Shown: piece after piece, positions 1 to 64,000 of the stretch
Layout: every line of letters starts with the position of its first letter
Position numbering within the stretch: position 1 is the stretch's first letter
NCBI RefSeq assembly: GCF_900115245.1
Contig: NZ_FOVT01000013.1
Location: 1 to 64,000, forward strand
Source of the DNA: Mesorhizobium sp. NFR06
GTDB taxonomy: Bacteria; Pseudomonadota; Alphaproteobacteria; Rhizobiales; Rhizobiaceae
Length of the DNA stretch: 64,000 nt
Reading direction: 5' to 3'
The notes under the pieces: generated by a model
Database searches by the model: none
Seen by the model: only the letters and a program-made list of their open reading frames with translations
What the model was told of the DNA's origin: nothing
Made by a program: the position numbers and the translations under genes

Positions 1-92
1 TCGGCGCGGTCGTCGACCTCTTCACCCCAGTCGAATGTGCCAACTACTTCAAAGCCGCAGGATATGAACCGGATTAAACAGGACGTGCTCTA
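1..92 (+). mobile_element. IS630-family element, 3' end only
   Basis: Reading from base 3 gives VVDLFTPVECANYFKAAGY and a TAA stop at 75-77. This matches the usual C-terminus of IS630-type transposases (FTPxECANYF..AGY.PD). The bases just after the stop, ACAGGACGTGCTCTA at 78-92, are the likely terminal repeat, ending at a TA as expected for an element that duplicates TA. The rest of the element lies left of the window. It abuts the broken nucleotidyltransferase copy that starts at 91. Confidence 0.7.
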
Positions 93-539
93 GGCTTTCG
101 CGCGAGAGAAAAAAGAGTGCGAACGACGCGACGTCCGAGCTCGGACGGACCTCGTCGCGCCAAATCGTCGGCACGCGAGAGCGCCATGAGCCCCACGCCA
201 GATTGGCGGCCAAACGCAAGGGGGCGCCGAGGAAGGGATGTCTCGCAGTGAAAACCCGTCTCCAGTGCTGGAAGCGAACCATCGGGCGCGGTGCGCAGCT
301 CGTCGGGATCCTCGTCCCGAAGAAAGTGCAAGGCCAGGAGTTGGGTGTCGAGCGCATTGCGGGTGCCGCTCGCCACCGGCGCGTAGCCAAGCGCTTCCAG
401 GCAGGCTTGGGCGGTCGCCTCTTCGGTCGGCTCCACAGCCAAATCGAGGTCACTGGTCATCCTGCTGGGGACGCGCTCAGGGACGGAAAGAAACAAGGGT
501 ATGGCCCCCTTGAGCAGGAGCGGAGCGATCTCGCGCCGA
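91..539 (-). pseudogene. Broken second copy of the NTP_transf_5-like nucleotidyltransferase
   Basis: Reverse-strand sequence is nearly identical to part of the intact nucleotidyltransferase at 20736-21737, including the LLLKGAIPLFL and SDLDLAV motifs. The copy starts at the intact gene's base ~21005 and ends at its stop codon region. It lacks about 280 bp corresponding to roughly 21179-21461, and carries at least one further 2-bp loss (GCACCATTTC became GCACTTTC), so it cannot make the protein. At its 3' end it meets the IS630 terminal repeat; at its 5' end it is joined to a beta-helix gene fragment. It lies about 20.5 kb from the intact gene in inverted orientation. No peptide gene is preserved after it. 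Confidence 0.85.
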
Positions 540-1421
540 TAACGAGTTCCCGCGATGCATGTTGATACCCGAGTCCTCCTTCTATACGTGATGCACGACT
601 CGACGATGTTGCCGTCGCTTCGCGATTCGACACCTGCCGCCGCGCGGTAGAAGGTCCGGGCGTTATCGTGTGAAAGCACGTGTCTCACGCGCACCCCTGT
701 GGTACTGTCCAGCATATAAACGCCAGTATCCGAATAGTTGTAGACCTCCGTTCCGTCCACGAGTGAGCTGGAAGAGATCGAATTTAATCCCCTTGTAGGA
801 TTTGCCACGGATCCTCTGTCCGGCCCGTGTACATAGCCGCCGGCGATGGAAATACGCGTCGACCCCTCAATGTCGATGCCAGTGAGAGGGGTGTCTCGTG
901 TACCGTTGCCGCTCATGCTCACGTCACTGGAGCTGTTGGTCAATATTCCCGAATTGCCCGTCGATTGGATCGTGTTGTTCGACAAGACGACATTGGCGCA
1001 CAGTGTGCAGCGGATACCTTCGTAAACCGTATTGCTGATGATGAGCCCGCTGATAGTCACCCATGAGACACCAGGCAGGTCGAAGCCGCGATTGCCGCCG
1101 GTGACCACCGCATTGCTACTCGTGCTGATCACGATTGGCGCCTCGCTGACGCCGCAAACCTTCACAAGCACCTAGCCAAGATAGGTACCCGCCGCAACCG
1201 CTACCGTGTCGCCGGGATTGGCAACGGCCACGGCCGCTCTGATCGTGCAATAGGGCGTCCCCCTGGGCATCCGAGCAGTCGACCTGATTGTTGGCGTAAA
1301 GCGTAATACTCCAGGCAGCCTGTGCAGCCGCCGGAAATAGCCCGCCTGCCACCAGCAGGGGCAGGATACCAGATAGCCACACAGGCCTACCAAGCTTCGG
1401 CTCTCGTGCTTTGATCGTCAG
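540..1421 (-). pseudogene. Right-handed beta-helix repeat protein, broken
   Basis: The reverse strand encodes a signal-peptide-like start (LGRPVWLSGILPLLVAGG, then AAAQAAWS), a TPYCTIRAAVAVANPGDTV segment typical of secreted parallel beta-helix proteins, and then repeats rich in N/S/G (VLSNNTIQ, DVSMSGNG, DTGVYMLDS). The gene is disrupted three times. A frameshift near 1258-1264 separates the signal region from TPYCTI. An in-frame TAG at about 1171-1173 follows AAGTYLG. The C-terminal part is replaced at ~540 by the nucleotidyltransferase fragment. Such proteins are usually exported carbohydrate-binding or polysaccharide-degrading proteins, and this one sits next to exopolysaccharide export genes. 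The exact start is uncertain. Confidence 0.7.
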
Positions 1422-1464
1422 AATGGCTCCAGTTCCCGCAGTCGGGTCACCTTGGTCTTCTCCC

Positions 1465-2754
1465 TCATTGCACGTCAGCTGGGCTTTTCCCATCCGCCCG
1501 GACGATCGCTGTCTGTGCCGCTGACTGCGGACCGTCGGCCGCCTGGCTGCCGGTCCGCTCGACTGTGACAATGTCGCCCGGTTCGATTGGAGGGTCGCGG
1601 CCGTCATCAAACGTGAGGATACTCTGCCTGCGTCTGATCGTGAATCGAATAGCGCTTGCCGTGTGCAATGGGTTAGCGATTGCTGCCTGCGCTTGGCCTA
1701 TAATGTCGCTGAGCGTCTGGATGCGGTTCACGGCCTCATGCAGGCTTGCCTCTGTCGCCTGCATATCTGCGAGAACTTCCTGCTGCCGGGAGGATTGCAA
1801 GTCGAGCATGTCCTTCTCGATTTTGGAGATCTGTTCGCGCACAATGAAGATGCGGCCATTGATATCAAGCTGCTGCGACTGCAAGTCAGTGTGTGCCTGC
1901 TGGAGAGTCAAGATCTGTGCCGCCGTGATCAGGCCGTTCTGGACCAAGCCCTTCGTGCGTTCGATTTGGGCCTCAATCCTTTGAGACTGATCTGCGTTCA
2001 CGTCAATGCGCCCTTGAAGTGCCTTTACCTCCTCTTCGTTCAGCGCCTTCTGGCTGGCAAGTAAGTTGAGACCCTGGCGCAATGCGTTGCGCCGCTCTTC
2101 AAAAAGCTGGCGCTCTCTTTCCACGAGAGATTTCGAGTTTGCACCGAGTTCGGGTGGAAAGGAGACTGCGGACTCACCCGCAAGTTCAGCGCCAAGCCGC
2201 GCACGTTTTGCCTTGAGTTCGTCGATTCTTTGCGACAGCGTACGCGTATCGCCCGCCGCCGAAAGGAGGTCGTGCGCCGGCTGCCACGCCGTTGCCCCCT
2301 GTATCAACCGGGACCCGCCGGCGATACTGTAAGCCTTCAATGCCGTGAGCCCCGGTTTGAACGCAAATTCACCGGGGTGATCGACATCGCCCATCACGTA
2401 ATAGGGCCGGTACTCTGCAATATCGACGATGACACTGGGCTTGGCGATGAGGCCGACTTGGGCCTGCAGTCTGTTCGCAACATCGGCGGCGATTTCCGGC
2501 GCACTGCGCGACGCCGCATCGACGAGCCCGATCAGCGGCAACTCCACCCGCCCATTGCTTCCGACAACGAACTCTCCATTGAATGCAGGCCACGCGCGCA
2601 ACGTCCCATCCGCCTGCTGCCAGTCATAGACGCGAACGCTCAGCTTATCCTGCGGGCTGATCGTAAAGTTGAGGCCATCGTCGGCCCGCGCCGCCGCCAC
2701 AGTCAAAGCCACAGCAGCGGCCAGTGAAACATAAAGCGGAACATTGCGATGCAT
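1465..2754 (-). CDS. ExoF-like polysaccharide export outer-membrane protein
   Basis: A 429-residue protein starting MHRNVPLYVSLAAAVAL, a cleavable signal peptide ending near AAARADD. It is followed by a Poly_export (Wza/ExoF) domain (ISPQDKLSVRVYDW, then GRVELPLIGLV) and an SLBB-like segment (YYVMGDVDHPGEF). The middle of the protein is a long coiled coil (ERERQLFEERRNAL, EEVKALQGRID), and the C-terminus has RFTIRRRQSILTFDDG and a second small loop. This architecture is that of rhizobial ExoF, a periplasmic or outer-membrane exporter of exopolysaccharide. I chose the ATG at 2754 because GGGTGAG lies just upstream; an earlier in-frame start at 2790 lacks a good ribosome site. It is transcribed away from the small membrane protein gene upstream. 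Confidence 0.88.
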   Translation of the reverse strand: MHRNVPLYVSLAAAVALTVAAARADDGLNFTISPQDKLSVRVYDWQQADGTLRAWPAFNGEFVVGSNGRVELPLIGLVDAASRSAPEIAADVANRLQAQVGLIAKPSVIVDIAEYRPYYVMGDVDHPGEFAFKPGLTALKAYSIAGGSRLIQGATAWQPAHDLLSAAGDTRTLSQRIDELKAKRARLGAELAGESAVSFPPELGANSKSLVERERQLFEERRNALRQGLNLLASQKALNEEEVKALQGRIDVNADQSQRIEAQIERTKGLVQNGLITAAQILTLQQAHTDLQSQQLDINGRIFIVREQISKIEKDMLDLQSSRQQEVLADMQATEASLHEAVNRIQTLSDIIGQAQAAIANPLHTASAIRFTIRRRQSILTFDDGRDPPIEPGDIVTVERTGSQAADGPQSAAQTAIVRADGKSPADVQ

Positions 2755-2970
2755 GAACTCACCCGTTTCCAACAGAGCAGCTCCAAACAATCAGAACGAA
2801 CGACAGGCCACAGCGTCAATGCCTGATTGCGACGGCGAGATTACTTGAGGGTGAGTTTATCAACACCAGCTGCGGGTGAGGTAGTGCGCATCGGATTAAA
2901 CCGGTCTACCTCTTTCGGAGTATTGTGAGGCGCATAATCAGCCAATTGGATTAGGTCGACCCGTGCGGAT

Positions 2971-3189
2971 CTAGGGCTGCACCGCTGTAGACGGCTTCAG
3001 GTCTTTGCCGTCGTCCGGCTTAGTCGCGATTTTTCCGACTTGATCGGTCGCCTGATTGTGGGGGCGTATTACCTGAACCGTATTATCGCGGCTCAATATA
3101 TTGAAATAGGCGTAACCGATTGCCATCCACAATGGGATCGACAGCAAGAGCCCAATGGCTATCCCCTTGAATGCATGTGAGGAACTCAT
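2971..3189 (-). CDS. Small single-pass membrane protein, function unknown
   Basis: A 72-residue reading frame, MSSSHAFKGIAIGLLLSIPLWMAIGYAYF, then a polar tail with many D, K, T and P. Residues about 8-29 form one clear membrane segment; the tail (NTVQVIRPHNQAT to STAVQP) is predicted to face the other side. It lies 216 bp upstream of the ExoF-like gene in the same direction, so it may be a small accessory of polysaccharide export. I do not recognise a family. The amino acid composition looks like a real protein, but the ribosome-binding site is weak. Confidence 0.5.
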   Translation of the reverse strand: MSSSHAFKGIAIGLLLSIPLWMAIGYAYFNILSRDNTVQVIRPHNQATDQVGKIATKPDDGKDLKPSTAVQP

Positions 3190-3232
3190 CTCTAACTCTC
3201 GTATCCCTGCAAGTTTTACAATACTAGTGCTT

Positions 3233-3330
3233 GTCGCTCAGGAGTGTGCAGCGGTTCTGGCACAACGACACGCATCAAAACAAAGGCTTAAAGCGCGTCG
3301 CTTGGATCCGTTTCAGCGCGACGCACTTTA
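3233..3330. repeat. 98-bp dispersed repeat, copy 1
   Basis: Starts GTCGCTCAGGAGTGTGCAG and ends in an inverted repeat, AAAGCGCGTCGC paired with GCGACGCACTTT. A second copy of exactly the same length lies at 49463-49560, and the two are about 85% identical by eye. Related palindromes are at 19464-19506 and 28421-28453. Confidence 0.8.
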
Positions 3331-3337
3331 ATACTAG

Positions 3338-3402
3338 TTACCCACAACGGAGCATACCACTTACCCACAACGGAGTATACCAGATACCCACGACGGAGTA
3401 AT
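3338..3402. repeat. Three 23-bp direct repeats, likely an IS terminus
   Basis: Units begin at 3338, 3361 and 3384. Each contains TACCCACRACGGAG followed by a TAYACCA or TAATGACC tail. Closely spaced repeats like this are known at the ends of some insertion sequences (for example the IS21 family). The position at the edge of a mobile-element patchwork fits, but the family is not established. Confidence 0.6.
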
Positions 3403-3495
3403 GACCCAAACGACTTTTACAGAATTCACTGCCCGGAGTGATTACTCCCCTTCCGAGGTTTGGCGGCAGAGTGGCTTATCGGGCTGCGGCTATTT

Positions 3496-3996
3496 TCATC
3501 CTGAACCGAGAGGCGAGTGCGGCATTTGTGATGTCAAGGGCGAATTCGTCCGGATCGAACTCGTCGCCGAACTCTTTGACGCGTTCGGGGATGGCTGGGA
3601 TCGCCAGGATGGCCAGCAATTCCTGATAACCCCAGACGCCGTCGCAATCTTCCGGCGGACAATTGCACTTATCCGCGATACAGACCGGATAAGCTCCCCG
3701 CTCGACCGCCGGCTCGCTTTTTCGAATGCCATCGTGTGCTGCCAGTTGTCTCCGAAGTCATAAATATAGACGAAGCGAACGACAGGAGATCCCAGCAGGC
3801 CGTTTAGGCTCACTCGATTTTCGTCGGCGACGTCATCGACACTGTGCCGATTGCGAAATTGCTCGCCCCCGACGTCGAAGGCATGGAGGTGGCAATTGTG
3901 CCAGCCCATGGCCGCCTGGATTGCCTCGTGCAGGTCGCCGAGCGTCATCGGCGGCTTCAGGCCGCGCAGCGTCATCTTCAGAGTGATGATGTTCAT
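3496..3996 (-). pseudogene. Plasmid pRiA4b ORF-3-like protein, broken
   Basis: From the ATG at 3996 the frame reads MNIITLKMTLRGLKP, MTLGDLHEAIQAAMGWHNCHLHAF, DDVADENRVSLNGLL and FVYIYDFGDNWQHTMAFEKA. This is the pRiA4b ORF-3 fold, often carried by rhizobial plasmids and IS elements. Two lesions are visible. A short stretch between LRGLKP and MTLGD (normally containing IWRR) is missing. After AFEKA the frame shifts, because the expected acidic NCPPEDC-GVWGY and FDPDEF segments appear only in another frame (GDEFDPDEF is readable at about 3540-3565). It is probably a non-functional passenger gene of the neighbouring element remnant. Confidence 0.75.
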
Positions 3997-4039
3997 GCTG
4001 GCGCCGCTCTTCGGCACACTGGTCCTGGTGACGATCTTC

Positions 4040-4855
4040 CCATCCTGTCGGCGTCGGACATTGGCGTGGCGGACTCCACCGCCCTGCTTTGCGGATGCCA
4101 TTGCCCGTGGCAAGGGGACGGCGCCGGCCAAATCTATGTGCCGATCGGCAGGGGCCGCCCGTCGAGGGTGTGGCGGATGGCGGTCGATGGCGCTGATCGA
4201 TCTTCGGCGCGCGGTTTCGACGGCCGACCTGATGTAGGCGTAGAGGGCAGCGCCCCATTCACTGCGGAAGCCGTTGGTTATCTTGCGGTAGACCGCGCAG
4301 GGGCGCAGCGCTCGCTCCGAGCCGTTATTCGTCGCGGAGATGTCCCGGTTGGTCACGAAGGCGAAAAGGTAGCGGCGGATCTTCTTGATGACCGTCTGCA
4401 GCTTGGTGCCGGCCGGGCGGCTCGGGATCAGGGCCATGAGGCGGTCGAGCCGGCGGTCAAGGTCGGCCTCGTAGGTCTTGAGCGTGGCGTCGGCGAGACA
4501 CTCGCGTCGCCGCCCTATGGCGCAGGCGCGTTTGAGCAGGCCCTTCAGGCCCGGCGCGGCCTCGATGGCGTATTGCACATCGTGGAACAGATGGGCCAGA
4601 CAGACTTGATGGTCTCGCTTGGCCCAGCCCATCTGCCCGCCGTAGCGGTGGAGATCGAGTAATCCGGGTGGTCCTTGCCGAGGAAGGCCTCAACCACCGC
4701 CCTGGAGCGGTGCTTGTCCGCAACGAAGGCGGCCTGTCGCCATGGTGGAGGACCAAAGCCACCAATTCGCCTTGCCGACCCGGATGCCGGTCTCATCGGA
4801 CGCGATCAGCCGATCATTAAATGGTGCGGTGGATGGGGCTTTAAGGTTCGAATTG
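4040..4855 (-). pseudogene. IS66-family transposase, C-terminal half, frameshifted
   Basis: The reverse strand contains IS66 transposase signatures: SDETGIRVGKANWW near 4800, then KRDHQVCLAHLFHDVQYAIEA, LKTYEADLDRRL, FVTNRDISATNNGSERALRP and NGFRSEWGAALYAYIRSAVETARR. The conserved NNGSERALRP block holds the catalytic-region glutamate. At least one frameshift lies between the DETGIRVG part and GQMGWAKRDHQ at about 4650. The N-terminal part is absent from this strand. Next to it, the opposite strand carries another IS66 piece, so two fragments have been brought together head to head. Confidence 0.8.
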
Positions 4856-4857
4856 CA

Positions 4858-5130
4858 GATGCTGGCTGATTATATCCTTGAGCGCATCAAGGAGGGCGAA
4901 AGGATCTTCGCTGACGAAAACGACCTTGCCTACCCTTGTCCCCGGAGCCGGCAAGATCATGAAAGCCTGGTTATGGCCTATGCGCGCGATGATCGACCAT
5001 ACGGTGGAACCACTCCGCCCATGGTTGCCTATCGTTTTGAGGACAGCAGGGGCGCGCATTGCGTGGCGCGCCATCTCGCCGGGCGGCATCCTCCAGGTCG
5101 ACGGCTACTCGGGCAGCAAGGCTTCGCCGC
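4858..5130 (+). pseudogene. IS66-family transposase, internal fragment on the opposite strand
   Basis: Forward-strand frames read ILERIKEGERIFADE, then AYARDDRPYGGTTPP and MVAYRFEDSRGAHCVARHLAG, then (after a frame change near 5085) GGILQVDGYSG. These are the middle of an IS66 transposase, where the first catalytic aspartate and the LQVDGY block lie. The DE...LPTLVPGAGKIMKAW part is in another frame, so there are at least two frameshifts. It stops abruptly at about 5130, where serine-recombinase sequence on the other strand begins. Confidence 0.72.
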
Positions 5131-5270
5131 GGCCGACCCCCGCGCCAAGGTAGCTCTTGCCGTTGGCGTTGTCGGCAATCAGGTGCTGATTCCTCTCGAA
5201 CTCCTCCCAGGAAATATATGCCTCATGGTGGCCGCGGATCAAAACCTCCCAGTCCTTCCAGTTGCGGCGT
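5103..5270 (-). pseudogene. Serine recombinase fragment
   Basis: Reverse-strand reading of this stretch gives WKDWEVLIRGHHEAYISW, EEFERNQHLIADNANGKS and GRGEALLPE, then a stop. This is the junction between the Recombinase domain and the zinc-ribbon region of large serine recombinases (pattern I..HEAYISWEEFE.NQ). Both the N-terminal catalytic domain and the C-terminal part are missing. It is a relic of an integrase or transposon resolvase. Confidence 0.72.
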
Positions 5271-5672
5271 ATGCATCACTGCTTTTACCCGTTCCTCGCT
5301 CGACATCTTGCCCGGCGGCACGGCGGGCGCGAACTCTTCATCGGCATGTCCTCCTCCAAAGATCGAGTCCCTCGGAAGAGAGGCTACGAGATGATCGACA
5401 AGTGCGCGAAGTTCGAGGAGGTGTGTGAGCGGAAGTCGGGGCGCGGCAATGATCGCAACCGAACCGGCCTGTGGGGCGGCCATCCAGTCCGGAAGATGGA
5501 AGGTCCCGCTGTGCGGCTGCCAAATAAAAAGGTGGCGGATGCCGTCATGATCATGCTCACCGACCACAGCAACGGTCTGCCCGACCAACGGATGGAATGG
5601 ATGAGTGACGACCACGTCGAAGCCTGGATTCCCTCCCAGACCTTGACCGCATCGCGCAAGGCTGGCCCGCAT
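5223..5672 (-). CDS. DUF5372-like protein associated with mobile elements
   Basis: A 149-residue frame whose core reads FDVVVTHPFHPLVGQTV, VVGEHDHDGIRHLFIW and FHLPDWMAAPQAGS. The VTHPFHPL..Q pattern followed by a short beta-rich stretch is what I know as DUF5372, small proteins of unknown role found beside rhizobial transposases and recombinases. The C-terminal residues after about position 135 run over the serine-recombinase fragment in a different frame, so the true end is probably disturbed. Whether it is expressed is unclear. Confidence 0.5.
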   Translation of the reverse strand: MRASLARCGQGLGGNPGFDVVVTHPFHPLVGQTVAVVGEHDHDGIRHLFIWQPHSGTFHLPDWMAAPQAGSVAIIAAPRLPLTHLLELRALVDHLVASLPRDSIFGGGHADEEFAPAVPPGKMSSEERVKAVMHTPQLEGLGGFDPRPP

Positions 5673-5802
5673 CCGAAATCGACGCGCTCAAGCCTTGGAC
5701 CTTCAAGCCAGACGCTATCGGCTAAGCGCTTACGTTGGACGGAAGCCGCCAAAAGGTCCCGTTATCGCGAGCGCGCCGAGGGGCTGGAGACGGGAAGAGC
5801 GC

Positions 5803-6645
5803 CTACTGCGGGGTGTGCCTGGTCTTGCTGAGCAGAGCCCAAGTGGCGATTAGGTTGGTCGTGGCGTAGCGGACCAACAGGCGCCTTGGTTCGAGATACA
5901 GCCGGTGCGCCCACTCGAGACCGGCCGACTGCATCCATTGCGGTGCCCGCCTGTGGGCGCCGGACAGAAAGTTGAACAACCCGCCGCTGGTCTTCATCAC
6001 GCCAACATTGGTCAGCTCTTGTCGCCAGCGATGGCAGAACTCGAGCTCGCGCGGAAAACCCATCGCTACCCACAGTATATCTGGCCGCAAGACATTGATC
6101 TCCTGCACTGCCAGCAGCTCTTCATCCGCGGACGCAAAGTAGCCGTTCCTCCGTCCCACAATTCGAAGGCCGGGATAGCGGGCGCGGACATTGCCAACAG
6201 CGGATCGATTCTCATCTTCCGAAGCGCCGAGCATGTAGAAGCTCGCGCCTTCGGCGGCAGCGAGCTTCGCCACATCGTGGAACAGATCCGTGGTCGCGGA
6301 GCGATCTCGCAGCGCGCCGTTTCCCAGCAACCGGGAAGCGAAGACAAGCGGCTGGCCATCGGCGCTCAGAACATGCGTGCACGCAAGGAGCTGCTGTGTG
6401 CGATGACGGTTCCGGCCAACATAGAGGTCGGCCAACACCTGTCCGTTGACTGACGAACAGATACAGGGGGCGAGTCCGCTGCCTCTGGCCTTTAGGGCCA
6501 TTTCAACCACGAGTCTTGCGGTCTCAACACGGCTGAGGGTGGCAATGCTCACGCCACCAATGATCTCCGTGGGTAGCGCCTGGGAGGCGGTGCGCCCACG
6601 CAGTTGCACTCGTGACGACTTATTGACGGTGTCCGCACTCATCAT
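5803..6645 (-). CDS. WecB/TagA/CpsF-family glycosyltransferase
   Basis: A 280-residue protein of the family that adds the second sugar (for example N-acetylmannosaminuronate or ManNAc) to an undecaprenyl-linked sugar at the inner face of the membrane. Family hallmarks in order: an N-terminal GGVSIATLSR, the SADGQPLVFASRLLG active-site block (usually ADGxxxVxxSRxxG), ATTDLFHDV, SFYMLGAS, then PDILWVAMGFPRELEF and the C-terminal GLFNFLSGAHRRAPQWMQ, GLEWAHRLYLEPRRL. All blocks are present and the length is normal. The start at 6645 has AAAGGGA upstream. It is divergently transcribed from the large polysaccharide operon starting near 6871 and shares a 225-bp promoter region with it. Confidence 0.92.
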   Translation of the reverse strand: MMSADTVNKSSRVQLRGRTASQALPTEIIGGVSIATLSRVETARLVVEMALKARGSGLAPCICSSVNGQVLADLYVGRNRHRTQQLLACTHVLSADGQPLVFASRLLGNGALRDRSATTDLFHDVAKLAAAEGASFYMLGASEDENRSAVGNVRARYPGLRIVGRRNGYFASADEELLAVQEINVLRPDILWVAMGFPRELEFCHRWRQELTNVGVMKTSGGLFNFLSGAHRRAPQWMQSAGLEWAHRLYLEPRRLLVRYATTNLIATWALLSKTRHTPQ

Positions 6646-6870
6646 CGAATCCCTTTGCCGGCTGGTGCGCTGTGCAGTTGGGGGAATTGTACCAGCGCAC
6701 AGGGAGTGCCGCGGAAACGCAAAAGGTCGATGGGTCTCACTCGAAAGAGGTACGCACGACTAACCCGCAAAGCCCAATAACGCTGCTGTCAGATCCATGC
6801 TAGCAACTGGGGCCAGTGGTAGATTACAGAACCGCCATCGCCGGTTTGATGTCTTAGACTCAGTTATAGT

Positions 6871-8403
6871 GTGTGGATGGCTATGAATCAGGTTCTAGTG
6901 CCAGGGGCCTTGAGCCTCGACAGCAAAGGTCAGAATGAGAAAGCCGTAATCCGCAAGCTTTTCAGCGAACTGGATGCGGCAAGGATTTCCTATTGCCATT
7001 GGAAGAGCAACTGCCGTCTTGAAGCGACCCTTGCCGGCGACGAAGATATTGACATTCTTGTGGACCGCCGACAGGCCGCGAATCTCCAAGGGGCGCTGAG
7101 CGTCTCGGGGTTCAAACTGGCGCAATCCGCTCTTGGAGCCGGCCACCCCAGCACATTTCACGCGATTGGCCTTGACGGTCACACGGGCGAGCTTGTCGAC
7201 CTCCACGTCTGCCATGAAGTCTATAGCGGCGACAGCCTGGTGAAGAACTACCGCATGCCGATCGAGGGCGAGCTCCTTGCCAACACCCGTGAACTCTTGG
7301 GGGTGAAGGTGCCGGACGCGGCCTGCGAGTTGGTCTATTTTGTGCTGAGGATCGCCCTGAAACATCTGAGTCCCATCGAATTACTGAAATCAAACCGTCA
7401 TCGCAGCAAACACGCCGACGAACTTGCCTGGCTGCAACAGGCGGCCAGTCGAAGCATCGTGCCGCCCCCGGCCATTTGCGACAGGCTGTTTCCCGTTGTT
7501 GGTGCTGGACTCTTTTCCGATCTCGTCAATGCTATCGCCAGACAGGAAGCAATTTTCCTCCGTATTCGGCTTGGCTGGAAGGTCGCATGGCGGCTGCGCG
7601 GCATGCGACGGCTTTCAGCATTTGCCGCTGCTGTCTCGCGGCTCTGGCGCTTTGGCGATTTCGTCAGAGGCAGACTGAGTGGCGCGAAGAGTTTGCACCT
7701 CGTGAGCGGCGGCGCCATTGTGGCACTGGTAGGCCCCAAGGCGACTGGCAAATCAACGACCGCGAATGAACTCGCCCGCTGCCTCGGCCGGCACCTAAAC
7801 GTTTGCCGCATCCACGCTGGAAAACCGCCGCCAACGTTGATTTCCTGGATTCCGAACTGGTTCGTTCCCCTGGCACGTCGCCTCCTGCCGCATGAACGGA
7901 TGGCGGTCTATGAAGACGCCGCGCGCCGCGGGCGTCGCGATTTCTCCCTCTTCCATGTCGCACGGATGGCATTGCTCGCACACGACCGCCGCCGTCTGCT
8001 GCAGCGCGCTTCGCGCAAAGCGGCAGCGGGCGCAATTGTCATATCTGACCGATATCCCTCGTTGCAGCCCGGCACCATCGACAGCAGCAGCTTCGACAGT
8101 CTGGCCCTTGCCGGTTGCGATTCATGGCTGAAGCGCAAGTTGATGCAATACGAACGCTACTGCTACTCCGCGATACCCCGTCCCAATCTCGTAATAAAAC
8201 TCACAGCGCCGATCGCTATCGCCATCGCGCGCGATGCCACACGCGACAAGGCAGGAGGACCGGACGAGGCCGCGGTACGTCGGCATTGGGAACTCGAACG
8301 TAAGACGGATTTCGGATCGACGCCTGTCGTCACCATCGACACAACCGGACCTCTGGAAGAGACGGCCAGACAGGCGGTCAATGCGGTTTGGGCGGTCTTG
8401 TGA
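6871..8403 (+). CDS. Nucleotidyltransferase-fold domain fused to a thymidylate-kinase-like P-loop kinase
   Basis: The protein has about 510 residues. The N-terminal half (about 25-190) looks like a nucleotidyltransferase fold: ISYCHWKSN, then GDEDIDILVDRR with a possible metal-binding acidic motif, and GELVDLHV. The C-terminal half (about 280-510) is a P-loop kinase: IVALVGPKATGKSTT is a full Walker A, VISDRYPS is the DRY/DRYP motif of the thymidylate-kinase group, and KLTAPIAIAIARD is the LID-like region. The substrate is unknown. It leads the forward polysaccharide gene set and is followed by an APH-fold kinase 18 bp later. Starts at 6871 (GTG), 6877 and 6883 (ATG) are all possible; none has a strong ribosome site. 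Confidence 0.75.
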   Translation: MWMAMNQVLVPGALSLDSKGQNEKAVIRKLFSELDAARISYCHWKSNCRLEATLAGDEDIDILVDRRQAANLQGALSVSGFKLAQSALGAGHPSTFHAIGLDGHTGELVDLHVCHEVYSGDSLVKNYRMPIEGELLANTRELLGVKVPDAACELVYFVLRIALKHLSPIELLKSNRHRSKHADELAWLQQAASRSIVPPPAICDRLFPVVGAGLFSDLVNAIARQEAIFLRIRLGWKVAWRLRGMRRLSAFAAAVSRLWRFGDFVRGRLSGAKSLHLVSGGAIVALVGPKATGKSTTANELARCLGRHLNVCRIHAGKPPPTLISWIPNWFVPLARRLLPHERMAVYEDAARRGRRDFSLFHVARMALLAHDRRRLLQRASRKAAAGAIVISDRYPSLQPGTIDSSSFDSLALAGCDSWLKRKLMQYERYCYSAIPRPNLVIKLTAPIAIAIARDATRDKAGGPDEAAVRRHWELERKTDFGSTPVVTIDTTGPLEETARQAVNAVWAVL

Positions 8404-8421
8404 AAAAGGAGGGTTGGATCC

Positions 8422-9756
8422 TTGGTGCACGATCTACGGTATAGCAACACACAGGACCCAATGCTCTGTCCGCGGCACCTCGATTCCGCCTTGCAGGTGC
8501 TCTCTGGCGGCCAGTTTGGCATGCTCCAAATGAGCCTCGCAGGCAAGGAGAACGGCCACAAAATCCTTGAGCGCTATGCGGTATTCCCCGGGCTCGATGA
8601 TCCCCGTGTGCTTATCCCACTCACCGGTGGTGCTAAGGCCCGCACTGCGGTCCTTGCGCAGTATGGGACGGGAGCGGGTTCGCGCGTGTCGCGCCTGGCC
8701 GCCCAGGTGTTGTCATTCGAAAGCCGTCTCGGTCTGCCGCTGTTGTCCTGGGGCAATCGCGTCTCCGTCGTCACAGATTCGCTTGGAGCCAAAGACACTC
8801 CGGTCCACGGCTTTCTTGCGGATGTGCTCGGAACGGGGGACTTCGTGATGAGTTTTAGGCTTGCCCCGGGCCGGCCCAATAGCAAGCCCGTCATTCAAGC
8901 GGTATCACCGCGAGGCCAGGTTTTGGCCTATGCGAAATTCGGCTGGGATGAGTTGACTCGCCGCCTGGTGCGCCATGAAGCGCAATTTCTCAGAGAACTC
9001 GCTCCGCTCTGCCGCCAGAGCGCCGTGGCCATTCCGACGGTGCTCGGCAGCGGACCCTGGCGCGGTCTTGAGGCGCTGATCGTCCAACAGCTTCCCGGCC
9101 GCGGGCGGTCCCCCATTGTGCACACGATGTTGCCGGCCGCTGCTGCCATCGCCAGCCTCGCGCCGTCACCACCCAAAGCCCTGGCTGAGACCCGCTTCTG
9201 GCAGGAGATTCGCACATTGGCCAGCCAATCAAGTCCTCTGCTGTCTGCCGGTGTCGCCGCCGCTGTCGAACACGGTTGGAAGACAGTGGAAGCGCGCTGG
9301 GGCGGGATCGTCTTCCCGCTTGGTGTAAGCCATGGTGACTGGATCCCGCCGAATATCCGGGTTCTTAAAGGTGGCCGTTTCAACGTGTGGGACTGGGAGC
9401 GTGGCAAAATCGGAGTTCCACTCGGCCTCGACATCATGCAGTTCGTGATGTTCGTTGAAATGCGCCGTTTGACCAAGCTGCCGCTGATGCCGCGCATCAT
9501 CCACGTGGGCCGCGATGCCTTGCAAAGCAAGGGCTTCAATCCGGACAATGCGCAGCCGCTCGCGGCGATCAGTCTGCTGCGCTCACTTTTGTGGTTTGTT
9601 GAATCCAGGCTTGCCGGCCGTGAAGAGAGCAACTGCAATGAATTCGCGACCGCCCTCGCGGCCTGCCTTCATTTTGGCGCGGCCGGAGGCGCCTTTGAAA
9701 CGGATCTTCAGAATAACGATCACGACGGGAAGACCGAGAGATATCAAGTATCATGA
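8422..9756 (+). CDS. Aminoglycoside-phosphotransferase-fold kinase in the polysaccharide operon
   Basis: A 444-residue protein. Its C-terminal half has the kinase signature GVSHGDWIPPNIRV (HGDxxxxN catalytic loop) followed by FNVWDWERGKIGVPLGLDI (the DWE metal-binding motif). Upstream, LAYAKFGWDEL and LVRHEAQFLREL resemble the ATP-binding lysine and helix-C glutamate regions. Such APH/choline-kinase-like proteins phosphorylate small molecules or sugars; the substrate here is unknown. The start is TTG 8422 or GTG 8425, chosen because AAGGAGGG at 8407-8413 is ideally placed. The 3' end overlaps the next gene by 4 bp (ATGA), so the two are translationally coupled. Confidence 0.75.
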   Translation: MVHDLRYSNTQDPMLCPRHLDSALQVLSGGQFGMLQMSLAGKENGHKILERYAVFPGLDDPRVLIPLTGGAKARTAVLAQYGTGAGSRVSRLAAQVLSFESRLGLPLLSWGNRVSVVTDSLGAKDTPVHGFLADVLGTGDFVMSFRLAPGRPNSKPVIQAVSPRGQVLAYAKFGWDELTRRLVRHEAQFLRELAPLCRQSAVAIPTVLGSGPWRGLEALIVQQLPGRGRSPIVHTMLPAAAAIASLAPSPPKALAETRFWQEIRTLASQSSPLLSAGVAAAVEHGWKTVEARWGGIVFPLGVSHGDWIPPNIRVLKGGRFNVWDWERGKIGVPLGLDIMQFVMFVEMRRLTKLPLMPRIIHVGRDALQSKGFNPDNAQPLAAISLLRSLLWFVESRLAGREESNCNEFATALAACLHFGAAGGAFETDLQNNDHDGKTERYQVS

Positions 9757-11906
9757 TCAATGAGAACCCGATCGCCGAAACAAGTCGCGAAGCCTCATTC
9801 AGCGATCTCTTGGCTATTTTGCGCAAGCGCACTCGGACCATCATCACCACCATGCTCGTCGTCACCATGGCATCTGCCGCGTTTGCCATCTGGCGCGGCC
9901 CCAGCTACACGGCGACGGCGCTGGTCGTCGTCGACCCAAACAAGAGCATCACCGGCGCCCCTGTTGAGACACAGAGTCCCACCACGGATCCCTCACTCAT
10001 GCAGACCCAGGTCAACACTGTGCTGGGTAATCCTCTTGCCAACCAGACGATCGATGCACTGGAACTCCTCAATGATCCAGAATTCCAGATCAGCGCACGT
10101 GGCCGGTTCCTTGCGCGGTTCTCAAGCAAAGGCCAGGAAGCGAACGCCACCGAAGAGTTGCGCGGATATGCACTTTACATATTTCAGCGGAACCTCGCCG
10201 TCACCAATCCCCCGGAATCACGCGTAATTCAAATTTCGTTCACTTCCATCGATTCCGGCAAGGCGGCAGCAATTGCAAATCGGCTGGCCAACTTCTACGT
10301 GGCCAATCTTCTCGACCGCAGAAATGCCGACGTCAGTGCTTGGCGGGCACGCGCCCTGAAGTCGCTCGATGCCCAGAAGGGCCAGGTGATAGAAGCCGAA
10401 GGCAGAGTCGCTGACCTGCGTGCGAAGGGCCAGATATTGGCAAGCAGCAATGTCACGCTTGCAAATTCCGATATGCAAGAACTAAACAAGCTGCTGATCG
10501 AGTCGAAGGCTGACGAAGCCAATCTCCGATCGAAACTATCCGCCATCGATCAGATCAGGTTGTCCGGCGGTTCTATCAACGCGATCAATGAGGTTCTCGC
10601 CTCCCAAGCCGTGTCGCAATTGCGCACGCTGGAATTGGATCTGATGCGCCAGATTGCCGAGAACTCAGCGATCTACAACGACCACAATCCGCGTACTGCA
10701 ATCCTGAACGGCCACCTTGCCGAGGTCAGGCAGCGCATTTCCCAAGAGATTGACCGCATCGTCACCGGCGTTCGCAACGAACTCGCCGCGGTCACAGCGC
10801 GGTCGGCAGCGTTCGAAGAGCAGTTAAAGGGAGCCGCAGACCAAAACGGACGCGCCGAGCTCTACTCCGTGCAATTGCAGGTAGCTGAGCGCGACGCCGT
10901 AGCAAGGCGCTCAGTCTATGAGGATCTGCTGCGTTCCGAACAACAAGCCGATGCTATGCTCGGTTCTGCGGATGCGGGCGCTTGGGTCATGTCGCCGGCC
11001 GAGATTCCTATCAAGCCATCGAGCCTTAGTGTCTTCATCATCGCCGCTGCTGCTGCGGTGCTTTCGACTCTGCTCGGGGCCGCGATCGCACTTGCGCGCG
11101 AATCCTTGGACAAGCGGCTCGTCGGTTCACGCGAGGTCGAGGAAGCGTTAGGGGTGCCCTGCCTGGCTCTGCTGCCCAAGCCTGATCGCGTCGCCGGTCA
11201 GATCCGCCACCGCTCGGCCCTCGGCCGGAAGGCGAACTCCCTCTATGCCCACGCGGTTGGCGCTCTGGAGGCGCGACTGGCCGTTGCCTCACCGCGGGCC
11301 AGGACCATTGTGATCACCTCACCCGTGCCGAGCCGCGAAAAGGCGCAGCTCGCTGTCGATCTCGCAGTCTATTCCGCCCAGGCCGGCAAGCGCACGGTAC
11401 TGGTGAATTTCGACAAGTACCAACCGGTACTGATGCGAGATTTCGGCCTGCAAGTGCCGGCCGAAGCAACCAAGCTGTTGAGCTCAAATCTGAGTTCCGA
11501 CACCTCGATCGACGTGGCGCTGACCCTCGATCAGGCAACGGGACTCGACATCTTGTCCCTCGACGGCGAGCCCCAAAGTGACGCCCATGTTTCTGCCCCC
11601 CACAACAACATCGTGACGCTGATCAAGATGCTAGCCAAGCGCTACAAGTATATCATCGTCAATGCGCCGCCGCTGCTGGGGGTAAGCGACTGTCACGCCC
11701 TCGCAAGCCAGGGCGATTGCGTCCTCATCGCCCTGGAATGGGGCAGGACCGAGCGCTCCGACGCCGAGGCTGGTGCCGGAGTATTGCGGCGGCTCACCAC
11801 CCGTTTCGTCTTTGCCGTCATGACCGGCGTCGAAATCCGGGGCCAACAAGTCCAGTCGTCAGGCCTAATCACACAAAAGCGTTTCCGGAGACTCTATGAG
11901 GGATGA
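9753..11906 (+). CDS. Wzc/ExoP-like polysaccharide co-polymerase with degenerate kinase domain
   Basis: A 717-residue inner-membrane protein. Residues about 15-60 hold the Wzz domain start (FSDLLAILRKRTRTIITTML, first membrane helix) and YTATALVVVDPNKS. A long periplasmic coiled coil follows (LDAQKGQVIEAEGRVADLR), then a second membrane helix at about 430-455 (SLSVFIIAAAAAVLSTLLGAA). The cytoplasmic region from about 500 has the fold of a BY-kinase, but the Walker A loop reads SPVPSREKAQLA instead of GxxxxGK[ST], and the Walker A' strand reads VLVNFDKYQP instead of the usual hhIDxDxR.P. No tyrosine cluster is present at the C-terminus. It should control chain length and link to the ExoF-like exporter but probably lacks autokinase activity. 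Confidence 0.9.
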   Translation: MINENPIAETSREASFSDLLAILRKRTRTIITTMLVVTMASAAFAIWRGPSYTATALVVVDPNKSITGAPVETQSPTTDPSLMQTQVNTVLGNPLANQTIDALELLNDPEFQISARGRFLARFSSKGQEANATEELRGYALYIFQRNLAVTNPPESRVIQISFTSIDSGKAAAIANRLANFYVANLLDRRNADVSAWRARALKSLDAQKGQVIEAEGRVADLRAKGQILASSNVTLANSDMQELNKLLIESKADEANLRSKLSAIDQIRLSGGSINAINEVLASQAVSQLRTLELDLMRQIAENSAIYNDHNPRTAILNGHLAEVRQRISQEIDRIVTGVRNELAAVTARSAAFEEQLKGAADQNGRAELYSVQLQVAERDAVARRSVYEDLLRSEQQADAMLGSADAGAWVMSPAEIPIKPSSLSVFIIAAAAAVLSTLLGAAIALARESLDKRLVGSREVEEALGVPCLALLPKPDRVAGQIRHRSALGRKANSLYAHAVGALEARLAVASPRARTIVITSPVPSREKAQLAVDLAVYSAQAGKRTVLVNFDKYQPVLMRDFGLQVPAEATKLLSSNLSSDTSIDVALTLDQATGLDILSLDGEPQSDAHVSAPHNNIVTLIKMLAKRYKYIIVNAPPLLGVSDCHALASQGDCVLIALEWGRTERSDAEAGAGVLRRLTTRFVFAVMTGVEIRGQQVQSSGLITQKRFRRLYEG

Positions 11907-13500
11907 AGACCAAGGTGCCGCGCCGTCCAACCGGCGGCGCTTCCTCCTTGCAGGTCTTGCTGGAGCAGGCGCTGCGCTGCCGGCGGGGGTGAGTGCCAAT
12001 GCGTCCGACGCAGGCGCGGAATTCAGTCTTGCGGCACCGGGAAGTGTTAAGCGCCGCATTGAAGATAAACTGCGGGAACTGCCGTCGCTTGACGATTTCG
12101 GTGCGCGCGGCGATGGCGTCACCGACGACTCTGAGGCTCTGCAGACAGCACTTGACTGGGCAGGGCAAAGGCCCGGCACGCGGCTGCGTGTACCGCCTCG
12201 CGTGTTCGGCCTCGCCCGCCCAATCGCCGTTCCGCAGTCGATCGAGCTTGCTGGCGAAGTGCCGGGGGACGGCAATTCTCCGCTGAGCGGTTTTCGGGCC
12301 CTGAAGGGATTTGAGACGCCATATGTCCTACACTATTCAAGCGTTGAAGGTGTGGCTCCACTGCCGCTTGCCGCATTGCTGGTCAGCCGTGAATGGGTGG
12401 AGGGGAAAGATTTTGCAAGACGCCTTCACATGCGCGACTTGTACTTCGACGTCGATGCCATAACAGCGCACGGCGGTGTTCCAGTCCACGGGCTTATGCT
12501 TGCCAATCAACAGCTCGACATTCATAACATTTGGGTCCGGAGCGCCACCGGCTTTGGCCTGTGGATTAATACCCAGCGCCCCGACGGTACCTTTATGGCT
12601 GCGCTCGTCGACAACCTACTCCGTCGCGTATGGGTCAAGGGCGCGGGGGTAGGCGGAGCCAGTTTCACAGGACCACATGGCGAGATGAATTTCGGCGGCA
12701 TCCTGGTTGGCGCTTTGCCGGGAGCCCGAGACCCCAGAGGCGCAGCTGAGCCGCCATTGGCGACTGACGGCATCTTGGACTATTGCACCGTCGCCGTCGG
12801 CCCCGAAGCACTTCTGGGTTGCCGTGGTAACGGCATTCACATCACCCGATCCGCAGGATGGCGCGCCACCGGTTGCCACCTAAACGGCGCGGGGCGTAAT
12901 GGCATGGTCTTCGAGCATGCCTTCCAGACGGAAATTTCCGGTTGCTACATTGATGGTTGGGGCGTCGGCGCGGGAGCGCGCGAAGGGGTTCTCTCAGCCA
13001 TATCATGCAACTCCGTCGTCGCGCTCGGCGACGGCGCCGATGGCTCGCTCATTATTTCATCCAATCGTATCGCCTGCCGCTCTGTAGCGGCCACTGCCGG
13101 AAATGATTATGTGGCAATCAGCCTCCGGGCCGGATCGATGCCCACAGCGCGCGCCGTCGTCATCGGCAACACGATTGTCAGGCGAGGCGCTGCCACCCAT
13201 GCCTTTTCCACATTCGATTTCGGAAAGGCGGGGGGCGGCGAATTTGAAGCGCTAGTCATTGGAAACTCCGCCCCGGGAACCGTTACTCCCTTCTTGCGGC
13301 CTTGGGACGAAATGGCGGTCCGGCCTCGCTTCACCGGCAACAGTTTTCAGTTTGCAAGCGCTCCACCGTCACTGGGGTGGCACCCTGCGGGCCTCCGCAT
13401 CGACAACGATGCACCTACTCCAGGTGCCGCGGCGGCGTGGTTCTGTGTAATGCGCGGAAGCCCAGGCAACTGGCGGAGTTGCGGAAGGATCGACTCCTGA
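11896..13500 (+). CDS. Tat-exported pectate-lyase-like beta-helix protein
   Basis: A 534-residue protein with a twin-arginine leader: NRRRFLLAGLAGAGAALPAG, cleaved near VSANA. The next segment, LPSLDDFGARGDGVTDDSEAL, is the standard opening of the Pectate_lyase_3 / GH28-like right-handed beta-helix. Later repeats (GNGIHITRS, GWRATGCHLNGAGRNGM, TEISGCYIDGWGVGA) continue the solenoid. It probably binds or cleaves the polysaccharide made by this locus in the periplasm or outside the cell; catalytic residues cannot be assigned by eye. The gene overlaps the upstream co-polymerase by 11 bp and precedes the polymerase gene by 2 bp. Confidence 0.8.
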   Translation: MRDEDQGAAPSNRRRFLLAGLAGAGAALPAGVSANASDAGAEFSLAAPGSVKRRIEDKLRELPSLDDFGARGDGVTDDSEALQTALDWAGQRPGTRLRVPPRVFGLARPIAVPQSIELAGEVPGDGNSPLSGFRALKGFETPYVLHYSSVEGVAPLPLAALLVSREWVEGKDFARRLHMRDLYFDVDAITAHGGVPVHGLMLANQQLDIHNIWVRSATGFGLWINTQRPDGTFMAALVDNLLRRVWVKGAGVGGASFTGPHGEMNFGGILVGALPGARDPRGAAEPPLATDGILDYCTVAVGPEALLGCRGNGIHITRSAGWRATGCHLNGAGRNGMVFEHAFQTEISGCYIDGWGVGAGAREGVLSAISCNSVVALGDGADGSLIISSNRIACRSVAATAGNDYVAISLRAGSMPTARAVVIGNTIVRRGAATHAFSTFDFGKAGGGEFEALVIGNSAPGTVTPFLRPWDEMAVRPRFTGNSFQFASAPPSLGWHPAGLRIDNDAPTPGAAAAWFCVMRGSPGNWRSCGRIDS

Positions 13501-13502
13501 AC

Positions 13503-14888
13503 ATGTCCATGAATGCTGCCTCATCGCGCCTTGTTGCCGCCAGCCGCAGGCGGGAGAAGGGCTATGTTCACCTTACCGAAGCAGCTTTTTCGATTTTTCT
13601 GCTCGGGCTACCCATTTGGTGGGCCTTGGGCATCGGCTTCGTGATGCCGATGTTACTCGCCCTCATCTTGTTGATCATGCGCCCTTCGGCAAACCTGCAT
13701 TTCACTTTGGGGGACTGTCTGCTCGCCTTCGTCATCGTTGCGCTCACCGGATCCGCATTCGTCAATGGCCTCATCATCGCGCAGGAATCGCTGAGATTCG
13801 CCGCGGCCATCTACAATGCGGCAATCTGGGCGAGCGCCCTCATCATCGTCCAGCAGTTTCGCGCGCTCCTCCAAGATGCCGGCGATGGGCGCCGCCGCAT
13901 TCTTCATCTTGCCTTCTGGAGCTTTGTAGTTCTCATCCCCCTGACCTGGGGCGCCTTCGTGTTCGCCTATGCAGTCAGGCGATTCGACTTGCAATTCCCA
14001 AGTCTCTTTGGCGCCATCGCCGGTGACAGGATTCCAGATTCGGCTGCTCTCATCCGCCAGTCCACAACAATCACCCTCACTATTGCCGACTGGGGCTTGC
14101 ACGGAACTCCGATGCCACGCATCGGCATCTATGGCCCCTATCCAAACGCCACTGCCATCATCATCGCCATCCTCGGTGTCCTAGCGCTTCTGCACCTGCA
14201 TAACCGTGGAGGCCGGCGAGCCCTGCTCGCGCCATTGCTTGAGGGCCTCATCACGGCAACACTCGCCATTTCGTTAAGCCGTTCAGTTCTTGCTGGCTGG
14301 TTGGCGGGGCTCGCGGTGGCGGGAATAGCTTTCGGTTCGCCATCTCGACGCTTGGCAAGCATTGCCGCGGTTGCCGCGGCCCTTCTCCTGCCGCTACTCG
14401 CGGACTTATCGTCGCTCACGACTTACCGGGAATACAGCACCGACAGCCGCACCGACAACTACGTCCGAGCCGTCGTCGAAACGCTCGACAACGACCCCGT
14501 CTTCGGCCTCGGCATAAAGCCGCGCGAAGAAATCAGCCATATTGCGTTGGGTTCACACTCGACTTTCATCTCCGCTTTTACAAAGGGAGGCGTTCTCGGT
14601 CTGTCGCTGGTGGCGGCCTACCTGCTGGTTCTTCCGGCCATACGCTGGCTCGGTCTCGCGGCGGCCGCCAAGAGGCTGCCAGTCGTTGCCAGAACGCAGC
14701 TCCGGCTGTTGTTGACGCTTCAGATCACTTTGTGGGCGTGGCTCGTGTTCGAGGATATTGACGCACCCGCGATCGCCTCCATACTGATTTTCCTCTTCAT
14801 CGCCTACAGCGAGTTTCTCGCAGCCAGCTTGCAATCCGCCCGCAGGGTGGCGCTGCAGTCCCCGATTCGGCAGAGTCTCCGGTCATGA
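13503..14888 (+). CDS. Wzy/O-antigen-ligase-like polysaccharide polymerase
   Basis: A polytopic membrane protein of about 461 residues, starting MSMNAASSRLVAASRRR. I count about ten hydrophobic segments, for example AFSIFLLGLPIWWALGIGF, MLLALILLIM and LLAFVIVALTGSAFVNGLI. The large periplasmic loop contains RIGIYGPYPNA and SLSRSVLAGWLAGLAV, and the C-terminal part has VFGLGIKPREEISHIALGSHSTFISA, the H-xS..GSHSTF pattern of the Wzy_C/O-antigen ligase family. It should link repeat units at the periplasmic face. An in-frame extension upstream to 13302 overlaps the beta-helix gene and is not credible. The stop overlaps the next start by 4 bp. Confidence 0.88.
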   Translation: MSMNAASSRLVAASRRREKGYVHLTEAAFSIFLLGLPIWWALGIGFVMPMLLALILLIMRPSANLHFTLGDCLLAFVIVALTGSAFVNGLIIAQESLRFAAAIYNAAIWASALIIVQQFRALLQDAGDGRRRILHLAFWSFVVLIPLTWGAFVFAYAVRRFDLQFPSLFGAIAGDRIPDSAALIRQSTTITLTIADWGLHGTPMPRIGIYGPYPNATAIIIAILGVLALLHLHNRGGRRALLAPLLEGLITATLAISLSRSVLAGWLAGLAVAGIAFGSPSRRLASIAAVAAALLLPLLADLSSLTTYREYSTDSRTDNYVRAVVETLDNDPVFGLGIKPREEISHIALGSHSTFISAFTKGGVLGLSLVAAYLLVLPAIRWLGLAAAAKRLPVVARTQLRLLLTLQITLWAWLVFEDIDAPAIASILIFLFIAYSEFLAASLQSARRVALQSPIRQSLRS

Positions 14889-16174
14889 CCTTCCTCCCGT
14901 CGGCGCGGCTGGAGACCGCCAATGCCGGCGCCGCTTTGCGCCGCAAGTTGAGTGGGCGCATCCTGCGGGTACTCTTCGTGCGCAGCGCCGGCGTTGCTGC
15001 CCTGTTCGCGCTCGAAATCGTTTTGGCCCGGTCACTTGGCGCAGCGAATTACGGCGCGTTCAATGTCGCCTTGGCGATCGCCACAGTCGCAGCGCGGCTT
15101 GCTCCGATGGGCTGGCTCAACGCTTCGACGCGGCTGCTGAGCGCTTACACTAACGCGCAACAGTTCGGTCTCATCAAGGGGGTGCTGCTGCAGGCTTATG
15201 CGACGACTATCGCCGGGCTCGCCGTATCCCTCGGCGCGCTGGGCTTCGCACGCTTCATGTGGCCAGGTATCGCGGGCAACATAGTTCCGGCCTATATGGC
15301 ATTTCTTGCCACAGCACTGACACTGCTTGAACTGCATCGTTACCTGTTGCGCGGCTTCCACGCGGGCGACCTCGGTGAGGCTTTGCCTACCCTGATGCTG
15401 CCAATGAGCGTCATTGGCTTGGTGTTGGCACTGGGGCTCCACGATCCAGGCCGTGCGGTGGTCTATTACGGCGCCAGCTGCGTTCCGCTCCTTGCGATTT
15501 CAGCAGTTGCAGTCGCGAATTTTACGCCGCCCGCCACCTGGAAGACAGCAGCCGAATGGCGTGTGGGCGAATGGGCTTTTGCAGCCGCCGCCATGCTGGT
15601 CGGCAGTCTTAGTGACGAGGTCGTATCACGCACCGCCGTGCTGATCTTGGGCTTTACCGGCGACAACCATGGTGCGGGACTTTATCAAGCCGCGTCGCGG
15701 CTCGCGCTGATGAACGTCTTCATGCTGCGGATCATTACGCCGGTTGCGGCGCCGTGGATAAGCGTGATGTTCAACGATGGCCGCCTCGAGGAACTGAGGG
15801 CGTCATATTTGCGCCTTTGTCTATTGTCGCTCGCTGGTGCACTGCCGCTTGCCGTTGCGTTCTGGGCGGCGCCAAGTCTTGTGCTCGGCTGGTTCGGCAA
15901 CGAGTTTATTGGAGCGGCCGCTATCCTCCGTCTCCTTGGCCTCGGCTATCTGATCTCTGCCGCCGTAGGCCCTTGCGCCACGGCACTGATGATGGTTGAC
16001 AAGGAGCGGACCTACAGCAAGCTGGCACTGGGCTTCGTGGCATTCAATTTCGTAGCAACCTTCATCCTTTCGGCACTTTACGGTGCCGATGGCGCCGCCG
16101 TTGCGACCGCAGCTACCCTAATCGCTGCCAACATCACCTATTTCATATGTTTCTGGCGAACGATCAAACCTTGA
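14885..16174 (+). CDS. Wzx-like polysaccharide flippase
   Basis: A 429-residue polytopic protein of the MOP/PST flippase group. The opening RRKLSGRILRVLFVRSAGVAALFALEIVLARSLGAANYGAFNVALA is the usual start, with the GA..YG.F motif after the first helix. Around twelve membrane segments follow, and RTAVLILGFTGDNHGAGLYQAASRLA is the typical seventh-helix region. The gene starts inside the stop codon of the polymerase gene (ATGA overlap) and is the last of the forward polysaccharide genes. It should move lipid-linked repeat units to the periplasm for the Wzy-like protein. Confidence 0.9.
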   Translation: MTFLPSARLETANAGAALRRKLSGRILRVLFVRSAGVAALFALEIVLARSLGAANYGAFNVALAIATVAARLAPMGWLNASTRLLSAYTNAQQFGLIKGVLLQAYATTIAGLAVSLGALGFARFMWPGIAGNIVPAYMAFLATALTLLELHRYLLRGFHAGDLGEALPTLMLPMSVIGLVLALGLHDPGRAVVYYGASCVPLLAISAVAVANFTPPATWKTAAEWRVGEWAFAAAAMLVGSLSDEVVSRTAVLILGFTGDNHGAGLYQAASRLALMNVFMLRIITPVAAPWISVMFNDGRLEELRASYLRLCLLSLAGALPLAVAFWAAPSLVLGWFGNEFIGAAAILRLLGLGYLISAAVGPCATALMMVDKERTYSKLALGFVAFNFVATFILSALYGADGAAVATAATLIAANITYFICFWRTIKP

Positions 16175-16176
16175 GC

Positions 16177-16607
16177 ACTTGGTAGCCGTCCCATAAGCGC
16201 CGTCCTCAATTGATCGTGAAGGGAAACACCAGCAAGCCGGAGTTGGTGGAGCCGCGCATTGCAATCGCTTTTGACGATCAGCCGGTGTACGCCAGAGGCA
16301 GCGCCGACTCCCGCAGGAACTCATGCTGGGGCCAAAGCTTCCCGCAGCCCCTACAATCGTGACGCCAGCAATCCCGTTGTGGAAATCAGCATCGCGCAGG
16401 ACGATCGAATGGGTCACGGTCGCCGGCTTCTCCCACCACCGGCGAATAGAGCGTCGTAACAAGGGAGCCGGCACTGGCTGGCGCAGGCTCGCTTCGCAAT
16501 GGCGGGTGACGTCATCCTGCGGTTTTCCAGTATTGATGTAAGTCTGGAATTGAGAGAGGAAATCATGCGGTTGCCATCCGGCTCGTTCACATAAGCGCGG
16601 TAGCGGA
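16177..16607. other. Intergenic stretch without a convincing gene
   Basis: No credible gene is seen between the flippase stop and the repeat at 16608. Reverse-strand fragments such as AMRGSTNSGLLVFPF hint at a decayed carbohydrate-related gene, but frames are broken every few dozen codons and I cannot name a family. Confidence 0.4.
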
Positions 16608-16676
16608 TTTCCGTCCGGAATTGCGTCAAAACAAATACTTAGAGCGGTTCGGCGATTCTATCAAACGCTGAACCGC
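16608..16676. repeat. Rhizobial intergenic palindromic repeat, copy 1
   Basis: Contains TTCCGTCCGGAATTGCGTCAAAACAAA followed by the palindrome AGAGCGGTTCGGCG...CGCTGAACCGCC. A clearly related copy lies at 53671-53775. It overlaps the 3' end of the small hypothetical gene at 16639-17007. Confidence 0.7.
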
Positions 16677-17007
16677 CATAGAGAGGCCGGAATTCCCGAA
16701 CCAGCTCACGGCACCCGCCAGCGCAGCCAAGCCTGGCGGGTGCCGTTGGGCAGGTCATGCCCGCGAGCCTCGTATCTTCAACGCGAGTTATTTCGCTGCT
16801 AGGTGTCTTTTTCACCAACACTGCGGCGGCAAGATTGCCCGGATTGTTGTGCAAGACTAAGCGCACTGCTTCGTGCTTATTGTTCTCAGCTGATGCCCAA
16901 AATGCGGCTATTTCCGAGCGGGCGAGCGCGTCGCACGTGTTCGGCGGATTGTCCACTGGCGATAACACAATGTGCGTGCGGTCGAACGGAACTGCTTCGG
17001 TCGTCAT
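16639..17007 (-). CDS. Small hypothetical protein downstream of the ExoY-like gene
   Basis: A 122-residue frame starting MTTEAVPFDRTHIVLSPVDN, with a compact central part (SEIAAFWASAENNKHEAVRLVLHNNPGNLAAAVLV). It lies 67 bp downstream of the sugar transferase gene in the same direction, so the two may be cotranscribed. The last 40 residues look less protein-like, and the final codons run into the rhizobial palindromic repeat, suggesting the natural stop was lost or that the end is degraded. I do not recognise the family. Confidence 0.45.
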   Translation of the reverse strand: MTTEAVPFDRTHIVLSPVDNPPNTCDALARSEIAAFWASAENNKHEAVRLVLHNNPGNLAAAVLVKKTPSSEITRVEDTRLAGMTCPTAPARLGCAGGCRELVREFRPLYGGSAFDRIAEPL

Positions 17008-17074
17008 GGTCAGACTCCAAACAACTTCCGAATCACTCAAGTATGCACGATTGGGGGAGGGGCCGCAGACCGGC

Positions 17075-17725
17075 TCAGTAGGCGGAATCTGATTCGAACA
17101 CCTCACGGAGGGTCTGAAGGAAGATCAGGCAATCGACTGGCAAACTGGCGTTCTCGATATACTCCAAATCAATGTCCACACGCCGCCGCATGTCCTGTAT
17201 TCGCGGGGTGCCCCCGCGCGCGCCGCTGATTTGCGCAAGCCCAGTCAGGCCTGGGCGAACTTCAAATCTCCGCACATAATGTGGGATGCGCGCCATGTAG
17301 AATCGGTCATGCTCAACGGCATGTGGCCGCGGGCCGATGAGTGACATCTCACCACGCACCACGTTGAAGAGCTGTGGAAGCTCATCGAGGCTCGTCGCCC
17401 GGAGGAACCGGCCCAAAGGGGTGACTCGTGAATCCCCTCGGATCGCTTGCTCGACCGTTCCCGCCCGCGTCTCCGCCCAATACATCGTACGGAACTTGAG
17501 GAGCATGAATGGCTTCATGCCTATTCCGCTCCGCCGTTGCCGGAAAAGGATTGGTCCAGGAGATGTTGTTGAAATACCGACGGTTATGAGCCCTATCACC
17601 GGGATCAGGGCAACCAACAAGAGTACAGCTACCAACGTATCCAGCGAGCGTCTGAACCGGCTGTTAAGATAACTGCGGGATAGATCGATAATAACCCGAT
17701 CAGTAGATTGCTCTAACACACCCAT
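17075..17725 (-). CDS. ExoY-like undecaprenyl-phosphate sugar-1-phosphate transferase
   Basis: A 216-residue initiating glycosyltransferase of the bacterial sugar transferase family (PF02397), which transfers galactose- or glucose-1-phosphate to undecaprenyl phosphate and so starts each repeat unit. Visible hallmarks: one membrane segment (LDTLVAVLLLVALIPVIGLITVG), SPGPILFRQRRSGIG, FMLLKFRTMY, RVTPLGRFLRATSLDELPQLFNVVRGEMSLIGPRP and VRPGLTGLAQISGARG. The short, single-helix form is the ExoY type rather than the longer WbaP type. I prefer the ATG at 17725, preceded by GGGG seven bases away; an ATG at 17746 is also in frame. Confidence 0.93.
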   Translation of the reverse strand: MGVLEQSTDRVIIDLSRSYLNSRFRRSLDTLVAVLLLVALIPVIGLITVGISTTSPGPILFRQRRSGIGMKPFMLLKFRTMYWAETRAGTVEQAIRGDSRVTPLGRFLRATSLDELPQLFNVVRGEMSLIGPRPHAVEHDRFYMARIPHYVRRFEVRPGLTGLAQISGARGGTPRIQDMRRRVDIDLEYIENASLPVDCLIFLQTLREVFESDSAY

Positions 17726-17984
17726 GTCGACCCCTACAAACGACATGGCTCATTGCAATAAGAACAACATTCCAGACTAAACACACCGTCTGGTGGTTAT
17801 CACTGCGCCGTTGGCATCCTTTTTACTCAGCGTCGCCGAGATAACTAGCGCATCTCATACACCACCGTGCGTCCAGATTGCAAATGCGCCTCCGGAAAGA
17901 TTTACTGCAAATAATTTTACAAAATTTGGATTAAAGAGTCTAGCGAAATTAACTCGCGCAACGCGACTGACGTTAGCCTGCCGA

Positions 17985-18125
17985 TGCGAAAATGAGCCGG
18001 ACGATATTGTAGTCGAGGCGCCGTTCTTCAAGTGCGGCGCGCGCCTGGGCGAGCGAGGTGAACATGGTCTCGTTCAGGAACTCGTCGCACGGATGGCCAC
18101 TGAAGTTTTCCATCAAGGGGTCGGA
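17985..18125 (-). pseudogene. IS3-family transposase fragment (OrfB C-terminal part)
   Basis: The reverse strand reads CDEFLNETMFTSLAQARAAL, then EERRLDYNIVR. This is the end of the DDE domain in IS3-type transposases (usual form ESFNGRLRDELLNETLFTSL..AR..L..WR.DYN..RPHS). The preceding catalytic part is absent, and ESFNG has decayed to ENFSG. Confidence 0.75.
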
Positions 18126-18259
18126 ACAAGAACTGTTCCCACCGACACCCTAAGACCGAACGGAGCACGAACTTGCGTGATTGATCTGTAGATGAAGCTG
18201 CCGGCCGGTTGAAAGCATTTGGCTGATGGCGACCAATTTCCCCTTGAAGTCGGTGTGTG

Positions 18260-19195
18260 CCAAGGGAGAAGGCGAGTGGATAGAAGAAGGCCCGTCAGCT
18301 CAAAGGAAGCGGCGATACTCCTGGGTATAGCGACGGACGAGGATAGCCTGATCCGTCACTTTACACTGGACCCGGCAGATCGTTTGGAATGCGAGCTCCG
18401 CCGCCGACCGCAGAACAAGCTGGGCTTCGCGGTTCAACTTTGCACTATGCCCCAGACGGCGGCTCTTGCGGGGTACCGAGCAGCCACCTGCGGCTGTGAT
18501 CAACTTTCTTGCGGATCAGCTCGGTATCGACGCGCGCTCCACGCCTTCTATGCACATCGAAGCGTTTCGATCACAGCCGATCTTTGATGACCCACCTTGG
18601 TCTCTGGACTGCATCCAGAGACGATCGTCGCGCGGCCCTTGTGGCTGCAATCGTGCCGGAGCTCGGATGTGCAGCCTCGGATCTCTGTGGATTGCCACCG
18701 CCAGGCACCAGTTTTGATTTTCCTCGTCCGTCCGACTCGACAACGCTCCCGGCAGATTGGTCGAGGATAGTGTCGGGCGATGGTAGCCATCTTTCCGATC
18801 AGCTACTTCAGCATTCTGCCCATCAGTCCGACCGAAAGCGAGGCAGCCTCTGTGCCATGCGAGCGACCACGTCTTCGGACTGTTCGCCCTGATCGGCAAG
18901 CGGTTCGCGCCTCGACTGCGCAACCTCAAGGACCGGAAATTCCACACATTCGAGAAAGGCGCTGGATATCCGGCACTGTCGAACCACATCGGGGCGCCGA
19001 TCAACACCACTCTGTTTCTCGACCATTTGGACGATCTACTCCATCTGGCCGCGATCACGACGCGATTCGTGGTGCCGTCTACGGTCCTAAAGAAGCTGTC
19101 CGCATCTCCGAAGGAAAGCCAGCTTGCAAGGGCGCTACGGGAACTAGGTCGGATCGAGCGCTCGTCGAACTGGCCCGAAAAGGAAACTCTTTGAC
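18260..19195 (+). pseudogene. Tn3-family transposase remnant
   Basis: The N-terminal segment is recognisable at 18280-18620: RRPVSSKEAAILLGIATDED, LIRHFTLDPADRLECELRR, NKLGFAVQLCTM, then in other frames AVINFLADQLGID and IEAFRSQPIFDD. The C-terminal DDE-region segment is at about 18858-19195: DHVFGLFALIGKRFAPRLRN, KFHTFEKGAGYPALSNHIG, FLDHLDDLLHLAAITTRFVVP, LKKLSASPKESQLARALREL and GRIERSSNWPEKE. More than half of the roughly 1000-residue protein is missing, and several frame changes are present. It marks an old Tn3-type insertion just upstream of the peptide operon. Confidence 0.85.
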
Positions 19196-19590
19196 CAGCG
19201 CGAGTGACGTTCGCCGGTAACGGACACGGATCTACCGAATTTCTTGCGCCCGGTACGCCTTTAGGATGAATCTAAGGCTGGCACTGGAAGTGCTAAGGTA
19301 AATATTGTCGATACTGAAGATGCAAAAGTAAACCTGTCAGTTTTTGGGAGTTGTCATCATGCCAACAGGTAACACAGGCCGCTCGAAGAACAAGTCCGAG
19401 GGCATTATTTCCCATGCGCGGCATAAATAACCGCCTCGAAGGTGGCGGGCGTTTTTTCACTGGTTAAAGCGCCTCGCGTGAACTTGTCAAACGCGACGCG
19501 CTTTAAGGGAGCCTCGTACGATCTACCAGCACGCGCTGGCTTACGCACGATCCCGAGATTCGATGAATTGGCTGGCGGGACGACAATCCG
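19196..19590. other. Intergenic stretch upstream of the PqqD-HprK operon
   Basis: No family-level gene is seen. A 23-codon frame at 19359 (MPTGNTGRSKNKSEG...) follows GGGAG and may be the start of a lost gene. A palindromic repeat occupies 19464-19506; the operon promoter should therefore lie between it and 19590. Confidence 0.4.
19464..19506. repeat. Palindrome related to the 98-bp repeats
   Basis: TTAAAGCGCCTCGCG and CGCGACGCGCTTTAA form a 15-bp inverted repeat with one mismatch, matching the terminal palindrome of the 98-bp repeats at 3233 and 49463. Confidence 0.7.
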
Positions 19591-20745
19591 ATGAAGCAGC
19601 ACCAGGCCGTTGATGGAACCATGGCGGCAGGTCGTGTCGACTGCAGCCCGGCCAGCTTCGTGATCGAGGGTCGGCTGGCGCGCGTCGGGGGGCAGAACAT
19701 CCTGTTCGGCTCGTCCGGGCAGGCCATCTTCGCCGTCAACGATACCGCTGCCGACATCTGGTGCTCTGTGGAAGAAGGCATGCCGCCGGCGGCCATTGCG
19801 TTCGAGATTGCGCGCGGCGGCATCGATAGGCATGAGGCAAATAGGTATGTCGAGGCAGCTCTCGAGGACTGGGAACGACTGGGTCTGATACGGCCCCGTG
19901 CGCCTTTGTCTCCGCCGTCGGCATACGAGCATGTGAGTCGGGTGGTCGCCATTGCTGGCCTTCATATACGCATCGCCTATCCGGCGGCCTGGGCCTTTCC
20001 GGCCATCGCCGTATTTCGGCATCTCGAAGTTCAGACAGATGCTGCAGATATTCTGCTACATCTGGCCGAGCACCGCGGACGGATTCATCTGTTCCGGGAT
20101 TCCGACTGGATCCAGTCCTGCTCGCCCGACGAACTTCCCGTCATGCTGAAAGGGCACTTGCTTACCGAGGTTCTCGAGCACGGCGCCTATGAACTTGCCG
20201 TCCATGCGGCTGCGCTTCTCGGAAGAGAACGCGTCGTGCTCCTCTGCGGAAATCCGGGCGCGGGCAAGACGACGTTGACCATGGCATTGGTCCATGCAGG
20301 CTTCGGCTTCGCCGCGGACGACGTGACGCTTTTGGACTCGAAAGGGCGGTGCGTGGGTCTTCCGTTTGCTCCCGCTGTCAAGGCGGGAGCATGGCCGCTT
20401 CTGGCCGAATACTGCGCCGATCTCCATGCCATTCCGATCTTTCGCCGTCCGGATCGCCGGCGCGTGCGGTTTGCCGTGCCGAGGACGTTCGCACCGCATT
20501 CTCCTCATTCCGTCGGCAGTGTGATCCTGCTCCGTCGAGGTCACGACGCGAAAGCCTGCCTGGCGCCGGTCGATCCGGCGAGCGCTTTGCGCGGCCTGCT
20601 CAATGGCGCTTTTGCGCCCGGCAGGGAAGTAACCGGAGCCGCGTTTGATACGCTGACCAAAATCATCGGATCGGCGCAGGCCTACTGCCTGACCTATTCC
20701 AGACTCGACGATGCGGTGGAGCTGATCGCGAAGGCATGCCGATGA
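19591..20745 (+). CDS. PqqD-like domain fused to an HPr-kinase-like domain
   Basis: A 384-residue protein. Residues about 25-105 have a PqqD-like winged-helix pattern (ARVGGQNILFGSSGQAIFAVNDTAADIW, then a C-terminal helix ending GLIRP). PqqD-like domains bind precursor peptides in ribosomal-peptide pathways. Residues about 195-384 resemble the HPr kinase fold: ELAVHAAALLGRERVVLLCGNPGAGKTT (Walker A at 220-228), GFAADDVTLLD (Walker-B-like acidic region at about 242-249), then FAPAVKAGAWPLL and a C-terminal lid region. Related separate proteins are described, as I recall, as the HPr-rel-A system, and HprK-like kinases tailor some lasso peptides. It overlaps the nucleotidyltransferase gene by 10 bp. 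The alternative ATG at 19621 is possible. Confidence 0.82.
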   Translation: MKQHQAVDGTMAAGRVDCSPASFVIEGRLARVGGQNILFGSSGQAIFAVNDTAADIWCSVEEGMPPAAIAFEIARGGIDRHEANRYVEAALEDWERLGLIRPRAPLSPPSAYEHVSRVVAIAGLHIRIAYPAAWAFPAIAVFRHLEVQTDAADILLHLAEHRGRIHLFRDSDWIQSCSPDELPVMLKGHLLTEVLEHGAYELAVHAAALLGRERVVLLCGNPGAGKTTLTMALVHAGFGFAADDVTLLDSKGRCVGLPFAPAVKAGAWPLLAEYCADLHAIPIFRRPDRRRVRFAVPRTFAPHSPHSVGSVILLRRGHDAKACLAPVDPASALRGLLNGAFAPGREVTGAAFDTLTKIIGSAQAYCLTYSRLDDAVELIAKACR

Positions 20746-21737
20746 TGCGCGCCGGCGCCACGCTCGATGCGTTGATCGCGGGACTTCGCGGCCGGCCACC
20801 CGCCGGCGCCAACTGGCAGGCGGTGATCGCGCTTGCGAACCATACTCTGCTCACACCCGCCTTGTTCTCCTCCCTCGCGCATGCCGGCCAGATCCACGGC
20901 CTGCCGCACGACGTGCGCGAGTACCTTCGGTTCGTTCACGACTGCAACCGGGAACGGAACCTGCGCTTGCGCGCCCAGCTGGCTGAAGCCGTCGCAGCGC
21001 TGAACCGGCGCGAGATCGTTCCGCTCCTGCTCAAGGGGGCCATACCCTTGTTTCTTTCCGTCCCTGAGCGCGTCCCCAGCAGGATGACCAGTGACCTCGA
21101 TTTGGCTGTGGAGCCGACCGAAGAGGCGACCGCCCAAGCCTGCCTGGAAGCGCTTGGCTACGCGCCGGTGGCGAGCGGTCGGGGCTTAGCCCGCCGGCAG
21201 GACGCTGGAATGCTGGAATTGCGGGCCAGTCAGGCAAGCGCATTCGGCCCGTCCAGTCCCGTCGAAAGAAATGGTCTGCGCGTGAAGATTCCTCCAGCAC
21301 ATTCTCGCGCCCTGCACTGGATGATGCATGACCTTCTCAAGGAGGGGGACTACTGGCGCGGACGGATCGATCTCAGGCACCTTCATGATCTGGCGCAGTT
21401 GGCCGAAAGCGACGACATGGATTGGACGGCTTTGCGGGCAGCCATGTCGGATCGAGGCGCGCGCAATGCGCTCGACACCCAACTCCTGGCCTTGCACCAT
21501 TTCTTCGGGACGAGGATCCCGACGAGCTGCGCACCGCGCCCGATGGTTCGCTTCCAGCACTGGAGACGGGTTTTCACGGCGAGACATCCCTTCCTCGGCG
21601 CCCCGTTGCGTTTGGCCGCCAATCTGGCGTGGGGCACATGGCGGTTCTCGCGTGCCGACGATTTGGCGCGACGCGGTCCGTCCGATCTCGGACGTCGCGT
21701 TATTCGCACTCTTTTTTTCTCTCGCGCGAAAGTCTAA
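20736..21737 (+). CDS. NTP_transf_5-like nucleotidyltransferase of the peptide operon
   Basis: A 333-residue protein of the uncharacterised nucleotidyltransferase group (PF14907 type). The signature is REIVPLLLKGAIPLFL (residues 93-107), then RMTSDLDLAVEPTEEA (117-131), where the DLD acidic pair is the expected metal site, and YWRGRIDLRHLHDLAQLAE further on. The C-terminal third is helical and basic. Members of this group accompany HprK-like and PqqD-like proteins in several peptide clusters, where they are thought to transfer a nucleotide or act on the kinase product. The start codon lies inside the upstream gene, so translation is probably coupled. A broken inverted copy of this gene lies at 91-539. 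Confidence 0.82.
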   Translation: MPMMRAGATLDALIAGLRGRPPAGANWQAVIALANHTLLTPALFSSLAHAGQIHGLPHDVREYLRFVHDCNRERNLRLRAQLAEAVAALNRREIVPLLLKGAIPLFLSVPERVPSRMTSDLDLAVEPTEEATAQACLEALGYAPVASGRGLARRQDAGMLELRASQASAFGPSSPVERNGLRVKIPPAHSRALHWMMHDLLKEGDYWRGRIDLRHLHDLAQLAESDDMDWTALRAAMSDRGARNALDTQLLALHHFFGTRIPTSCAPRPMVRFQHWRRVFTARHPFLGAPLRLAANLAWGTWRFSRADDLARRGPSDLGRRVIRTLFFSRAKV

Positions 21738-21807
21738 GCCTTTTGACGTACTGGTTTATTTTTCTGCAATCTATAAAGTAATTTCGCCAGAAATAGAGAG
21801 GTTTGAC

Positions 21808-22050
21808 ATGGCGATCGAAAGTAAATCTTCGGAAGGGAAACCGGAGATTCTCGTTTCGGAAGCTCAGGCGCGTCGTGACTTTCTCATGAAGGCGGGACGC
21901 TTCGCGGCTGTCACCCCGCCAGCCATCACGCTTCTGCTCGGCACGAGCTTGAACTCCAGGGCAATCGCCAGATCGGGCGGATGGCCGGGCAACGGCTGGG
22001 GGGACAAGAACCACATTCACATCGGCCCTCCCGGCCAAACCGGAAAATAG
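21808..22050 (+). CDS. 80-residue peptide with a Tat-like leader, candidate precursor
   Basis: Starts at ATG 21808 with AGAGAGG seven bases upstream. The first 21 residues are polar. ARRDFLMKAGRF at 21-32 matches the twin-arginine motif RRxFLK, followed by a hydrophobic stretch (AAVTPPAITLLLGTSL) and an AIA-type cleavage site near residue 54. The predicted mature part is only about 26 residues and very unusual: RSGGWPGNGWGDKNHIHIGP, then PGQTGK, with two Trp, three His-Ile-like positions and many Gly. It lies 70 bp after the nucleotidyltransferase gene and 26 bp before a strong terminator, so it is the last gene of that transcript. Role unknown; it could be the substrate of the PqqD-HprK protein or a small secreted partner. 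Confidence 0.7.
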   Translation: MAIESKSSEGKPEILVSEAQARRDFLMKAGRFAAVTPPAITLLLGTSLNSRAIARSGGWPGNGWGDKNHIHIGPPGQTGK

Positions 22051-22076
22051 TGGTTTTGTTCGACAGCATTTTGAAG

Positions 22077-22112
22077 GCCCGGGCCGCTCGCCTGAGCAGC
22101 CTGGGCTTTTTT
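22077..22112 (+). terminator. Rho-independent terminator of the peptide operon
   Basis: The stem is GCCC-GGC-GCTC paired with GAGC-GCC-GGGC, with single-base bulges and a GCCT loop, followed by six T residues at 22107-22112. It lies 26 bp after the peptide stop codon. Confidence 0.85.
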
Positions 22113-22218
22113 GCTGGGCGGTGATCTGGCCCACCAGCATGCGCGGGCCTTCGACCATTCCGAGCATCTCGGGAGCCGGCCACCATGACATGTGGCCGAG
22201 GTGTGCTTGGAATTCTCC

Positions 22219-22956
22219 CTACGCAAGCAGCAGAGTGCTCACGAAATTGTCGTTCTGGAACTGCTCGACATGGACGCGGGTCATGGTGATTTGATCGCCG
22301 CCGCCCAGCGTAGCTATGACATTCGAGCCCTGGTTCGTGGCCACCTGCTGGAACTGGCTGGCGTTGGTGATGCCGAAATCCCTGAGATCGAGGACATCGC
22401 CGGTGCCGGCACCCGCCACGGTATCGTGCCCATCTCCCTTGTGGAACACGAACAGATTGTGCTGGTTGCCGGCGACGAGCAGATCGTTGCCTTTGCCGCC
22501 GATGAGCGTGTCGTTGCCGCCAAGGCCCCACAGGTAGTCCGCGCCCATCGTGCCGTTCAGGACATAGCCGCCGTTGACGATGGTCGGCGTGCGCCCGGCG
22601 GGCGTCGAGACAAAATAGGAATCCACCAAAACGGGAGTTGCGGTTGTCCCATTGAAGCTGCTCACCCTGTAGAACTCGATCAGCATGCGCTGGTCTGTTA
22701 CCGTCACCAGGGTGGCGCCGACATTGGGGACGGTGTGGCCGGCGCCGCCGAGGCCGGTGGTCGTGTAGGGAAGGTAGACGCCGTCGCCATTGTCGTCCCG
22801 GTTCTCCCGGTAATAATTGTGCTCGTGCCCGGCAAAGACCGCGTTCACACCCCATTGCTCGAAGGGCCACTGCATGGTGGCAGTGTAGCCGCTCGGATTG
22901 TACGGCGTGTCCTGCATGTCGCTGTTGAGGGCAAAGACGGAGGGATTATCATTCCT
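22219..22956 (-). pseudogene. RTX-type metallophosphoesterase, 5'-truncated
   Basis: The open frame runs to a TAA at 22959. The protein part reads SVFALNSDMQDTPYN, WGVNAVFAGHEHNYYRE (the GHxH metal-binding motif of calcineurin-like phosphoesterases), then a beta domain. It ends with hemolysin-type calcium-binding repeats: MGADYLWGLGGNDTLIGGKGNDLLVAG, then HDTVAGAGTGDVLDL. The last residues, QNDNFVSTLLLA, look like a type I secretion tail. The N-terminal half with the first phosphoesterase metal motifs is missing, so enzymatic activity is unlikely. It follows the large adhesin in the same direction, and the two probably belonged to one secreted-protein locus. Confidence 0.8.
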
Positions 22957-23449
22957 TTACCGCGCCGCCGCTTGCCGCGCCGACACGCCCTCGTCCGAAG
23001 CCTTCAAGACCCGCGACCGAAGATCCACGCTCGAGATGGATGTTGAATCAGCACAAAACGCAGCCGTCACATCACAATCGATTCATCGATCACAGGACGG
23101 GCTCTAGATGGCAGTAAAGGTAGGCCAAGCTCCTTCAATGACTCATTGTGCCTCGCCGTCGCCTCCGCGATCTCCCTCATCGACACGTGCCGAGTCTTCA
23201 GGTTCGCTGCTGAGAGGACAGACTTCTACGAGCAGTACTTCAGATCGAGCGGATGGCACTCGTACTTGAGAAGCGTCGCGGGTACCGGTGCAAGACACGA
23301 TCGAATGAGGATAACGCCGGGAACCTTCATGAGGATGCCGGTGCCGATCCCTAACTCGGCGTGCCAACTCCAGGACATACCGCCCTCTATCGAGCGCTGC
23401 ATTTGTACACGACCCACCCCCACCATTCTCGGCTTCCTGAGTCCAGCCG
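22957..23449. other. Disrupted stretch between adhesin and phosphoesterase remnant
   Basis: No intact gene. The only structure I see is ACAGGACGGGCTCTA at 23092-23106, a 14-of-15 match to the IS630 terminal repeat at 78-92. This suggests an insertion and deletion here removed the 5' half of the phosphoesterase gene. Confidence 0.45.
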
Positions 23450-26400
23450 TCAGGCCAGCAGCCAGTCCGAGCCCAGATGGATTTCGAACAACCGGCCATC
23501 AGCGACCTGGTCGACGCCGTAGTCGGCGACGTAGAGGCTCATTTGCTGTCCGTCGTTCGGGTCGGAACTTGGTGCCAGCTCCAGACCCTTGGGCCTCACC
23601 GCCACCCCGGTAATCGGGTTTGTGTAGGCCGGCGAGTTGAGGACGCTGATTGTCGAGATGATGTTGCCGTCGTGATCCATCTCCCAGATATTCGGGCTCA
23701 ATCCGGAGGCGACGAAGAAGATGCCGTGAGTTGGATCGTAGGCCAGCGCCTCCGCGTCATGCATCACCGAGGGGAGATTTATGGTTCTCACCAGTGCCCC
23801 ATCGCCAGTCAGTTCGTACATCAGTTTCTGGTGGCCATCGAGCTCGAAGATGTGGCCGGTCGTCGGATCGAACCGCAAGTCCTCGCTGTCGTCCTGCCCC
23901 AGGGATGCGGTGTCGAATGATCCAAGCTTGGCCGATGGATTGGCCGGGTCGACCCAGAACACCTCCAGCTGATCGTCATCGGAGATATACATATGGCCGT
24001 TGGACGGATTGATCCCGAGGCCGGTGGGCTCGAAGGTGAATGACTCCACGCTGTATCCCTGAATAGCACCGGTGGGACCGATCGAGAACAGGTTGGTCTG
24101 GCTGAACCACGGTCTCTCATCATGTTCCGAGTCGGCAATGAACAGCTTGTGAGAGACCGGATCATAGGCCAGGCCGGAGGGATCGCCGATACCAGCCCCT
24201 GCCGCATCGACATCGCGGAAAGGGGCCGTGGCGAGGTCGGTCACGGCTACGACACTGGCTTGAATGAAGGGGTTTGGATCGTTGTCGTAAATCGTACCAG
24301 TCGCCGTATTGTCTGCGATGAAGGCACCGTTTGCGGAGTTCAACTTGAGGCTAAAGGATTCCGTGTTCTCGGTGAACGTGTCGTCCTTGAGCGTGAGCGC
24401 AAGGTCCAAGGAACTCTGGCCGGCAGAAATGGTTACTGTACCCGTCGCCGGACCGAGCAGGTCATTGGCGGCGGTGGCGGTGCCGTCAATGATCGAGTAG
24501 CTGATCAGAATGTCTTGAGACGCAGTATGGTCGAGACTGAGGTGGAAGGTAATATTGGCGCCCGGGCCTTCGGTTTGCGCGGCATCGGAAATGCCCAGGA
24601 CCGGCATGGAACTGGTGCCGATCAAGTAGGTTACGGCGAGCTTCGGGTGCACTGAACCCTCGGAGGAGTCTAACCTCCAGGCGTCGGTAGAACCTGTGCT
24701 GATCAGCCAGCCCTGGTTTGCAGCATTGAGTTCAGCAGCAGTCGTACCCGCCGTTGCCCAGGCGCGCAGGCTTGCGGTGACATCAACCGTGGTTGGTCCG
24801 AGAGCAGTCTGCCCCACAGTCACGTCCGCCACGGACAGGGCCTCGACGCCATTGGCCTGGACGCCTCCGACCATCGAGTTCCAAGTCGCGCTTTCGGTCC
24901 AGTCGACCAGCATGCGATAGAACGCACCATTGGCCGCCGACGCAGATTCGTTGTTCGTCTGTAAGGTGAGGATTGCCGAGGTGATGGTGGCACCCACTGG
25001 GATCTGCCCCGGGCCCGAACCAAACAAATTGTCGAAACCGAGCAGCGCTTGCTTGGCATTGGCGACGCCGGCATCGGCTTTGTCGACGCTCACTGCGACG
25101 TCGGAGCCGAACGACGTCGTGGGCTTTGCCTGATCCAAGGTGGTGTCCAGGGTGGCCGCATAGCCGTTCAATCCATCCTGGAATACTACGGTCGTGGGGG
25201 CGGGAATGGCGTTCACCGTCAGTTCGGCCGATGCCGCTGCGCTGTAGTCGTGGCCATCGAATGCCCGGTAGGTAAAGCTGTCGGTCCCGATGAAGCCGGC
25301 AATGGGCGTGTAGGTGAATGAGCCGTCCGCGTTGAGCGCCAATGTGCCCTTGCTGGGGCCGATGAGCAGCACCGCCTGCAGCACGTTGTTATCGGCATCA
25401 CTGTCATTGGCGAGGACGCCATTGGCAGCGCTCTTCGTCAGGGTCGAGCCGGCATTCAAGCTGTAGACATCGTCAGTGGCTACTGGAACGGCGTTGGGCG
25501 AACTGACCACCAGACTGACAGTTGCCGTGTTGCTATAGGCTGTCCCGTCGAAGGCCTTGTAAGTAAAGCTGTCGGTTCCGGTGAAGCCGGCAACTGCCGT
25601 GTAGATGAACGAACCATCGCTATCGAGGGTCAGCCTGCCATTGGCAGGCCCCGTCTGCAGGACGGCCTCGAGCGGGTTGCTGTCGGCGTCGCTGTCATTG
25701 GCGAGGACGCCCCCCGCCCTGACGACGCTAAAATCCGTCCCGGCCGTGACATTGTAGCTGTCATTGGCGGCAACAGGTGGCGTGTTGCCGGAGGTAACCG
25801 AGAGCGTGACGGCGGTATCGGCGCTGTACGCGGCCCCATCGAAAGCCTCGTACGTAAAGCTGTCCGGGCCAGTGTAACCGGCGGCGGCAATGTAGTCGAA
25901 GGACCCGTCGTCCAGCAGATGGAGCGTCCCGTGCGACGGGCCTGAAATCAACACGGCATCGAGGGCGCTGCCCTCTGCGTCGTGATCATTGGCTAGGACG
26001 CCTTGCGCCACCGACACATTGAGTTGCACGCCGGCTTCGGCTGCATAGGCGTCTGCGCTAGCAACCGGCGCGTCGTTGGTGCCGGTGATGGCGACATTGA
26101 TTTGCTGGGTGGCCGACCCGCCATGACCGTCCGACACCCAAATCGTGTAGGCGATGGTCAAGACCTGGCCCTGTCCCAGGAAGTCAAAGGCTTGCGATCC
26201 GGAGTCGAATTGCCAGCCGAGGTTATGGGAGTCGCCGGCGTTGGCAGCAAGCCCCGTGGCCGGAGTGAGCTTCAACAGTCCTTTGACATCGGCTTCGACG
26301 AGGCCGCCGGTCGCGCCAGTCAGAACCGCCTTGGTCACAGTTGAACTGACGGTGTCGGAGGTATCGACATCGGTCACCGTAAAGTTGCCGGCAGCCGTAA

Positions 26401-26803
26401 GCGTGGCATTGGTTTCGGTCAGGTTGGCGCCTGCACTGTCGCCGCTGCCGATCGAGATCACCGGATTATCGTTAACGCCAGTGATGGTAAAGGTAAGCGT
26501 GCTGCTGCTGGTATTTCCGAGTTGATCGTTCGCCGTATAGCCGAATTTCTCGGTTACGACCGCTGCCGCGGCCAAGGCCTCAGCCTTCGCCAAGTCGGCT
26601 TTGTAGCTGTAGCTTCCATCGGCATAGACGGTAAGGGTCCCGTAGAGGCCCTGAATGGTAGTCGTCGAGCCCACCAGCTTGGAGGTGTTGCCAAACTTGA
26701 TCCACTTTAACGCGAAGGTTTCCGTGTCGTTGGCAAGCAAGTTACCAGTGACCGTGGTATCTTCGAGAAGACTCGCGGTGTCCGCCTTGGCTTTTATTGT
26801 CAC
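23450..26803 (-). CDS. Large VCBS/Calx-beta/DNRLRE surface protein, probably 5'-truncated
   Basis: An 1117-residue frame. Order of parts: two VCBS-like repeats (LLANDTETF, ITGVNDNP, ITGTNDAPVAS); three bacterial Ig-like repeats each with GVLANDxDA, DGSFxYxA and GxDSFTYxAFDG; a DNRLRE-type domain (FQDGLNGYAATLDTTL to PKLAVTYL); a Calx-beta domain (ISDAAQTEGPGANITFHLSL to TGTIYDND); and a C-terminal beta-propeller-like region (SGLAYDPVSHKLFIADS, GLGINPSNGHMYISDDD). The Asp/Asn-rich motifs suggest calcium binding and export by type I secretion. The start is a GTG in mid-domain; the in-frame codons before it (TYRLRGFNPEREGK) also look coding before a stop, so the true N-terminus was probably lost next to the IS256 fragment. 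Confidence 0.82.
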   Translation of the reverse strand: MTIKAKADTASLLEDTTVTGNLLANDTETFALKWIKFGNTSKLVGSTTTIQGLYGTLTVYADGSYSYKADLAKAEALAAAAVVTEKFGYTANDQLGNTSSSTLTFTITGVNDNPVISIGSGDSAGANLTETNATLTAAGNFTVTDVDTSDTVSSTVTKAVLTGATGGLVEADVKGLLKLTPATGLAANAGDSHNLGWQFDSGSQAFDFLGQGQVLTIAYTIWVSDGHGGSATQQINVAITGTNDAPVASADAYAAEAGVQLNVSVAQGVLANDHDAEGSALDAVLISGPSHGTLHLLDDGSFDYIAAAGYTGPDSFTYEAFDGAAYSADTAVTLSVTSGNTPPVAANDSYNVTAGTDFSVVRAGGVLANDSDADSNPLEAVLQTGPANGRLTLDSDGSFIYTAVAGFTGTDSFTYKAFDGTAYSNTATVSLVVSSPNAVPVATDDVYSLNAGSTLTKSAANGVLANDSDADNNVLQAVLLIGPSKGTLALNADGSFTYTPIAGFIGTDSFTYRAFDGHDYSAAASAELTVNAIPAPTTVVFQDGLNGYAATLDTTLDQAKPTTSFGSDVAVSVDKADAGVANAKQALLGFDNLFGSGPGQIPVGATITSAILTLQTNNESASAANGAFYRMLVDWTESATWNSMVGGVQANGVEALSVADVTVGQTALGPTTVDVTASLRAWATAGTTAAELNAANQGWLISTGSTDAWRLDSSEGSVHPKLAVTYLIGTSSMPVLGISDAAQTEGPGANITFHLSLDHTASQDILISYSIIDGTATAANDLLGPATGTVTISAGQSSLDLALTLKDDTFTENTESFSLKLNSANGAFIADNTATGTIYDNDPNPFIQASVVAVTDLATAPFRDVDAAGAGIGDPSGLAYDPVSHKLFIADSEHDERPWFSQTNLFSIGPTGAIQGYSVESFTFEPTGLGINPSNGHMYISDDDQLEVFWVDPANPSAKLGSFDTASLGQDDSEDLRFDPTTGHIFELDGHQKLMYELTGDGALVRTINLPSVMHDAEALAYDPTHGIFFVASGLSPNIWEMDHDGNIISTISVLNSPAYTNPITGVAVRPKGLELAPSSDPNDGQQMSLYVADYGVDQVADGRLFEIHLGSDWLLA

Positions 26804-26866
26804 TTTACCCTCGCGTTCGGGATTGAAGCCACGCAGTCGGTAAGTTTAGTCCTTATCCGAGCCGGT

Positions 26867-27625
26867 TTAAAGGCAGCGTGCATCCACCAAAGGAGGTATG
26901 GCAATTGGACTGGGGTTTCCGACCGAGACGATGCGGCCGCCGCGGCGCACCTTGAGATAAGTCGCATCGATCCAAAGATATGGCCAGTCACCTTCGATCG
27001 GCCGTTCGAGGAAGGCCTTCACCTTGCCGTCGATTTCCTCGCACAGCCGCAACACCTGGCTCTTGGAGATGCCGCTCATGCCCATCGCCTTGACCAGGTC
27101 GTCGACCGAGCGGGTCGAGATACCTTGGACGTAGGCCTCCTGGATGACGGCCGTCAGCGCCTTCTCAGCCATGCGGCGCGGCTCCAGGAAGCTGGGGAAG
27201 TAGGAGCCCTTCCTGAGCTTGGGGATGCGCAGCTCGACCGTTCCGGCTCGCGTCTCCCAGTCCCTGTCGCGGTGACCATTGCGCTGGGCGGTCCGCAGCG
27301 CGCTCTTTTCGCCATAGCCGGCGCCCGCCGCGGCACCCACCTCCAACTCCATCAGCCGCTCGGCGGCAAAGCCGATCATCTCGCGCAGGAGATCGGCATC
27401 GGGAGTCTTCTCCACGAGCGCGCGCAGGTTCATCATGTCGTCGGTCATCGGTGCTTCCTTCGAATCAGGTTGGTGTCAGCAACCCGACCCTAACGGAAGA
27501 ACATCGATGACCACCGCTGCGCCCCTCGCTCGCTACGGCGCGCGCTCACGAGCGGCTTCGCCACCGCCGAGCTACACCACCTCGCGGGACACGACCAAGA
27601 ATCCTGGCTTATTGTGAACACCAAA
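26867..27625 (-). mobile_element. IS256-family element, 5' half with truncated transposase
   Basis: The transposase starts at 27448 ([15 protein letters not shown]) and shows family blocks: [101 protein letters not shown], and [18 protein letters not shown] with the first catalytic Asp. It ends after about 185 residues where the joined sequence starts, so two thirds of the DDE domain is missing. The likely element end lies at about 27615-27625 (GTGTTCACAATAAGCC on the reverse strand). It sits directly upstream of the truncated adhesin. Confidence 0.85.
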
Positions 27626-28455
27626 CTACTATTTGATATCTTTGTGCGAAGTTCGGCCGTAGGCCCTTCGAGCGCTTCCACGTCGACGGCGTAGTACGCG
27701 GCATGCGAAACCTGCAATCCACCAATCAGGCGATAATGGCAGAGCAGCGCCAGACCTGGGCGCCTTGTCTTGAGGCGCAGTCGTGGCTGGGCTCAAGCTT
27801 TGACGGACGACAAAACACACCATTAACGGTGCTCGGTAACGGTTGATTCAACCATTGCTAGTATACGGAAGGTGGCGGCTTCGACCGTGGCAGGGGTGTG
27901 CTATAAGTGCCGAAGCCGCCTGCGCGGGCGGGTGGTGCCGCGCTGTCTCAGAATAGGACAGCGCCGTCTACAATTAGTTAAGGCTAAATGACGAGGCGGT
28001 GATCAGCGCCAATCTTGTGTGTGCCAGCGGCGAGCGATGGTCAGATTTGAACGGTTGCCTGTGTGTCTCGGGCGGCCCAGCGAGCACGGGTGTGACTTGG
28101 ATCGCCGCTGGGCCTAACCGGCATGTTGGCGGCACCGGCTGGAACAACAGGTTACTCCTTTTCCGGGAGTTGCTGATTCAGCAAAAAGGGGATGCTCCAG
28201 AAGCGTTAGCCACCCAGTCGACTGCGGCTGAACGACACAAGTGAGCAGTCGTCGTTGTGAGGCTGGGTTCCATTCCCTCGGAACGGTCCCAGTCGAAGAG
28301 CTGGGTGCCGGTGGGCACCTCATGCCGTGCAAGGTCGACGTGCTCCGAATTCAGGGAATTGGCTGCCGCAGCGAGATTGCTTTCGGATCACGGTCTCCTG
28401 GCCGAGCCAGGCAGCCGATAGCGCGACGCGCTGAAAGATCGCGACGCCCTTTAGG
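27626..28455. other. Intergenic stretch with no supportable gene
   Basis: No gene-like reading frame with family resemblance is seen on either strand. A repeat-like palindromic segment (GCGCGACGCGCTGAAAGATCGCGACGCCCTTTA, 28421-28453) related to the 98-bp repeats lies just before the methyltransferase fragment. Confidence 0.45.
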
Positions 28456-28902
28456 ATGGCGACCTACGCCTCCTTCGGAGAAAAGGCCCAGCGCGCGAAG
28501 CGCGATCTCTTGGCGTTCCTGATCTCGGCCAAGAGCGAAGGCAAGAGGATTTGCGGCTATGGCGCGCCCGGCAAGGGCAACACGCTGCTCAACTATTGCG
28601 CCATCGGCACCGACTTCCTCGACTTTACGGTCGACCGAAATCCCTACAAGCACGGCCGCTTCACACCGGGAATGCACATCCCGATTAAGCCGATCGAGGC
28701 GATCGACCACGCGAAGCCGGACTACATCCTGATCCTTCCTTGGAACTTGAACGACGAAATCATCAAGCAGATGCACCACGTCGCCGCCTGGGGCGCGAAG
28801 TTCGTGCTGAGCGGACGGCATAAGAATTTTGATACGATCGAGGAAGCCGTAAGTTGGGTGGGTCAGCACACCTTTCCTGACCCAATCCGCTCTTCCGATT
28901 GA
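28456..28902 (+). pseudogene. C-methyltransferase C-terminal domain fragment
   Basis: A 148-residue frame matching the C-terminal domain (Methyltransf_14 type) of sugar C-methyltransferases: SFGEKAQRAKRDLLAFL, GKRICGYGAPGKGNTLLNYCAIGTDFL, FTVDRNPYKHGRFTPGMHIPI and PDYILILPWNLNDEIIKQM. The N-terminal zinc-binding and SAM-binding domains are missing, and the last 30 residues (SGRHKNFDTIEEAVSW) do not match the family ending. A palindromic repeat lies immediately upstream, at the likely deletion point. Such enzymes methylate NDP-sugars for surface polysaccharides, so this is probably debris from an older polysaccharide locus. Confidence 0.75.
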
Positions 28903-29029
28903 TCGGCGGACCCGGCGGCGGGGCCGTCTAAGGTCTCAGCCTCGCTTGTGGGCGCGGAAGATTCCGCTCCAGCGAGAGGCTCGCATGATCTGATCTGCGC
29001 GGAAATCGCTGGAACGGAAATCCATTGGT

Positions 29030-29773
29030 TCACTTCTCGGCCGGAGTCCCTTCCGTGAAGAGATCGTTGACCTTGTAGGCGACTTCCGTGCGATTGGTCG
29101 CCTTCAGCTTCTTCATGATGTTCCGGATATGCACCTTCACGGTGCTCTCACGCAGGTTCAGTTCGTAGGCGATGATCTTGTTCGCCTTCCCGCGCCGGAG
29201 CGCCTGGGCGACCTCGGTTTGCCTCATCGTGAACAACCTCGACAGGGGTTGCGTGTCGCGGTTGTCCGAGCCGATCAGATGCCGCATGGAAAGAACGCTG
29301 CTTGCCGGCACAAAGATGCCGCCGGCCGCCGCAAGGTTGATCGCCTCGACGCATACATCGATGCCGACCGAGGTCGGAATGTAGCCCCGTGCGCCGCATT
29401 CGAGAGCTGCCAGTATCTGCGCAAGGTCTTCATTGTCGGCCAGGACAACCACGGGAATCGACTTGAACTCAGACGATATGCGCCTGATCTCGTCTGCCGT
29501 GGCGTGATCAGTGACCTTCCGGCCGCCGAGGTTGAAGAGAATGGCGACCAGCGGCGGTGCCGAACTCTTCTTCATGCGCCATTCTTCGATAGAGCCCATG
29601 GCCGCGACCGCCATGCCCAGTTCGTGGTCTACCAGGGCCGATGCTAGACATTCTCGGTCCAAGGCCCGTCCGTCCAGTATGAGAAGGCATTCCTTATCAG
29701 GAGCCGTTCCGTTGCTCGGAACTCTTGGCTGACTTGAAGACGCGTAATTAAGCAGTCCTGCTGAAGAACTCAT
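29030..29773 (-). CDS. LuxR-type response regulator-like transcription factor
   Basis: A 247-residue protein. The N-terminal region (about 30-150) has a receiver-like fold (ECLLILDGRALDRECLASAL, PPLVAILFNLGG, SIPVVVLADNED, ALECGARGYIPTSVG), but the usual Asp phosphorylation site is replaced in a FNLGG context. The C-terminal LuxR DNA-binding helix-turn-helix reads FTMRQTEVAQALRRGKANKIIAYELNLRESTVKVHIRNIMKKLKATNRTEVAYKV. I chose ATG 29773 because GGGGTGGG precedes it; an ATG at 29797 is less likely. It lies downstream of, and in the same direction as, the Crp/Fnr-type gene. Close relatives regulate exopolysaccharide and motility in rhizobia; the target here is unknown. Confidence 0.85.
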   Translation of the reverse strand: MSSSAGLLNYASSSQPRVPSNGTAPDKECLLILDGRALDRECLASALVDHELGMAVAAMGSIEEWRMKKSSAPPLVAILFNLGGRKVTDHATADEIRRISSEFKSIPVVVLADNEDLAQILAALECGARGYIPTSVGIDVCVEAINLAAAGGIFVPASSVLSMRHLIGSDNRDTQPLSRLFTMRQTEVAQALRRGKANKIIAYELNLRESTVKVHIRNIMKKLKATNRTEVAYKVNDLFTEGTPAEK

Positions 29774-29903
29774 ATTACCCACCCCTTTTGCACACAAGCC
29801 GCGTTCCGGCGGCCGCCATCCCTCTTATTTCTGGAAAAATCCCGCGCCGTCTTAGGCTGGATCGTTCATTCCCAAAGCGGTCCTGCCTACCCCGACAAGG
29901 ATC

Positions 29904-29945
29904 CGCTAACCCCAGTCTAAGGCTCAATTATTAGGGGTCGCTAAC
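29904..29945. promoter_or_regulatory. Repeated CGCTAAC motif upstream of the LuxR-type gene
   Basis: CGCTAAC occurs at 29904-29910 and 29939-29945, 35 bp apart, flanking CTAAGG...TTAGGGG. Direct repeats in a 296-bp promoter region suggest regulator binding, but no known box is matched. Confidence 0.3.
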
Positions 29946-30069
29946 TTAGGTTAATTTTTGGTAAATTTGCAGAAGTGATAGCGGCCGGCAACGCTCAGCA
30001 CTGGTTCGCGGAGACGCCCAGTATTTGTCGCATGAAGCCCGGAAGCGATCACGGTCCGGAACGACCAAT

Positions 30070-30774
30070 CTAGCTGAGATATTCCTTTTCGAACCCCGCC
30101 AGTTTGATAAGGCTCTTGCGGTTGAGCATCTCCACATGGCCGGTCTTGAACGAGACGAGTTCGGCCCTGCGGAGCTCGCGCAATGTCCGGTTCACGTGAA
30201 TGGGAGTCATGCCAAGAATGTCTGCCAGCTCATTCTGGGTTAGTGGACAATCATATCCCCCCTCGGCCGAAAGGCCGACTTTGGTGAGTCTTTCCTCCAG
30301 CTCTAGCAGGAAATGAGCGGTCCGTCTCATGGCATTGCGCCGCCCGACGTTCACAAGATGCTCGGCAACAATGGCGTTTGTCCGCGCCAGGGAGCGGGCG
30401 ATCTTGCTGCCGAAACTTCCTTCCGACAAGATGAGATCAGTCAGCGCCTTCCTTGGTATTGGGTGGACAGCAGCGTCGGTTATAGCGGCTAGCGAGGCGA
30501 AGCGAGGTCCGGGCACGGAACGGAAGCCGACAATGTCGCCTTGAAGAGGCGTGTCGATGATCTGACGATCTCCGTCCGGCAGTCCGCGATAAAGCAAGGT
30601 CCAGCCCGACTTTATAATGAATATTGTGTCTTCTTCGTCATCCTGACGGCATAAAATCGAATGGGGTTTGTAGGGTCTTGCGGCAATCCCGAGGATATCG
30701 TTGTTGCCCCATTCGGTCTGTGATGGCGTCCCCCCAGGGGGACGCGGCGCTGGGTACTGCGACAGCGTTTGCAT
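30070..30774 (-). CDS. Crp/Fnr-family transcription regulator
   Basis: A 234-residue protein. The N-terminal cyclic-nucleotide-binding fold reads PHSILCRQDDEEDTIFIIKSGWTLLYRGLPDGDRQIIDTPLQGDIVGF; it lacks the FNR-type cysteine cluster and the full phosphate-binding RSA motif, so it is unlikely to bind iron-sulfur. The dimer helix is IARSLARTNAIVAEHLVNVGRRNAMRRTAHFLLELEERL. The C-terminal helix-turn-helix is LTQNELADILGMTPIHVNRTLRELRRAELVSF. Two perfect palindromes lie at its 5' end (30726-30745 within the first codons and 30823-30840 upstream), possible autoregulatory sites. The LuxR-type gene follows 296 bp downstream. Confidence 0.9.
   Translation of the reverse strand: MQTLSQYPAPRPPGGTPSQTEWGNNDILGIAARPYKPHSILCRQDDEEDTIFIIKSGWTLLYRGLPDGDRQIIDTPLQGDIVGFRSVPGPRFASLAAITDAAVHPIPRKALTDLILSEGSFGSKIARSLARTNAIVAEHLVNVGRRNAMRRTAHFLLELEERLTKVGLSAEGGYDCPLTQNELADILGMTPIHVNRTLRELRRAELVSFKTGHVEMLNRKSLIKLAGFEKEYLS
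30726..30745. promoter_or_regulatory. Perfect 9-bp-arm palindrome in the first codons of the Crp/Fnr gene
   Basis: GCGTCCCCC CA GGGGGACGC. It would form a very stable RNA hairpin over codons about 10-17 of the regulator mRNA, and could also be a DNA site. Confidence 0.45.
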
Positions 30775-30822
30775 GGAGGCCGCCCAAGTTTCTCCAGATC
30801 CAACACAGCCTACAATAGTTAG

Positions 30823-30840
30823 CTGGCTTTTGAAAGCCAG
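30823..30840. promoter_or_regulatory. Perfect palindrome upstream of the Crp/Fnr gene
   Basis: CTGGCTTT TG AAAGCCAG, 49-66 bases before the start codon on the reverse strand. The size and place fit a dimeric regulator operator. Confidence 0.45.
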
Positions 30841-31146
30841 ATGTGAGCGGCTTCACAGAGAGTCCATTATGATTGAAATCAGATAGAAGGTTTGTCTTCA
30901 ATGCTGCAACGAGTCGAAGTTCCGTTTCAGGCCCTCAAGAAATTTGAACGCCGACGTCCTCCCCGAAGATCGCGTGGGCTGTTCAGGCTAGGCGGTATTT
31001 ATCTCCGCACTTTCGCGTGCAAGCGGTTCTCGGCCGTTTGTTGAAGGTTGCTACCGGATTTGTCCGCAAGGCCTGAGAATGCGAGACACACAGGCATGGG
31101 TTCATTTCATCCGCTGCCTTTGCGCGCGCATGATGACGTTCGGCCT
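30841..31146. other. Intergenic stretch with no supportable gene
   Basis: I see no coding region. A long reverse-strand frame that crosses it (30983-31525) has protein-like residues only in its first fifty codons and overlaps a better-supported small gene in another frame. Confidence 0.4.
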
Positions 31147-31371
31147 TCAGGCGTTCCCCCGGGGGGCGGCCCTGCTCAGCCACTGAGGATCGACTTCCGT
31201 ATCTTCGGGGTCGTTTTCGGCTTCGAACGCATCGATCAGCGTTTTTGCGGCTCTGCTCGCGATGTGTGACTCCGAGTACTTGGCTTGAACGGCTCGGGCC
31301 CGGTCGTAAACTTCCTTGAGCTGTCTTATCTCCTTGTGCCCCAGCGTTCCACGCGTAGCATGCTTGGTCAT
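31147..31371 (-). CDS. Small hypothetical hydrophilic protein
   Basis: A 74-residue frame starting MTKHATRGTLGHKEIRQLKEVYDRARAV, continuing QAKYSESHIASRAAKTLIDAFEAEN and ending in an acidic part (DPEDTEVDP). It is preceded by CAAGGAGGAGCGAT, one of the best ribosome-binding sites in the window, eight bases before the ATG, and its composition (helical, charged) is protein-like. No family is recognised. Confidence 0.6.
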   Translation of the reverse strand: MTKHATRGTLGHKEIRQLKEVYDRARAVQAKYSESHIASRAAKTLIDAFEAENDPEDTEVDPQWLSRAAPRGNA

Positions 31372-31911
31372 ATCGCTCCTCCTTGAGCTGGAACGCCAAC
31401 CAATCCGCCGCCTGGGCCAGAATTACGAATGCGCGATTGTAACCGCCCTCGATTAGTTCAGCCACGCACAGGTGGGGACCTATCTCGGGGATCGCCGCAC
31501 CTGCGCAAGCGATGAGGCAGATCACTTGGGCCGCAGCCTTCCTTGACGGGCAAAACCAACGGGTTCGGTTTTTCGGTCAGTTGCTCCCGGCTTTTGCAAG
31601 CACATTCAGCACTGGCATCCAGACGGGCCGACCCGAGTCAGGAATCGAGCTTACATCGAACTGAGGCCGTCAGTACATCCGTCCTCATTAAGCTCTATTG
31701 GGTACCGCGGGGGCGATCCTCCACAAAGTCCTTCGGAAGGGGCTTGCCGTCATCCTACCGCTGCCGGAGGCTCGGCTACTTCCTTTGGATCGCTTGTCCG
31801 GAACGCCCGTCTGCCGAAGTATACAATCTGAGACATCACCTCTGGCTGAGAGAACCGCCTCTGGAGGCTTTGCGGCGTCGAGTTAACGACTTGTGCGAGA
31901 AAGGCCGCGCC
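31372..31911. other. Stretch with only fragments of reading frames
   Basis: On the reverse strand at 31370-31525 a short frame (IPEIGPHLCVAELIEGGYNRAFVILAQAADWLAF) looks protein-like, but it has no clear ribosome site and runs into the gene at 31147 out of frame. The remaining ~380 bp shows nothing recognisable. Confidence 0.35.
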
Positions 31912-32407
31912 ATGCAGTTCTCAATCCCGGGGTTGGCAGTAGGCGCCGCTGTCTTGATTGGCGCTCATTTTTGCCGCGGCCTGTTGATATCGGCCTGCTG
32001 GCATCGCTGGCCTTTGGCTCGACGTCCTTCATGACCCTTACATCGCTCGGCGGATCCACTCCTCTCATCTACACCTTTTTCGCAGGGCTGCTTGTGACAG
32101 CTGTGACTGCCGAGTGCCGCTTCTGGGTCGAGCTAGGCAGCACGTTCGGAAGCATCCGCTTGATTTGGATCCTCGCCGCCCTCATCGTGTACGCCGTTAT
32201 TGGGTCATGGCTACTCCCTAGATTCTTCGCGGGACAGACCGTCGTTTTCGTGCAGGCGAAGACGCGGGGTGCAGTCGTCGAAGCCTCTCTTCAGCCGGTC
32301 TCCGCAAACATATCGCAGACCGGCTATCTCGTTCTTGGCGGGCTGACTGCGATAGCGCTTGGCGTACTCCTTCTGCACTCCGACAGGATCGATCAGCTAC
32401 GTCGCGG
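31912..32407 (+). pseudogene. Polysaccharide polymerase (Wzy-like) N-terminal remnant
   Basis: From the ATG at 31912: MQFSIPGLAVGAAVLIGALIFAAA, then after a small indel (GCC G CGG CCT) PVDIGLLASLAFGSTSFMTLTSLGGSTPLIYTFFAGLL, IRLIWILAALIVYAVIGSWLLP and ISQTGYLVLGGLTAIALGVLLL. These are the first four or five membrane segments of an O-antigen polymerase/ExoQ-like protein. The frame then joins, at about 32407, the C-terminal part of an HlyD-type adaptor, so the rest of this gene and the first part of the next were deleted together. Confidence 0.7.
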
Positions 32408-32638
32408 ATTCTTCCGGCCGTGCTGCCGGCGGATGCCGAGCTGTTCTATCGAACCCAGATCCATCGATAACGTCGCCCTGCATGGCGTGCCCGCCGGCTT
32501 CGCTGTAAGCCCAGGCATGCCGGTCACTGCGGATGTAAAGGTAGGTCGCCGGACGCTCCTCAAATACATCCTCGGTGCGATGCTGCCGATAGGTCGAAGC
32601 AATGCGAGAGCCGTAAGATGGCGATCCTGGATCGGCTG
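32408..32638 (+). pseudogene. HlyD-type secretion adaptor, C-terminal remnant
   Basis: Readable parts are VLPADAELFYRTQI, then in the next frame IDNVALHGVPAGFAVSPGMPVTADVKVGRRTLLKYILGAMLPI. This is the C-terminus of type I secretion membrane-fusion proteins (pattern PGMPVTADIKVGKRT), with the expected ending EAMREP-stop present one frame away at about 32600-32620. It is truncated on the 5' side and frameshifted twice. Its original partner may have been the exporter of the RTX or Calx-beta proteins at 22219-26803. Confidence 0.75.
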
Positions 32639-33265
32639 ACAGGGTTGCACCCTGCGGCGCTCCGCCGAGCGGTTCGGCTTGCGGAAAGTGGAAAGCCCGC
32701 AGAGGCCTTCCCCCTTATGGCGATCGCCGCTCGTGCAGGCATCCCCGAAGCCGAATACCGCGTCGCCCGTTCTTACCTTGAAGGTTCCGGCGTGCCGCCA
32801 AGCCGGTCGGAGGGCGCGCGATGGCTGCGTCGGGCCGCCGATCACGGAAGCGCAGATGCTCAGGCCCTTCTCGCCGCGCTTTTCGTGGCCGGTCTGGCCG
32901 TGAACGAAGACGACGCGCAAGGTAAGAGCTCGCAGCGGCTGTTCGAAAAGGACTCCTCGCAGGCGCCCGACTTTGCGATGGCTCTCCACTTCGCTGGAAA
33001 AGCGGCCGAAGCTGGGTCGGCGGCCGGGCAGGCCGTTCTCGGCTACATCCCGAGCAAAGATGACCCAGATGCCGCGCACGGCTGGTACGAGAAATCCGCG
33101 GCGGCGGGCTGCCCGGAAGGATGCCTGGGCCTTGCCCTCTCGCTCGCCGGGCGCAAGCAGCCCGAGGATCGGGGAAGGATCGCCGCCGAGGTCCGACGCG
33201 CTGCGGATGCGGGTCTGCCGACGGCAATCTATCTTCTGGCGGCTCTTACCGAACATGGAACGGGA
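32618..33265 (+). pseudogene. Sel1-repeat protein, 3'-truncated
   Basis: From the ATG at 32618 (MAILDRLTGLHPAALRRAVRLAESG), at least four Sel1-like repeats follow: AEYRVARSYLEGSGVPPSRSEGARWLRRAADHGSADAQALLA, then FAMALHFAGKAAEAGSAAGQAVLGY, HGWYEKSAAAGCPEGCLGLALSLA. In rhizobia such SLR genes follow the hlyD-like gene of polysaccharide and secretion loci. Homology ends at about 33265 (LTEHGTG); by chance the frame stays open and runs into the flavoprotein gene at 33464, which makes an artefactual 579-residue fusion. Confidence 0.75.
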
Positions 33266-33463
33266 AATTGCTGTCAAATATTGATCAACGTCATGCAAAT
33301 TCCGACATTAATGCCGTCGTCCGGTCGGTCAGCACAGGCATGGGCGACTGTCTCAGCGATGCGGGAGCCCTGCTCGCTGCCCATCTTGAGCTCGTATCGC
33401 TGGACGATATTTCGCGCCACGCCCAACCCAAACCCCTTCATCCGCAACACGGAGCCCATCACC

Positions 33464-34357
33464 ATGGATGACGTCATCATCATCGGCGGCAGCTTTGCCG
33501 GCCTCGCCGCCGCCCTGCAGCTCGGCCGTGCCCGCCGCAAGGTCACCGTTCTCGATACCGGCCTGCCGCGCAATCGCTTCGCCGGCCACTCGCATGGTCT
33601 GCTCGGCCACGATCACAAGCCACCGCTGGACATCCTGGCCGAGGCGCGGCAGCAACTGGCGCGTTATCCCACGATCAGGCTGCTCAATGCCCGGGCCGAC
33701 AGCATCTCCGGCACCATCGACGATTTCTCCGTCCTCACCGGCGATGGCGAAAGCCTTGGGGCGCGCCGCCTGATCCTGAGTTATGGCGTTGCCGACCAGA
33801 TGCCTGATGTTCCGGGCTTTGCCGAAAGCTGGGGCACATCCATCGTGCCCTGCCCCTATTGCGATGGCTTTGAAGTCGCCGACCAGCATTGGGGCCTCGT
33901 CTGGTCGGGCCCGCCGTCGCACAATTATGTCAGGCTGTACCACGACTGGACCGAAACGTTGACGGTCTTCGCCGATGGTCACGACATTCCACGCGACATC
34001 CGGGCCGATCTGGCGCGCCGCAACATACCTGTCGTCGATGGCCGGATCGCCGAAATCGCCCATCACCGGGGTCAAATCACCACCGTTAATCTCGAGAGCG
34101 GCCGCAATGCCGCGGTCGATATCCTGTTCGCGCATCCGCGCAACAAGCCGTCCGCAAGCCTGCATGAATCACTGCGCCTCGCCACGGTCAATACGCCCCT
34201 CGGCATCGCCCTCAAGGTAGACGAGCGTCGCGAAACCGGCACGCCCGGCATCTATGCTGCCGGCGATCTTGCAAACCCAGCCATGGCCTCGGTCACCACG
34301 GCAATATCGCAGGGCGCGACGGCGGGTATCTCCGCGCAGCAGTCGATGCTGGTTTGA
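33464..34357 (+). CDS. Thioredoxin-reductase-like FAD/NAD(P)-binding oxidoreductase
   Basis: A 297-residue flavoprotein. It opens MDDVIIIGGSFAGLAAALQLGRARRKVTVLD (FAD-binding GxGxxG variant), has GHSHGLLGHDHKPP near the FAD site, a redox-like PCPYCDGFEV (CPYC pair as in thioredoxin reductases) and GIYAAGDLANPAMASVTTAISQGATAG at the C-terminal FAD motif. The NADPH-binding part (QHWGLVWSGPPSHN) lacks the usual GGGDSA/E loop, so its electron donor may differ or activity may be special. I placed the start at ATG 33464 and not at the in-frame upstream codons, which belong to the Sel1 remnant. The TetR gene follows 204 bp downstream in the same direction. Confidence 0.85.
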   Translation: MDDVIIIGGSFAGLAAALQLGRARRKVTVLDTGLPRNRFAGHSHGLLGHDHKPPLDILAEARQQLARYPTIRLLNARADSISGTIDDFSVLTGDGESLGARRLILSYGVADQMPDVPGFAESWGTSIVPCPYCDGFEVADQHWGLVWSGPPSHNYVRLYHDWTETLTVFADGHDIPRDIRADLARRNIPVVDGRIAEIAHHRGQITTVNLESGRNAAVDILFAHPRNKPSASLHESLRLATVNTPLGIALKVDERRETGTPGIYAAGDLANPAMASVTTAISQGATAGISAQQSMLV

Positions 34358-34523
34358 GAGCACAGATTCCCTTCTCCGGTTGCCGCGGGCTATCATATTC
34401 TGAAGGTTGCGGGCCGGTGCCACGGAACGCGGGCCCCCTCTCCCCTGACGTTCCTGATTGGGCGTCGTGGCGAAAGATGCGGGGCTTCAGCATCCCTTGA
34501 CCAAACTCATGCCATCCCATATA

Positions 34524-34545
34524 ATTGAGTATCTACTCGCTCAAT
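34524..34545. promoter_or_regulatory. Candidate TetR operator, TGAG-N10-CTCA, copy 1
   Basis: ATTGAG (34524-34529), ten bases, then CTCAAT (34540-34545). It lies 17 bp before the TetR start codon and has the same half-sites and spacing as the site at 35146-35165. Confidence 0.65.
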
Positions 34546-34561
34546 ATTGTTGGACGGAAAT

Positions 34562-35131
34562 ATGGCGCGTCCCCTCAGTGAAGAAAAGCGACAAGCGCTG
34601 CTGGATGCAGCGGCCGAGTTCGTCGCGCGCCTTGGCACAGGCGCGTCCACGGCCAAGATCGCGAAGGCTGCTGGCGTTTCCGAGGGGACGCTGTTCACCT
34701 ACTTTCCAACCAAGGACGATCTGCTCAACCAGCTCTTTCTCGAGATCGAGGCCGACCTTACAGAGACGATGCTGGCGCCATATCCCGCGGACGCCTCCGC
34801 CAAAGACCGGCTATTCGCGGTTTGGAACCGTCTGATCGACTGGGGACTGGCTCACGCCACGGCGCGCAGGGCCCTTCGCCAGTTGAAGGTATCGGATCGC
34901 GTGACAGCGGAAAGCCGGAACCGGTGCCACGCCATGCAGCGGGATGCGCGCACGATGGTGGAGGAGTGTCTCGCCGGCCATGCGGCGGCTGACAGGATCG
35001 CCTTCTACATCGATACCATTCTCTTCGACCTGGCCGACATCAGCATCAACGCGGTCACAGCCAAACCTCGGGAAAGTGACGCCATCCGGCAGGCCGGGTT
35101 CGACCTGTTCTGGAAGGGATCCGCCGCCTGA
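34562..35131 (+). CDS. TetR-family transcription regulator
   Basis: A 189-residue repressor-like protein. The DNA-binding part is MARPLSEEKRQALLDAAAEFVARLGTGASTAKIAKAAGVSEGTLFTYFPTKDDLLNQLF, the usual TetR helix-turn-helix ending in GTLFTYFPTKDDL. The C-terminal ligand domain is helical and not assignable. The start at ATG 34562 removes five extra codons of the longer frame. Two matching TGAG-N10-CTCA palindromes, one before this gene and one before the SDR gene 49 bp downstream, suggest that it represses itself and the SDR gene, probably relieved by a small aromatic or quinone-like ligand (inference). Confidence 0.9.
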   Translation: MARPLSEEKRQALLDAAAEFVARLGTGASTAKIAKAAGVSEGTLFTYFPTKDDLLNQLFLEIEADLTETMLAPYPADASAKDRLFAVWNRLIDWGLAHATARRALRQLKVSDRVTAESRNRCHAMQRDARTMVEECLAGHAAADRIAFYIDTILFDLADISINAVTAKPRESDAIRQAGFDLFWKGSAA

Positions 35132-35145
35132 GTTTTAACCCATAA

Positions 35146-35165
35146 ATGAGCATGTAATTACTCAT
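35146..35165. promoter_or_regulatory. Candidate TetR operator, TGAG-N10-CTCA, copy 2
   Basis: ATGAG (35146-35150), ten bases, then CTCAT (35161-35165), 15 bp before the SDR start. Identical half-sites and spacing to 34524-34545. Confidence 0.65.
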
Positions 35166-35179
35166 AAAAAGGACCGAAA

Positions 35180-36097
35180 ATGTCGAATAGCAAGGGTTTC
35201 ACCGAAGCCGACGTCCCCCAGCAGACGGGGAAAAGCTTCATCGTCACGGGCGCCAACGCCGGCGTCGGGTTCGAAATCGCGCGGGCGCTTGCCGCCAGCG
35301 GCGCGCGCATCCTGCTTGGCTGCCGTGAGCAGACCAGGGCGCAGGACGCCATCGCGCGGATCCAGCGGATCACGCCGAATGCCGATCTCGTCTGGTTGCC
35401 GCTCGACCTCGGTGACCTGGACAGCGTTCGCACCGCGGTCGGGATCGCCGCGAAGGAGCCACGGATCGATGCGCTCATCAACAATGCCGGGGTCATGAAC
35501 CCGCCGCTGACGCGCACGAAGCAGGGGTTCGAATCGCAGTTCGGCGTCAATCATCTCGGCGTGTTCGCGCTCACCTCGCTGCTCCTGCCTAAGCTGGCGC
35601 AGACGCCGGGATCGCGGGTGGTCGTGACCTCGAGCGTCGCGCATCTGAAGGCCAAGATCGACTGGGACGATCTCAACGCCGACAAGAGCTACATCAAGAC
35701 CGATCGCTACGGCGCCAGCAAGATGGCGAACGCGCTGTTCTTCCTCGAACTGGATCGTCGCCTGCGCGCGGCGAAGTCGCCCGTCACGGCAATCGGCGTT
35801 CACCCTGGCATCGCCAGCACAAGCCTTGGCCGTCATATGGGATTTGTCCAGATCGCAGGCCCAATCGTCGGCCTGTTGCTCAACAGCGCCGACAAGGGCG
35901 CGTGGCCGGCACTTCTGGCCGCGACCGGCCAGGTGAAGCCCGGAGGCTATTACGGTCCCACCGGCTTTGGCGGAATCCGCGGTGCAGCCGGCGAAGCAAG
36001 GCGGGCGCCGCATGCCGAAGATCCCGCGCTCGCGAAGCGGCTCTGGGAGGTCTCCATCGCCATGACCGGCATCGATCCGGGCTTGCCCGCCGCCTGA
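35180..36097 (+). CDS. Short-chain dehydrogenase (retinol-dehydrogenase-like), TetR-controlled
   Basis: A 305-residue NAD(P)-dependent oxidoreductase. Hallmarks: FIVTGANAGVGFEIARALAASGARILLGCR (TGxxxGxG with an Arg that favours NADP), LINNAGVMNPP (NNAG), VVVTSSVAH and YGASKMANALFFLEL (catalytic YxxxK). The VHPGIASTSLG block and the long C-terminal part are typical of the WW-oxidoreductase/retinol dehydrogenase subgroup. Substrate unknown. It starts 15 bp after the second TGAG-N10-CTCA operator and has AAAAAGGA upstream. Confidence 0.92.
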   Translation: MSNSKGFTEADVPQQTGKSFIVTGANAGVGFEIARALAASGARILLGCREQTRAQDAIARIQRITPNADLVWLPLDLGDLDSVRTAVGIAAKEPRIDALINNAGVMNPPLTRTKQGFESQFGVNHLGVFALTSLLLPKLAQTPGSRVVVTSSVAHLKAKIDWDDLNADKSYIKTDRYGASKMANALFFLELDRRLRAAKSPVTAIGVHPGIASTSLGRHMGFVQIAGPIVGLLLNSADKGAWPALLAATGQVKPGGYYGPTGFGGIRGAAGEARRAPHAEDPALAKRLWEVSIAMTGIDPGLPAA

Positions 36098-36235
36098 CTA
36101 TCACTCACCAGATCAAGGCTGCGAAGCCGTGGCTGCCGGCGAAAAGCGGAATAGGGAGGCGACAACGGTGCGTCACGCCCTCGTGTAGGCTATTGTCATC
36201 TAAACTGAGAAATTTCGAGCGAAATCCGCCGCTTA

Positions 36236-36280
36236 TGATTCGTCCGAACAATCGGGTGGGAGTGAGGGGGAGACGGAGCG
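36236..36280. repeat. GGGAGTGAGG repeat, copy 1
   Basis: GTCCGAACAATCGGGTGGGAGTGAGGGGGAG. Core shared with copies at 43330-43430 and 46266-46370. Confidence 0.55.
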
Positions 36281-36359
36281 CGGAGCGCAGACTGTCTTTC
36301 TCGTAGGGCGGCTCATACCAGGAAATGCGTTGCGGCTCTCTCAAAAGGCGCGTGGCAAC

Positions 36360-36723
36360 TCACGTGTGTCGCAGGATGGCGTCGAGGGCGTTGTCGGGCC
36401 TGCTGTTGAAGCAAAGGGCTGCGGACCGACCATATCGGTGGATCACGTTCATGACTCTTTCGAAGAGGAGCGTGTGTTCTGGCAGTCCCGAAGGCCGGCC
36501 GCAATCAGGATGACGTCGAATTCCTGCCGAGAGAGCAGGTCGACGAGAGATTTTTCGTCCGCGTCGGGCCGATGAGCCACGACTCCACTGTATGCCCAAG
36601 CGCTAAAAGCTTGTCAGCGGTCGCTTGACCCGTGGCGCTTACGCCTTCCGGGGTCAGGCCACGTTCGGGCCCAAATGTGATCTTGTGCGGGTCAAAGCCG
36701 ACAATGAGGATCCTCTTCGACAT
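36360..36723 (-). pseudogene. Hypothetical protein of about 120 residues, frameshifted
   Basis: From ATG 36723: MSKRILIVGFDPHKITFGPERGLTPEG, SATGQATADKLLALGHTVESWLIGP, then in the next frame DADEKSLVDLLSRQEFDVILIAAGL, LLFERVMNVIHRYGRSAALCFNSRPDNALDAILRHT. A single missing G after GGCCCG (near 36567) explains the shift. The fold looks like a small Rossmann-type protein (ILIVGFD), but I do not know the family name. It lies downstream of the flavin monooxygenase genes in the same direction. A sequencing error cannot be excluded. Confidence 0.6.
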
Positions 36724-36881
36724 AGGTTGCACTCCTTAAGGTAGCAAGACATATGCATGGCGGTGAATTCCCGCCAGAGAAGGCGGCTTCGGTCTTGGAT
36801 GAGCCCAAACGGTGGTTCAATCCAGCGCCGGCGCCAGAAGCAAACGGCGCTCACGGAATCATCCACTTTCTGTGGACTCAC

Positions 36882-38087
36882 CTAGAAGGCAACCACGGGG
36901 AAGTCCGCGGGAACCCCGAGATATACCTGCCCGAAGGTCCCATAACGAGGCTCCGAGGCGAAGACATGATGTCTCATCGTCTGAACATCCCGGAAGCAAC
37001 GTTCCAGCGGATTGGTGGCTCGAAACGCCGTCGTTCCCGCGATGCTGCAGGCCAGTTCCACCGCCTTGACGGCGCTGCTCATCGCGTGGGTCATCGCAAG
37101 CAGGATGTCTGCCTTCCGCTCCAGCGAGTGGGTCTCGCCGTCGATGCATCGACGCCACGCTTCGGTCAGGGTGTCAAGAAGCAACAAGCGCCCTGAGCGC
37201 AGGATCGCTTCCGCTCGGCCCAGTTGGATTTGGACCGACGCGCGTTCCCTTAGCAGACCGCTCGATGCCACCGGAGTCTTGGTCCGGGCCAGTTCGGTCA
37301 CCTCGTCGAGAGCTCGTCGCGCCACCCCCAGCATCGGCGTCGGGATACCGGACGCCGCCGCGCCCACGACCGGGAGTCGATACAGCGGGCCCCGATAGTG
37401 CGATCCCGGCTCGAAGTCTGGCACCATCGGGAACGTCCTGGACTTGGGCACGTATACGTCGGTCACCAGGATGTCGTCACTGCCCGTGCCGCGCATGCCC
37501 ATGACGTTCCACGTATCGATGATTTCGCACTCCTGGCTGGGGAAGTAGACCATGCGCATCTCGGGCTCACCGCCGGCGGATTCGTCATCCACGAGGACCG
37601 TCGACGAGATCCAGTCGGCGTCATGACAGTTGCTGACGAATGGCGCTCGACCAGAGATGCGGTAGCCGCCGTTGGTCGACGTCGCCCTCAGTGGACGGCC
37701 GAACTGGGCAGCGATGAGGATGTCGGCTCCACGGCTGTAGATCTCCTCGGCTCCCTCGTCGGGGAGACGGCAACAAAAGAAGGCCCAGTCCAGAGGGTTC
37801 TCCAGGGTCCACGCCGCGGCGGAGTCGTGGCGACCGACTTCCTCCCCAACGAGGGCGCGGGTGATGGGGTCGGTCTCCAACCCCCCGAGTGAACGGGGAG
37901 TTGTCATTCGCAGGAGGCCCGTCTCGCGCAGTGCATCCAAGACCGGCTGGGACAGGCGTCGTTCGCGCTCCGCTTCCCCGCTGTGCTTCCGGATGATCGG
38001 AGCGATCTCCCGCGCCGCATCGATCAGCGACGTGTCGGGCTCCCAATGCGTTTGCCCTGTTCCGTGCGTCAAGGTAAGTCCGGTCAT
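36882..38087 (-). CDS. Acyl-CoA-dehydrogenase-fold flavin monooxygenase
   Basis: A protein of 401 residues with the acyl-CoA dehydrogenase fold: IAPIIRKHSGEAERERRLSQPVLDALRETGLLRMTTPRSLGGLE, then NGGYRISGRAPFVSNCHDADW, VMGMRGTGSDDILVTDVYVP and the C-terminal TTAFRATNPLERCFRDVQTMRHHVFAS. The last block is typical of group D flavin hydroxylases (HsaA, HpaB-like two-component and related types) rather than true acyl-CoA dehydrogenases, because the catalytic Glu context is absent. It likely oxygenates an aromatic or polyketide-like substrate with reduced flavin from a partner. I prefer ATG 38087 with GGGAGGTGAG upstream; a GTG at 38096 overlaps the previous stop. It follows the berberine-bridge-type oxidase directly. 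Confidence 0.85.
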   Translation of the reverse strand: MTGLTLTHGTGQTHWEPDTSLIDAAREIAPIIRKHSGEAERERRLSQPVLDALRETGLLRMTTPRSLGGLETDPITRALVGEEVGRHDSAAAWTLENPLDWAFFCCRLPDEGAEEIYSRGADILIAAQFGRPLRATSTNGGYRISGRAPFVSNCHDADWISSTVLVDDESAGGEPEMRMVYFPSQECEIIDTWNVMGMRGTGSDDILVTDVYVPKSRTFPMVPDFEPGSHYRGPLYRLPVVGAAASGIPTPMLGVARRALDEVTELARTKTPVASSGLLRERASVQIQLGRAEAILRSGRLLLLDTLTEAWRRCIDGETHSLERKADILLAMTHAMSSAVKAVELACSIAGTTAFRATNPLERCFRDVQTMRHHVFASEPRYGTFGQVYLGVPADFPVVAF

Positions 38088-38092
38088 CACTC

Positions 38093-39475
38093 TCACCTCC
38101 CGTTCGCCGGCGCGATGTTCTGGTTGATATGGAAGAAGTTGTCCGGGTCATAGGCCGCCTTCACGGATGCGAGCCGCTCGTAGTTGGCGCCATAGTTTGC
38201 GGGCGCACGGTGATCGTCGTCGCTGGACATGAAGTTGACGTAGCCCCCATCGCTGCCCGAGTGGGGATGAATAGCTGCGTAGTAGTCCTTCACCCACTCG
38301 ATGTTGGCCTTGTCGTCGGCAGGGTCCGACCATATTCCGACGACGACCGCGGCGAAGTTCTTGTCTCGATGTCCGAAGGCGGTCTCGTCGGCGCCCACCC
38401 GTTGAGCCGCACCGTTGATCGGATGCAGATGCATGCTCGAGCTGATGTGCGGTGTCTTCTTGCCATGCTCGACGTGAGCAGCGATCGCCTCGTCGGTGAG
38501 CTCGGTGATGAAGTCTGCCTTCCAGTAATGCTGCATGCCCTTTGGGACGAGACCGTCGAAGGCGCTCTGCAGGGCCGGGAACGGCATAACGCCGACCTGC
38601 TCCGCTTTCACTTCGGCAACATCGCGAAGTGGCTGGAGTACTCTCTCGGCTTCCTTGTGGGGACCGTTCCAGCAAGTGACCAGCACACAGAACAGATCCC
38701 CGACTCGGTTCTTGGGGATAAACGGCAGGTCAGGAGCTATCTGCCAGCCGAAAAAGCATCCGAGCTGTTCCGGTGCTTGCACAATAAATTCGCGGTAGCA
38801 CTGCAGGACTGCCGCTGCATCGTCTACCTCGTAGAATATCGGGCCGCCGACGATGTCGCCGACCTCGTGCAGTTGAAACTCGAAGCTGGTGACCACACCG
38901 AAGTTGCCGCCCCCGCCGCGCAACGCCCAGAATAAGTCTTCTTTCTGGTAATCGCTCGCGGTGACCTGCCGGCCATCGGCGAGAACGACATCGGCCGACA
39001 GCAGGTTGTCGATGGAGAGCCCGACCCCGCGCGTCAAGTAGCCGATGCCGCCGCCCAGCGTCAGGCCACCAACCCCAGTCGTCGAGATGATCCCGCCGGG
39101 CGCCGCCAAGCCGAACGGGTAGGTCGCATGGTCCACATCGCCCCATGTCGCGCCGCCCTCAACTCGCGCGATCTTCTTGATCGGGTCGACCCGAACGTTT
39201 TTCATGTTCGACAGGTCGATGACCAGACCGTCTTCGATCGTGCCGAATCCGGGAACGCTGTGGCCCCCACCACGAATTGCCACGTCGAGGTCGGCGTCGC
39301 GGCCAGCAGCGACCGCCGCCATCACGTCGGCCGAATCCATGCACTGGATGACGGCGCGGGGCTTGCGGTCGTGCATGGCATTGTAGACAGCGCGAGCCTC
39401 GTCGTAGTTAGAATCGGAGCGGGTGATGACGCGACCCCGCACCGTTTTGGTCAACGCCTCGATTTTGTTGCTCAT
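38093..39475 (-). CDS. FAD-binding berberine-bridge-type oxidase
   Basis: A protein of 460 residues of the FAD-linked oxidase (PP-loop/BBE) group. Markers: RAVIQCMDSADVMAAVAAGRDADLDVAIRGGGHSVPGFGTIEDGLVIDLSNMKNVRV (FAD-binding, with the His of GGGHS for covalent attachment), GGLTLGGGIGYLTRGVGLSIDNLLSADVVLADG, DLFWALRGGGGNFGVVTSFEFQL and the C-terminal YGANYERLASVKAAYDPDNFFHINQNI (BBE domain). A second Cys for bicovalent attachment is not obvious. The start at ATG 39475 lies within a sensible ribosome site region; the longer frame begins in weak codons. It forms an operon with the flavin monooxygenase and the AfsR-type gene upstream. Confidence 0.9.
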   Translation of the reverse strand: MSNKIEALTKTVRGRVITRSDSNYDEARAVYNAMHDRKPRAVIQCMDSADVMAAVAAGRDADLDVAIRGGGHSVPGFGTIEDGLVIDLSNMKNVRVDPIKKIARVEGGATWGDVDHATYPFGLAAPGGIISTTGVGGLTLGGGIGYLTRGVGLSIDNLLSADVVLADGRQVTASDYQKEDLFWALRGGGGNFGVVTSFEFQLHEVGDIVGGPIFYEVDDAAAVLQCYREFIVQAPEQLGCFFGWQIAPDLPFIPKNRVGDLFCVLVTCWNGPHKEAERVLQPLRDVAEVKAEQVGVMPFPALQSAFDGLVPKGMQHYWKADFITELTDEAIAAHVEHGKKTPHISSSMHLHPINGAAQRVGADETAFGHRDKNFAAVVVGIWSDPADDKANIEWVKDYYAAIHPHSGSDGGYVNFMSSDDDHRAPANYGANYERLASVKAAYDPDNFFHINQNIAPANGR

Positions 39476-39539
39476 TGGGCGCTCCGCTGCTCGATCTCGC
39501 ACGAGGAAGCGCCTTTGGGCGTTCCGAAAGCGTTCCTTC

Positions 39540-42500
39540 TCAGCCAGACCCGCTCAGAAGGCCGATTGCTGCCCGGAACGCGGGGAGATCATGGCCCGAC
39601 GGGATAGTCTCGATGAGGTCCCCAAGTTGCTCACGCAGTGTCTGATCGGGAAATCGACTGGCGAAGGAGTGGAGCGTCCGAAGTTCCAGCCACCGTGCAC
39701 CTTGAGCGGTGGCGGTCTCGACGGCACTGCGCAGAGAAGCGGCGGCTTCCGTTTCCCCGCTGCGATAAGCCAGCTCACCGTTGACTCGCCACAGCTCGGC
39801 CTCGAGATAGCGCTGGTTGCACCTGTGTGACCATGAGAGCCCCTCGCGTGTGGCAGCTCGTCCCTCGCGGAACTCGCCGATCATGCCGCGAGCCCGGGCG
39901 AGGAGAAGGAGTGTGTAAGTCAGGTGGAGGGTCTCCCCTTCCTTCCGCGAGCGCGCCACCGACCGCACGATTTTCTCGATGCTCCCGGTCGATCCCTCGC
40001 AGACGTCCAGCCAACCCCGAAGGGCCTCCAGGACGACCATGAGGTAGCGCTCCGGAAGACGCTTCCGATGACGGTCGGCGTCGGCGAGGAGCTCGGCGAG
40101 GCGTGTGAAATCTTCGGATTCGGCCGCGATGATCGCCGCGTAAGTGATGACGTACCACATCGTCATCAGATGATCGAGACCGCCGGCCAACTCAAGAGCG
40201 GATCGGGCCGTCTCGTCGGCCCGACCGGGATCTCCGGCCCATAATTCGACCCAGGCCAGCCGTACGAGGCAAACCGCCTTCGGGTCTTGGGCGTACAAGG
40301 CCAGATGCTCATCGCGACGGGACACGTCATAGGCTTCGATAGCGCCATTGAGATAGTGGCGGGCCATGGCCAGATCGCCCCGCCAGAACGCGCTCACGCC
40401 GAGGAGGTATAGGCCTTCTGTCCTGGCGATCGCATCATGACTCTCATCGTCAAGGAGGGCCTGGCCGAGTTCACTGCAATCGTCGAAGCGGCAGCCCTGC
40501 AGCCGGGCGAGGCCGAGGCCGCGGAGAATCGGCGGGTCCACGGGTCTGTGAAGCTTGCAGCAAAGCGAAAGGGCCCGCTCGTAGAGTTGGTGCGCACTGT
40601 TGGAGCCATATCCCTCGAGAGCAACAAGGGGTGATCCGAGCGCGATCCGGATGTCGAGTCGAGTGCATCGCGGTCGGGTGACGGTGGCAGTTCGACGAGC
40701 AGTGCGAGCGCTCGCCGAAACATACTGACCGCTTCGTCGAGGGCCGACACTGCCACTGCTCTGGCCCCCGCGAGGCGGTAGGCATCGATGGCCGGTCCGA
40801 CCATTCCGGCCTGATCGTAGTGTGCGGCCAGCTGCGGGCTGGCCGCGTCGCGGTCCTTATGGCGCTCGACCGCGATCGCCTCGGCAACGGCGCGGTGGAG
40901 TTGACGTCGACGAGCCGGACTGACCATCTCCAGCGCAACCGCCCGAAGCTTGTCGTGACTGAAGTCGTACGTGAGCCCCTGATCACGGATGATCCGACGA
41001 CGCCAAAGTTCGTCGATATAATCAACGAGCTCACGTTCATCGGTCCCGGTGGTGGCGACCAGCAAATCGACCGAGAAGGGCCGACCAATGACAGCCGCCA
41101 CCTCGGCGAGTCTTCGAGCGCCGTCAGTGAGTTGGCCCAGTCGAGCATGCAACACCGCCCGCATCGTGGGTGTGAGCACTGCCTGACTTCCGTCAGAGGA
41201 GACACCGGCTCGGATTGCTTCGATGACAAAGAGCGGGTTGCCTTCGGTCTCGCTCCAGAGTCGTGCCGCCAATGCCGGATCAATCGCGTCTTCAGCGCGC
41301 AGCCGAGCAGCTAGCGTCGCAGCGGTGGCTTCGTCGAGCCGGTCGAGTGACACTGTGGTCACGGCCTGATCGCGGCCCAAGGCGTCGACCAGTCCAACGA
41401 GGGGATGATGCGGTGGGATCTCCTCCCAGCGGACAGTACCGACGATGAGGACCGGTGCCGTTTGTCCGGAACGGACAACGAAACCGATCAACTCAATGGT
41501 CTCGGCGTCACACCACTGGAGATCGTCGATGATCAGCAAACGCGGACGGTCGCCTGCCACGATGGCTCGGCTCACGGCATCGAATAACCGATGGCGCTGA
41601 GTCACGTCGCCCGACTGTTTCGGTCCAGTAGGCTGGGAAACGTCGCGGAGTTCGGGCAGGAGACGAGCGAGCTCGACCCTCCAGACCGTGTCGAGCGTGT
41701 CGATGTGGTTACGGATGGCATCCGATCGGAGCAGGTCGATCACCGGACCCCACGGCAGTCTACCCGCGGCCTCGTACGCACGAGCCGATGCCACCACGTG
41801 CCCGTCCGCTCGAACACGACGGCCGAGTTCCAGTGCGAGGCGGGACTTCCCGATCCCCGGTTCCCCGGTCACCAAGAAGAGATGTGCTGCACCCTTCTGC
41901 GCGGCCTTCCATGCCTTGTTGAGCTGGTTCAGCTCGAGGTCGCGGCCCACGAAAGGCGATTCGGCGATGGGCGCCAAATCCTCGCCCTGCATCTCGTCGC
42001 GGTTGAGTGCGCCAGCCCGGAGCCGCTGGTACATGGCTCTGATCGCCTTGCCCGGTGCCACCGCGAGCTCGCGCTGAAGCACCTCCGCGCACCGGTGATA
42101 GGCGCGCAGCGCCGCGGCTCTATCCTCAAGCGCGAGATGTGCCTCCATCTGAAGTCGAACGGCCGTTTCGTCGGTCGGCTCCAGTTCGATGATGCGTTGG
42201 GCATACCTGATCGTGGCTTTATGGTCGCCGCGCCCCGCAGCCTCTTCAGTCAGCCGCACAACGGCGTCATACGCCTCAGCGCGAAGTTTGGCTCGCTCGT
42301 CCAGGACCCAGTCGTCGTAACAAGCTGGAAGGAGATCGCCCGAATAGAGGCGCGCGGCGAGGTCGAGATCACCTGCCGCCATGGCGTCGCGGACCCTCAG
42401 CACGTCGACCTCGCTCGGCCCGGTCGGAAGCCACCGTACAGTCTCGTTATCGATCTCGACGAACTCACCGATGTCGGGAAGGGAGTGACGGAAGTCGTGG

Positions 42501-42775
42501 AGCAACTTTCTGAGGTTGGTGCGCGCTTGACGTTCGTCGGAGTCGGGCCAAAGCTCGAACGCGAGTCGTGAGCGGTGCTGCGGGTCTCTCCGTAACGCGA
42601 TCAACGCCAGAAACCGTTGCAATCGAAGAGAGTTGAAGGCGCGAAGACGCCGGCCGTCCAGGGTGATCTCGACTGCACCAAGTAGTCGGATCTGCAGCCG
42701 CGTCGGCACCAACTCGCGACCAACGCCGCTCATATCGCTTGGCATATGGCTACTCTGGTTGCGCTTCATCTCCAA
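39540..42775 (-). pseudogene. AfsR/BTAD-type ATPase regulator, split by a frameshift
   Basis: The gene encodes about 1070 residues. N-terminus: LQIRLLGAVEITLDGRRLRAFNSLRLQRFLALIAL (OmpR-like DNA-binding), then a BTAD helical region (LYSGDLLPACYDDWVLDERAKLRAEAYDAVVRL). Next comes an AAA-type ATPase: ESPFVGRDLELNQLN, LVTGEPGIGKSRLALELG (Walker A), LLIIDDLQWCDAETI (Walker B). The C-terminal half is TPR-like. At 40653-40662 the 5-bp unit GTCGA is duplicated in tandem; removing one copy restores a single frame (DALDIRIALGSPLVALEG), so this is a recent loss-of-function or an assembly error. AfsR-type regulators are typical of actinobacteria and activate adjacent secondary-metabolite or oxygenase genes, here the two flavoenzyme genes downstream. 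Confidence 0.85.
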
Positions 42776-43575
42776 GAGTCCGCTCTCTGCTCACGCCGGC
42801 AACAGCAAGCCGATCCGCAAGCAGACGAGTGTCGAACCTCGATCGAGCTCCAACAAGTCGTCCTGTTCATCTGAGCGCGTGCACTGGCGAAGTAAAGGGC
42901 GTTTGGGACCCGCTGCAGCTGGTTGGAGACCCGAAGAACCCGGCTCCTTGGGTCGCGTCCAACATCCCGCGCGTCGATCCAACGGCGGGTTCTGAAAAAG
43001 GGGAGCCAGTGGCGGGCAGAGCGCTCGCGAGACGACTGCCACTGCACATCGAAATCGACGACAAGGTCTCGTAGATAGGAGCAGGCAGCCTCCCTGGGCA
43101 TAAGCAACCTGTCGGGAAATACCGCTGACGGTGCTTTTTGCTGTCGAGCTGATCGCGAGCTGCAAGCGCGGACGCGAGGAGGTGAGCTGGCGTCGTCGAT
43201 AGAAACCTCGGCGCGCCCGAAGTGCGCTAATTTCACTTCGAAAGCAACGGCGGAAAATTCTGAAGGGTCGGCAGCCGGATTTTGGCCGTCCACAGAAACT
43301 GTTACGCTTACAAATCAATCCGTTACCACAGATCAAAATGATAGAGTGGGAGTGACGGGGGAGTGCCACGGAGCAGTATCGGATAGCAGAGGACACTCGG
43401 GCGAATCCTAGGCCATCGATAGCAGTCGATAGATGCTAAGCGACCCGTAGATCCGCCGCCCCGTCGGGCGTCACACCGCTTGAGGGGGCGCCTTCATGTC
43501 GATGTCATTGATCGCATGGATGGCCGACGTTTCGGGATCGCACTGCTCTGGCCAAGTCACACGGTCGTCGATCGA
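42776..43575. other. Intergenic stretch holding only a repeat
   Basis: I find no gene with protein-like sequence. It holds the upstream region of the AfsR-type gene and the GGGAGTGAGG repeat copy at 43330-43430. Long frames on both strands here have random composition. Confidence 0.4.
43330..43430. repeat. GGGAGTGAGG repeat, copy 2
   Basis: AATGATAGAGTGGGAGTGACGGGGGAGTG, then ATCGGATAGCAG and CAGTCGATAG further on. It matches the copy at 46266 over about 100 bp, with gaps. Confidence 0.55.
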
Positions 43576-44175
43576 TTACTGCTCCTTCTTGAACAAATCC
43601 TGGAAGATGAGCTGGCCCCAAGTGCGGCCGCGTGCGTGCACCAGCGCGCCACCCTCGCTGAGCTTACCCAGCTTGACGGGTGCGAACCCGAGTTGTTTGG
43701 CCAAGGTCGCCACGGGAGCGGTCGCGTCCTCGTCGTCGCTCGACAGAAAGACCACCCGGTGGCCACCCTCGACGACCGGATCGGCAGCCAGGGTGGCCGC
43801 AACCAGGTGATTGAATCCTTTGACGAGCTTGGCGCCGGTGAACGACTTTGCAACGAAGGCGGAGGACGGGAGACCGTCCAGCTCTTCAGGAACTGGAAAC
43901 AGGTTCATCGCGTCGATGACCGTCTTGCCTTCCCAGCTCGGCAGGGCTTTCGCAACCTCGCGATGCTCCCCGAATGGGACCGCCAAAATGATCGTGTCGG
44001 CCTCGACTGCATCCCGCAGCGACTTGGCGACGACCGTCGGTCCGATCGCCCGAGCCTGAGGCGCCAACGCCTCGGGCGGACGGCGGCTCGCGACGGTCAC
44101 GTCGATGTTTTTACGGGCGAAGGCGTGGGCGAGGGCCTGGCCTATCTTCCCGAATCCTATGATCGCATAGCTCAT
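43576..44175 (-). CDS. NADPH-dependent F420 reductase-like protein
   Basis: A 199-residue Rossmann protein: MSYAIIGFGKIGQALAHAFARKNIDVTVASRRP (GxGxxG), DTIILAVPFGEHREVA, KTVIDAMNLFPVPEEL, KLVKGFNHLVAATLA, HRVVFLSSDDEDATAPVATLAKQLGFAPVKLGKLSEGG. This is the F420_oxidored fold, also used by many NADPH-dependent reductases in bacteria without F420, which Mesorhizobium is not known to make in quantity. A distant relative lies at 48727-49365. It follows the SDR gene by 154 bp in the same direction. Confidence 0.88.
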   Translation of the reverse strand: MSYAIIGFGKIGQALAHAFARKNIDVTVASRRPPEALAPQARAIGPTVVAKSLRDAVEADTIILAVPFGEHREVAKALPSWEGKTVIDAMNLFPVPEELDGLPSSAFVAKSFTGAKLVKGFNHLVAATLAADPVVEGGHRVVFLSSDDEDATAPVATLAKQLGFAPVKLGKLSEGGALVHARGRTWGQLIFQDLFKKEQ

Positions 44176-44329
44176 GATGCTTCTCCAATCCGTGTTGATA
44201 TTAATTAACGGCCTTTAACGGCGCGGGTTATCGCTTGCGCTGTGCGGCGACGTGCCCGTGGACGTCCTGTTGTGAACGACCTCCGCGCGGCCGGGCTTGA
44301 CCGTTCAGCGCGGAAGGCGTGGCGCGATG

Positions 44330-45064
44330 TCAGACGGCCGAGAAGCCGCCGTCGACAGACAACTCCAGCCCATTCACGAAGCTCGAATCGTCTGAAGCAA
44401 GAAACAGCGCCGCCGCTGCAATTTCCTCAGGACGCCCCATCGTTCCCCGCGGGATTAGGGATTCGAACATCCGCTTTCCCTCCTCGGTGAGAACTTGGTC
44501 CTGCATCGGTGTGGCGATCGGCCCCGGGTGCAGCACGTTCACCCGGATATTCCTGCCCTTGAGTTCGTTGAGCCACCCGCGTGCAAATGCGTGCAGCGCC
44601 GCCTTGCTAGCCGCATACACGGTGTAGCCAGGAAAACCTTTCACCGAAGCAACTGATCCGGTCATGAAGATCGATCCGCCATCGTTGAACAGCGGCAACG
44701 CTTTTTGCACCGTGAACAGCGTGCCGCGCGTATTCAGGTTGAAGGTCGCATCGAAATGCTGCTCGGTAATCTCGCCCAGCGGGACGGCTTCGCCTGTGCC
44801 GGCGCTCGCGTACAGGACGTCGATCTTGCCCTTTTCCCGCTTGACCGTGTCGAACAGGCGGTCGAGGTCGTCGAGATTGGCCGCGTCGCCGCGCACGCCG
44901 GTCACGTTCCGGCCGATCAGCTTGACGGCCTCGTCTAGTGCCTCCTGTCTCCGGCCCGTGATGAAAACATAGGCGCCTTCTTCAACGAACCGCTTGGCGC
45001 TCGCCAGCGCCATGCCGCTCGATCCGCCCGTGATGACTGCAACCTTACCCTCGAGCTTTCCCAT
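44330..45064 (-). CDS. Short-chain dehydrogenase
   Basis: A 244-residue classical SDR: MGKLEGKVAVITGGSSGMALASAKRFVEEGAYVFITGRRQEALDEAV (TGxxxGxx), GDAANLDDLDRLF, DVLYASAGTGEAVPL, GSIFMTGSVASVKGFPGYTVYAASKAALHAFARGWLNELKGRNIRVNVLHPGPIATPM (catalytic Ser and YxxxK), ending DGGFSAV. The NNAG motif is changed to YASAG. The start ATG 45064 is preceded by GAAGGAGAAG. It is divergent from the LysR gene, which probably controls it from the 254-bp shared region. Confidence 0.92.
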   Translation of the reverse strand: MGKLEGKVAVITGGSSGMALASAKRFVEEGAYVFITGRRQEALDEAVKLIGRNVTGVRGDAANLDDLDRLFDTVKREKGKIDVLYASAGTGEAVPLGEITEQHFDATFNLNTRGTLFTVQKALPLFNDGGSIFMTGSVASVKGFPGYTVYAASKAALHAFARGWLNELKGRNIRVNVLHPGPIATPMQDQVLTEEGKRMFESLIPRGTMGRPEEIAAAALFLASDDSSFVNGLELSVDGGFSAV

Positions 45065-45318
45065 AACTTCTCCTTCGTGGTGTCGGGACAGCATCTGCCT
45101 CCGAGAACCTCGAAATGGGACCGCCGGCGTCAGTTGTTGAGTGCGGAAGCGCGCACATCGGTGGTGCGAAATCGATCCGGCTGGATGACTGGCGCCGGCC
45201 GCGACGATCGGTGTCCGCCGTTCGCAATCGGGCCTAGGCCATGATCAAAGCCCGTATTGCTGTTCGATGTGTTAGGTACGGGCTTTGGAAGGCGCACCGC
45301 GCGGTGCCGGATTGCACA

Positions 45319-46215
45319 ATGATCGACTGGGATGACGTTCGCTACTTTCTTGCCGTCGCGCGCGGAGGCTCGGTGCGGGCCGCCGCCGTGCGCCTCGGGG
45401 TGAATCACTCGACCGTGCTGCGACGCATCGCTCAACTCGAGGAACGCCTCGGGGCGCAGATGTTCGAAAAGCTGCCTTCGGGCTACCGCCTGACGGCTGC
45501 GGGCGAGGAGGTCCTCGAGCTCGCGAACCAGATGGAAGCGTCGTCGCACCAGCTGGAGACGCGCGTCTTCGGGCGCGACCAGGGCGTGCGCGGGCTTCTG
45601 CGGGTGACGCTGGCACCGCCCCTCGCGACACACCTGCTCATGCCGGACTTCGCCGATTTCGCGCGTCTGCATCCGGACATCGAGATGGAAATCTTGTCGT
45701 CCGGCGAGCTGGCAAATCTGACCAACCGGGAGGCCGACGTGGCGATCCGCGTCGTCTACGACCGCAAAACCCTGCCGCTCAATCTTCACGGCTTGAAGGG
45801 ACCGGAGCTGTTCGGCGGCGTCTACATGGCTCGCGATCGACTGGCAGCGTGGCGCGCGGGCGCGCCTGATCCCGTCCGGTGGATCGTCATAAGCATCCAT
45901 GGAATTCCGGAATGGGCCAGCGAGGGTGAGGTTCGCACCACGGGGGTTCCGTTCAGGATCACGGACGGCGAGGCGCAGATCGTTGCCGTACGGCAAGGAC
46001 TCGGGATGACGACACTGCCGTGCTTCGTCGGAGATGCCGACCCCCTACTGGTGAGGGTGCCGGGCACCGACCTGCACATGTACGGAACGGTTTGGCTTCT
46101 CACACAGGGCGAGACACGCAAGACGAAGCGTGTGCGGCTCTTCATCGAGTTCGTATCCCGCAGGCTCGCCGCGTACGCGCCGCTTCTCGCGGGACTGTCC
46201 GTATCGCCCGACTGA
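45319..46215 (+). CDS. LysR-family transcription regulator
   Basis: A 298-residue regulator starting MIDWDDVRYFLAVARGGSVRAAAVRLGVNHSTVLRRIAQLEERLGAQMFEKLPSGYRLTAAGEEVL, a textbook LysR helix-turn-helix. The substrate domain follows (LLRVTLAPPLATHLLMPDFADFARLHPDIEMEI, GLGMTTLPCFVGDADPLL, ending KTKRVRLFIEFVSRRLA). Upstream in-frame codons from 45241 are not needed. It is transcribed divergently from the SDR/reductase pair, the usual arrangement for LysR control. Activator ligand unknown. Confidence 0.92.
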   Translation: MIDWDDVRYFLAVARGGSVRAAAVRLGVNHSTVLRRIAQLEERLGAQMFEKLPSGYRLTAAGEEVLELANQMEASSHQLETRVFGRDQGVRGLLRVTLAPPLATHLLMPDFADFARLHPDIEMEILSSGELANLTNREADVAIRVVYDRKTLPLNLHGLKGPELFGGVYMARDRLAAWRAGAPDPVRWIVISIHGIPEWASEGEVRTTGVPFRITDGEAQIVAVRQGLGMTTLPCFVGDADPLLVRVPGTDLHMYGTVWLLTQGETRKTKRVRLFIEFVSRRLAAYAPLLAGLSVSPD

Positions 46216-46265
46216 CGTTCATCATCGTACGACGAAAAGATTGCGATGCTAAATCAGCGAGTTAC

Positions 46266-46370
46266 CATGGCCTCTGAACAATCGAGCGGGAGTGAGGAGG
46301 TAACGTGGAGTTGAATCGGATAGCGCGGCGTACGTATGCATAGATTGCCTCAGCAAACAGCAGTCGACAG
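46266..46370. repeat. GGGAGTGAGG repeat, copy 3
   Basis: TGAACAATCGAGCGGGAGTGAGGAGG, then AATCGGATAGCG and AGCAGTCGACAGG. Best matched to the copy at 43330. It lies between the LysR gene and the monooxygenase-like gene. Confidence 0.55.
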
Positions 46371-46425
46371 GCGTCCACGCTATTGGATGCGCTCCCCGTA
46401 AGACCAGGAGCTTGGGAGTTCTGAC

Positions 46426-46737
46426 ATGCCCGTCGTCCGTATTTCGAAAGGAAGGTTCGATATCGCGAATGCCAGCGATGCCGAACGCCTGCTGTTGGAG
46501 AGCGAGCGCGCTCTGCGTTCCGCGCTGACAGCTCTGCCGGGGTTGCTGCACTATTACGTGGGGATCGACCGCGTTCACGGTGCGCTAACAAATGTCAGCG
46601 TCTGGGCATCCCTTGAAGACGCGCACCGGATGGACACGCTGCCGCAAATGCTGGCACAGCGGCCCATCTTGGAGGCGGCCGGGATCTCGTTCGAGCCCAT
46701 CACCAACCACGAGACGCTGTGGACAATCACGCCGTGA
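46426..46737 (+). CDS. ABM-like dimeric alpha/beta-barrel protein
   Basis: A 103-residue protein starting MPVVRISKGRFDIANASDAERLLLESERAL, with LTALPGLLHYYVGIDR, NVSVWASLEDAHRMDTLPQM and FEPITNHETLWTI. The pattern (start strand, helix, GLL.YYVG, VS.W.S.EDA..M) is that of antibiotic-biosynthesis-monooxygenase-like barrels, which act on quinols or serve as small ligand-binding proteins. Upstream bases CCAGGAGCTTGGGAG supply a ribosome site. Confidence 0.72.
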   Translation: MPVVRISKGRFDIANASDAERLLLESERALRSALTALPGLLHYYVGIDRVHGALTNVSVWASLEDAHRMDTLPQMLAQRPILEAAGISFEPITNHETLWTITP

Positions 46738-46794
46738 CGCGGCGCGGGCCTTCTTGCAACTGGGCTTTGAGCCGACATTGCCCGGGGCGGGTGT

Positions 46795-47076
46795 TGCGGT
46801 CTTGGCGAGACGCTTCTGTTTGACGAGAAGCTGGAGCGCCCGGTAGCGCCGGCCGCCGGCTGGGACCTCGAACATGCCTGTCTCCACGCCTTCGGCGTCG
46901 AGAACCGGTCGGACGTTGAGGCCTTGCAGGAGCGTGCGCCGGGCTATGTCCTCGGCCAGCTCCTCGATCGAGACGCCGGCCTTCACGCGCCGGATGTTCG
47001 ACTGAGAGAGAACAAGCTTGTTGAAGAGGATGTCGCACGACGACGACAGGGTGATCTTCTGAACGGCACTAGCCAT
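46795..47076 (-). pseudogene. ParB-like plasmid partition protein, N-terminal fragment
   Basis: From ATG 47076: MASAVQKITLSSSCDILFNKLVLSQSNIRRVKAGVSIEELAEDIARRTLLQGLNVRPV, ETGMFEVPAGGRRYRALQLLVKQKRLAKT. This is the ParB/Spo0J N-terminal domain (GGRRYRAL motif intact) of the variant found on rhizobial plasmids and integrative elements. It stops at about 46795; the remaining helix-turn-helix and C-terminal parts are gone. It shows that a replicon or integrative element has contributed to this region. Confidence 0.82.
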
Positions 47077-47246
47077 CGGGACGGTTCTCCGCGACGGCGC
47101 GAAAGGCTCTCTCTCGCTTTCAACCCGTCGCGAAGACCGGCGCAGCCCTCTTCCTGTCTTTCGGCTGACGAATCGCAATTCTGGACGGACTTGCAGCAGG
47201 GGCGTGGACCATGACCGCTTCGGCCAGCGATTGTGCACCAGGTTGG

Positions 47247-47793
47247 TTATCGACCATCTCCGAGACCAGCACAGAAGGCGCCGAGCAGTTGCCGACCTTG
47301 GGGCCAATCGCTGACGCCGCTTGAACCGTTGATGTGGCCGAGCGCGCCGACCTCGACCAGGCCTGCGCGCCACGCCTCCGCCGTCGAACGTGAATACGCG
47401 CTCGTGCCGTAGGGGTCGTTGGTGCTGGCGACGATCAGCGCGGGAAACGGAAGCGGCGCCATAGGGACGTCGCGAAACGATGCCGCCTCTGCCGGGAATT
47501 CGGGTCCGTCGGGGTCAGGGAGCGCAACGAGAAAGGCTCCCGCCACCGACGTCTTCGACCGCTGAGCCCAGTGTGCGACCAGGAGACAGCTGAGGCTGTG
47601 GGCGACAAGCACAGGACTTGTCTTTGTCGCCAAGCAGAGCGTTGTCGACGGCGCCGATCCAATTCGAAAGGTCGGGCATGTCCCAACTGGTCGGCTCGAA
47701 CCGCTTGAAGCGCTTGTCGGCGCGTTCCCAGTGGCTCTGCCAGTGAGCGTCGCCGGAGCCGCCGATGCCCGGCAGCGTGATGAAAGCCTGCAT
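47247..47793 (-). pseudogene. RBBP9/YdeN-like serine hydrolase, frameshifted
   Basis: Two frames join to one protein: MQAFITLPGIGGSGDAHWQSHWERAD, FEPTSWDMPDLSNWIGAVDNALLG, then one base shifted SPVLVAHSLSCLLVAHWA (nucleophile elbow with the catalytic Ser), PFPALIVASTNDPYGTSAYSR (Asp region) and GHINGSSGVSDWPQG (catalytic His). All parts of the RBBP9-type alpha/beta hydrolase are present, but a shift near 47610-47630 breaks the frame. Loss of function or a sequencing error are both possible. Such hydrolases often modulate small-molecule or protein esters; no partner is clear. Confidence 0.78.
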
Positions 47794-47916
47794 TCTTGAC
47801 CCTTGAGTTCATTGTCACTCTTGGCATTATGTCGGGGCAGCACTCTCTGGTGTATGGGTATTCATCGGAATTCCAGCTGGTCTTCCGATTGTTTCAAGGC
47901 AACTCAGGTCGCGAAG

Positions 47917-48387
47917 TTGAATCGCATCGGCACAATCGACCGTAAGGATTTGCAGATCATCGAGGCGCTGCAGCGCAACGCACGAGCGCCGCTTGCTGAG
48001 CTAGGGCGGTAGATCGGCCTCTCTCAGCCGTCGATGTCGGAGCGCGTGAGGCGTCTGGAGGAAAGCGGCGTCATCGAGGGCTACGGCGCGCGCATCAACT
48101 ATCGTGCTCTCGGCCTCGGCATGATGGCGATCATTCGCCTTCGCACGACGCACGAGAATATTAAGACCTGTCTGAAGCGCTTTGCCGAAATTGCCAACAT
48201 CGTCGAGGTGCACCGTGTCACCGGAGAGGATTGTTTCGTCCTCAAAGTGCTGGTGCCGAGCCCTGAGGAACTGGAAACGATCGTCGATCGGATTGCCGGC
48301 TATGGCGCGGTCACAACGTCGCTCGTGCTGCGCAGCGAACCACCGAGGCCAATCGGCGCGGCGCTCATCGGGCACAAAGACGATTGA
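47917..48387 (+). pseudogene. Lrp/AsnC-type regulator with an in-frame amber codon
   Basis: The full reading is IGTIDRKDLQIIEALQRNARAPLAELGR, then TAG at 48010-48012, then IGLSQPSMSERVRRLEESGVIEGYGARINYRALGLGMMAIIRL and the RAM domain (ENIKTCLKRFAEIANIVEVHRVTGEDCFVLKV). At this position relatives have Gln (LGRQIGLSQPSMSERV), so a CAG to TAG change is the simplest explanation. The remaining frame from ATG 48034 lacks the first helices of the DNA-binding domain and would not bind DNA normally. The start near 47917 (TTG) is uncertain. Confidence 0.82.
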
Positions 48388-48722
48388 GAGCCGGCTCGGG
48401 GCTGGAGGTTTTCGGCGATGATGCGTCGTCGGACGCGGGGCGCGGTTTCATCACCTTCAATCTCCACTGGAAACACGACCGCGAATTCATGGGTCTTGCG
48501 CCGACATTTCGCGAAGGAAGCTCGGTCGAAACGTTGTTGCTGACGATCAGGGCGAATAAGATCGTGCGCATCGACGTGGCCGACACCTCGCTCGATTTGG
48601 CGATCTGTCTTTGGGATCGGGGCTGGCCGCATCCTCATAACTGGATGCCTCCGGCCTTCGTCGCGGGAATGAACCGCAGGCGTGCCTGGCTCCTGCAAAC
48701 CTCGGGCGGAAAGGAGACTTAA
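48384..48722 (+). CDS. SnoaL/NTF2-like protein, 5' part probably missing
   Basis: A 112-residue frame resembling the C-terminal half of SnoaL-like ester cyclase proteins: FNLHWKHDREFMGLAPTFREGSSVETLLLTIRANKIVRIDVADTSLDLAICLWDRGWPHPHNWMPPAFVAGM. The GxAPT-x-R pattern followed by a beta strand with IVR and an aromatic ending fits this fold, but the first third with the N-terminal helix is absent and the start overlaps the Lrp-like gene by 4 bp. It may be a remnant or a short variant; function unknown. It sits 5 bp before the next reductase gene. Confidence 0.5.
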   Translation: MRAGSGLEVFGDDASSDAGRGFITFNLHWKHDREFMGLAPTFREGSSVETLLLTIRANKIVRIDVADTSLDLAICLWDRGWPHPHNWMPPAFVAGMNRRRAWLLQTSGGKET

Positions 48723-48726
48723 AACC

Positions 48727-49365
48727 ATGCGTATTGCAGTAATTGGCGCCGGCGCGGTGGGACGTGCGCTCGGGTCGGCCTGGAGCAAGGCGGATCACGA
48801 CGTTGTCTATGGCGTGCGCACAACTGGGACGCAGAATATGGCGTCTTTCATTGCGCGGAGCGGAGGGCGTGAAGAATTGGGAGCTGAGGCGGTGCGGGGC
48901 GCGGACGTCGTCGTTCTAGCGTTGCCGTGGGCGCAGGCAGAAGCTGCCGTTCAAGGGCTTGGCGACATTGACGGGAAGGTCGTCATCGACTGCATGAATC
49001 CGCTCACGATGCGAGAAGGGGTGCTCGAGCTTGCCTGTGGCTATGACACATCGGGCGCGGAGCGTCTGGCCGCCTGGATTCCGGGCGCGCGTGTCGTCAA
49101 GACGCTCAATCAGGCTGGTGCGGAGGTGATGGGCGACACGTCGCTTCTCAAGCCGCGCCCGGTGATGTTTCTCGCCGGCGACGACTTGGCCGCGAAGAAC
49201 ATTGCGTCGGAGCTGGTCCGCGGACTTGGTTTCGAGGCGCTGGATGCCGGCCCACTGCGCATGGCGCGGTTGCTCGAGCCATACGCCATGGTCTGGATCA
49301 ACCAGGCCATCATCCGCGGTGAGGGGCGCGACTGGTCGTTCGCGATAGCTCGCCGCAAGCAATAG
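48727..49365 (+). CDS. NAD(P)-binding F420-reductase-like protein
   Basis: A 212-residue Rossmann protein: MRIAVIGAGAVGRALGSAWSKADHDVVYGVR (GxGxxG, then an Arg suggestive of NADP), ADVVVLALPWAQAEAAV, KVVIDCMNPLTMREG, RVVKTLNQAGAEVM, PVMFLAGDDLAAKNIASELVRGLGFEALDAGPLRMARLLEPYAMVWI. This is the same superfamily as the protein at 43576 but clearly distinct. The start is ATG 48727, preceded by GGAAAGGAG. It closes the accessory redox region. Confidence 0.88.
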   Translation: MRIAVIGAGAVGRALGSAWSKADHDVVYGVRTTGTQNMASFIARSGGREELGAEAVRGADVVVLALPWAQAEAAVQGLGDIDGKVVIDCMNPLTMREGVLELACGYDTSGAERLAAWIPGARVVKTLNQAGAEVMGDTSLLKPRPVMFLAGDDLAAKNIASELVRGLGFEALDAGPLRMARLLEPYAMVWINQAIIRGEGRDWSFAIARRKQ

Positions 49366-49462
49366 ATTTTTCACAAAACAGTTGGTGCGCGGGCGGCTCT
49401 TCGTCTTTCCGCGCGATTTCAGCGGCATGACAACCTACGTCATGGACGCTTCCCCAATGCAT

Positions 49463-49560
49463 GTCGCTCAGAAGTGTGCAGCGGCTCTGGGACGACGACA
49501 TGTATCAAAACAAAGACTTGAAACCCGTCGCCTGAATCCGTTTCAGCGCGACGCGCTCTA
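49463..49560. repeat. 98-bp dispersed repeat, copy 2
   Basis: Starts GTCGCTCAGAAGTGTGCAG, ends with the GCGACGCGCTCTAA palindrome arm; same length as the copy at 3233-3330. Confidence 0.8.
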
Positions 49561-49951
49561 AAATGCCGATCAATATTGCGCTCTGGCGCACTCGGGCCGT
49601 TGCGGGCAGTCTACCCATCCGGACGTTTTTTTGAAGCAACACGTGACCTGCGACACAGACCGTACGCGACGCATGCGCCACGCCTTGGAGTATCGCGCAA
49701 TCAGGATTGGGAGCGGCAAAATGGGTTTCAGAGACGAAGCCTGGAAATGCTGCTTAAGCAATTGTCGTTTGACGTTTGGAGAACGCACGGCTCGCCTGTT
49801 GCTCGCGCTGTTCAAGATTGCCGATGCCGTTGCCGACGAGGCACGCCGACTTGACCGCTCCGTGGACAATGGTCTCTGCGACGATTGCGGATTTGCCTCT
49901 CGAATTACTATTCCCGGCCGGGCGGCAGCCGCGCTTTGTCGATCGGCCAGC
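49561..49951. other. Upstream region of the LprI-type gene, no separate gene
   Basis: The frame of the downstream gene is open from 49631, but these codons (for example MGFRDEAWKCCLSNC) do not resemble its family and precede a normal signal peptide. They may be a promoter region or the trace of another gene. Confidence 0.35.
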
Positions 49952-51214
49952 ATGGTTGTAGCTGGCGGAAATGGTTCCAGCCGCAATGCGGCTGGAACGC
50001 CAAGTTTCCTGCTCGCTTCTGTCTGGCTGTCTTGCGTATTTCTGGTTCTTGCATGGGTGTCATTCTTCGCCGGCTCTGCCTTCGCGGCCGCCGGTCCGTC
50101 TTTCGATTGCGCGAAGGCCTCGATCGAGGCCGAAAAGGCGATTTGCGCGAGCGATGAACTGAGCAAGATGGATCGCCAGATCGCTGTCCTGGTAGCGCAG
50201 ATGGGTGAACTCGTCGCGCCGGAAAAGCGACCATTCATGCAAGAGGTCGAACAAGAAGAGAAGAAGAGCTGGTCTCTTGGTTGCGCGCATGCAGACGACA
50301 AGCCCTCTTGCTTTCGCAAATCGATGCAGGGGCACATCGCGCAATTGCAGGCTGACCTGCGCGACGACGACATCTTGACGATGGCGGCAAGCACTATGGT
50401 TCCGATAACGCCGGCGAAGTCGGCCGCTGTCTTTCGGCGCTATCCTGGCAGCGCGTTGGCCAATTCCTGGCTCGTTTACCTCGCCACGCATGTCCCGGAA
50501 GCTGGCGTCTCGCCCAGCGAGGGCGACGCGGCGAAGGCGCGAGCCATTGCCATTTTTCAGGAACAAACCCCGAGCATCCTGAGCATGCTTGACCTTCCGA
50601 AAAGAAAGGCCGCGGACGTACCGTTTTTCCTGCTCCGCATTGCGCTCGACCAGACTCAAGCCGACCCGATTTTCTCCTGCCCCCACGGGTTCATGTTCGA
50701 ACGCGACGAAGGGAGAGCGCTGGTCGCGTTCGGCGGCCTCTTTGGCTCCAGCATGGACGGTCATGACCCGGTTTGTGAGGACGGTCCGACGTTTATGGAC
50801 CTGCCAGCTTGGCAGTCCCTCAGCGACATGCTCGTCGCGGCTCTACCGGACGAGACGGAAGCTGGCAGCATTCGCTTCGCGATCACCGCCGACTGGGCAG
50901 CTGACGACATTCGAGCCGTCAACTTTCCTCGCCAATTCGACACCCCCGGGCACAGGAAAGACAAGCAGCGGGCCATCGGACTCATCCGCAAGCAGGTTCC
51001 GCGCGTCTGGGACAGATCCGACTTGAAGAAACTATTGGCGGCGGTCGAGCAAGGGCAGGGCGCCGCGAAAAAATGGTTGATGCAAAATCGCGGTCTCTCG
51101 GCCTTCGAAGCCTCCCGCTGCGCCGAAGGCATCATGGGCAGCTATCTCGCTGCCCGGCTGGAATACATCGCCGCGCGCGGTCAGGTTGAGCCCAGGATAG
51201 ACATGCCGGAATAG
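49952..51214 (+). CDS. Secreted protein with LprI-type (DUF1311) domain
   Basis: A protein of 420 residues. From ATG 49952 there is a long signal peptide (SFLLASVWLSCVFLVLAWVSFFAGSAFAAAG), then FDCAKASIEAEKAICASDELSKMDRQIAVLVAQM, the DUF1311/LprI N-terminal motif with its Cys pair and E-K-x-IC-x-S-x-L pattern. This domain is known from lysozyme-inhibitor-like lipoproteins. The rest (MAASTMVPITPAKSAAVF, CPHGFMFERDEGRALVAF, AVNFPRQFDTPG) is not recognised. It is probably periplasmic; whether it inhibits lysozyme is not known. No neighbour shares an operon with it. Confidence 0.72.
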   Translation: MVVAGGNGSSRNAAGTPSFLLASVWLSCVFLVLAWVSFFAGSAFAAAGPSFDCAKASIEAEKAICASDELSKMDRQIAVLVAQMGELVAPEKRPFMQEVEQEEKKSWSLGCAHADDKPSCFRKSMQGHIAQLQADLRDDDILTMAASTMVPITPAKSAAVFRRYPGSALANSWLVYLATHVPEAGVSPSEGDAAKARAIAIFQEQTPSILSMLDLPKRKAADVPFFLLRIALDQTQADPIFSCPHGFMFERDEGRALVAFGGLFGSSMDGHDPVCEDGPTFMDLPAWQSLSDMLVAALPDETEAGSIRFAITADWAADDIRAVNFPRQFDTPGHRKDKQRAIGLIRKQVPRVWDRSDLKKLLAAVEQGQGAAKKWLMQNRGLSAFEASRCAEGIMGSYLAARLEYIAARGQVEPRIDMPE

Positions 51215-51453
51215 ACGCGGAGAGGGCACCTCGAAGCATGGACAAAGCCGGTCCACGGCAGTCGCGCCGACGGCGCAAATGGTACCGACAGCGGGGGGCG
51301 GACTCGTGACTGGCGACGTGACCGCAGCAACATTCGGTAGTCGCCACTGCCTCAGGGACCTTGGTCCTAAGATAAATCTACGCCGGAACCGTGATAGTGT
51401 GGCCGCCGCGCGGCGCGACTTGTCATGCTTCAAAGCGGTCAGGAACGATTGTC

Positions 51454-52341
51454 ATGCTCAATCCAATCTCCATCATGGCCGACCGGCTCGGCGATTATCT
51501 GTCGGAACTCTATCTCCAGTATTTCTCGCATCGCAATCCGGAATATGCCAGCTACATGGGCGGGGCGGCCCGCCTTGTCCTGGAGCGCATCGGCAGTTCG
51601 AACGCGCTCTATCACAACATCGAGCATACACTGATGGTTACGCTCGCTGGCCAGCAGATCATCCGCGGTCGGCTGCTTTCGGAATCCCTGACCCCCGATG
51701 ACTGGCTGCATTATACCTGCGCGCTGCTTGTCCACGACATCGGCATGGTGCACGGCGTATGTCAGGGCGACACCGAGGACAGCTTCGTCATCAACGAGGC
51801 CGGTGACCGCTATACGCCTCCGCGCGGCGCCTCCGACGCGGTTCTTGCGCCCTATCATATCGAGCGCGCCAAGATCTATGCGCGCCAACGTTTTGCTTCC
51901 TCGAAGTTCATCGACGAGGAGCGCATTGTCGAGGCGATCGAGATGACGCGCTTTCCGGTGCCGAACGATCCGGCCTACCGGGTGACCAACACCGAGCCGG
52001 CGCTGGTCAGGGCCGCGGACCTGATCGGCCAGCTCGCCGATCCCTTCTATCACCGCAAGCTGCCGGCGCTGTTTGCCGAGTTCTCCGAGATCGGGATGGT
52101 GGAAAAGCTCGGCTGCAAGACCGCCGCCGATCTCGGCGCCATCTTCACCGATTTCTTCACGCTGCAGGTCGAGCCCTATATCGGCGACGCGATCCGCTAT
52201 CTGGATCTGACGACCGAAGGCAAGCAGTGGATCGCCAACCTCCACAGCAACCTCTTCCAGTCCGGGCATCGCCCGGCCAGGATCGGGCCGTTCCCCGGCG
52301 TGTTGCAGCCGACCTCGGTGAGCCTCTCGGAGGTAACGTAA
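51454..52341 (+). CDS. HD-domain metal-dependent phosphohydrolase-like protein
   Basis: A 295-residue protein. The HD-type metal site reads NALYHNIEHTLMVTLAGQQII (H....H) then YTCALLVHDIGMVHGVC (HD), and a conserved Asp is likely at VRAADLIGQLADP. The order H, HD, D is the usual one in PDE-like HD domains. The C-terminal end is polar. The start at ATG 51454 is chosen over the upstream in-frame codons, which look non-coding. Its neighbour downstream is the cyclic-nucleotide-gated channel MloK1, so a nucleotide phosphodiesterase role is attractive but unproven. Confidence 0.8.
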   Translation: MLNPISIMADRLGDYLSELYLQYFSHRNPEYASYMGGAARLVLERIGSSNALYHNIEHTLMVTLAGQQIIRGRLLSESLTPDDWLHYTCALLVHDIGMVHGVCQGDTEDSFVINEAGDRYTPPRGASDAVLAPYHIERAKIYARQRFASSKFIDEERIVEAIEMTRFPVPNDPAYRVTNTEPALVRAADLIGQLADPFYHRKLPALFAEFSEIGMVEKLGCKTAADLGAIFTDFFTLQVEPYIGDAIRYLDLTTEGKQWIANLHSNLFQSGHRPARIGPFPGVLQPTSVSLSEVT

Positions 52342-52604
52342 GAGCCCGGGATTGTTTGCTTTTTCCGCCGGTGCCAAGCCCGCAGAGCTTGCCTGCGGCA
52401 GCTGTCGACCAAGATGAACGCCGGGGGCGATCTTCCTTGCCCCGATCGCAGGGAGGTGCTCCTGTCTGTTCACTTCCGGTCACGATGCTTTCCCGGACGC
52501 CTGAGCTGACCGCTGGCGATATACATCGCAGCGACAGTAAGCACCTTTACGCTTGCCTTGAAGGCATCCTATTTTGCAGGGTAGTAGTCGCTCGTGGGCA
52601 TAGA

Positions 52605-53672
52605 ATGTCGGTACTGCCTTTCCTAAGAATTTACGTGCCGCTCAACGCGCTGCTGGCCGCGCCTGGGCTTTTGGCGGTGGCTGCGCTCACCACGCCGGAC
52701 ATGTCCGGACGAACCAGATTGGCCCTGGCTGCCGTGCTCGCGGTCATTTGGGGCGCCTATCTCCTGCAACTGGCCCAGACGCTGCTCAAGCGGCGGGCGG
52801 AAGACGTTCGGGACAGGCCGCCAGCAATCATCATTGATGTGCTCGCGGTTTTGGTTCCACTCGCCGCATATCTGCTCGTCGGCGCGCCGGACTGGAGCCT
52901 CTACTGTGCTGTCTGGCTGCTGAAACCGCTGCGCGACTCTACTTTCTTCCCGCTGCTTGGCAGGATCCTCGCCAACGAAGCACGCAACCTGATCGGCGTC
53001 ACCACGGTCTTCGGCGTCGTTCTATTCGGTGTCGCGCTCGTGGCCTATGTCATCGAGCGCGGCGTTCAACCGGAAAAGTTCGGCAGCATCCCGCTTGCAA
53101 TGTGGTGGGCGGTGGTCACGCTGTCCACCACCGGCTATGGCGACGCCATTCCGCAAAGCTTCGCCGGCCGCGTCCTTGCCGGGGCGGTCATGATGAGTGG
53201 CATCGGCATCTTCGGGCTCTGGGCCGGCATTCTTGCCACCGGCTTTTACCAAGAAGTCCGTCGCGAGGATTTCGTCCGCAATTGGCAATTGATCGCCGGC
53301 GTGCCGTTGTTTCAGAAGCTCGGCCCGGCCGCGCTGGTCGAGATCGTGCGCGCGTTAAGACCTCGCACCGTGCCGGCGGGCGCCGTGATCTGCCGCAAGG
53401 GCGAGACCGGCGATCGGATGTTCTTCGTCGTGGAGGGACGCGTCAGCGTCGCGACGCCGAACCCGGTGGAGCTTGGCCCTGGCGCCTTTTTCGGCGAGAT
53501 GGCGCTGGTCAGCGGCGAACCGCGCTCGGCGACCGTCAGCGCCACAACGGTGGTCTCGCTTCTGTCGCTGCATTCAGCGGATTTCCAGATGCTGTGCAGC
53601 AGCAGCCCGGAGATCGCTGAAATCATCCGCAAGACCGCGCTCGAGCGGCGCGGCGCGCCACCGATGGCTTGA
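52605..53672 (+). CDS. MloK1-type cyclic-nucleotide-gated potassium channel
   Basis: A 355-residue protein nearly identical in sequence and length to MloK1 of Mesorhizobium loti as I know it. It has six membrane segments, a pore loop with the K-selective filter TTGYGD (residues 175-180) and a short linker (YQEVRREDFVRNWQLIAG). The C-terminal cyclic-nucleotide-binding domain has the phosphate-binding cassette FGEMALVSGEPRSATV with Arg307, and Arg348 in the last helix, both cAMP contacts in MloK1. The unusual short C-linker of this family is kept. It gates K+ flow in response to cAMP; its physiological role in Mesorhizobium is unresolved. A rhizobial palindromic repeat overlaps its stop codon. 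Confidence 0.96.
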   Translation: MSVLPFLRIYVPLNALLAAPGLLAVAALTTPDMSGRTRLALAAVLAVIWGAYLLQLAQTLLKRRAEDVRDRPPAIIIDVLAVLVPLAAYLLVGAPDWSLYCAVWLLKPLRDSTFFPLLGRILANEARNLIGVTTVFGVVLFGVALVAYVIERGVQPEKFGSIPLAMWWAVVTLSTTGYGDAIPQSFAGRVLAGAVMMSGIGIFGLWAGILATGFYQEVRREDFVRNWQLIAGVPLFQKLGPAALVEIVRALRPRTVPAGAVICRKGETGDRMFFVVEGRVSVATPNPVELGPGAFFGEMALVSGEPRSATVSATTVVSLLSLHSADFQMLCSSSPEIAEIIRKTALERRGAPPMA

Positions 53673-53775
53673 GAGCAATTCCAGGAGAAGGGTGACCCGG
53701 TTTTCCGTCAGGAATTGCGTCAAAACAAAGAGATAGAGCGTTTCGCCGTTTCCGTGAAACGGTGAAACGCTCTAG
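53671..53775. repeat. Rhizobial intergenic palindromic repeat, copy 2
   Basis: GAGAGCAATTCCAGGAGAAG, TTTTCCGTCAGGAATTGCGT, CAAAACAAAGAGA, then the palindrome AGAGCGTTTCGCCGTTTC...GAAACGGTGAAACGCTCT. This 3' hairpin may also act as a transcription stop for the channel gene. Related copy at 16608. Confidence 0.8.
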
Positions 53776-53903
53776 CTGTTCGTCAGGAGGAGGATGCGAT
53801 GGCAAGGTTGCCGATTGCCTGCCGATGGCAGCCGGCTGGAACTATCCCTGTCACGGGCGATGCGCGCGAAGCGACGCCGCGACCGGCAGGCGTCGCCGCT
53901 TTT

Positions 53904-56189
53904 CTACTCCGTTGTGCTGGCCTTTCTCCTGCGCCGATTGGCGTGCGACTGCGCGACGGCCATTTTTAGCTCTGGTGTGATCTCCACAGGCGCATTCTCT
54001 TGCCCATGTGGGATCTGCAGCCCCTCGACGTGGACGGTCGGGAATGGGAGTTCGATGCCCTGCTCCTTGAAGGCCTGGCGGAGGCGTAAAAAGAATCTGC
54101 CTTTCATAGCGAAGGCACCTCCCGGTCTGGTTGTGACCTTGACCCTCAATACGATGCCGTACTCACCGAACTCCTGTACGCCTTGCATCTTGATCGGTTC
54201 GATCACCCAGTTTTTGAATTCGGGATCTTCCGCCAGCTCCAGGCCGATCCGCTTGATCAGCTTACGCGCGAAGTCGATGTCGGTGTCATAGCCAACGGTA
54301 ATGTTGAATTTGTCGGTAACCCAGTCGCGGCTCTGGTTCTGGACGGCTCCGAGTTCACCGAAGGGTATTGTGAACAGCGGGCCACGATGGTGGCGCAGCT
54401 TCACCGAGCGCAGCGAAAAGCTCTCCACCGTACCCCTGTAGCTGCCCGATGAAATGTATTCGCCGACACGAAATGCATCGTCGAGCAGATAGAACACGCC
54501 TGAGATCACGTCCTTGACGATGGTTTGTGCGCCAAAACCCACGGCGACGCCGACGACGCCGGCGCCGGCGATCAGCGGGCCGATCTGGATACCGACTGAG
54601 GCGAGCATCATCAGCACCGCCATCACGACGATCACTGCCAGCAGAATGTTCTGGATGATGGGCAAGAGCGTGCGCAACCGCGCCTGCTGCGGATCGAGGG
54701 TAGGGACGTCCTCCTCGCCGATCACCGCATGCGGCGTTTCGATGCCCAGCTTTCGTTCGATCAAGGCCTTGATGATCGACCAGCCGAAATCGGCGGCAAG
54801 CGCAATGACCATGACATTGATCAAGCCGCGCAATATGAGCGTGGTCGTCGTATCGCTGTCTCGCATGGCCTGCATGTCCAGACCCCAGACACGCGCAAGA
54901 AGGTAAGCCGCCGCCAGGATCAAGATCATCCGGATTCCGCGATCGATCACAGCGATCGTCACCGCCGGGATCGTAGGCCGGCCGGCATCTTCCGAACCCG
55001 GCCGCAGGACGAAATTGACCCCGCGCTGCGTCAGCACGATTGCAAAAGGCAGGACGAATGCGGCCAAGGTAAACCAGAACCACGTGTACAGGCCGGCGAT
55101 GCGCTCCAGGAACAGGGCGACGAAATAGGCAGTCAACAACCATGTCGCTGCCGTGTGACCGTGCCCATCGTCCCGCCGTGTTCTTGGCCGGCGCCAGACG
55201 GCAAGCAGCAGGAGCACCAGCAGCACGAAATCGGCGCCTACCGACAGGACCATCATCCCGTCCCGATCGATGCCGAGACCCGGCAAGAGGATGAACGCGG
55301 CGGCGAAGGAGGCGAAGACGCCGACGATCCGGGGTAGCCAATAGAACCAATGGTCGGCCGTTTCGTTGGTGACCGGCAAAGCACGGACCTCGAAGGCGTT
55401 CTCGACCTGCATGAAGGAGGGGACGAGCATGGCTGCGAGGTACATGCGCACACCCGCCGTAACGACTGCAGCCATCAGAAATGTCAGCACGATCTCGCGG
55501 ATAAGCATTGGCCAGTCGAACAACATGAATGCGCCGGCGCTGCCCAGCGCGAACGAGACGATCAGCAAGCTGGAATAAAGCGTGCGCCCGCCAATCTTCT
55601 TGGCCCGCCCGATTGGCGTGTCCTTCGGCTGCGCGATGATCCAAAGACGAAACGGACGGGTGAGCCTGTACGTTGCCCAGGTGAGCGCCACGCCGGCAGC
55701 GATGAATATTGCGATCAGCAAAAGCACGCCTGCAGACCCCCTGCTGGACATATCCTCCATGGTCTTTTCCCGAACGCGCGCGAACTGGCCTGGCAGCGAG
55801 GGCAAAGTTCGCACGATTGCTTCGATATGATGCTTGATCCGATCGAGCATCGAGGATGCCATCGTATTCATCTGGCCTGGTGCGGCCGCGGCGTCGGACG
55901 ATGCGTCGGCCGGCGAAGCTTCTGCCTTGGCAGGCGCTCCCGTCGACCTGGCGGCCTGATTTCGTTGTTCGGCTACCCATGCCTTCACGGACGAATCGTC
56001 GAGCAGCTCGAATAATTGCTTGACCTTTTCAGGTGGGACGGGCGCCTGCGCCAGCGCCGGACCAGCCAACAAGAGGGCGATGCCAAAGACGAGCGGCCTG
56101 GCATTCAGGACGAACACCGCAGTCAACTCTCCGAGACGTGCCGCGCACGCCAGACTCCCGGCTCTCAATCGTCGAATCTCGCGTGGCAT
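53904..56189 (-). CDS. Large MscS-family mechanosensitive channel
   Basis: A 761-residue protein starting MPREIRRLRAGSLACAARL, with a signal peptide ending LLAGPALAQAP. A periplasmic linker follows (PPEKVKQLFELLDDSSVKAW), then about ten membrane segments (for example GVLLLIAIFIAAGVALTWATY, LLLLAVWRR). The MscS core is PLIAGAGVVGVAVGFGAQTIVKDVISGVFYLLDDAFRVGEYISSGSYRGTVESFSLRSVKLRHHRGPLFTIPFGELGAV, the classical gly/ala-rich pore helix and beta domain. The C-terminus (HVEGLQIPHGQENAP) is basic at the end. GGAAGG precedes the ATG at 56189. It should protect cells from osmotic downshock. It faces the MloK1 gene and ends 231 bp from it. Confidence 0.92.
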   Translation of the reverse strand: MPREIRRLRAGSLACAARLGELTAVFVLNARPLVFGIALLLAGPALAQAPVPPEKVKQLFELLDDSSVKAWVAEQRNQAARSTGAPAKAEASPADASSDAAAAPGQMNTMASSMLDRIKHHIEAIVRTLPSLPGQFARVREKTMEDMSSRGSAGVLLLIAIFIAAGVALTWATYRLTRPFRLWIIAQPKDTPIGRAKKIGGRTLYSSLLIVSFALGSAGAFMLFDWPMLIREIVLTFLMAAVVTAGVRMYLAAMLVPSFMQVENAFEVRALPVTNETADHWFYWLPRIVGVFASFAAAFILLPGLGIDRDGMMVLSVGADFVLLVLLLLAVWRRPRTRRDDGHGHTAATWLLTAYFVALFLERIAGLYTWFWFTLAAFVLPFAIVLTQRGVNFVLRPGSEDAGRPTIPAVTIAVIDRGIRMILILAAAYLLARVWGLDMQAMRDSDTTTTLILRGLINVMVIALAADFGWSIIKALIERKLGIETPHAVIGEEDVPTLDPQQARLRTLLPIIQNILLAVIVVMAVLMMLASVGIQIGPLIAGAGVVGVAVGFGAQTIVKDVISGVFYLLDDAFRVGEYISSGSYRGTVESFSLRSVKLRHHRGPLFTIPFGELGAVQNQSRDWVTDKFNITVGYDTDIDFARKLIKRIGLELAEDPEFKNWVIEPIKMQGVQEFGEYGIVLRVKVTTRPGGAFAMKGRFFLRLRQAFKEQGIELPFPTVHVEGLQIPHGQENAPVEITPELKMAVAQSHANRRRRKASTTE

Positions 56190-56552
56190 CGTGCTGTAAC
56201 CTTCCGGTAAAATCGGCAAGCGACGACATCTATGTCCGCCGTTGCTCCTACCTTGAAGAAGTCGATGTTGTGGTACAAGACTTCGTCCTTCCGAGCTAGA
56301 CCGTTGCGCCGGGTACTTGGCAGTGTTTATCTTGTCGCTGGGGCAGGGCATTCCGATACTGCGAGGCATGAGCGCTTGCCATTCGGCCTGGCTTGAAGCC
56401 TTTTGCCCGGCTCCAGTTCGCCCCGATCTTGACAGGGCAGAGCCGCCATCCGATGCCGTCATCCGTTTTTGACATTCGCCGTCTCTTGCCGAAGAAAACC
56501 AAAGCCTGCTACCGCAGGCGGTGTGGTTCCGTTTGCCGGGATCCGCCGGTAG

Positions 56553-56678
56553 ACCGACCGGCTGCTGGATTTGGTCGTGGTGGACGATGGGTCGACGGAC
56601 GGATCGACGTCGATTGTGACGGCCTACGCCGAGAAAGTTCAACGCATTTTGTTCTACCCTCGAACCAGGCGCGGATAA
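56553..56678 (+). pseudogene. GT2 glycosyltransferase N-terminal scrap
   Basis: The forward frame reads TDRLLDLVVVDDGSTDGSTSIVTAYAEKVQRILFY, then a stop. VVDDGSTDGS is the nucleotide-sugar-binding motif of GT2 enzymes. Nothing before or after it is preserved. It sits 7 bp before the large fusion gene, whose own first domain is also GT2. Confidence 0.7.
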
Positions 56679-56684
56679 GACGGC

Positions 56685-59648
56685 GTGGCGCATAATCCCT
56701 TGGTTTCAATCGTGGTTCCTGCGCACAATGCGGAAGTAACGCTGGCGCGCGCACTCGATTGCCTTCTCGACCAGGAAATCGCGGATTGGGAAGCGATCAT
56801 CGTCGACGACGCCTCGACGGACGGCACCCCCGCGATCATCGCCGGCTATGTGCAGCGCGATGCCCGCTTTCGGACGTTGAGGTCTTGCGCGTATAGCCTC
56901 GCCGGCGCGCGCAACAGCGGGATTTCGACGGCGCGCGGCCACTGGCTCATGTTTCTGGATGCGGACGATTGGGTGGATGCCAGCTTCCTTGCGAAAATGC
57001 TGGCCGCGCTGAAAACCGCTCCCGATGCAGTGGCCGCCTATTGCGGTTCTCGGCGCGTGATGCCCGATGGCGAACTCACCCCGTCGAGCATCCAGACGGA
57101 GGTGGCGATCCAGCCCTTCGAAACATTCGCGCGCCAGTGCGCCATTCGCACGCACGCGCTGCTGGTCGACCGCGAGACAATTGTCGAACTGGGCGGTTTC
57201 GACGTGTCGCTGCGCACCTGCGAGGACTGGGATCTGTGGCAGCGCCTCGCACGTCTAGGCAAAAATTGGGTGATGGTCGACGAGCCGCTCGCCTTCTATC
57301 GGGCCAACCCCAACGCGCGCTCCCGCAATTCGACACAGATGCTGCTGGATGCGGAAATCGTCATCGCCCGCGGCTTTTCTCGCGACCCCAGGGTCAAACA
57401 CCCGGCAGCGGCTCACGCCAATGGAGCGAGCGAGGCTAACGGCCGCACCGCTCGCGAAGCACTCGCATGGTTCGCCTTGTGGAACGCCGCGTCCGATTGC
57501 GGTCGCGGCTCGCGCTCGATCGACGGACTGTCGCTGCGCGCGCTGCCGCCGGCACGCAAGTGGGCGCGTGAGATCGCCAAGGTAGCCCTCGATGGCGTCA
57601 TGGTGGGAAGCCAATCGGCGCCGGCGCAATTGGCTGCCAGGTGGGACAGGTTCGGCGGCTCCCTCACCGAGTTGATCACCGACCTGGGTGAGGTCTGGAA
57701 CAATCCCGTCGCGGGTCGCCGTGTCCAGTATCACATTGAGCAAATGCTTCTCGACTACGACGATCTTGCCGCGCCGCGCAAGCTGGCGCGAACGCTTGGA
57801 ATTCGTGTCGACGCTCGAAATCCGACCTCGATCGAGCTTCCGGAAGGAATCGATCAAATCTATGCCTATCTGATGATGGATGGCCAGATCGAGGCTCGCG
57901 TGCAGTTCGGCGCGCTCGGGAAAGTGACAAGGCGTCACTGGCTTGAATTGACCCTGAATTTCGTGCCCGCTGAGCGGCTTATGCGCAGCCTCTCCCGCTA
58001 TGAGCGCGTGGTCTTGCGAAAGGGTGCCGCGCAGCTTGCGGGACGATCGCCTGTTGCTGCCGGGGCCTCGTTGACCATGGCGGAACGCCGGCCTGATCGG
58101 GACAGCCATTTCGGCAAACTCGCGCGATTGGCCGCGCAAGCGCGGCGGTTGGTTCGCTCGAGCGCCGAAGCTGCGGAGCCTCTGGCCGCGCCGCGCCGTG
58201 CAGCAGCCGCGGATGGGCGCGACAATGATCGCACGTCGTTCTGGAATCGCCATTTCGCGACCGCGGATCCCTGGAACTACGGTTCGCCCTATGAACAGGA
58301 AAAGTATGGGCGGCAGCTCGAAATTCTGCCTGCCGGCCGCATCGGACGGGCACTCGAGTTGGCCTGCGCGGAGGGTCACTTCACGCGGCAGCTGGCGCCG
58401 CGTGTGGGTCACTTGACCGCAACCGACATCTCCGACGTAGCCATTGGGCGGGCGCGCGCGCGATGCAGCGATCAGCCGAATGTTGAGTTCGGCGTACTGG
58501 ATTTCTCTGCGGACACGCTGCCGGGCGAAATGGACCTGATCGTCTGTTCGGAAGCGCTCTACTACCTGGACGATGTCGCCGAGTTGCGGCGCGTCGTCAG
58601 AAAACTCGTTGAGGCGTTGGCGCCTGGCGGCAGTTTCATCAGCGCGCACGCATTCGTGCTAGGCGACAATGTTGAAAGGACCGGCTTCGACTGGAACACA
58701 TTCGGTGCGCAAGTGATCTCGCAGACGCTGGCCGCGACCGAAGGCCTCGTCCTGGAGCAGTCGATCCAGACCGAGCTCTATCGCATAGACCGCTTCCGTC
58801 GCCTGTCACCGGGCGAGGTGGCCACGGGGCCGACGATTGATCATGTCCCGATCCGCGCGCCCATCGAAATCGGGGTCGCGCGAAAGATCGTCTGGGGCGG
58901 GGCGCGGGCCTTGCGCCGCGACGTCGCACGCAGCGAGCGGCGGCGGCGTATCCCTGTCCTCATGTATCACGGCGTCTCCGATGACGGTCCGGCCGCGCTC
59001 ACGCGTTTTCGGCTTGCGCCCGCCGCGTTCGACAGCCAGATGGCATGGCTCCGCGCCAATGGCTTTCACGCCATTACATCCGAGCAGCTGGAATGGTTTA
59101 TCGCCAACCGTCAGCCTTTCGCCGGCCGCCCGGTGCTCATCACCTTCGATGACGGCTTCCAGAACTTTGCCGACCATGCCTGGCCGACCTTGCGCACGAA
59201 CGACCTGACCGCGGAAGTGTTCCTGGTGACGGACCTGGTGGGTGAAAGCGCACGGTGGGACGCCGTCAGCGGTCCGCCGGCGCCGCTTATGGACGCCGCG
59301 ACGGTGCGGCGCCTCTCCGCCGAGGGCGCGTTCTTCGGAAGCCATCTGGCGACGCATCGCGCGATCGATGGTCTGTCGAGCTCTGACCTGGCCGCCGAGC
59401 TGCTGCGCTCGCGTATGTTCATCGAACGCTGGACCGGTCGGCCAACCACAGCGTTCGCGGCGCCTTTCTCCGCCACCGACCGACGGCTTGGCAGGCTGGC
59501 CAGGGAGTGCGGCTATCGAATTGGCTTCGGCGAACGACACGGGCCAGCTGACCTCGATTGCGATCCCATCGACCTTCCGCGCATCGAGATTCGCGGGGAT
59601 CGCTCGCTCGATGCCTTTGTCGCCAGTGTCGAGGCAGTGCTCGACTGA
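56685..59648 (+). CDS. GT2 glycosyltransferase - NodS-like methyltransferase - polysaccharide deacetylase fusion
   Basis: A 987-residue protein with three catalytic regions. Residues 1-240: GT2 fold, LVSIVVPAHNAEVTLARAL, IIVDDASTDGTP (40-50) and FLDADDW (DxD at 92-94). Residues about 515-720: SAM methyltransferase of NodS type, SFWNRHFATADPWNYGSPYEQEKYGR, RALELACAEGHFTRQLAP, LIVCSEALYYLDDVAELRRVV. Residues about 750-987: NodB-type deacetylase, IPVLMYHGVSDD, VLITFDDGFQNFADHAWPTL (TFDD metal Asp) and FFGSHLATHRAI (HxxxH). A linker at about 250-510 is helical. It should build and modify an N-acetylated sugar chain; the end product is unknown. The start is GTG 56685. The DUF5939 remnant follows. 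Confidence 0.85.
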   Translation: MAHNPLVSIVVPAHNAEVTLARALDCLLDQEIADWEAIIVDDASTDGTPAIIAGYVQRDARFRTLRSCAYSLAGARNSGISTARGHWLMFLDADDWVDASFLAKMLAALKTAPDAVAAYCGSRRVMPDGELTPSSIQTEVAIQPFETFARQCAIRTHALLVDRETIVELGGFDVSLRTCEDWDLWQRLARLGKNWVMVDEPLAFYRANPNARSRNSTQMLLDAEIVIARGFSRDPRVKHPAAAHANGASEANGRTAREALAWFALWNAASDCGRGSRSIDGLSLRALPPARKWAREIAKVALDGVMVGSQSAPAQLAARWDRFGGSLTELITDLGEVWNNPVAGRRVQYHIEQMLLDYDDLAAPRKLARTLGIRVDARNPTSIELPEGIDQIYAYLMMDGQIEARVQFGALGKVTRRHWLELTLNFVPAERLMRSLSRYERVVLRKGAAQLAGRSPVAAGASLTMAERRPDRDSHFGKLARLAAQARRLVRSSAEAAEPLAAPRRAAAADGRDNDRTSFWNRHFATADPWNYGSPYEQEKYGRQLEILPAGRIGRALELACAEGHFTRQLAPRVGHLTATDISDVAIGRARARCSDQPNVEFGVLDFSADTLPGEMDLIVCSEALYYLDDVAELRRVVRKLVEALAPGGSFISAHAFVLGDNVERTGFDWNTFGAQVISQTLAATEGLVLEQSIQTELYRIDRFRRLSPGEVATGPTIDHVPIRAPIEIGVARKIVWGGARALRRDVARSERRRRIPVLMYHGVSDDGPAALTRFRLAPAAFDSQMAWLRANGFHAITSEQLEWFIANRQPFAGRPVLITFDDGFQNFADHAWPTLRTNDLTAEVFLVTDLVGESARWDAVSGPPAPLMDAATVRRLSAEGAFFGSHLATHRAIDGLSSSDLAAELLRSRMFIERWTGRPTTAFAAPFSATDRRLGRLARECGYRIGFGERHGPADLDCDPIDLPRIEIRGDRSLDAFVASVEAVLD

Positions 59649-59717
59649 ACGGTGAACTCGTCAGTGTCTTCCCGCTCACAGGGCGCAAGGCGCATTCGAC
59701 GAGACGCTCGGCCGTCG

Positions 59718-60187
59718 ATGACCGACCCCATGCCATTCGCATCGGGCAGGATTGTTGGTAGGTTGCCGCAAGGCAAATTGGGATCCGCCGTGATGGTGGT
59801 CGACGATCGTCTTCTCGAACGCAAGATGACCGAGATCGAGCAAGCGCGAGCCTGGAGCCCGCGCGTCATCTCAAAATTCGAAACGCTTATCAGGAGCAGC
59901 GACGACGAGGCGCTCTATCGCGTCAATCCGCTGGCCTTCGCCCGCGACCGCGCAATCGCCGAGCCTGAAGCAATCGACCTCTTCCTTCACGCCGCCCGCT
60001 GCGGCCTGTTCGACATGAGCTGGGACGTGCTCTGTCCCCAATCCGGGATGGTGCTTCGACAGTTTCGGCGCCCTGCGCACGCTCAAGACGCATTACGTCT
60101 GCGGCCTGTGCGACGTATCGGGCGATACCGACCTCGACGACTTCATCGAGGAGGCGATGCAACCGTCTATCGCATCATGGGGGGATA
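59718..60187 (+). pseudogene. DUF5939 domain protein, broken and truncated
   Basis: Recognisable: MVVDDRLLERKMTEIEQARAWSPRVISKFETLIRSSDDEALYRVNPLAFARD, EPEAIDLFLHAARCGLFDMSWDVLCPQSGMVL, then one frame over FGALRTLKTHYVCGLCDVSGDTDLDDFIEEAM. This is DUF5939, usually an N-terminal part of adenylate/guanylate cyclases (with a CxxC-like CPQSG...CGLC arrangement for metal). The frame breaks after SGMVL and the sequence ends at about 60140. The cyclase domain that normally follows is not here; an intact-looking cyclase lies on the other strand at 60980. Confidence 0.78.
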
Positions 60188-60281
60188 GGCGCGATTGCGT
60201 GCCACAAACTGTTAGCCGTTGCCTCGGCCCTGCCGGCCAAAAAACTAGCTGCTTCGCCGCAGCATACGCCTGCAACGGTCC

Positions 60282-60962
60282 CTATTGAGCGATTTGGGAC
60301 ACGGCTGACATCAGCTCCCGCGGGTTTGGCGCCCCAAACATGTATCGCCCACCTTCCGGCACCTCCGTGAAGCTCCAGCGGACGATCCCCTGCCGGTCCA
60401 GCAGGAACTGGCCTATCAGTTGTCCGTGTCCCGTCGCCATCATCTCCTCGTCGGCTTCGGTCACTTCGTAATTGTCCTTCTTGTCGAGGAATTCGCTGGC
60501 CGCAAAAGGATCCATTGGACCGGGCAACTCGCCTGGTATGTCGACCCGCATATCCTTTGCCGCTGCAATCGAGACCTTGTACGGCCAGTTCGTCTCGTCT
60601 TGGGTGAATTCGAGATTGGGCAGTCCAAAGGCACGATGTGAAGCGCGTTCAGGATCGGAGGCCGCAAGCAGATTCGGCATCGGGTGGTAGCGGAAATAGA
60701 GACGCGCCCGTTCGATCGGCGTGTTGACCACCGTCAGGCTCTCTACGCCCCTTTCGCGCAGTTCCGGATCAAGCCGCGCCTGGGCAGCGATATGGCGCCG
60801 GCAAAACGCACAATGCAAACCTCGAAACAGGCCGACCAGCACCGGTTTTTGTCCGCGAAAATCGTCAAGCGCGATCTTGCCTTCCTGGGTAATGGCGTCG
60901 AGCACCACGTTCGGCGCACGGTCGCCCGGTTGAAGCGGCACCAAGTCACTACGCGTGGACAT
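60282..60962 (-). CDS. AhpC/TSA-type peroxiredoxin-like protein
   Basis: A 226-residue thioredoxin-fold protein: MSTRSDLVPLQPGDRAPNVVLDAITQEGKIALDDFRGQKPVLVGLFRGLHCAFCRRHIAAQ. The active-site pair is Cys51 and Cys54 (CAFC), with the typical DLV..GDRAP start. It probably detoxifies peroxides with thiols or acts as a thiol oxidoreductase. The start ATG 60962 is preceded by GGAGGGAGG. It lies 17 bp after the stop of the cyclase/ATPase gene, in the same direction, so they form one transcript; the combination suggests a stress-response function. Confidence 0.88.
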   Translation of the reverse strand: MSTRSDLVPLQPGDRAPNVVLDAITQEGKIALDDFRGQKPVLVGLFRGLHCAFCRRHIAAQARLDPELRERGVESLTVVNTPIERARLYFRYHPMPNLLAASDPERASHRAFGLPNLEFTQDETNWPYKVSIAAAKDMRVDIPGELPGPMDPFAASEFLDKKDNYEVTEADEEMMATGHGQLIGQFLLDRQGIVRWSFTEVPEGGRYMFGAPNPRELMSAVSQIAQ

Positions 60963-60979
60963 TTCCAACCTCCCTCCGG

Positions 60980-63900
60980 CTAGTCGAGAAAAGGCAGCAC
61001 CACAAGCGCTTCCGGGTCGAGCCCGTGCTGGGCGCATACACCCTGCGCCAGGGAAAAATAGCGTTCGGCCTCGGCCAGATTGTCGAGGTCGAGGTTAAGC
61101 GTTGCCAGCCCATCATAGCACGGAAACAGCAATTGGGGCTCGCCCGTTTCGCTGGCCACGTCCAGTGCTTCTTGGAACAAGCCAACCGCCAGCTCCGGAC
61201 GGCCGTTGCACTGGTGGATCTGCGCAAGCACGATCAACGGCACCGGCAGGTGCTCGCGCTGGTCGAGCGCCTTATCGATCTCGATGGCTTTCTCGGCAGC
61301 AGGCACGCCCTCCGTCGGACAGCGATCCGTGAAAGTGCAACAAGCGACCGCCAGATTGGCGAGGAGGCGCGCCTGGAAACCCAGATCACCAATATGGCGC
61401 GCCACTTCAAGACCGCGCCGACAGACCTTTATCGCCTGTGCCGGATCGATGGTCGTGTAAAGCACGCCGAGATTGGTATAGCCGCGGCAGGCCGTGCCAA
61501 GTAGACCGGCGGCTTCGGCCAATTCAATGCTGCGCTCAACCTGGCGCACGGCGTCGTGGTTTCGCCCAAGGCGAGCCAGCGCGACAGCCTTGGTATTAAG
61601 TGCCTCGGCGGTCACAAGCGTGGCATCGGATCCAACCTGAGGGGCATGCTCGGTTGTCAGGGTGCGTACGCAATCCAGCGCCGCGTCCGCCCATTTTGCC
61701 GCGAGAGCGTGATCTCCGCTGCGGAACGCCTGTCTGCCGCGTTCTTGCCACAGATGCGCCTGCTCGATCGGGGCATCCGCTCCGTCGAGGAGCGCCGCCG
61801 CTTCGGCATAGCGGGATTCTGCGTCGCCCCGCTTGCCCACGTCCCAGAGCAGCCGACCGATCTTACGCAAAACGCGAGCCGACGCGACACGATCGGCTGA
61901 CTTGCGATATGCCTGCAGTACCGTCTCGTAGTGGCGGTGGGCAATCTCGCGCCGCCCTGCCGGGCCGCTCAAATCGGCAATGCGTTCCGCAATTGCCAGC
62001 TTTAGCGGCGTTTGCCCGTGCGCGTCCAATGCGGTCAGTGCCCGCTCGTAGAACCGAAGGGCGTCATCGTTGGCGTATATCATGCGAGCGCGATCGCCCG
62101 CCGCCTGCAGGTAATGCGCGCCCTTCTCCCGCTCGGCGCTCTGTGCGAAGTGATGACCGAGCACGGTCAAATCCTCGAACCGTTCCGGCTTGTCGCCGCA
62201 CAGTTGCTCCAAGGCACCACCGATCCGCCCGTGGATGTCCGTCCTGCGTTGCAGGAGCAGGTTCTGGTAGATCACGTCCTGCAGCAATGTTTGCGTAAAG
62301 CGGTAGCTTTGCGACGAGACCGAGCCTGATCCTGCTACTTCCTCGATGATTTCCTCATCGCAAAGCGTTTCGCAGCCGGCTTCCAGCCGGCCCGGGTCGG
62401 CGGTCACGGCTTTCAGAAGCGCGGCATCGAAGCGCGGGCCGATCACCGCGGCTTCCTGAGCCAGCCGGCGCACCTCCTGCGGCAACCGGTCGACGCGAGC
62501 AAGCAGCATTGCCTGGATAGTGGCGGGAATATCGGTTGCGACTTCGCCTGCCACGGTCCGCCATCGCTGGCCCTCGCGCACCAGGACACCGCGATCGATG
62601 AGGCCGCGAACGATCTCCTCCACAAAAAGCGGGTTGCCGCCCGCGCGCTCGAGGATCTGGTCGATAAGCCCGCCTGCGGAGATTACCCAGCTCTCGCCGA
62701 AAAGCGCAGCCAGCAGGCTGCGTCCCTCATCACTGCTGAGCGGCGAAAGCCTGAGCGCTGTATGGCTGACCCGACTTGAATCGAGCTGGCCGCTGTCCGG
62801 CGCCGGGCGATGCGTGACCAGCAACATCAACCGCGTGCGTTCCAGCCTGTCCATCACGAAACGGAATGCCTCGAGCGACACGGCGTCGGCCCAGTGCAGG
62901 TCTTCGAGGACAATCAACAGCGGCGACAACGCAAGCCGCCGTTCGATGATCGTGCGGACTGCGTAGAAAATTTGCCGCCGCAGCTGCTCGGGCTCGACAT
63001 GCTGCAAGGTCGCATCGGGGTCGCCAAGGCCAAGCACATGGTAGAGCAAAGGCATCAGCCGCTTCGCCTCCTCGCCCTGCACGCCGAGATCGGTAAGCAA
63101 GGCTGCGAGCTTCGCCCGCATTTCATCCCCATTGTCGTTTCGCATCATCCCGGCGGCGCTGCGCATCACTGCGCCCAAGGCACCGAATGATTGTTCGCCC
63201 AGCGGTGAGCACGTGGCCTGCCGCACGGCGACGTTGCGAAAACGATCCTCGTCGCCGACGCGGGTGACGAATTCCTTCACCAGGCGCGATTTCCCGATCC
63301 CGGCTTCTCCGACGAGGCGGACAAGTTGGGCCGAGCCGCCGCACGCCTGGTCAAGGCTCGCCAGCATTCTATTGAGCTCCGCGCCACGACCTATTATCGG
63401 CGCACCGAGGCCGAGCGCCTCGAGTCCACGCGCTGCCCGCGGCGCCGCAAGCGGTGCGTCCAGTCGATGGACGAGCACACTGCCAGCCTTGCCGCGAAAC
63501 ACGACATCGCCCAGCGACTCGTAAGAGAAGGCATGCCGGGTCAGCCTGTGAGTGAGTTCGCCGACCAGCACCTGACCCGGTGCGGCCAGAGATTGCAGGC
63601 GTTGCGCCGTATTCACCGTGTCGCCGGTCACCGAATAGGATCTGGCGGCGCCGATGCCCAATCCTCCCGTAACGACCGGACCGGTGTTGATGCCGATGTG
63701 CAGCATCAGAGGCGAGCCGGAGTGGGGGGCGCGTTCGCCGAGCCGCGCCGTCCGGGCGATCATGTCGAGAGCGGCGCGAAGCGCACGTTCCGGATCGTCC
63801 TCATGCGCGACCGGCGCACCGAACAATGCCAGCAGTGCATCGCCGATGAATTTGTCGACGAAACCGCCGAAATTTCGCACGGCCGCGGTCAGTTCCTTGA

Positions 63901-64000
63901 ACAGCTCGTTCTGCAACGCTTGCATCACCTCGGGGTCGAGCTGCTCGCTGAGTGTCGTGAAGCCGCAGAGGTCGGCGAACAGGACCGTTACCGTCCGGCG
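60980..64000 (-). CDS. Class III cyclase - AAA ATPase - TPR protein, 5' end outside the window
   Basis: More than 1000 residues are visible, and the gene continues beyond the right edge. Order: class III adenylate/guanylate cyclase domain (VTVLFADLCGFTTLSEQLDP, FVDKFIGDALLALFGAP with both metal-binding aspartates, SYSVTGDTVNTAQRLQSLA); AAA/STAND-type ATPase (PIIGRGAELNRMLASL, LVRLVGEAGIGKSRLVKEF Walker A, LLIVLEDLHWADAVSLEAF Walker B); and a long C-terminal TPR region (ALNTKAVALARLGRNHDAVRQVERSIELAE, LFQEALDVASETGEPQLL). This is a soluble signalling cyclase that could make cAMP for MloK1 or for the Crp-like protein in the window. The peroxiredoxin-like gene follows. Confidence 0.93.
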   Translation of the reverse strand, partial: RRTVTVLFADLCGFTTLSEQLDPEVMQALQNELFKELTAAVRNFGGFVDKFIGDALLALFGAPVAHEDDPERALRAALDMIARTARLGERAPHSGSPLMLHIGINTGPVVTGGLGIGAARSYSVTGDTVNTAQRLQSLAAPGQVLVGELTHRLTRHAFSYESLGDVVFRGKAGSVLVHRLDAPLAAPRAARGLEALGLGAPIIGRGAELNRMLASLDQACGGSAQLVRLVGEAGIGKSRLVKEFVTRVGDEDRFRNVAVRQATCSPLGEQSFGALGAVMRSAAGMMRNDNGDEMRAKLAALLTDLGVQGEEAKRLMPLLYHVLGLGDPDATLQHVEPEQLRRQIFYAVRTIIERRLALSPLLIVLEDLHWADAVSLEAFRFVMDRLERTRLMLLVTHRPAPDSGQLDSSRVSHTALRLSPLSSDEGRSLLAALFGESWVISAGGLIDQILERAGGNPLFVEEIVRGLIDRGVLVREGQRWRTVAGEVATDIPATIQAMLLARVDRLPQEVRRLAQEAAVIGPRFDAALLKAVTADPGRLEAGCETLCDEEIIEEVAGSGSVSSQSYRFTQTLLQDVIYQNLLLQRRTDIHGRIGGALEQLCGDKPERFEDLTVLGHHFAQSAEREKGAHYLQAAGDRARMIYANDDALRFYERALTALDAHGQTPLKLAIAERIADLSGPAGRREIAHRHYETVLQAYRKSADRVASARVLRKIGRLLWDVGKRGDAESRYAEAAALLDGADAPIEQAHLWQERGRQAFRSGDHALAAKWADAALDCVRTLTTEHAPQVGSDATLVTAEALNTKAVALARLGRNHDAVRQVERSIELAEAAGLLGTACRGYTNLGVLYTTIDPAQAIKVCRRGLEVARHIGDLGFQARLLANLAVACCTFTDRCPTEGVPAAEKAIEIDKALDQREHLPVPLIVLAQIHQCNGRPELAVGLFQEALDVASETGEPQLLFPCYDGLATLNLDLDNLAEAERYFSLAQGVCAQHGLDPEALVVLPFLD

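Follow-up and report, generated by a model that had tools for sequence, protein, structure and literature searches.

Several described systems share parts with the locus considered here. Lasso peptides can be tailored at a C-terminal serine by an HprK-like kinase, as in paeninodin, or by such a kinase together with a nucleotidyltransferase, as in pseudomycoidin (PMC8498205). In the DUF2063/DUF2282 RRE systems, the precursor carries a Sec-type export signal (PMC12710340). A third relative is the HPr-rel-A system, whose kinase is the HprK-related kinase A (TIGR04352) and for which NCBIfam gives PqqD as a companion. A nucleotidyltransferase is a further companion in that system.

Sequence comparison and structure prediction show, in Mesorhizobium sp. 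NFR06, genetic coupling between a conserved peptide with a putative twin-arginine leader, a kinase fusion (RRE-HprK), and a nucleotidyltransferase of the PF14907 family. This trio is met again across many proteobacteria with its gene order shuffled, which points to a widespread, apparently undescribed peptide-modification system. A search of the open-access literature, with closed-access work outside its scope, found no description of the trio and no described RRE system with a twin-arginine-leader precursor. We favour, with a probability of roughly two in three, a RiPP-like cassette in which the RRE domain would bind the leader, the kinase would phosphorylate the peptide, the transferase would extend the modification, and the Tat pathway would export the product to an extracellular role.

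Organization of the locus

The window, by which we mean the whole 64,000-nucleotide stretch of DNA that was analysed, is the start of contig C13 in a 6.16-Mb genome. Its features of interest are the following.

19591–20745, + strand: PqqD(RRE)-HprK fusion gene, 384 aa; PqqD-like RRE domain at about residues 23–102 and HprK-like kinase at about residues 104–384 (AF2 pLDDT 88.9)
20736–21737, + strand: PF14907 nucleotidyltransferase gene, 333 aa, with a 10-bp overlap with the fusion gene
21808–22050, + strand: precursor-like peptide gene, 80 aa, after a 70-bp gap
22073–22113, + strand: intrinsic terminator, a hairpin followed by T6, 3' of the peptide gene (-28.4 kcal/mol, z -3.5)
74–560, - strand: PF14907 nucleotidyltransferase remnant (pseudogene), a second copy, sharing its frame with a beta-helix ORF at the left contig end

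The preliminary description had proposed three coupled genes, overlapping by 10 bp and then separated by 70 bp, with a strong terminator at the end of the operon; the coordinates and the hairpin agree with it on each point, and its reading of the locus as a peptide-modification unit is supported as far as sequence evidence goes. The peptide start is the ATG at 21808, around which a longer open frame begins at 21328. The trio neighbours an exopolysaccharide set that encodes Wza, a WecB/TagA-type transferase, Wzc, an O-antigen ligase, a flippase, and a WcaJ-type transferase, and the convergent gene beside it encodes a surface protein with cadherin/Ig repeats. In Mesorhizobium M2E, an intact peptide copy adjoins Wza at the place matching the remnant at 74–560 (L077 8971–9240), and the near-identical enzyme-linked copy is frameshifted (L103 8971–9258).

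The kinase fusion and the nucleotidyltransferase

The kinase and PqqD parts had been described as fused, and this is indeed so: a single 384-aa reading frame gives both domains in the AF2 model, an RRE like that of lasso B1 proteins and a kinase like HprK/P. In Foldseek searches with this model, the RRE part matches two structures of lasso B1 in complex with a leader, 6jx3_B (TMt 0.85, rmsd 1.7) and 5v1v (TMt 0.82), and the kinase part matches HprK/P and PEPCK. A profile of the fusion compared with the PDB finds TfuB1 (8.8e-9), TbiB1 (1.2e-8), and HprK (2.9e-6). By both routes the RRE domain looked for in a RiPP pathway is present, and it is predicted to bind a leader. With TIGR04352, for which the cut-off is 200 bits, the HprK part reaches 67.2; the PqqD part, the fold of which matches a PqqD-like RRE, reaches 21.3 bits with PF05402 (gathering cut-off 23.4). 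As the scores lie below the cut-offs, both parts are called diverged relatives of these families on the basis of sequence, and their folds were settled via structure prediction.

The kinase retains a Walker A motif (GNPGAGKT), His205, Asp243-Asp244, and Lys264; H205, G223, G225, K226, T228, D243, and K264 are invariant among 30–32 diverged homologues. The transferase is a Pol-beta-type member of PF14907 (NTP_transf_5; Pfam 1.9e-25, 90.4 bits, cut-off 31.2) with invariant K100-G101, R116, and D120-x-D122. Since the catalytic residues are invariant in both, the two enzymes look catalytically competent.

The AF2 model of the transferase (pLDDT 86.4) gives weak Foldseek matches to ANT(2'')-Ia, LnuA, MenT, and FKRP. 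The matches to MenT1 and TglT (E 0.007–0.1), together with one to AbiEii by Pfam (0.002), lend something to a reading in which the two enzymes form a toxin-antitoxin-like pair, comparable to MenT/TglT and the serine kinase TakA, the peptide then serving as regulator or passenger. This is very improbable, as the residue before D120 varies (S, T, A, I, R, L) and there is no conserved serine for the kinase to target, an RRE domain is part of the kinase, a conserved and putatively exported third peptide is foreign to such modules, and neither the transferase nor the peptides match any PADLOC model. A defence system was also considered and rejected for want of a useful PADLOC match.

The peptide family

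The leader of the 80-aa peptide reads RRDFLMKAGRFAAVTPP...AIARS. Its regions are the following.

Residues 1–21: variable start
Residues 22–54: conserved twin-arginine leader with a TPP motif and AxA
Residue 56: Ser56
After Ser56: variable Gly/Trp/His/Pro tail

All 109 distinct members share R22, R23, and F25, and Ser56 (107/109), Ala52 (107/109), and Ala54 (106/109) are nearly invariant. Ser56 stands at a fixed distance from the arginines, the segment from RR to Ser56 being always 35 residues long. The twin-arginine-like leader, hydrophobic stretch, and AIA first noticed in the single peptide are hence features of the family, in which a hydrophobic stretch and then AxA come after R22, R23, and F25, and the length of the putative mature tail, about 26 aa, agrees as well. 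The genome collection was scanned with the pattern G[RK]FA[AV][VL]TPP, so that conservation at those positions is partly selected, and R22, R23, and S56 lie outside the pattern. Some tails are rich in GW/H/P, as in the window, and others in Cys; some are poly-His, of the GNNGWGNG type, or amphipathic (LLEWLERFLSKFF), and some members have hardly any tail. Ser56 is the sole Ser/Thr after AxA in 11 members, of which 10 have the canonical leader.

The peptide frame is under purifying selection, with a pooled dN/dS of 0.076 for the leader and 0.235 for the tail, versus 1.6–1.9 in the two shifted frames of the same alignment. Because of these low in-frame values and of relatives at 187 loci, the peptide is, by sequence, a genuine gene and no chance ORF. 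A leader-grammar pattern, composed post hoc, has a single match in the window, at the peptide itself, and 7 in reversed sequence totalling 2393 kb. No Pfam or NCBIfam model matches the peptide.

The 187 loci belong to named genomes of Rhizobiales and one rhodobacterial genus, and the 79 that were fetched come from Mesorhizobium, Ensifer/Sinorhizobium, Rhizobium, Pseudaminobacter, Microvirga, Bradyrhizobium, Tardiphaga, Rhodopseudomonas, Afipia, Pararhizobium, and Amaricoccus. Strong homologues (E < 1e-8) occur in 14 of 61 genomes sampled from the source genus, up to four per genome, and also on replicons of Sinorhizobium, Ensifer, and Rhizobium. A fourth candidate in the genome studied here (contig C29, E 0.37) was rejected as a family member, its match being weak.

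Some members have unusual arrangements. Three tandem peptides with Cys-rich tails (CEPCTPCD-type) occur in another alphaproteobacterium (L190 7430–8488, - strand). Immediately upstream of a kinase, three tandem tail-less peptides end in AVASA, ALAY, and AAAAS (L250 2685–3364, + strand). In one peptide the leader is exactly duplicated, RRDFLKKAG...AIAKS appearing twice (L116 8749–9198, + strand).

Linkage of the peptide to the enzymes

That the peptide lies next to the PqqD-HprK/nucleotidyltransferase pair is not peculiar to this genome. The distance from the peptide gene to one of the two enzyme genes is 0–222 bp in 40 of the 79 fetched loci, and in the source genus all 13 genomes with the fusion carry the peptide, versus 1 of 48 without it (p 2e-12). 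Of 249 genomes sampled across the order, 7 have the peptide, and each of these has a full-length kinase. With this linkage and the purifying selection on the frame, the peptide assignment survives both refuting tests that the preliminary description had set. The order is PqqDHprK-NTase-pep in the window, pep-NTase-PqqDHprK in Rhizobium, and NTase-pep-PqqDHprK in Microvirga; the genes are divergent in Bradyrhizobium, Tardiphaga, and Rhodopseudomonas and convergent in locus L059. Thus gene order and orientation are shuffled between lineages and the trio is nonetheless kept together. A conserved precursor leader with a variable tail, encoded beside the enzymes, is a further feature found here that is looked for in RiPP pathways.

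It could be reasoned instead that the peptide is an ordinary small Tat-exported protein associated with the surface or with exopolysaccharide, and that the enzymes act on another product of the locus, such as a sugar, a lipid carrier, or a protein. Exopolysaccharide genes surround 26 of the 40 linked loci versus 3 of the 39 unlinked copies, and the same leader is borne by these many unlinked copies, for which no common neighbour genes were found. However, the linkage survives rearrangement and persists outside such surroundings, the trio of Sinorhizobium meliloti being next to hisD and infA and outside any exopolysaccharide locus; the RRE domain on the kinase is most like lasso B1; and nearly all unlinked copies in the source genus are in enzyme-bearing genomes. 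We consider this explanation unlikely. In the favoured RiPP-like reading, unlinked or paralogous peptides that share the leader are probably served in trans by the enzyme pair.

Exopolysaccharide as the defining context was rejected on account of the S. meliloti trio and the unlinked copies; because that trio adjoins hisD/infA, the link is frequent but not general. The linked exopolysaccharide loci include one with a sulfotransferase (L083) and one with the sulfate-activating APS kinase and ATP sulfurylase (L110), hinting that the polysaccharide there is sulfated.

Full-length kinases of the order-wide sample that lacked a peptide profile match were inspected afterwards for nearby small ORFs, one genome (G069) being left out of the partner assessment where the sequence ends near the kinase gene. 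In each of three diverged-kinase loci (G832, G793, G732), a neighbouring small ORF shows RR and a hydrophobic stretch and ends in small residues; in G732 there are three in tandem. G084, G095, and G461 likewise have an adjacent small RR-leader ORF. An RR-leader protein is directly upstream in 11 of 14 HPr-rel-A (TIGR04352) loci inspected. From these adjacent partners in diverged and HPr-rel-A loci, the enzyme pair seems in general to have a small RR-leader partner, the RR motifs at distant loci having been found by eye and pattern and so weighing less than the profile-based counts. One diverged homologue (L195/G094) counts against the favoured reading, since the peptide is absent beside the kinase and three are elsewhere in the genome. 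In another genome (G804, L253), HprK-like genes have as neighbours repeated proteins of the type RRQVLKxVMIGGxATAxxMPSKWVKPVVNAVIPPAHAAAS, which make up a further RR-leader family paired with HprK.

The leader as an export signal

All three marks of a Tat signal, a twin-arginine motif, a hydrophobic stretch, and AxA, are present in the peptide, from which we infer that it is a Tat export substrate. The genome encodes TatC. The Pfam TAT_signal model gives a weak match in 1 of 22 peptide members. A Pro-Pro pair inside the h-region is unusual for a Tat leader, which counts against our reading.

It is possible to take the leader as a RiPP leader with an RR-F-L and an AxA that merely resemble those of a Tat signal, the peptide being modified and its product staying inside or leaving otherwise. 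The invariance of TPP within the h-region, the replacement of RR by KR in distant members (L244, L254), and peptides that stop at AxA (L250) are in keeping with this. Nevertheless it is quite unlikely, given that R22, R23, and F25 are invariant in 109 members with a hydrophobic stretch and AxA behind them, that proteins with a textbook RR signal occupy this position in distant HPr-rel-A relatives, and that TatC is present.

Proposed pathway

In the RiPP-like cassette that we favour, the RRE domain, judging from its fold, would grip the leader G-[RK]-F-A-x-x-T-P-P-x-x-T-x-L-L, probably via G[RK]FAxxTPP, and bring the surroundings of AxA-x-Ser within reach of the fused kinase. The kinase, by analogy with its family, would then phosphorylate a hydroxyl close to where the leader ends. 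The strongest candidate is Ser56, as it is retained while all after it changes and is the sole Ser/Thr left in 11 members. The transferase could next add a phospho-sugar or nucleotidyl group onto the phosphate, as in pseudomycoidin (PMC8498205). Judging from the motif and the presence of TatC, the product, folded or unfolded, would then be exported by Tat and cleaved after AxA, to act extracellularly, often with the exopolysaccharide made by the surrounding genes.

Alternatively, Ser56 could owe its conservation to RRE binding or to processing by signal peptidase. In the tail-less peptides of L250 just a terminal Ser, Ala, or Tyr remains, which counts against a scheme centred on Ser56; these peptides suggest that the tail is dispensable and that the modified residue may be C-terminal.

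A bolder version is offered tentatively and is, in our judgement, doubtful. Here the peptides would form a proteobacteria-wide Tat-exported class in which, in the cytoplasm, the RRE-kinase fusion phosphorylates the invariant Ser56 and the PF14907 transferase then phosphoglycosylates or nucleotidylates it, one enzyme pair would serve several leader-sharing peptides in trans, and the products would link or organise surface exopolysaccharide.

With the proposed cassette, orphan proteobacterial HprK/PqqD/PF14907 gene pairs gain a candidate substrate with a named candidate site, Ser56, and a RiPP-like pathway is put forward in which the recognition leader doubles as a twin-arginine export signal. 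Because most of the peptide genes are unannotated or hypothetical, the family has escaped notice. S. meliloti, a genetically tractable symbiont, also has the trio.

Comparison with known systems

The HPr-rel-A system has a related kinase and an RR-leader protein. In contrast, the kinase in the window falls far under the family cut-off (67 vs 200 bits) and has the PqqD part fused in, and the HPr-rel-A partner proteins are larger (about 130–290 aa) and differ in sequence from the window peptide. The DUF2063/DUF2282 systems likewise combine an RRE with a precursor that carries an export signal (PMC12710340), but their enzymes are others, the signal is Sec instead of twin-arginine, and the peptides are unrelated.

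Membership among the lasso peptides was rejected, the lasso cyclase (PF00733) and B2 protease (PF13471) being absent from contig C13; the unit had been predicted to do without both. In the genome, PF00733 matches are confined to contigs C1, C2, and C10, and PF13471 matches to C1, at another locus. The region at about 361–393 kb of C1 (L246, L247, L252) has a probable lasso locus, with PF00733 and PF13471 as neighbours at 361–363 kb, and 30 kb further along a second PF13471 with an HprK-like ORF and a transferase-like ORF.

The trio differs from lasso pathways in that the RRE is fused to the kinase, the leader is of the twin-arginine kind, and the tail is without lasso features. With the phosphorylated and phosphoglycosylated lasso peptides it shares an HprK-like kinase, a nucleotidyltransferase, a B1-like RRE, and a ribosomal peptide (PMC8498205). 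By analogy, the trio appears to resemble the tailoring half of the phosphorylated lasso pathways.

Follow-up and report, generated by a model that had tools for sequence, protein, structure and literature searches.

NCBI PGAP annotation already has a name, "trifunctional glycosyltransferase/class I SAM-dependent methyltransferase/polysaccharide deacetylase", for proteins of about 1000 aa that carry these three domains in this order, such as those of Gloeothece PCC 7822, Sulfitobacter indolifex and R. leguminosarum pSK03. In our literature searches we found no publication on the fusion, on the PGAP name or on the operon to which such genes belong. In the established chemistry of NodB followed by NodS, a free amine must be present before it can be methylated, and a CE4 deacetylase partner can supply one. 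The window analysed here, a stretch of 64,000 nt from Mesorhizobium sp. NFR06, encodes a protein with the PGAP arrangement: GT2, class I methyltransferase and polysaccharide deacetylase, in this order and in one chain. However, whereas the PGAP-named proteins adjoin glycosyltransferases (GTs) and ABC transporters, the gene in the window is a solitary one, accompanied by fossils of its partners. The operon context, the partner fossils and an asymmetric loss of domains are the new elements of this study.

The frame is open over all 987 codons (Table 1). The original prediction that a single polypeptide holds three intact sets of enzyme motifs was borne out by Pfam, by the motifs themselves and by full-length relatives. 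Pfam matched Glycos_transf_2 at residues 8-134 (E 3e-30), NodS (PF05401) at 518-653 (E 7e-22; 78.7 bits, gathering score 24) and Polysacc_deac_1 at 813-946 (E 7e-19). The motifs DADD (at 92), CEDWD (179), ELACAEG (558), TFDDG (820) and SHLATH (886) were located, and the catalytic residues of all three enzyme domains are intact. Because full-length relatives of 39-90% identity share the domain order, the fusion reflects neither chance nor an assembly error. An AlphaFold2 model of the entire protein had a mean pLDDT of 81; structure matches were made per domain. A hydropathy scan of the protein detected no membrane segment (highest 19-residue value, 1.39). The protein is thus probably soluble and cytoplasmic, a cytosolic location being expected because the methyltransferase needs SAM.

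Table 1. Features of the trifunctional locus (window coordinates)
Feature	Position	Strand	Remarks
Upstream GT2 gene of the operon (fossil)	56541..56647	+	DNA match to L090 5905-6011, 74% over 107 nt
MftF-like glycosyltransferase gene of the operon (fossil of its 3' end)	56650..56678	+	Stop codon lies 6 nt ahead of the trifunctional start, the spacing of the intact operon
Trifunctional GT2 / NodS-type methyltransferase / CE4 deacetylase gene	56685..59648	+	987 aa, GTG start
GT2 catalytic domain, residues 1-235	56685..57389	+	DXD (D92/D94) and presumed base D181, all present
Middle domain, residues 236-505	57390..58199	+	Helices, then three strands; retained in GT2-less relatives
NodS-type SAM methyltransferase domain, residues 511-720	58215..58844	+	Pfam, fold, tree
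CE4 polysaccharide N-deacetylase domain, residues 750-987	58932..59645	+	D822, D823, H887, H891 present
Downstream GT2 gene of the operon (fossil of its start)	59649..59712	+	80% over 77 nt to L107

Of the three enzyme domains, the methyltransferase (MT) bears out the NodS-group relationship that had been proposed for it. Its nearest solved structure is NodS, the nodulation N-methyltransferase (PDB 3OFK; Z 24.1, 30% identity), with phosphoethanolamine N-methyltransferase also among the matches, and the NodS model NF041650 was the only strong NCBIfam match (103.8 bits, against 31 for the next). Nevertheless, this score lies below the equivalog cut-off of 300 bits, where true Mesorhizobium NodS proteins score 329-349; window-type MTs form a separate clade beside NodS, well removed from it in the tree; and NodS is free-standing, whereas the window MT is part of a fusion. 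The domain is therefore nearest to NodS in sequence and fold, yet it is not NodS itself. As the original prediction had supposed, the deacetylase has an intact active site: the Asp-Asp pair of TFDDG and the HxxxH motif that characterize the CE4 superfamily are both present, and the four residues are invariant in 72 sequences. The best fold match was PplD (Z 26.3), and PplD, PgaB and IcaB (Z 21-26) share with the domain the TFDDG motif and a His-x-x-x-His type metal site. The scores with the PgaB and IcaB models, 69.6 and 42.3 bits, fall short of the respective cut-offs of 322 and 248, but these families do match, whereas the NodB model (TIGR04243, cut-off 240 bits) gave no match to this domain even at E 1, and the window locus was absent from the NodB matches of our survey. 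We conclude that the CE4 domain is PplD/PgaB/IcaB-like and not NodB. PplD, PgaB and IcaB are exported or cell-surface enzymes acting outside the cytoplasm; the window CE4 domain, in contrast, is joined to cytosolic-type enzymes in a protein where no membrane segment was found.

The GT2 domain has the GT-A fold of non-processive enzymes such as K4 chondroitin polymerase (Z 26.9), WrtF, heparosan synthase 2 and TuaG (Z 25-27 for the group). TuaG was its top NCBIfam match, although the domain lies under every equivalog cut-off shown. Unlike NodC, it has neither a membrane segment nor the QxxRW motif, and the NodC model (TIGR04242) ranked outside the top 25 families. The middle domain, modelled separately (pLDDT 83.6), had no significant match among solved structures (best values: E 0.64 with Foldseek, Z 5.7 with VIA), a result that does not imply a novel fold. 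Hence the proposed Nod analogy survives in the kinship of the MT to NodS and fails at the equivalog level for NodS, NodB and NodC alike. A NodB-then-NodS-like mode of working is our best mechanistic guess, by analogy; that these are Nod proteins is unsupported. Neither NodB nor NodS exceeds its cut-off in the window genome, and in the Mesorhizobium survey the presence of the trifunctional gene does not track nodB.

Relatives of the gene were found in 88 of 146 Mesorhizobium species, with the frame open in nearly all. Full-length relatives also occur in Bradyrhizobium, Sphingobium, Sulfitobacter and Cyanobacteriota, but outside Mesorhizobium the gene is scattered: a phylum-wide draw gave 4 of 212 genera (a count that includes the window genus), and the phylum to which L102, a Synechococcus bin, belongs gave 2 of 244 genomes. 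One genome of the latter phylum has two adjacent open frames (981 and 1173 aa; G515:C24:50320-57803) that match P0001, one of them only across the GT2-middle part. The operon, seen in Bradyrhizobium, Sphingobium and a few Mesorhizobium, runs in the order GT2, MftF-like GT, trifunctional gene, GT2, HepA/MsbA-like ABC exporter; Rhizobium and Sinorhizobium have a similar set, and the first GT2 was seen only in Mesorhizobium. Often found nearby are genes for a UDP-sugar epimerase and for a second NAD-dependent sugar epimerase/dehydratase; Sphingobium has an acyltransferase-3-like gene in the vicinity, and a Rhodovastum bin an UppS-like gene. Thus, a co-located exporter is found in relatives, and acyltransferases in some of them. 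The operon ABC protein has the HepA-type heterocyst polysaccharide exporter as its top NCBIfam match (314 bits), but stays under the cut-off of 725, and no such gene lies beside the window gene. Because the operon ABC protein is HepA-like, the Anabaena HEP island was considered as a link, but the description of the island in PMC4390870 lists glycosyltransferases and mentions neither a methyltransferase nor a deacetylase, so that it provides none.

The window gene is the only survivor of this operon, flanked by fossils of three partner genes at the original junctions. The upstream "GT2 scrap" of the original prediction proved real, being matched by the intact GT2 gene of a related operon (L090), and the suspicion that the locus was once larger is substantiated by the three fossils. 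Positions 56650-56700 align at the DNA level with the end of the MftF-like gene and the trifunctional start of L090 (94% over 51 nt), and the L107 match (59640-59712) covers the last trifunctional codons and the beginning of the downstream GT2 gene. The two upstream fossils would have been joined by a deletion of about 1.95 kb. Many other solitary loci contain debris of the same operon genes with different breakpoints, and in a tree of the MT and CE4 part the solitary genes group together in a single supported clade (100/93) that excludes the operon-bearing Mesorhizobium. A close MftF-like partner (82-100% identity) is present in only 6 of 146 Mesorhizobium species, and none was found in the window genome. 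A GT2-GT2-ABC cluster of that genome (G000:C6) is not put forward as a partner, given that its ABC protein is only 34% like that of the operon and that the MftF-like gene is missing. Today the window gene has an MscS-type channel gene on one side and a broken cyclase gene on the other. The latter (59652-60188, +) is an N-terminal adenylate-cyclase-like remnant that loses its frame after about 120 residues; an intact counterpart of 481 aa lies at L086 10329-11774.

All three enzyme domains of the solitary clade are under purifying selection, with dN/dS values of 0.21-0.26 across GT2, MT and CE4 (about 0.22 for MT and 0.26 for CE4; NG86, pairwise, the pairs not being independent). Domain loss, however, is unequal. 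Among sites invariant in 12 diverged operon forms, 17 of 43 are altered in solitary proteins in GT2, as compared to 10 of 60 in MT and 3 of 56 in CE4 (GT2 versus CE4, p 3e-5 with sites as units). A GT2 catalytic acid is lost in 13 of 55 solitary proteins and in none of the operon forms, and the domain is deleted in 5 further loci; in-frame deletions occurred in no fewer than three lineages, the junctions differing between them, and catalytic losses and domain deletions together amount to about 12 changes on the tree. By a count from the survey listing, GT2 is missing in about 13 of the 88 Mesorhizobium genomes; copies in G802 and G710 only appear to lack it, owing to N-filled assembly gaps or contig ends. 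In contrast, the catalytic residues examined in MT and CE4 do not vary across 72 sequences, and a single genome (G738, 1 of 88) has a frameshift near the CE4 end. In the reading favored below, GT2 catalysis would have become dispensable in the solitary clade, although it is still intact in the window strain. Lineages that lost a catalytic acid did not show raised GT2 dN/dS (0.216 versus 0.261 in intact pairs); therefore, the fold stays constrained and may still be needed. The losses could also be recent.

On these sequence grounds we favor, with a probability of about 0.5, a cytosolic modifier that deacetylates and then methylates an amino sugar on a lipid-linked glycan and that was formerly part of an assembly line. 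In the ancestral operon, GT2 would add an N-acetyl-hexosamine to a lipid-linked oligosaccharide, CE4 would then take off the N-acetyl group, and the NodS-type MT would N-methylate the freed amine; neighbouring GTs would extend the glycan, and the HepA/MsbA-like exporter would flip it out. In the window strain and most Mesorhizobium, where the operon has decayed and the trifunctional gene alone persists under purifying selection, the conserved task would be to deacetylate and methylate an amino sugar that other genes produce. The fused "assembly line" originally proposed is a better description of the ancestral operon than of today's solitary gene, among whose relatives GT2 catalysis is frequently lost. 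One could envision, more tentatively, that Mesorhizobium has repurposed an assembly-line protein as a solitary deacetylase/N-methyltransferase, its GT2 turning into a pseudo-enzyme, to decorate the amino sugar of a glycan specified by other loci; we regard this as somewhat less probable than not.

The sequences themselves show the domains with their catalytic residues, the operon context, the fossils, the selection and the unequal loss; the cytosolic location, methylation of nitrogen rather than oxygen, the order of steps and the lipid-linked substrate are the deduced parts of this scheme. Weighing against it, NodS-type folds include O-methyltransferases too, the CE4 domain's nearest structural relatives work outside the cytoplasm, GT2 dN/dS is not raised in the damaged lineages, and CE4 is frameshifted in one genome. 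The MT might instead cap a glycan hydroxyl independently of the deacetylase, in which case the two enzymes would act on separate positions within a single glycan. Chain-terminating O-methyltransferases of glycans, either fused or encoded in operons, are known; general models of class I methyltransferases match the PF05401 region as well; and the MT clade stands well apart from NodS. Against this, no solved fold is nearer than that of NodS, no other NCBIfam model matches strongly (NodS, 104 bits), and MT and CE4 are retained jointly even where GT2 is deleted, as fits coupled steps; we consider O-methylation unlikely, but the most serious competitor. A target other than an exported lipid-linked glycan, namely a small molecule or a protein-linked sugar, is suggested by the company that solitary genes keep (MscS channel, cyclases, redoxin, with no adjoining glycan genes). 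All non-Mesorhizobium contexts examined nevertheless include GTs, and nearly all an ABC exporter, which makes such a target improbable.

It could also be argued that the solitary gene is a slowly decaying, functionless relic, every partner gene being gone, GT2 sites or the domain repeatedly lost, and CE4 frameshifted once. The open frame in nearly all 88 species, the low MT and CE4 dN/dS and the invariant catalytic residues speak against this view, which we hold to be very unlikely. Least probable of all is a Nod-factor-like line producing a de-N-acetylated, N-methylated chitooligosaccharide signal. The reaction types are those of NodC, NodB and NodS and the MT is of NodS type, but GT2 is not NodC-like, CE4 is not NodB-like, the acyltransferase NodA is absent at the locus, and the gene occurs in Sphingobium, Sulfitobacter, cyanobacteria and Mesorhizobium without nodB. 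If the modifier reading is correct, a NodB-NodS type reaction pair has been fused outside nodulation, and deacetylation followed by methylation could be a general means of tagging amino sugars at the surface. That GT2 catalysis was lost several times while MT and CE4 stayed shows which activities to assay first, and the locus offers a clear case of one glycan-operon gene outliving all others across a genus.

Some minor observations concern related loci and the surroundings. One genome that retains the operon form has a second, CE4-only copy (L036; G021:C1:3247733-3248437) with 67% identity and one internal TGA. Strain-variable Mesorhizobium glycan clusters adjoining minCDE (L126 8531-13668, L127 9376-18667) distantly resemble the trifunctional operon and comprise an acyltransferase-like gene, GT2s, a HepA-like ABC gene and epimerases. 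In the window, an MlotiK1-like ion channel with a cyclic-nucleotide-binding domain (PF07885, PF00027) is encoded at 52227-53672 (+), with several class III cyclase genes near. Judged by eye, a short IS256-type transposase-like fragment lies at 26867-27448 (-), and positions 1465-17746 hold, from their translations only, an apparent exopolysaccharide cluster, with a Wza-like export protein, a chain-length kinase-like protein, a Wzx-like flippase and a WbaP-like sugar transferase among its products.
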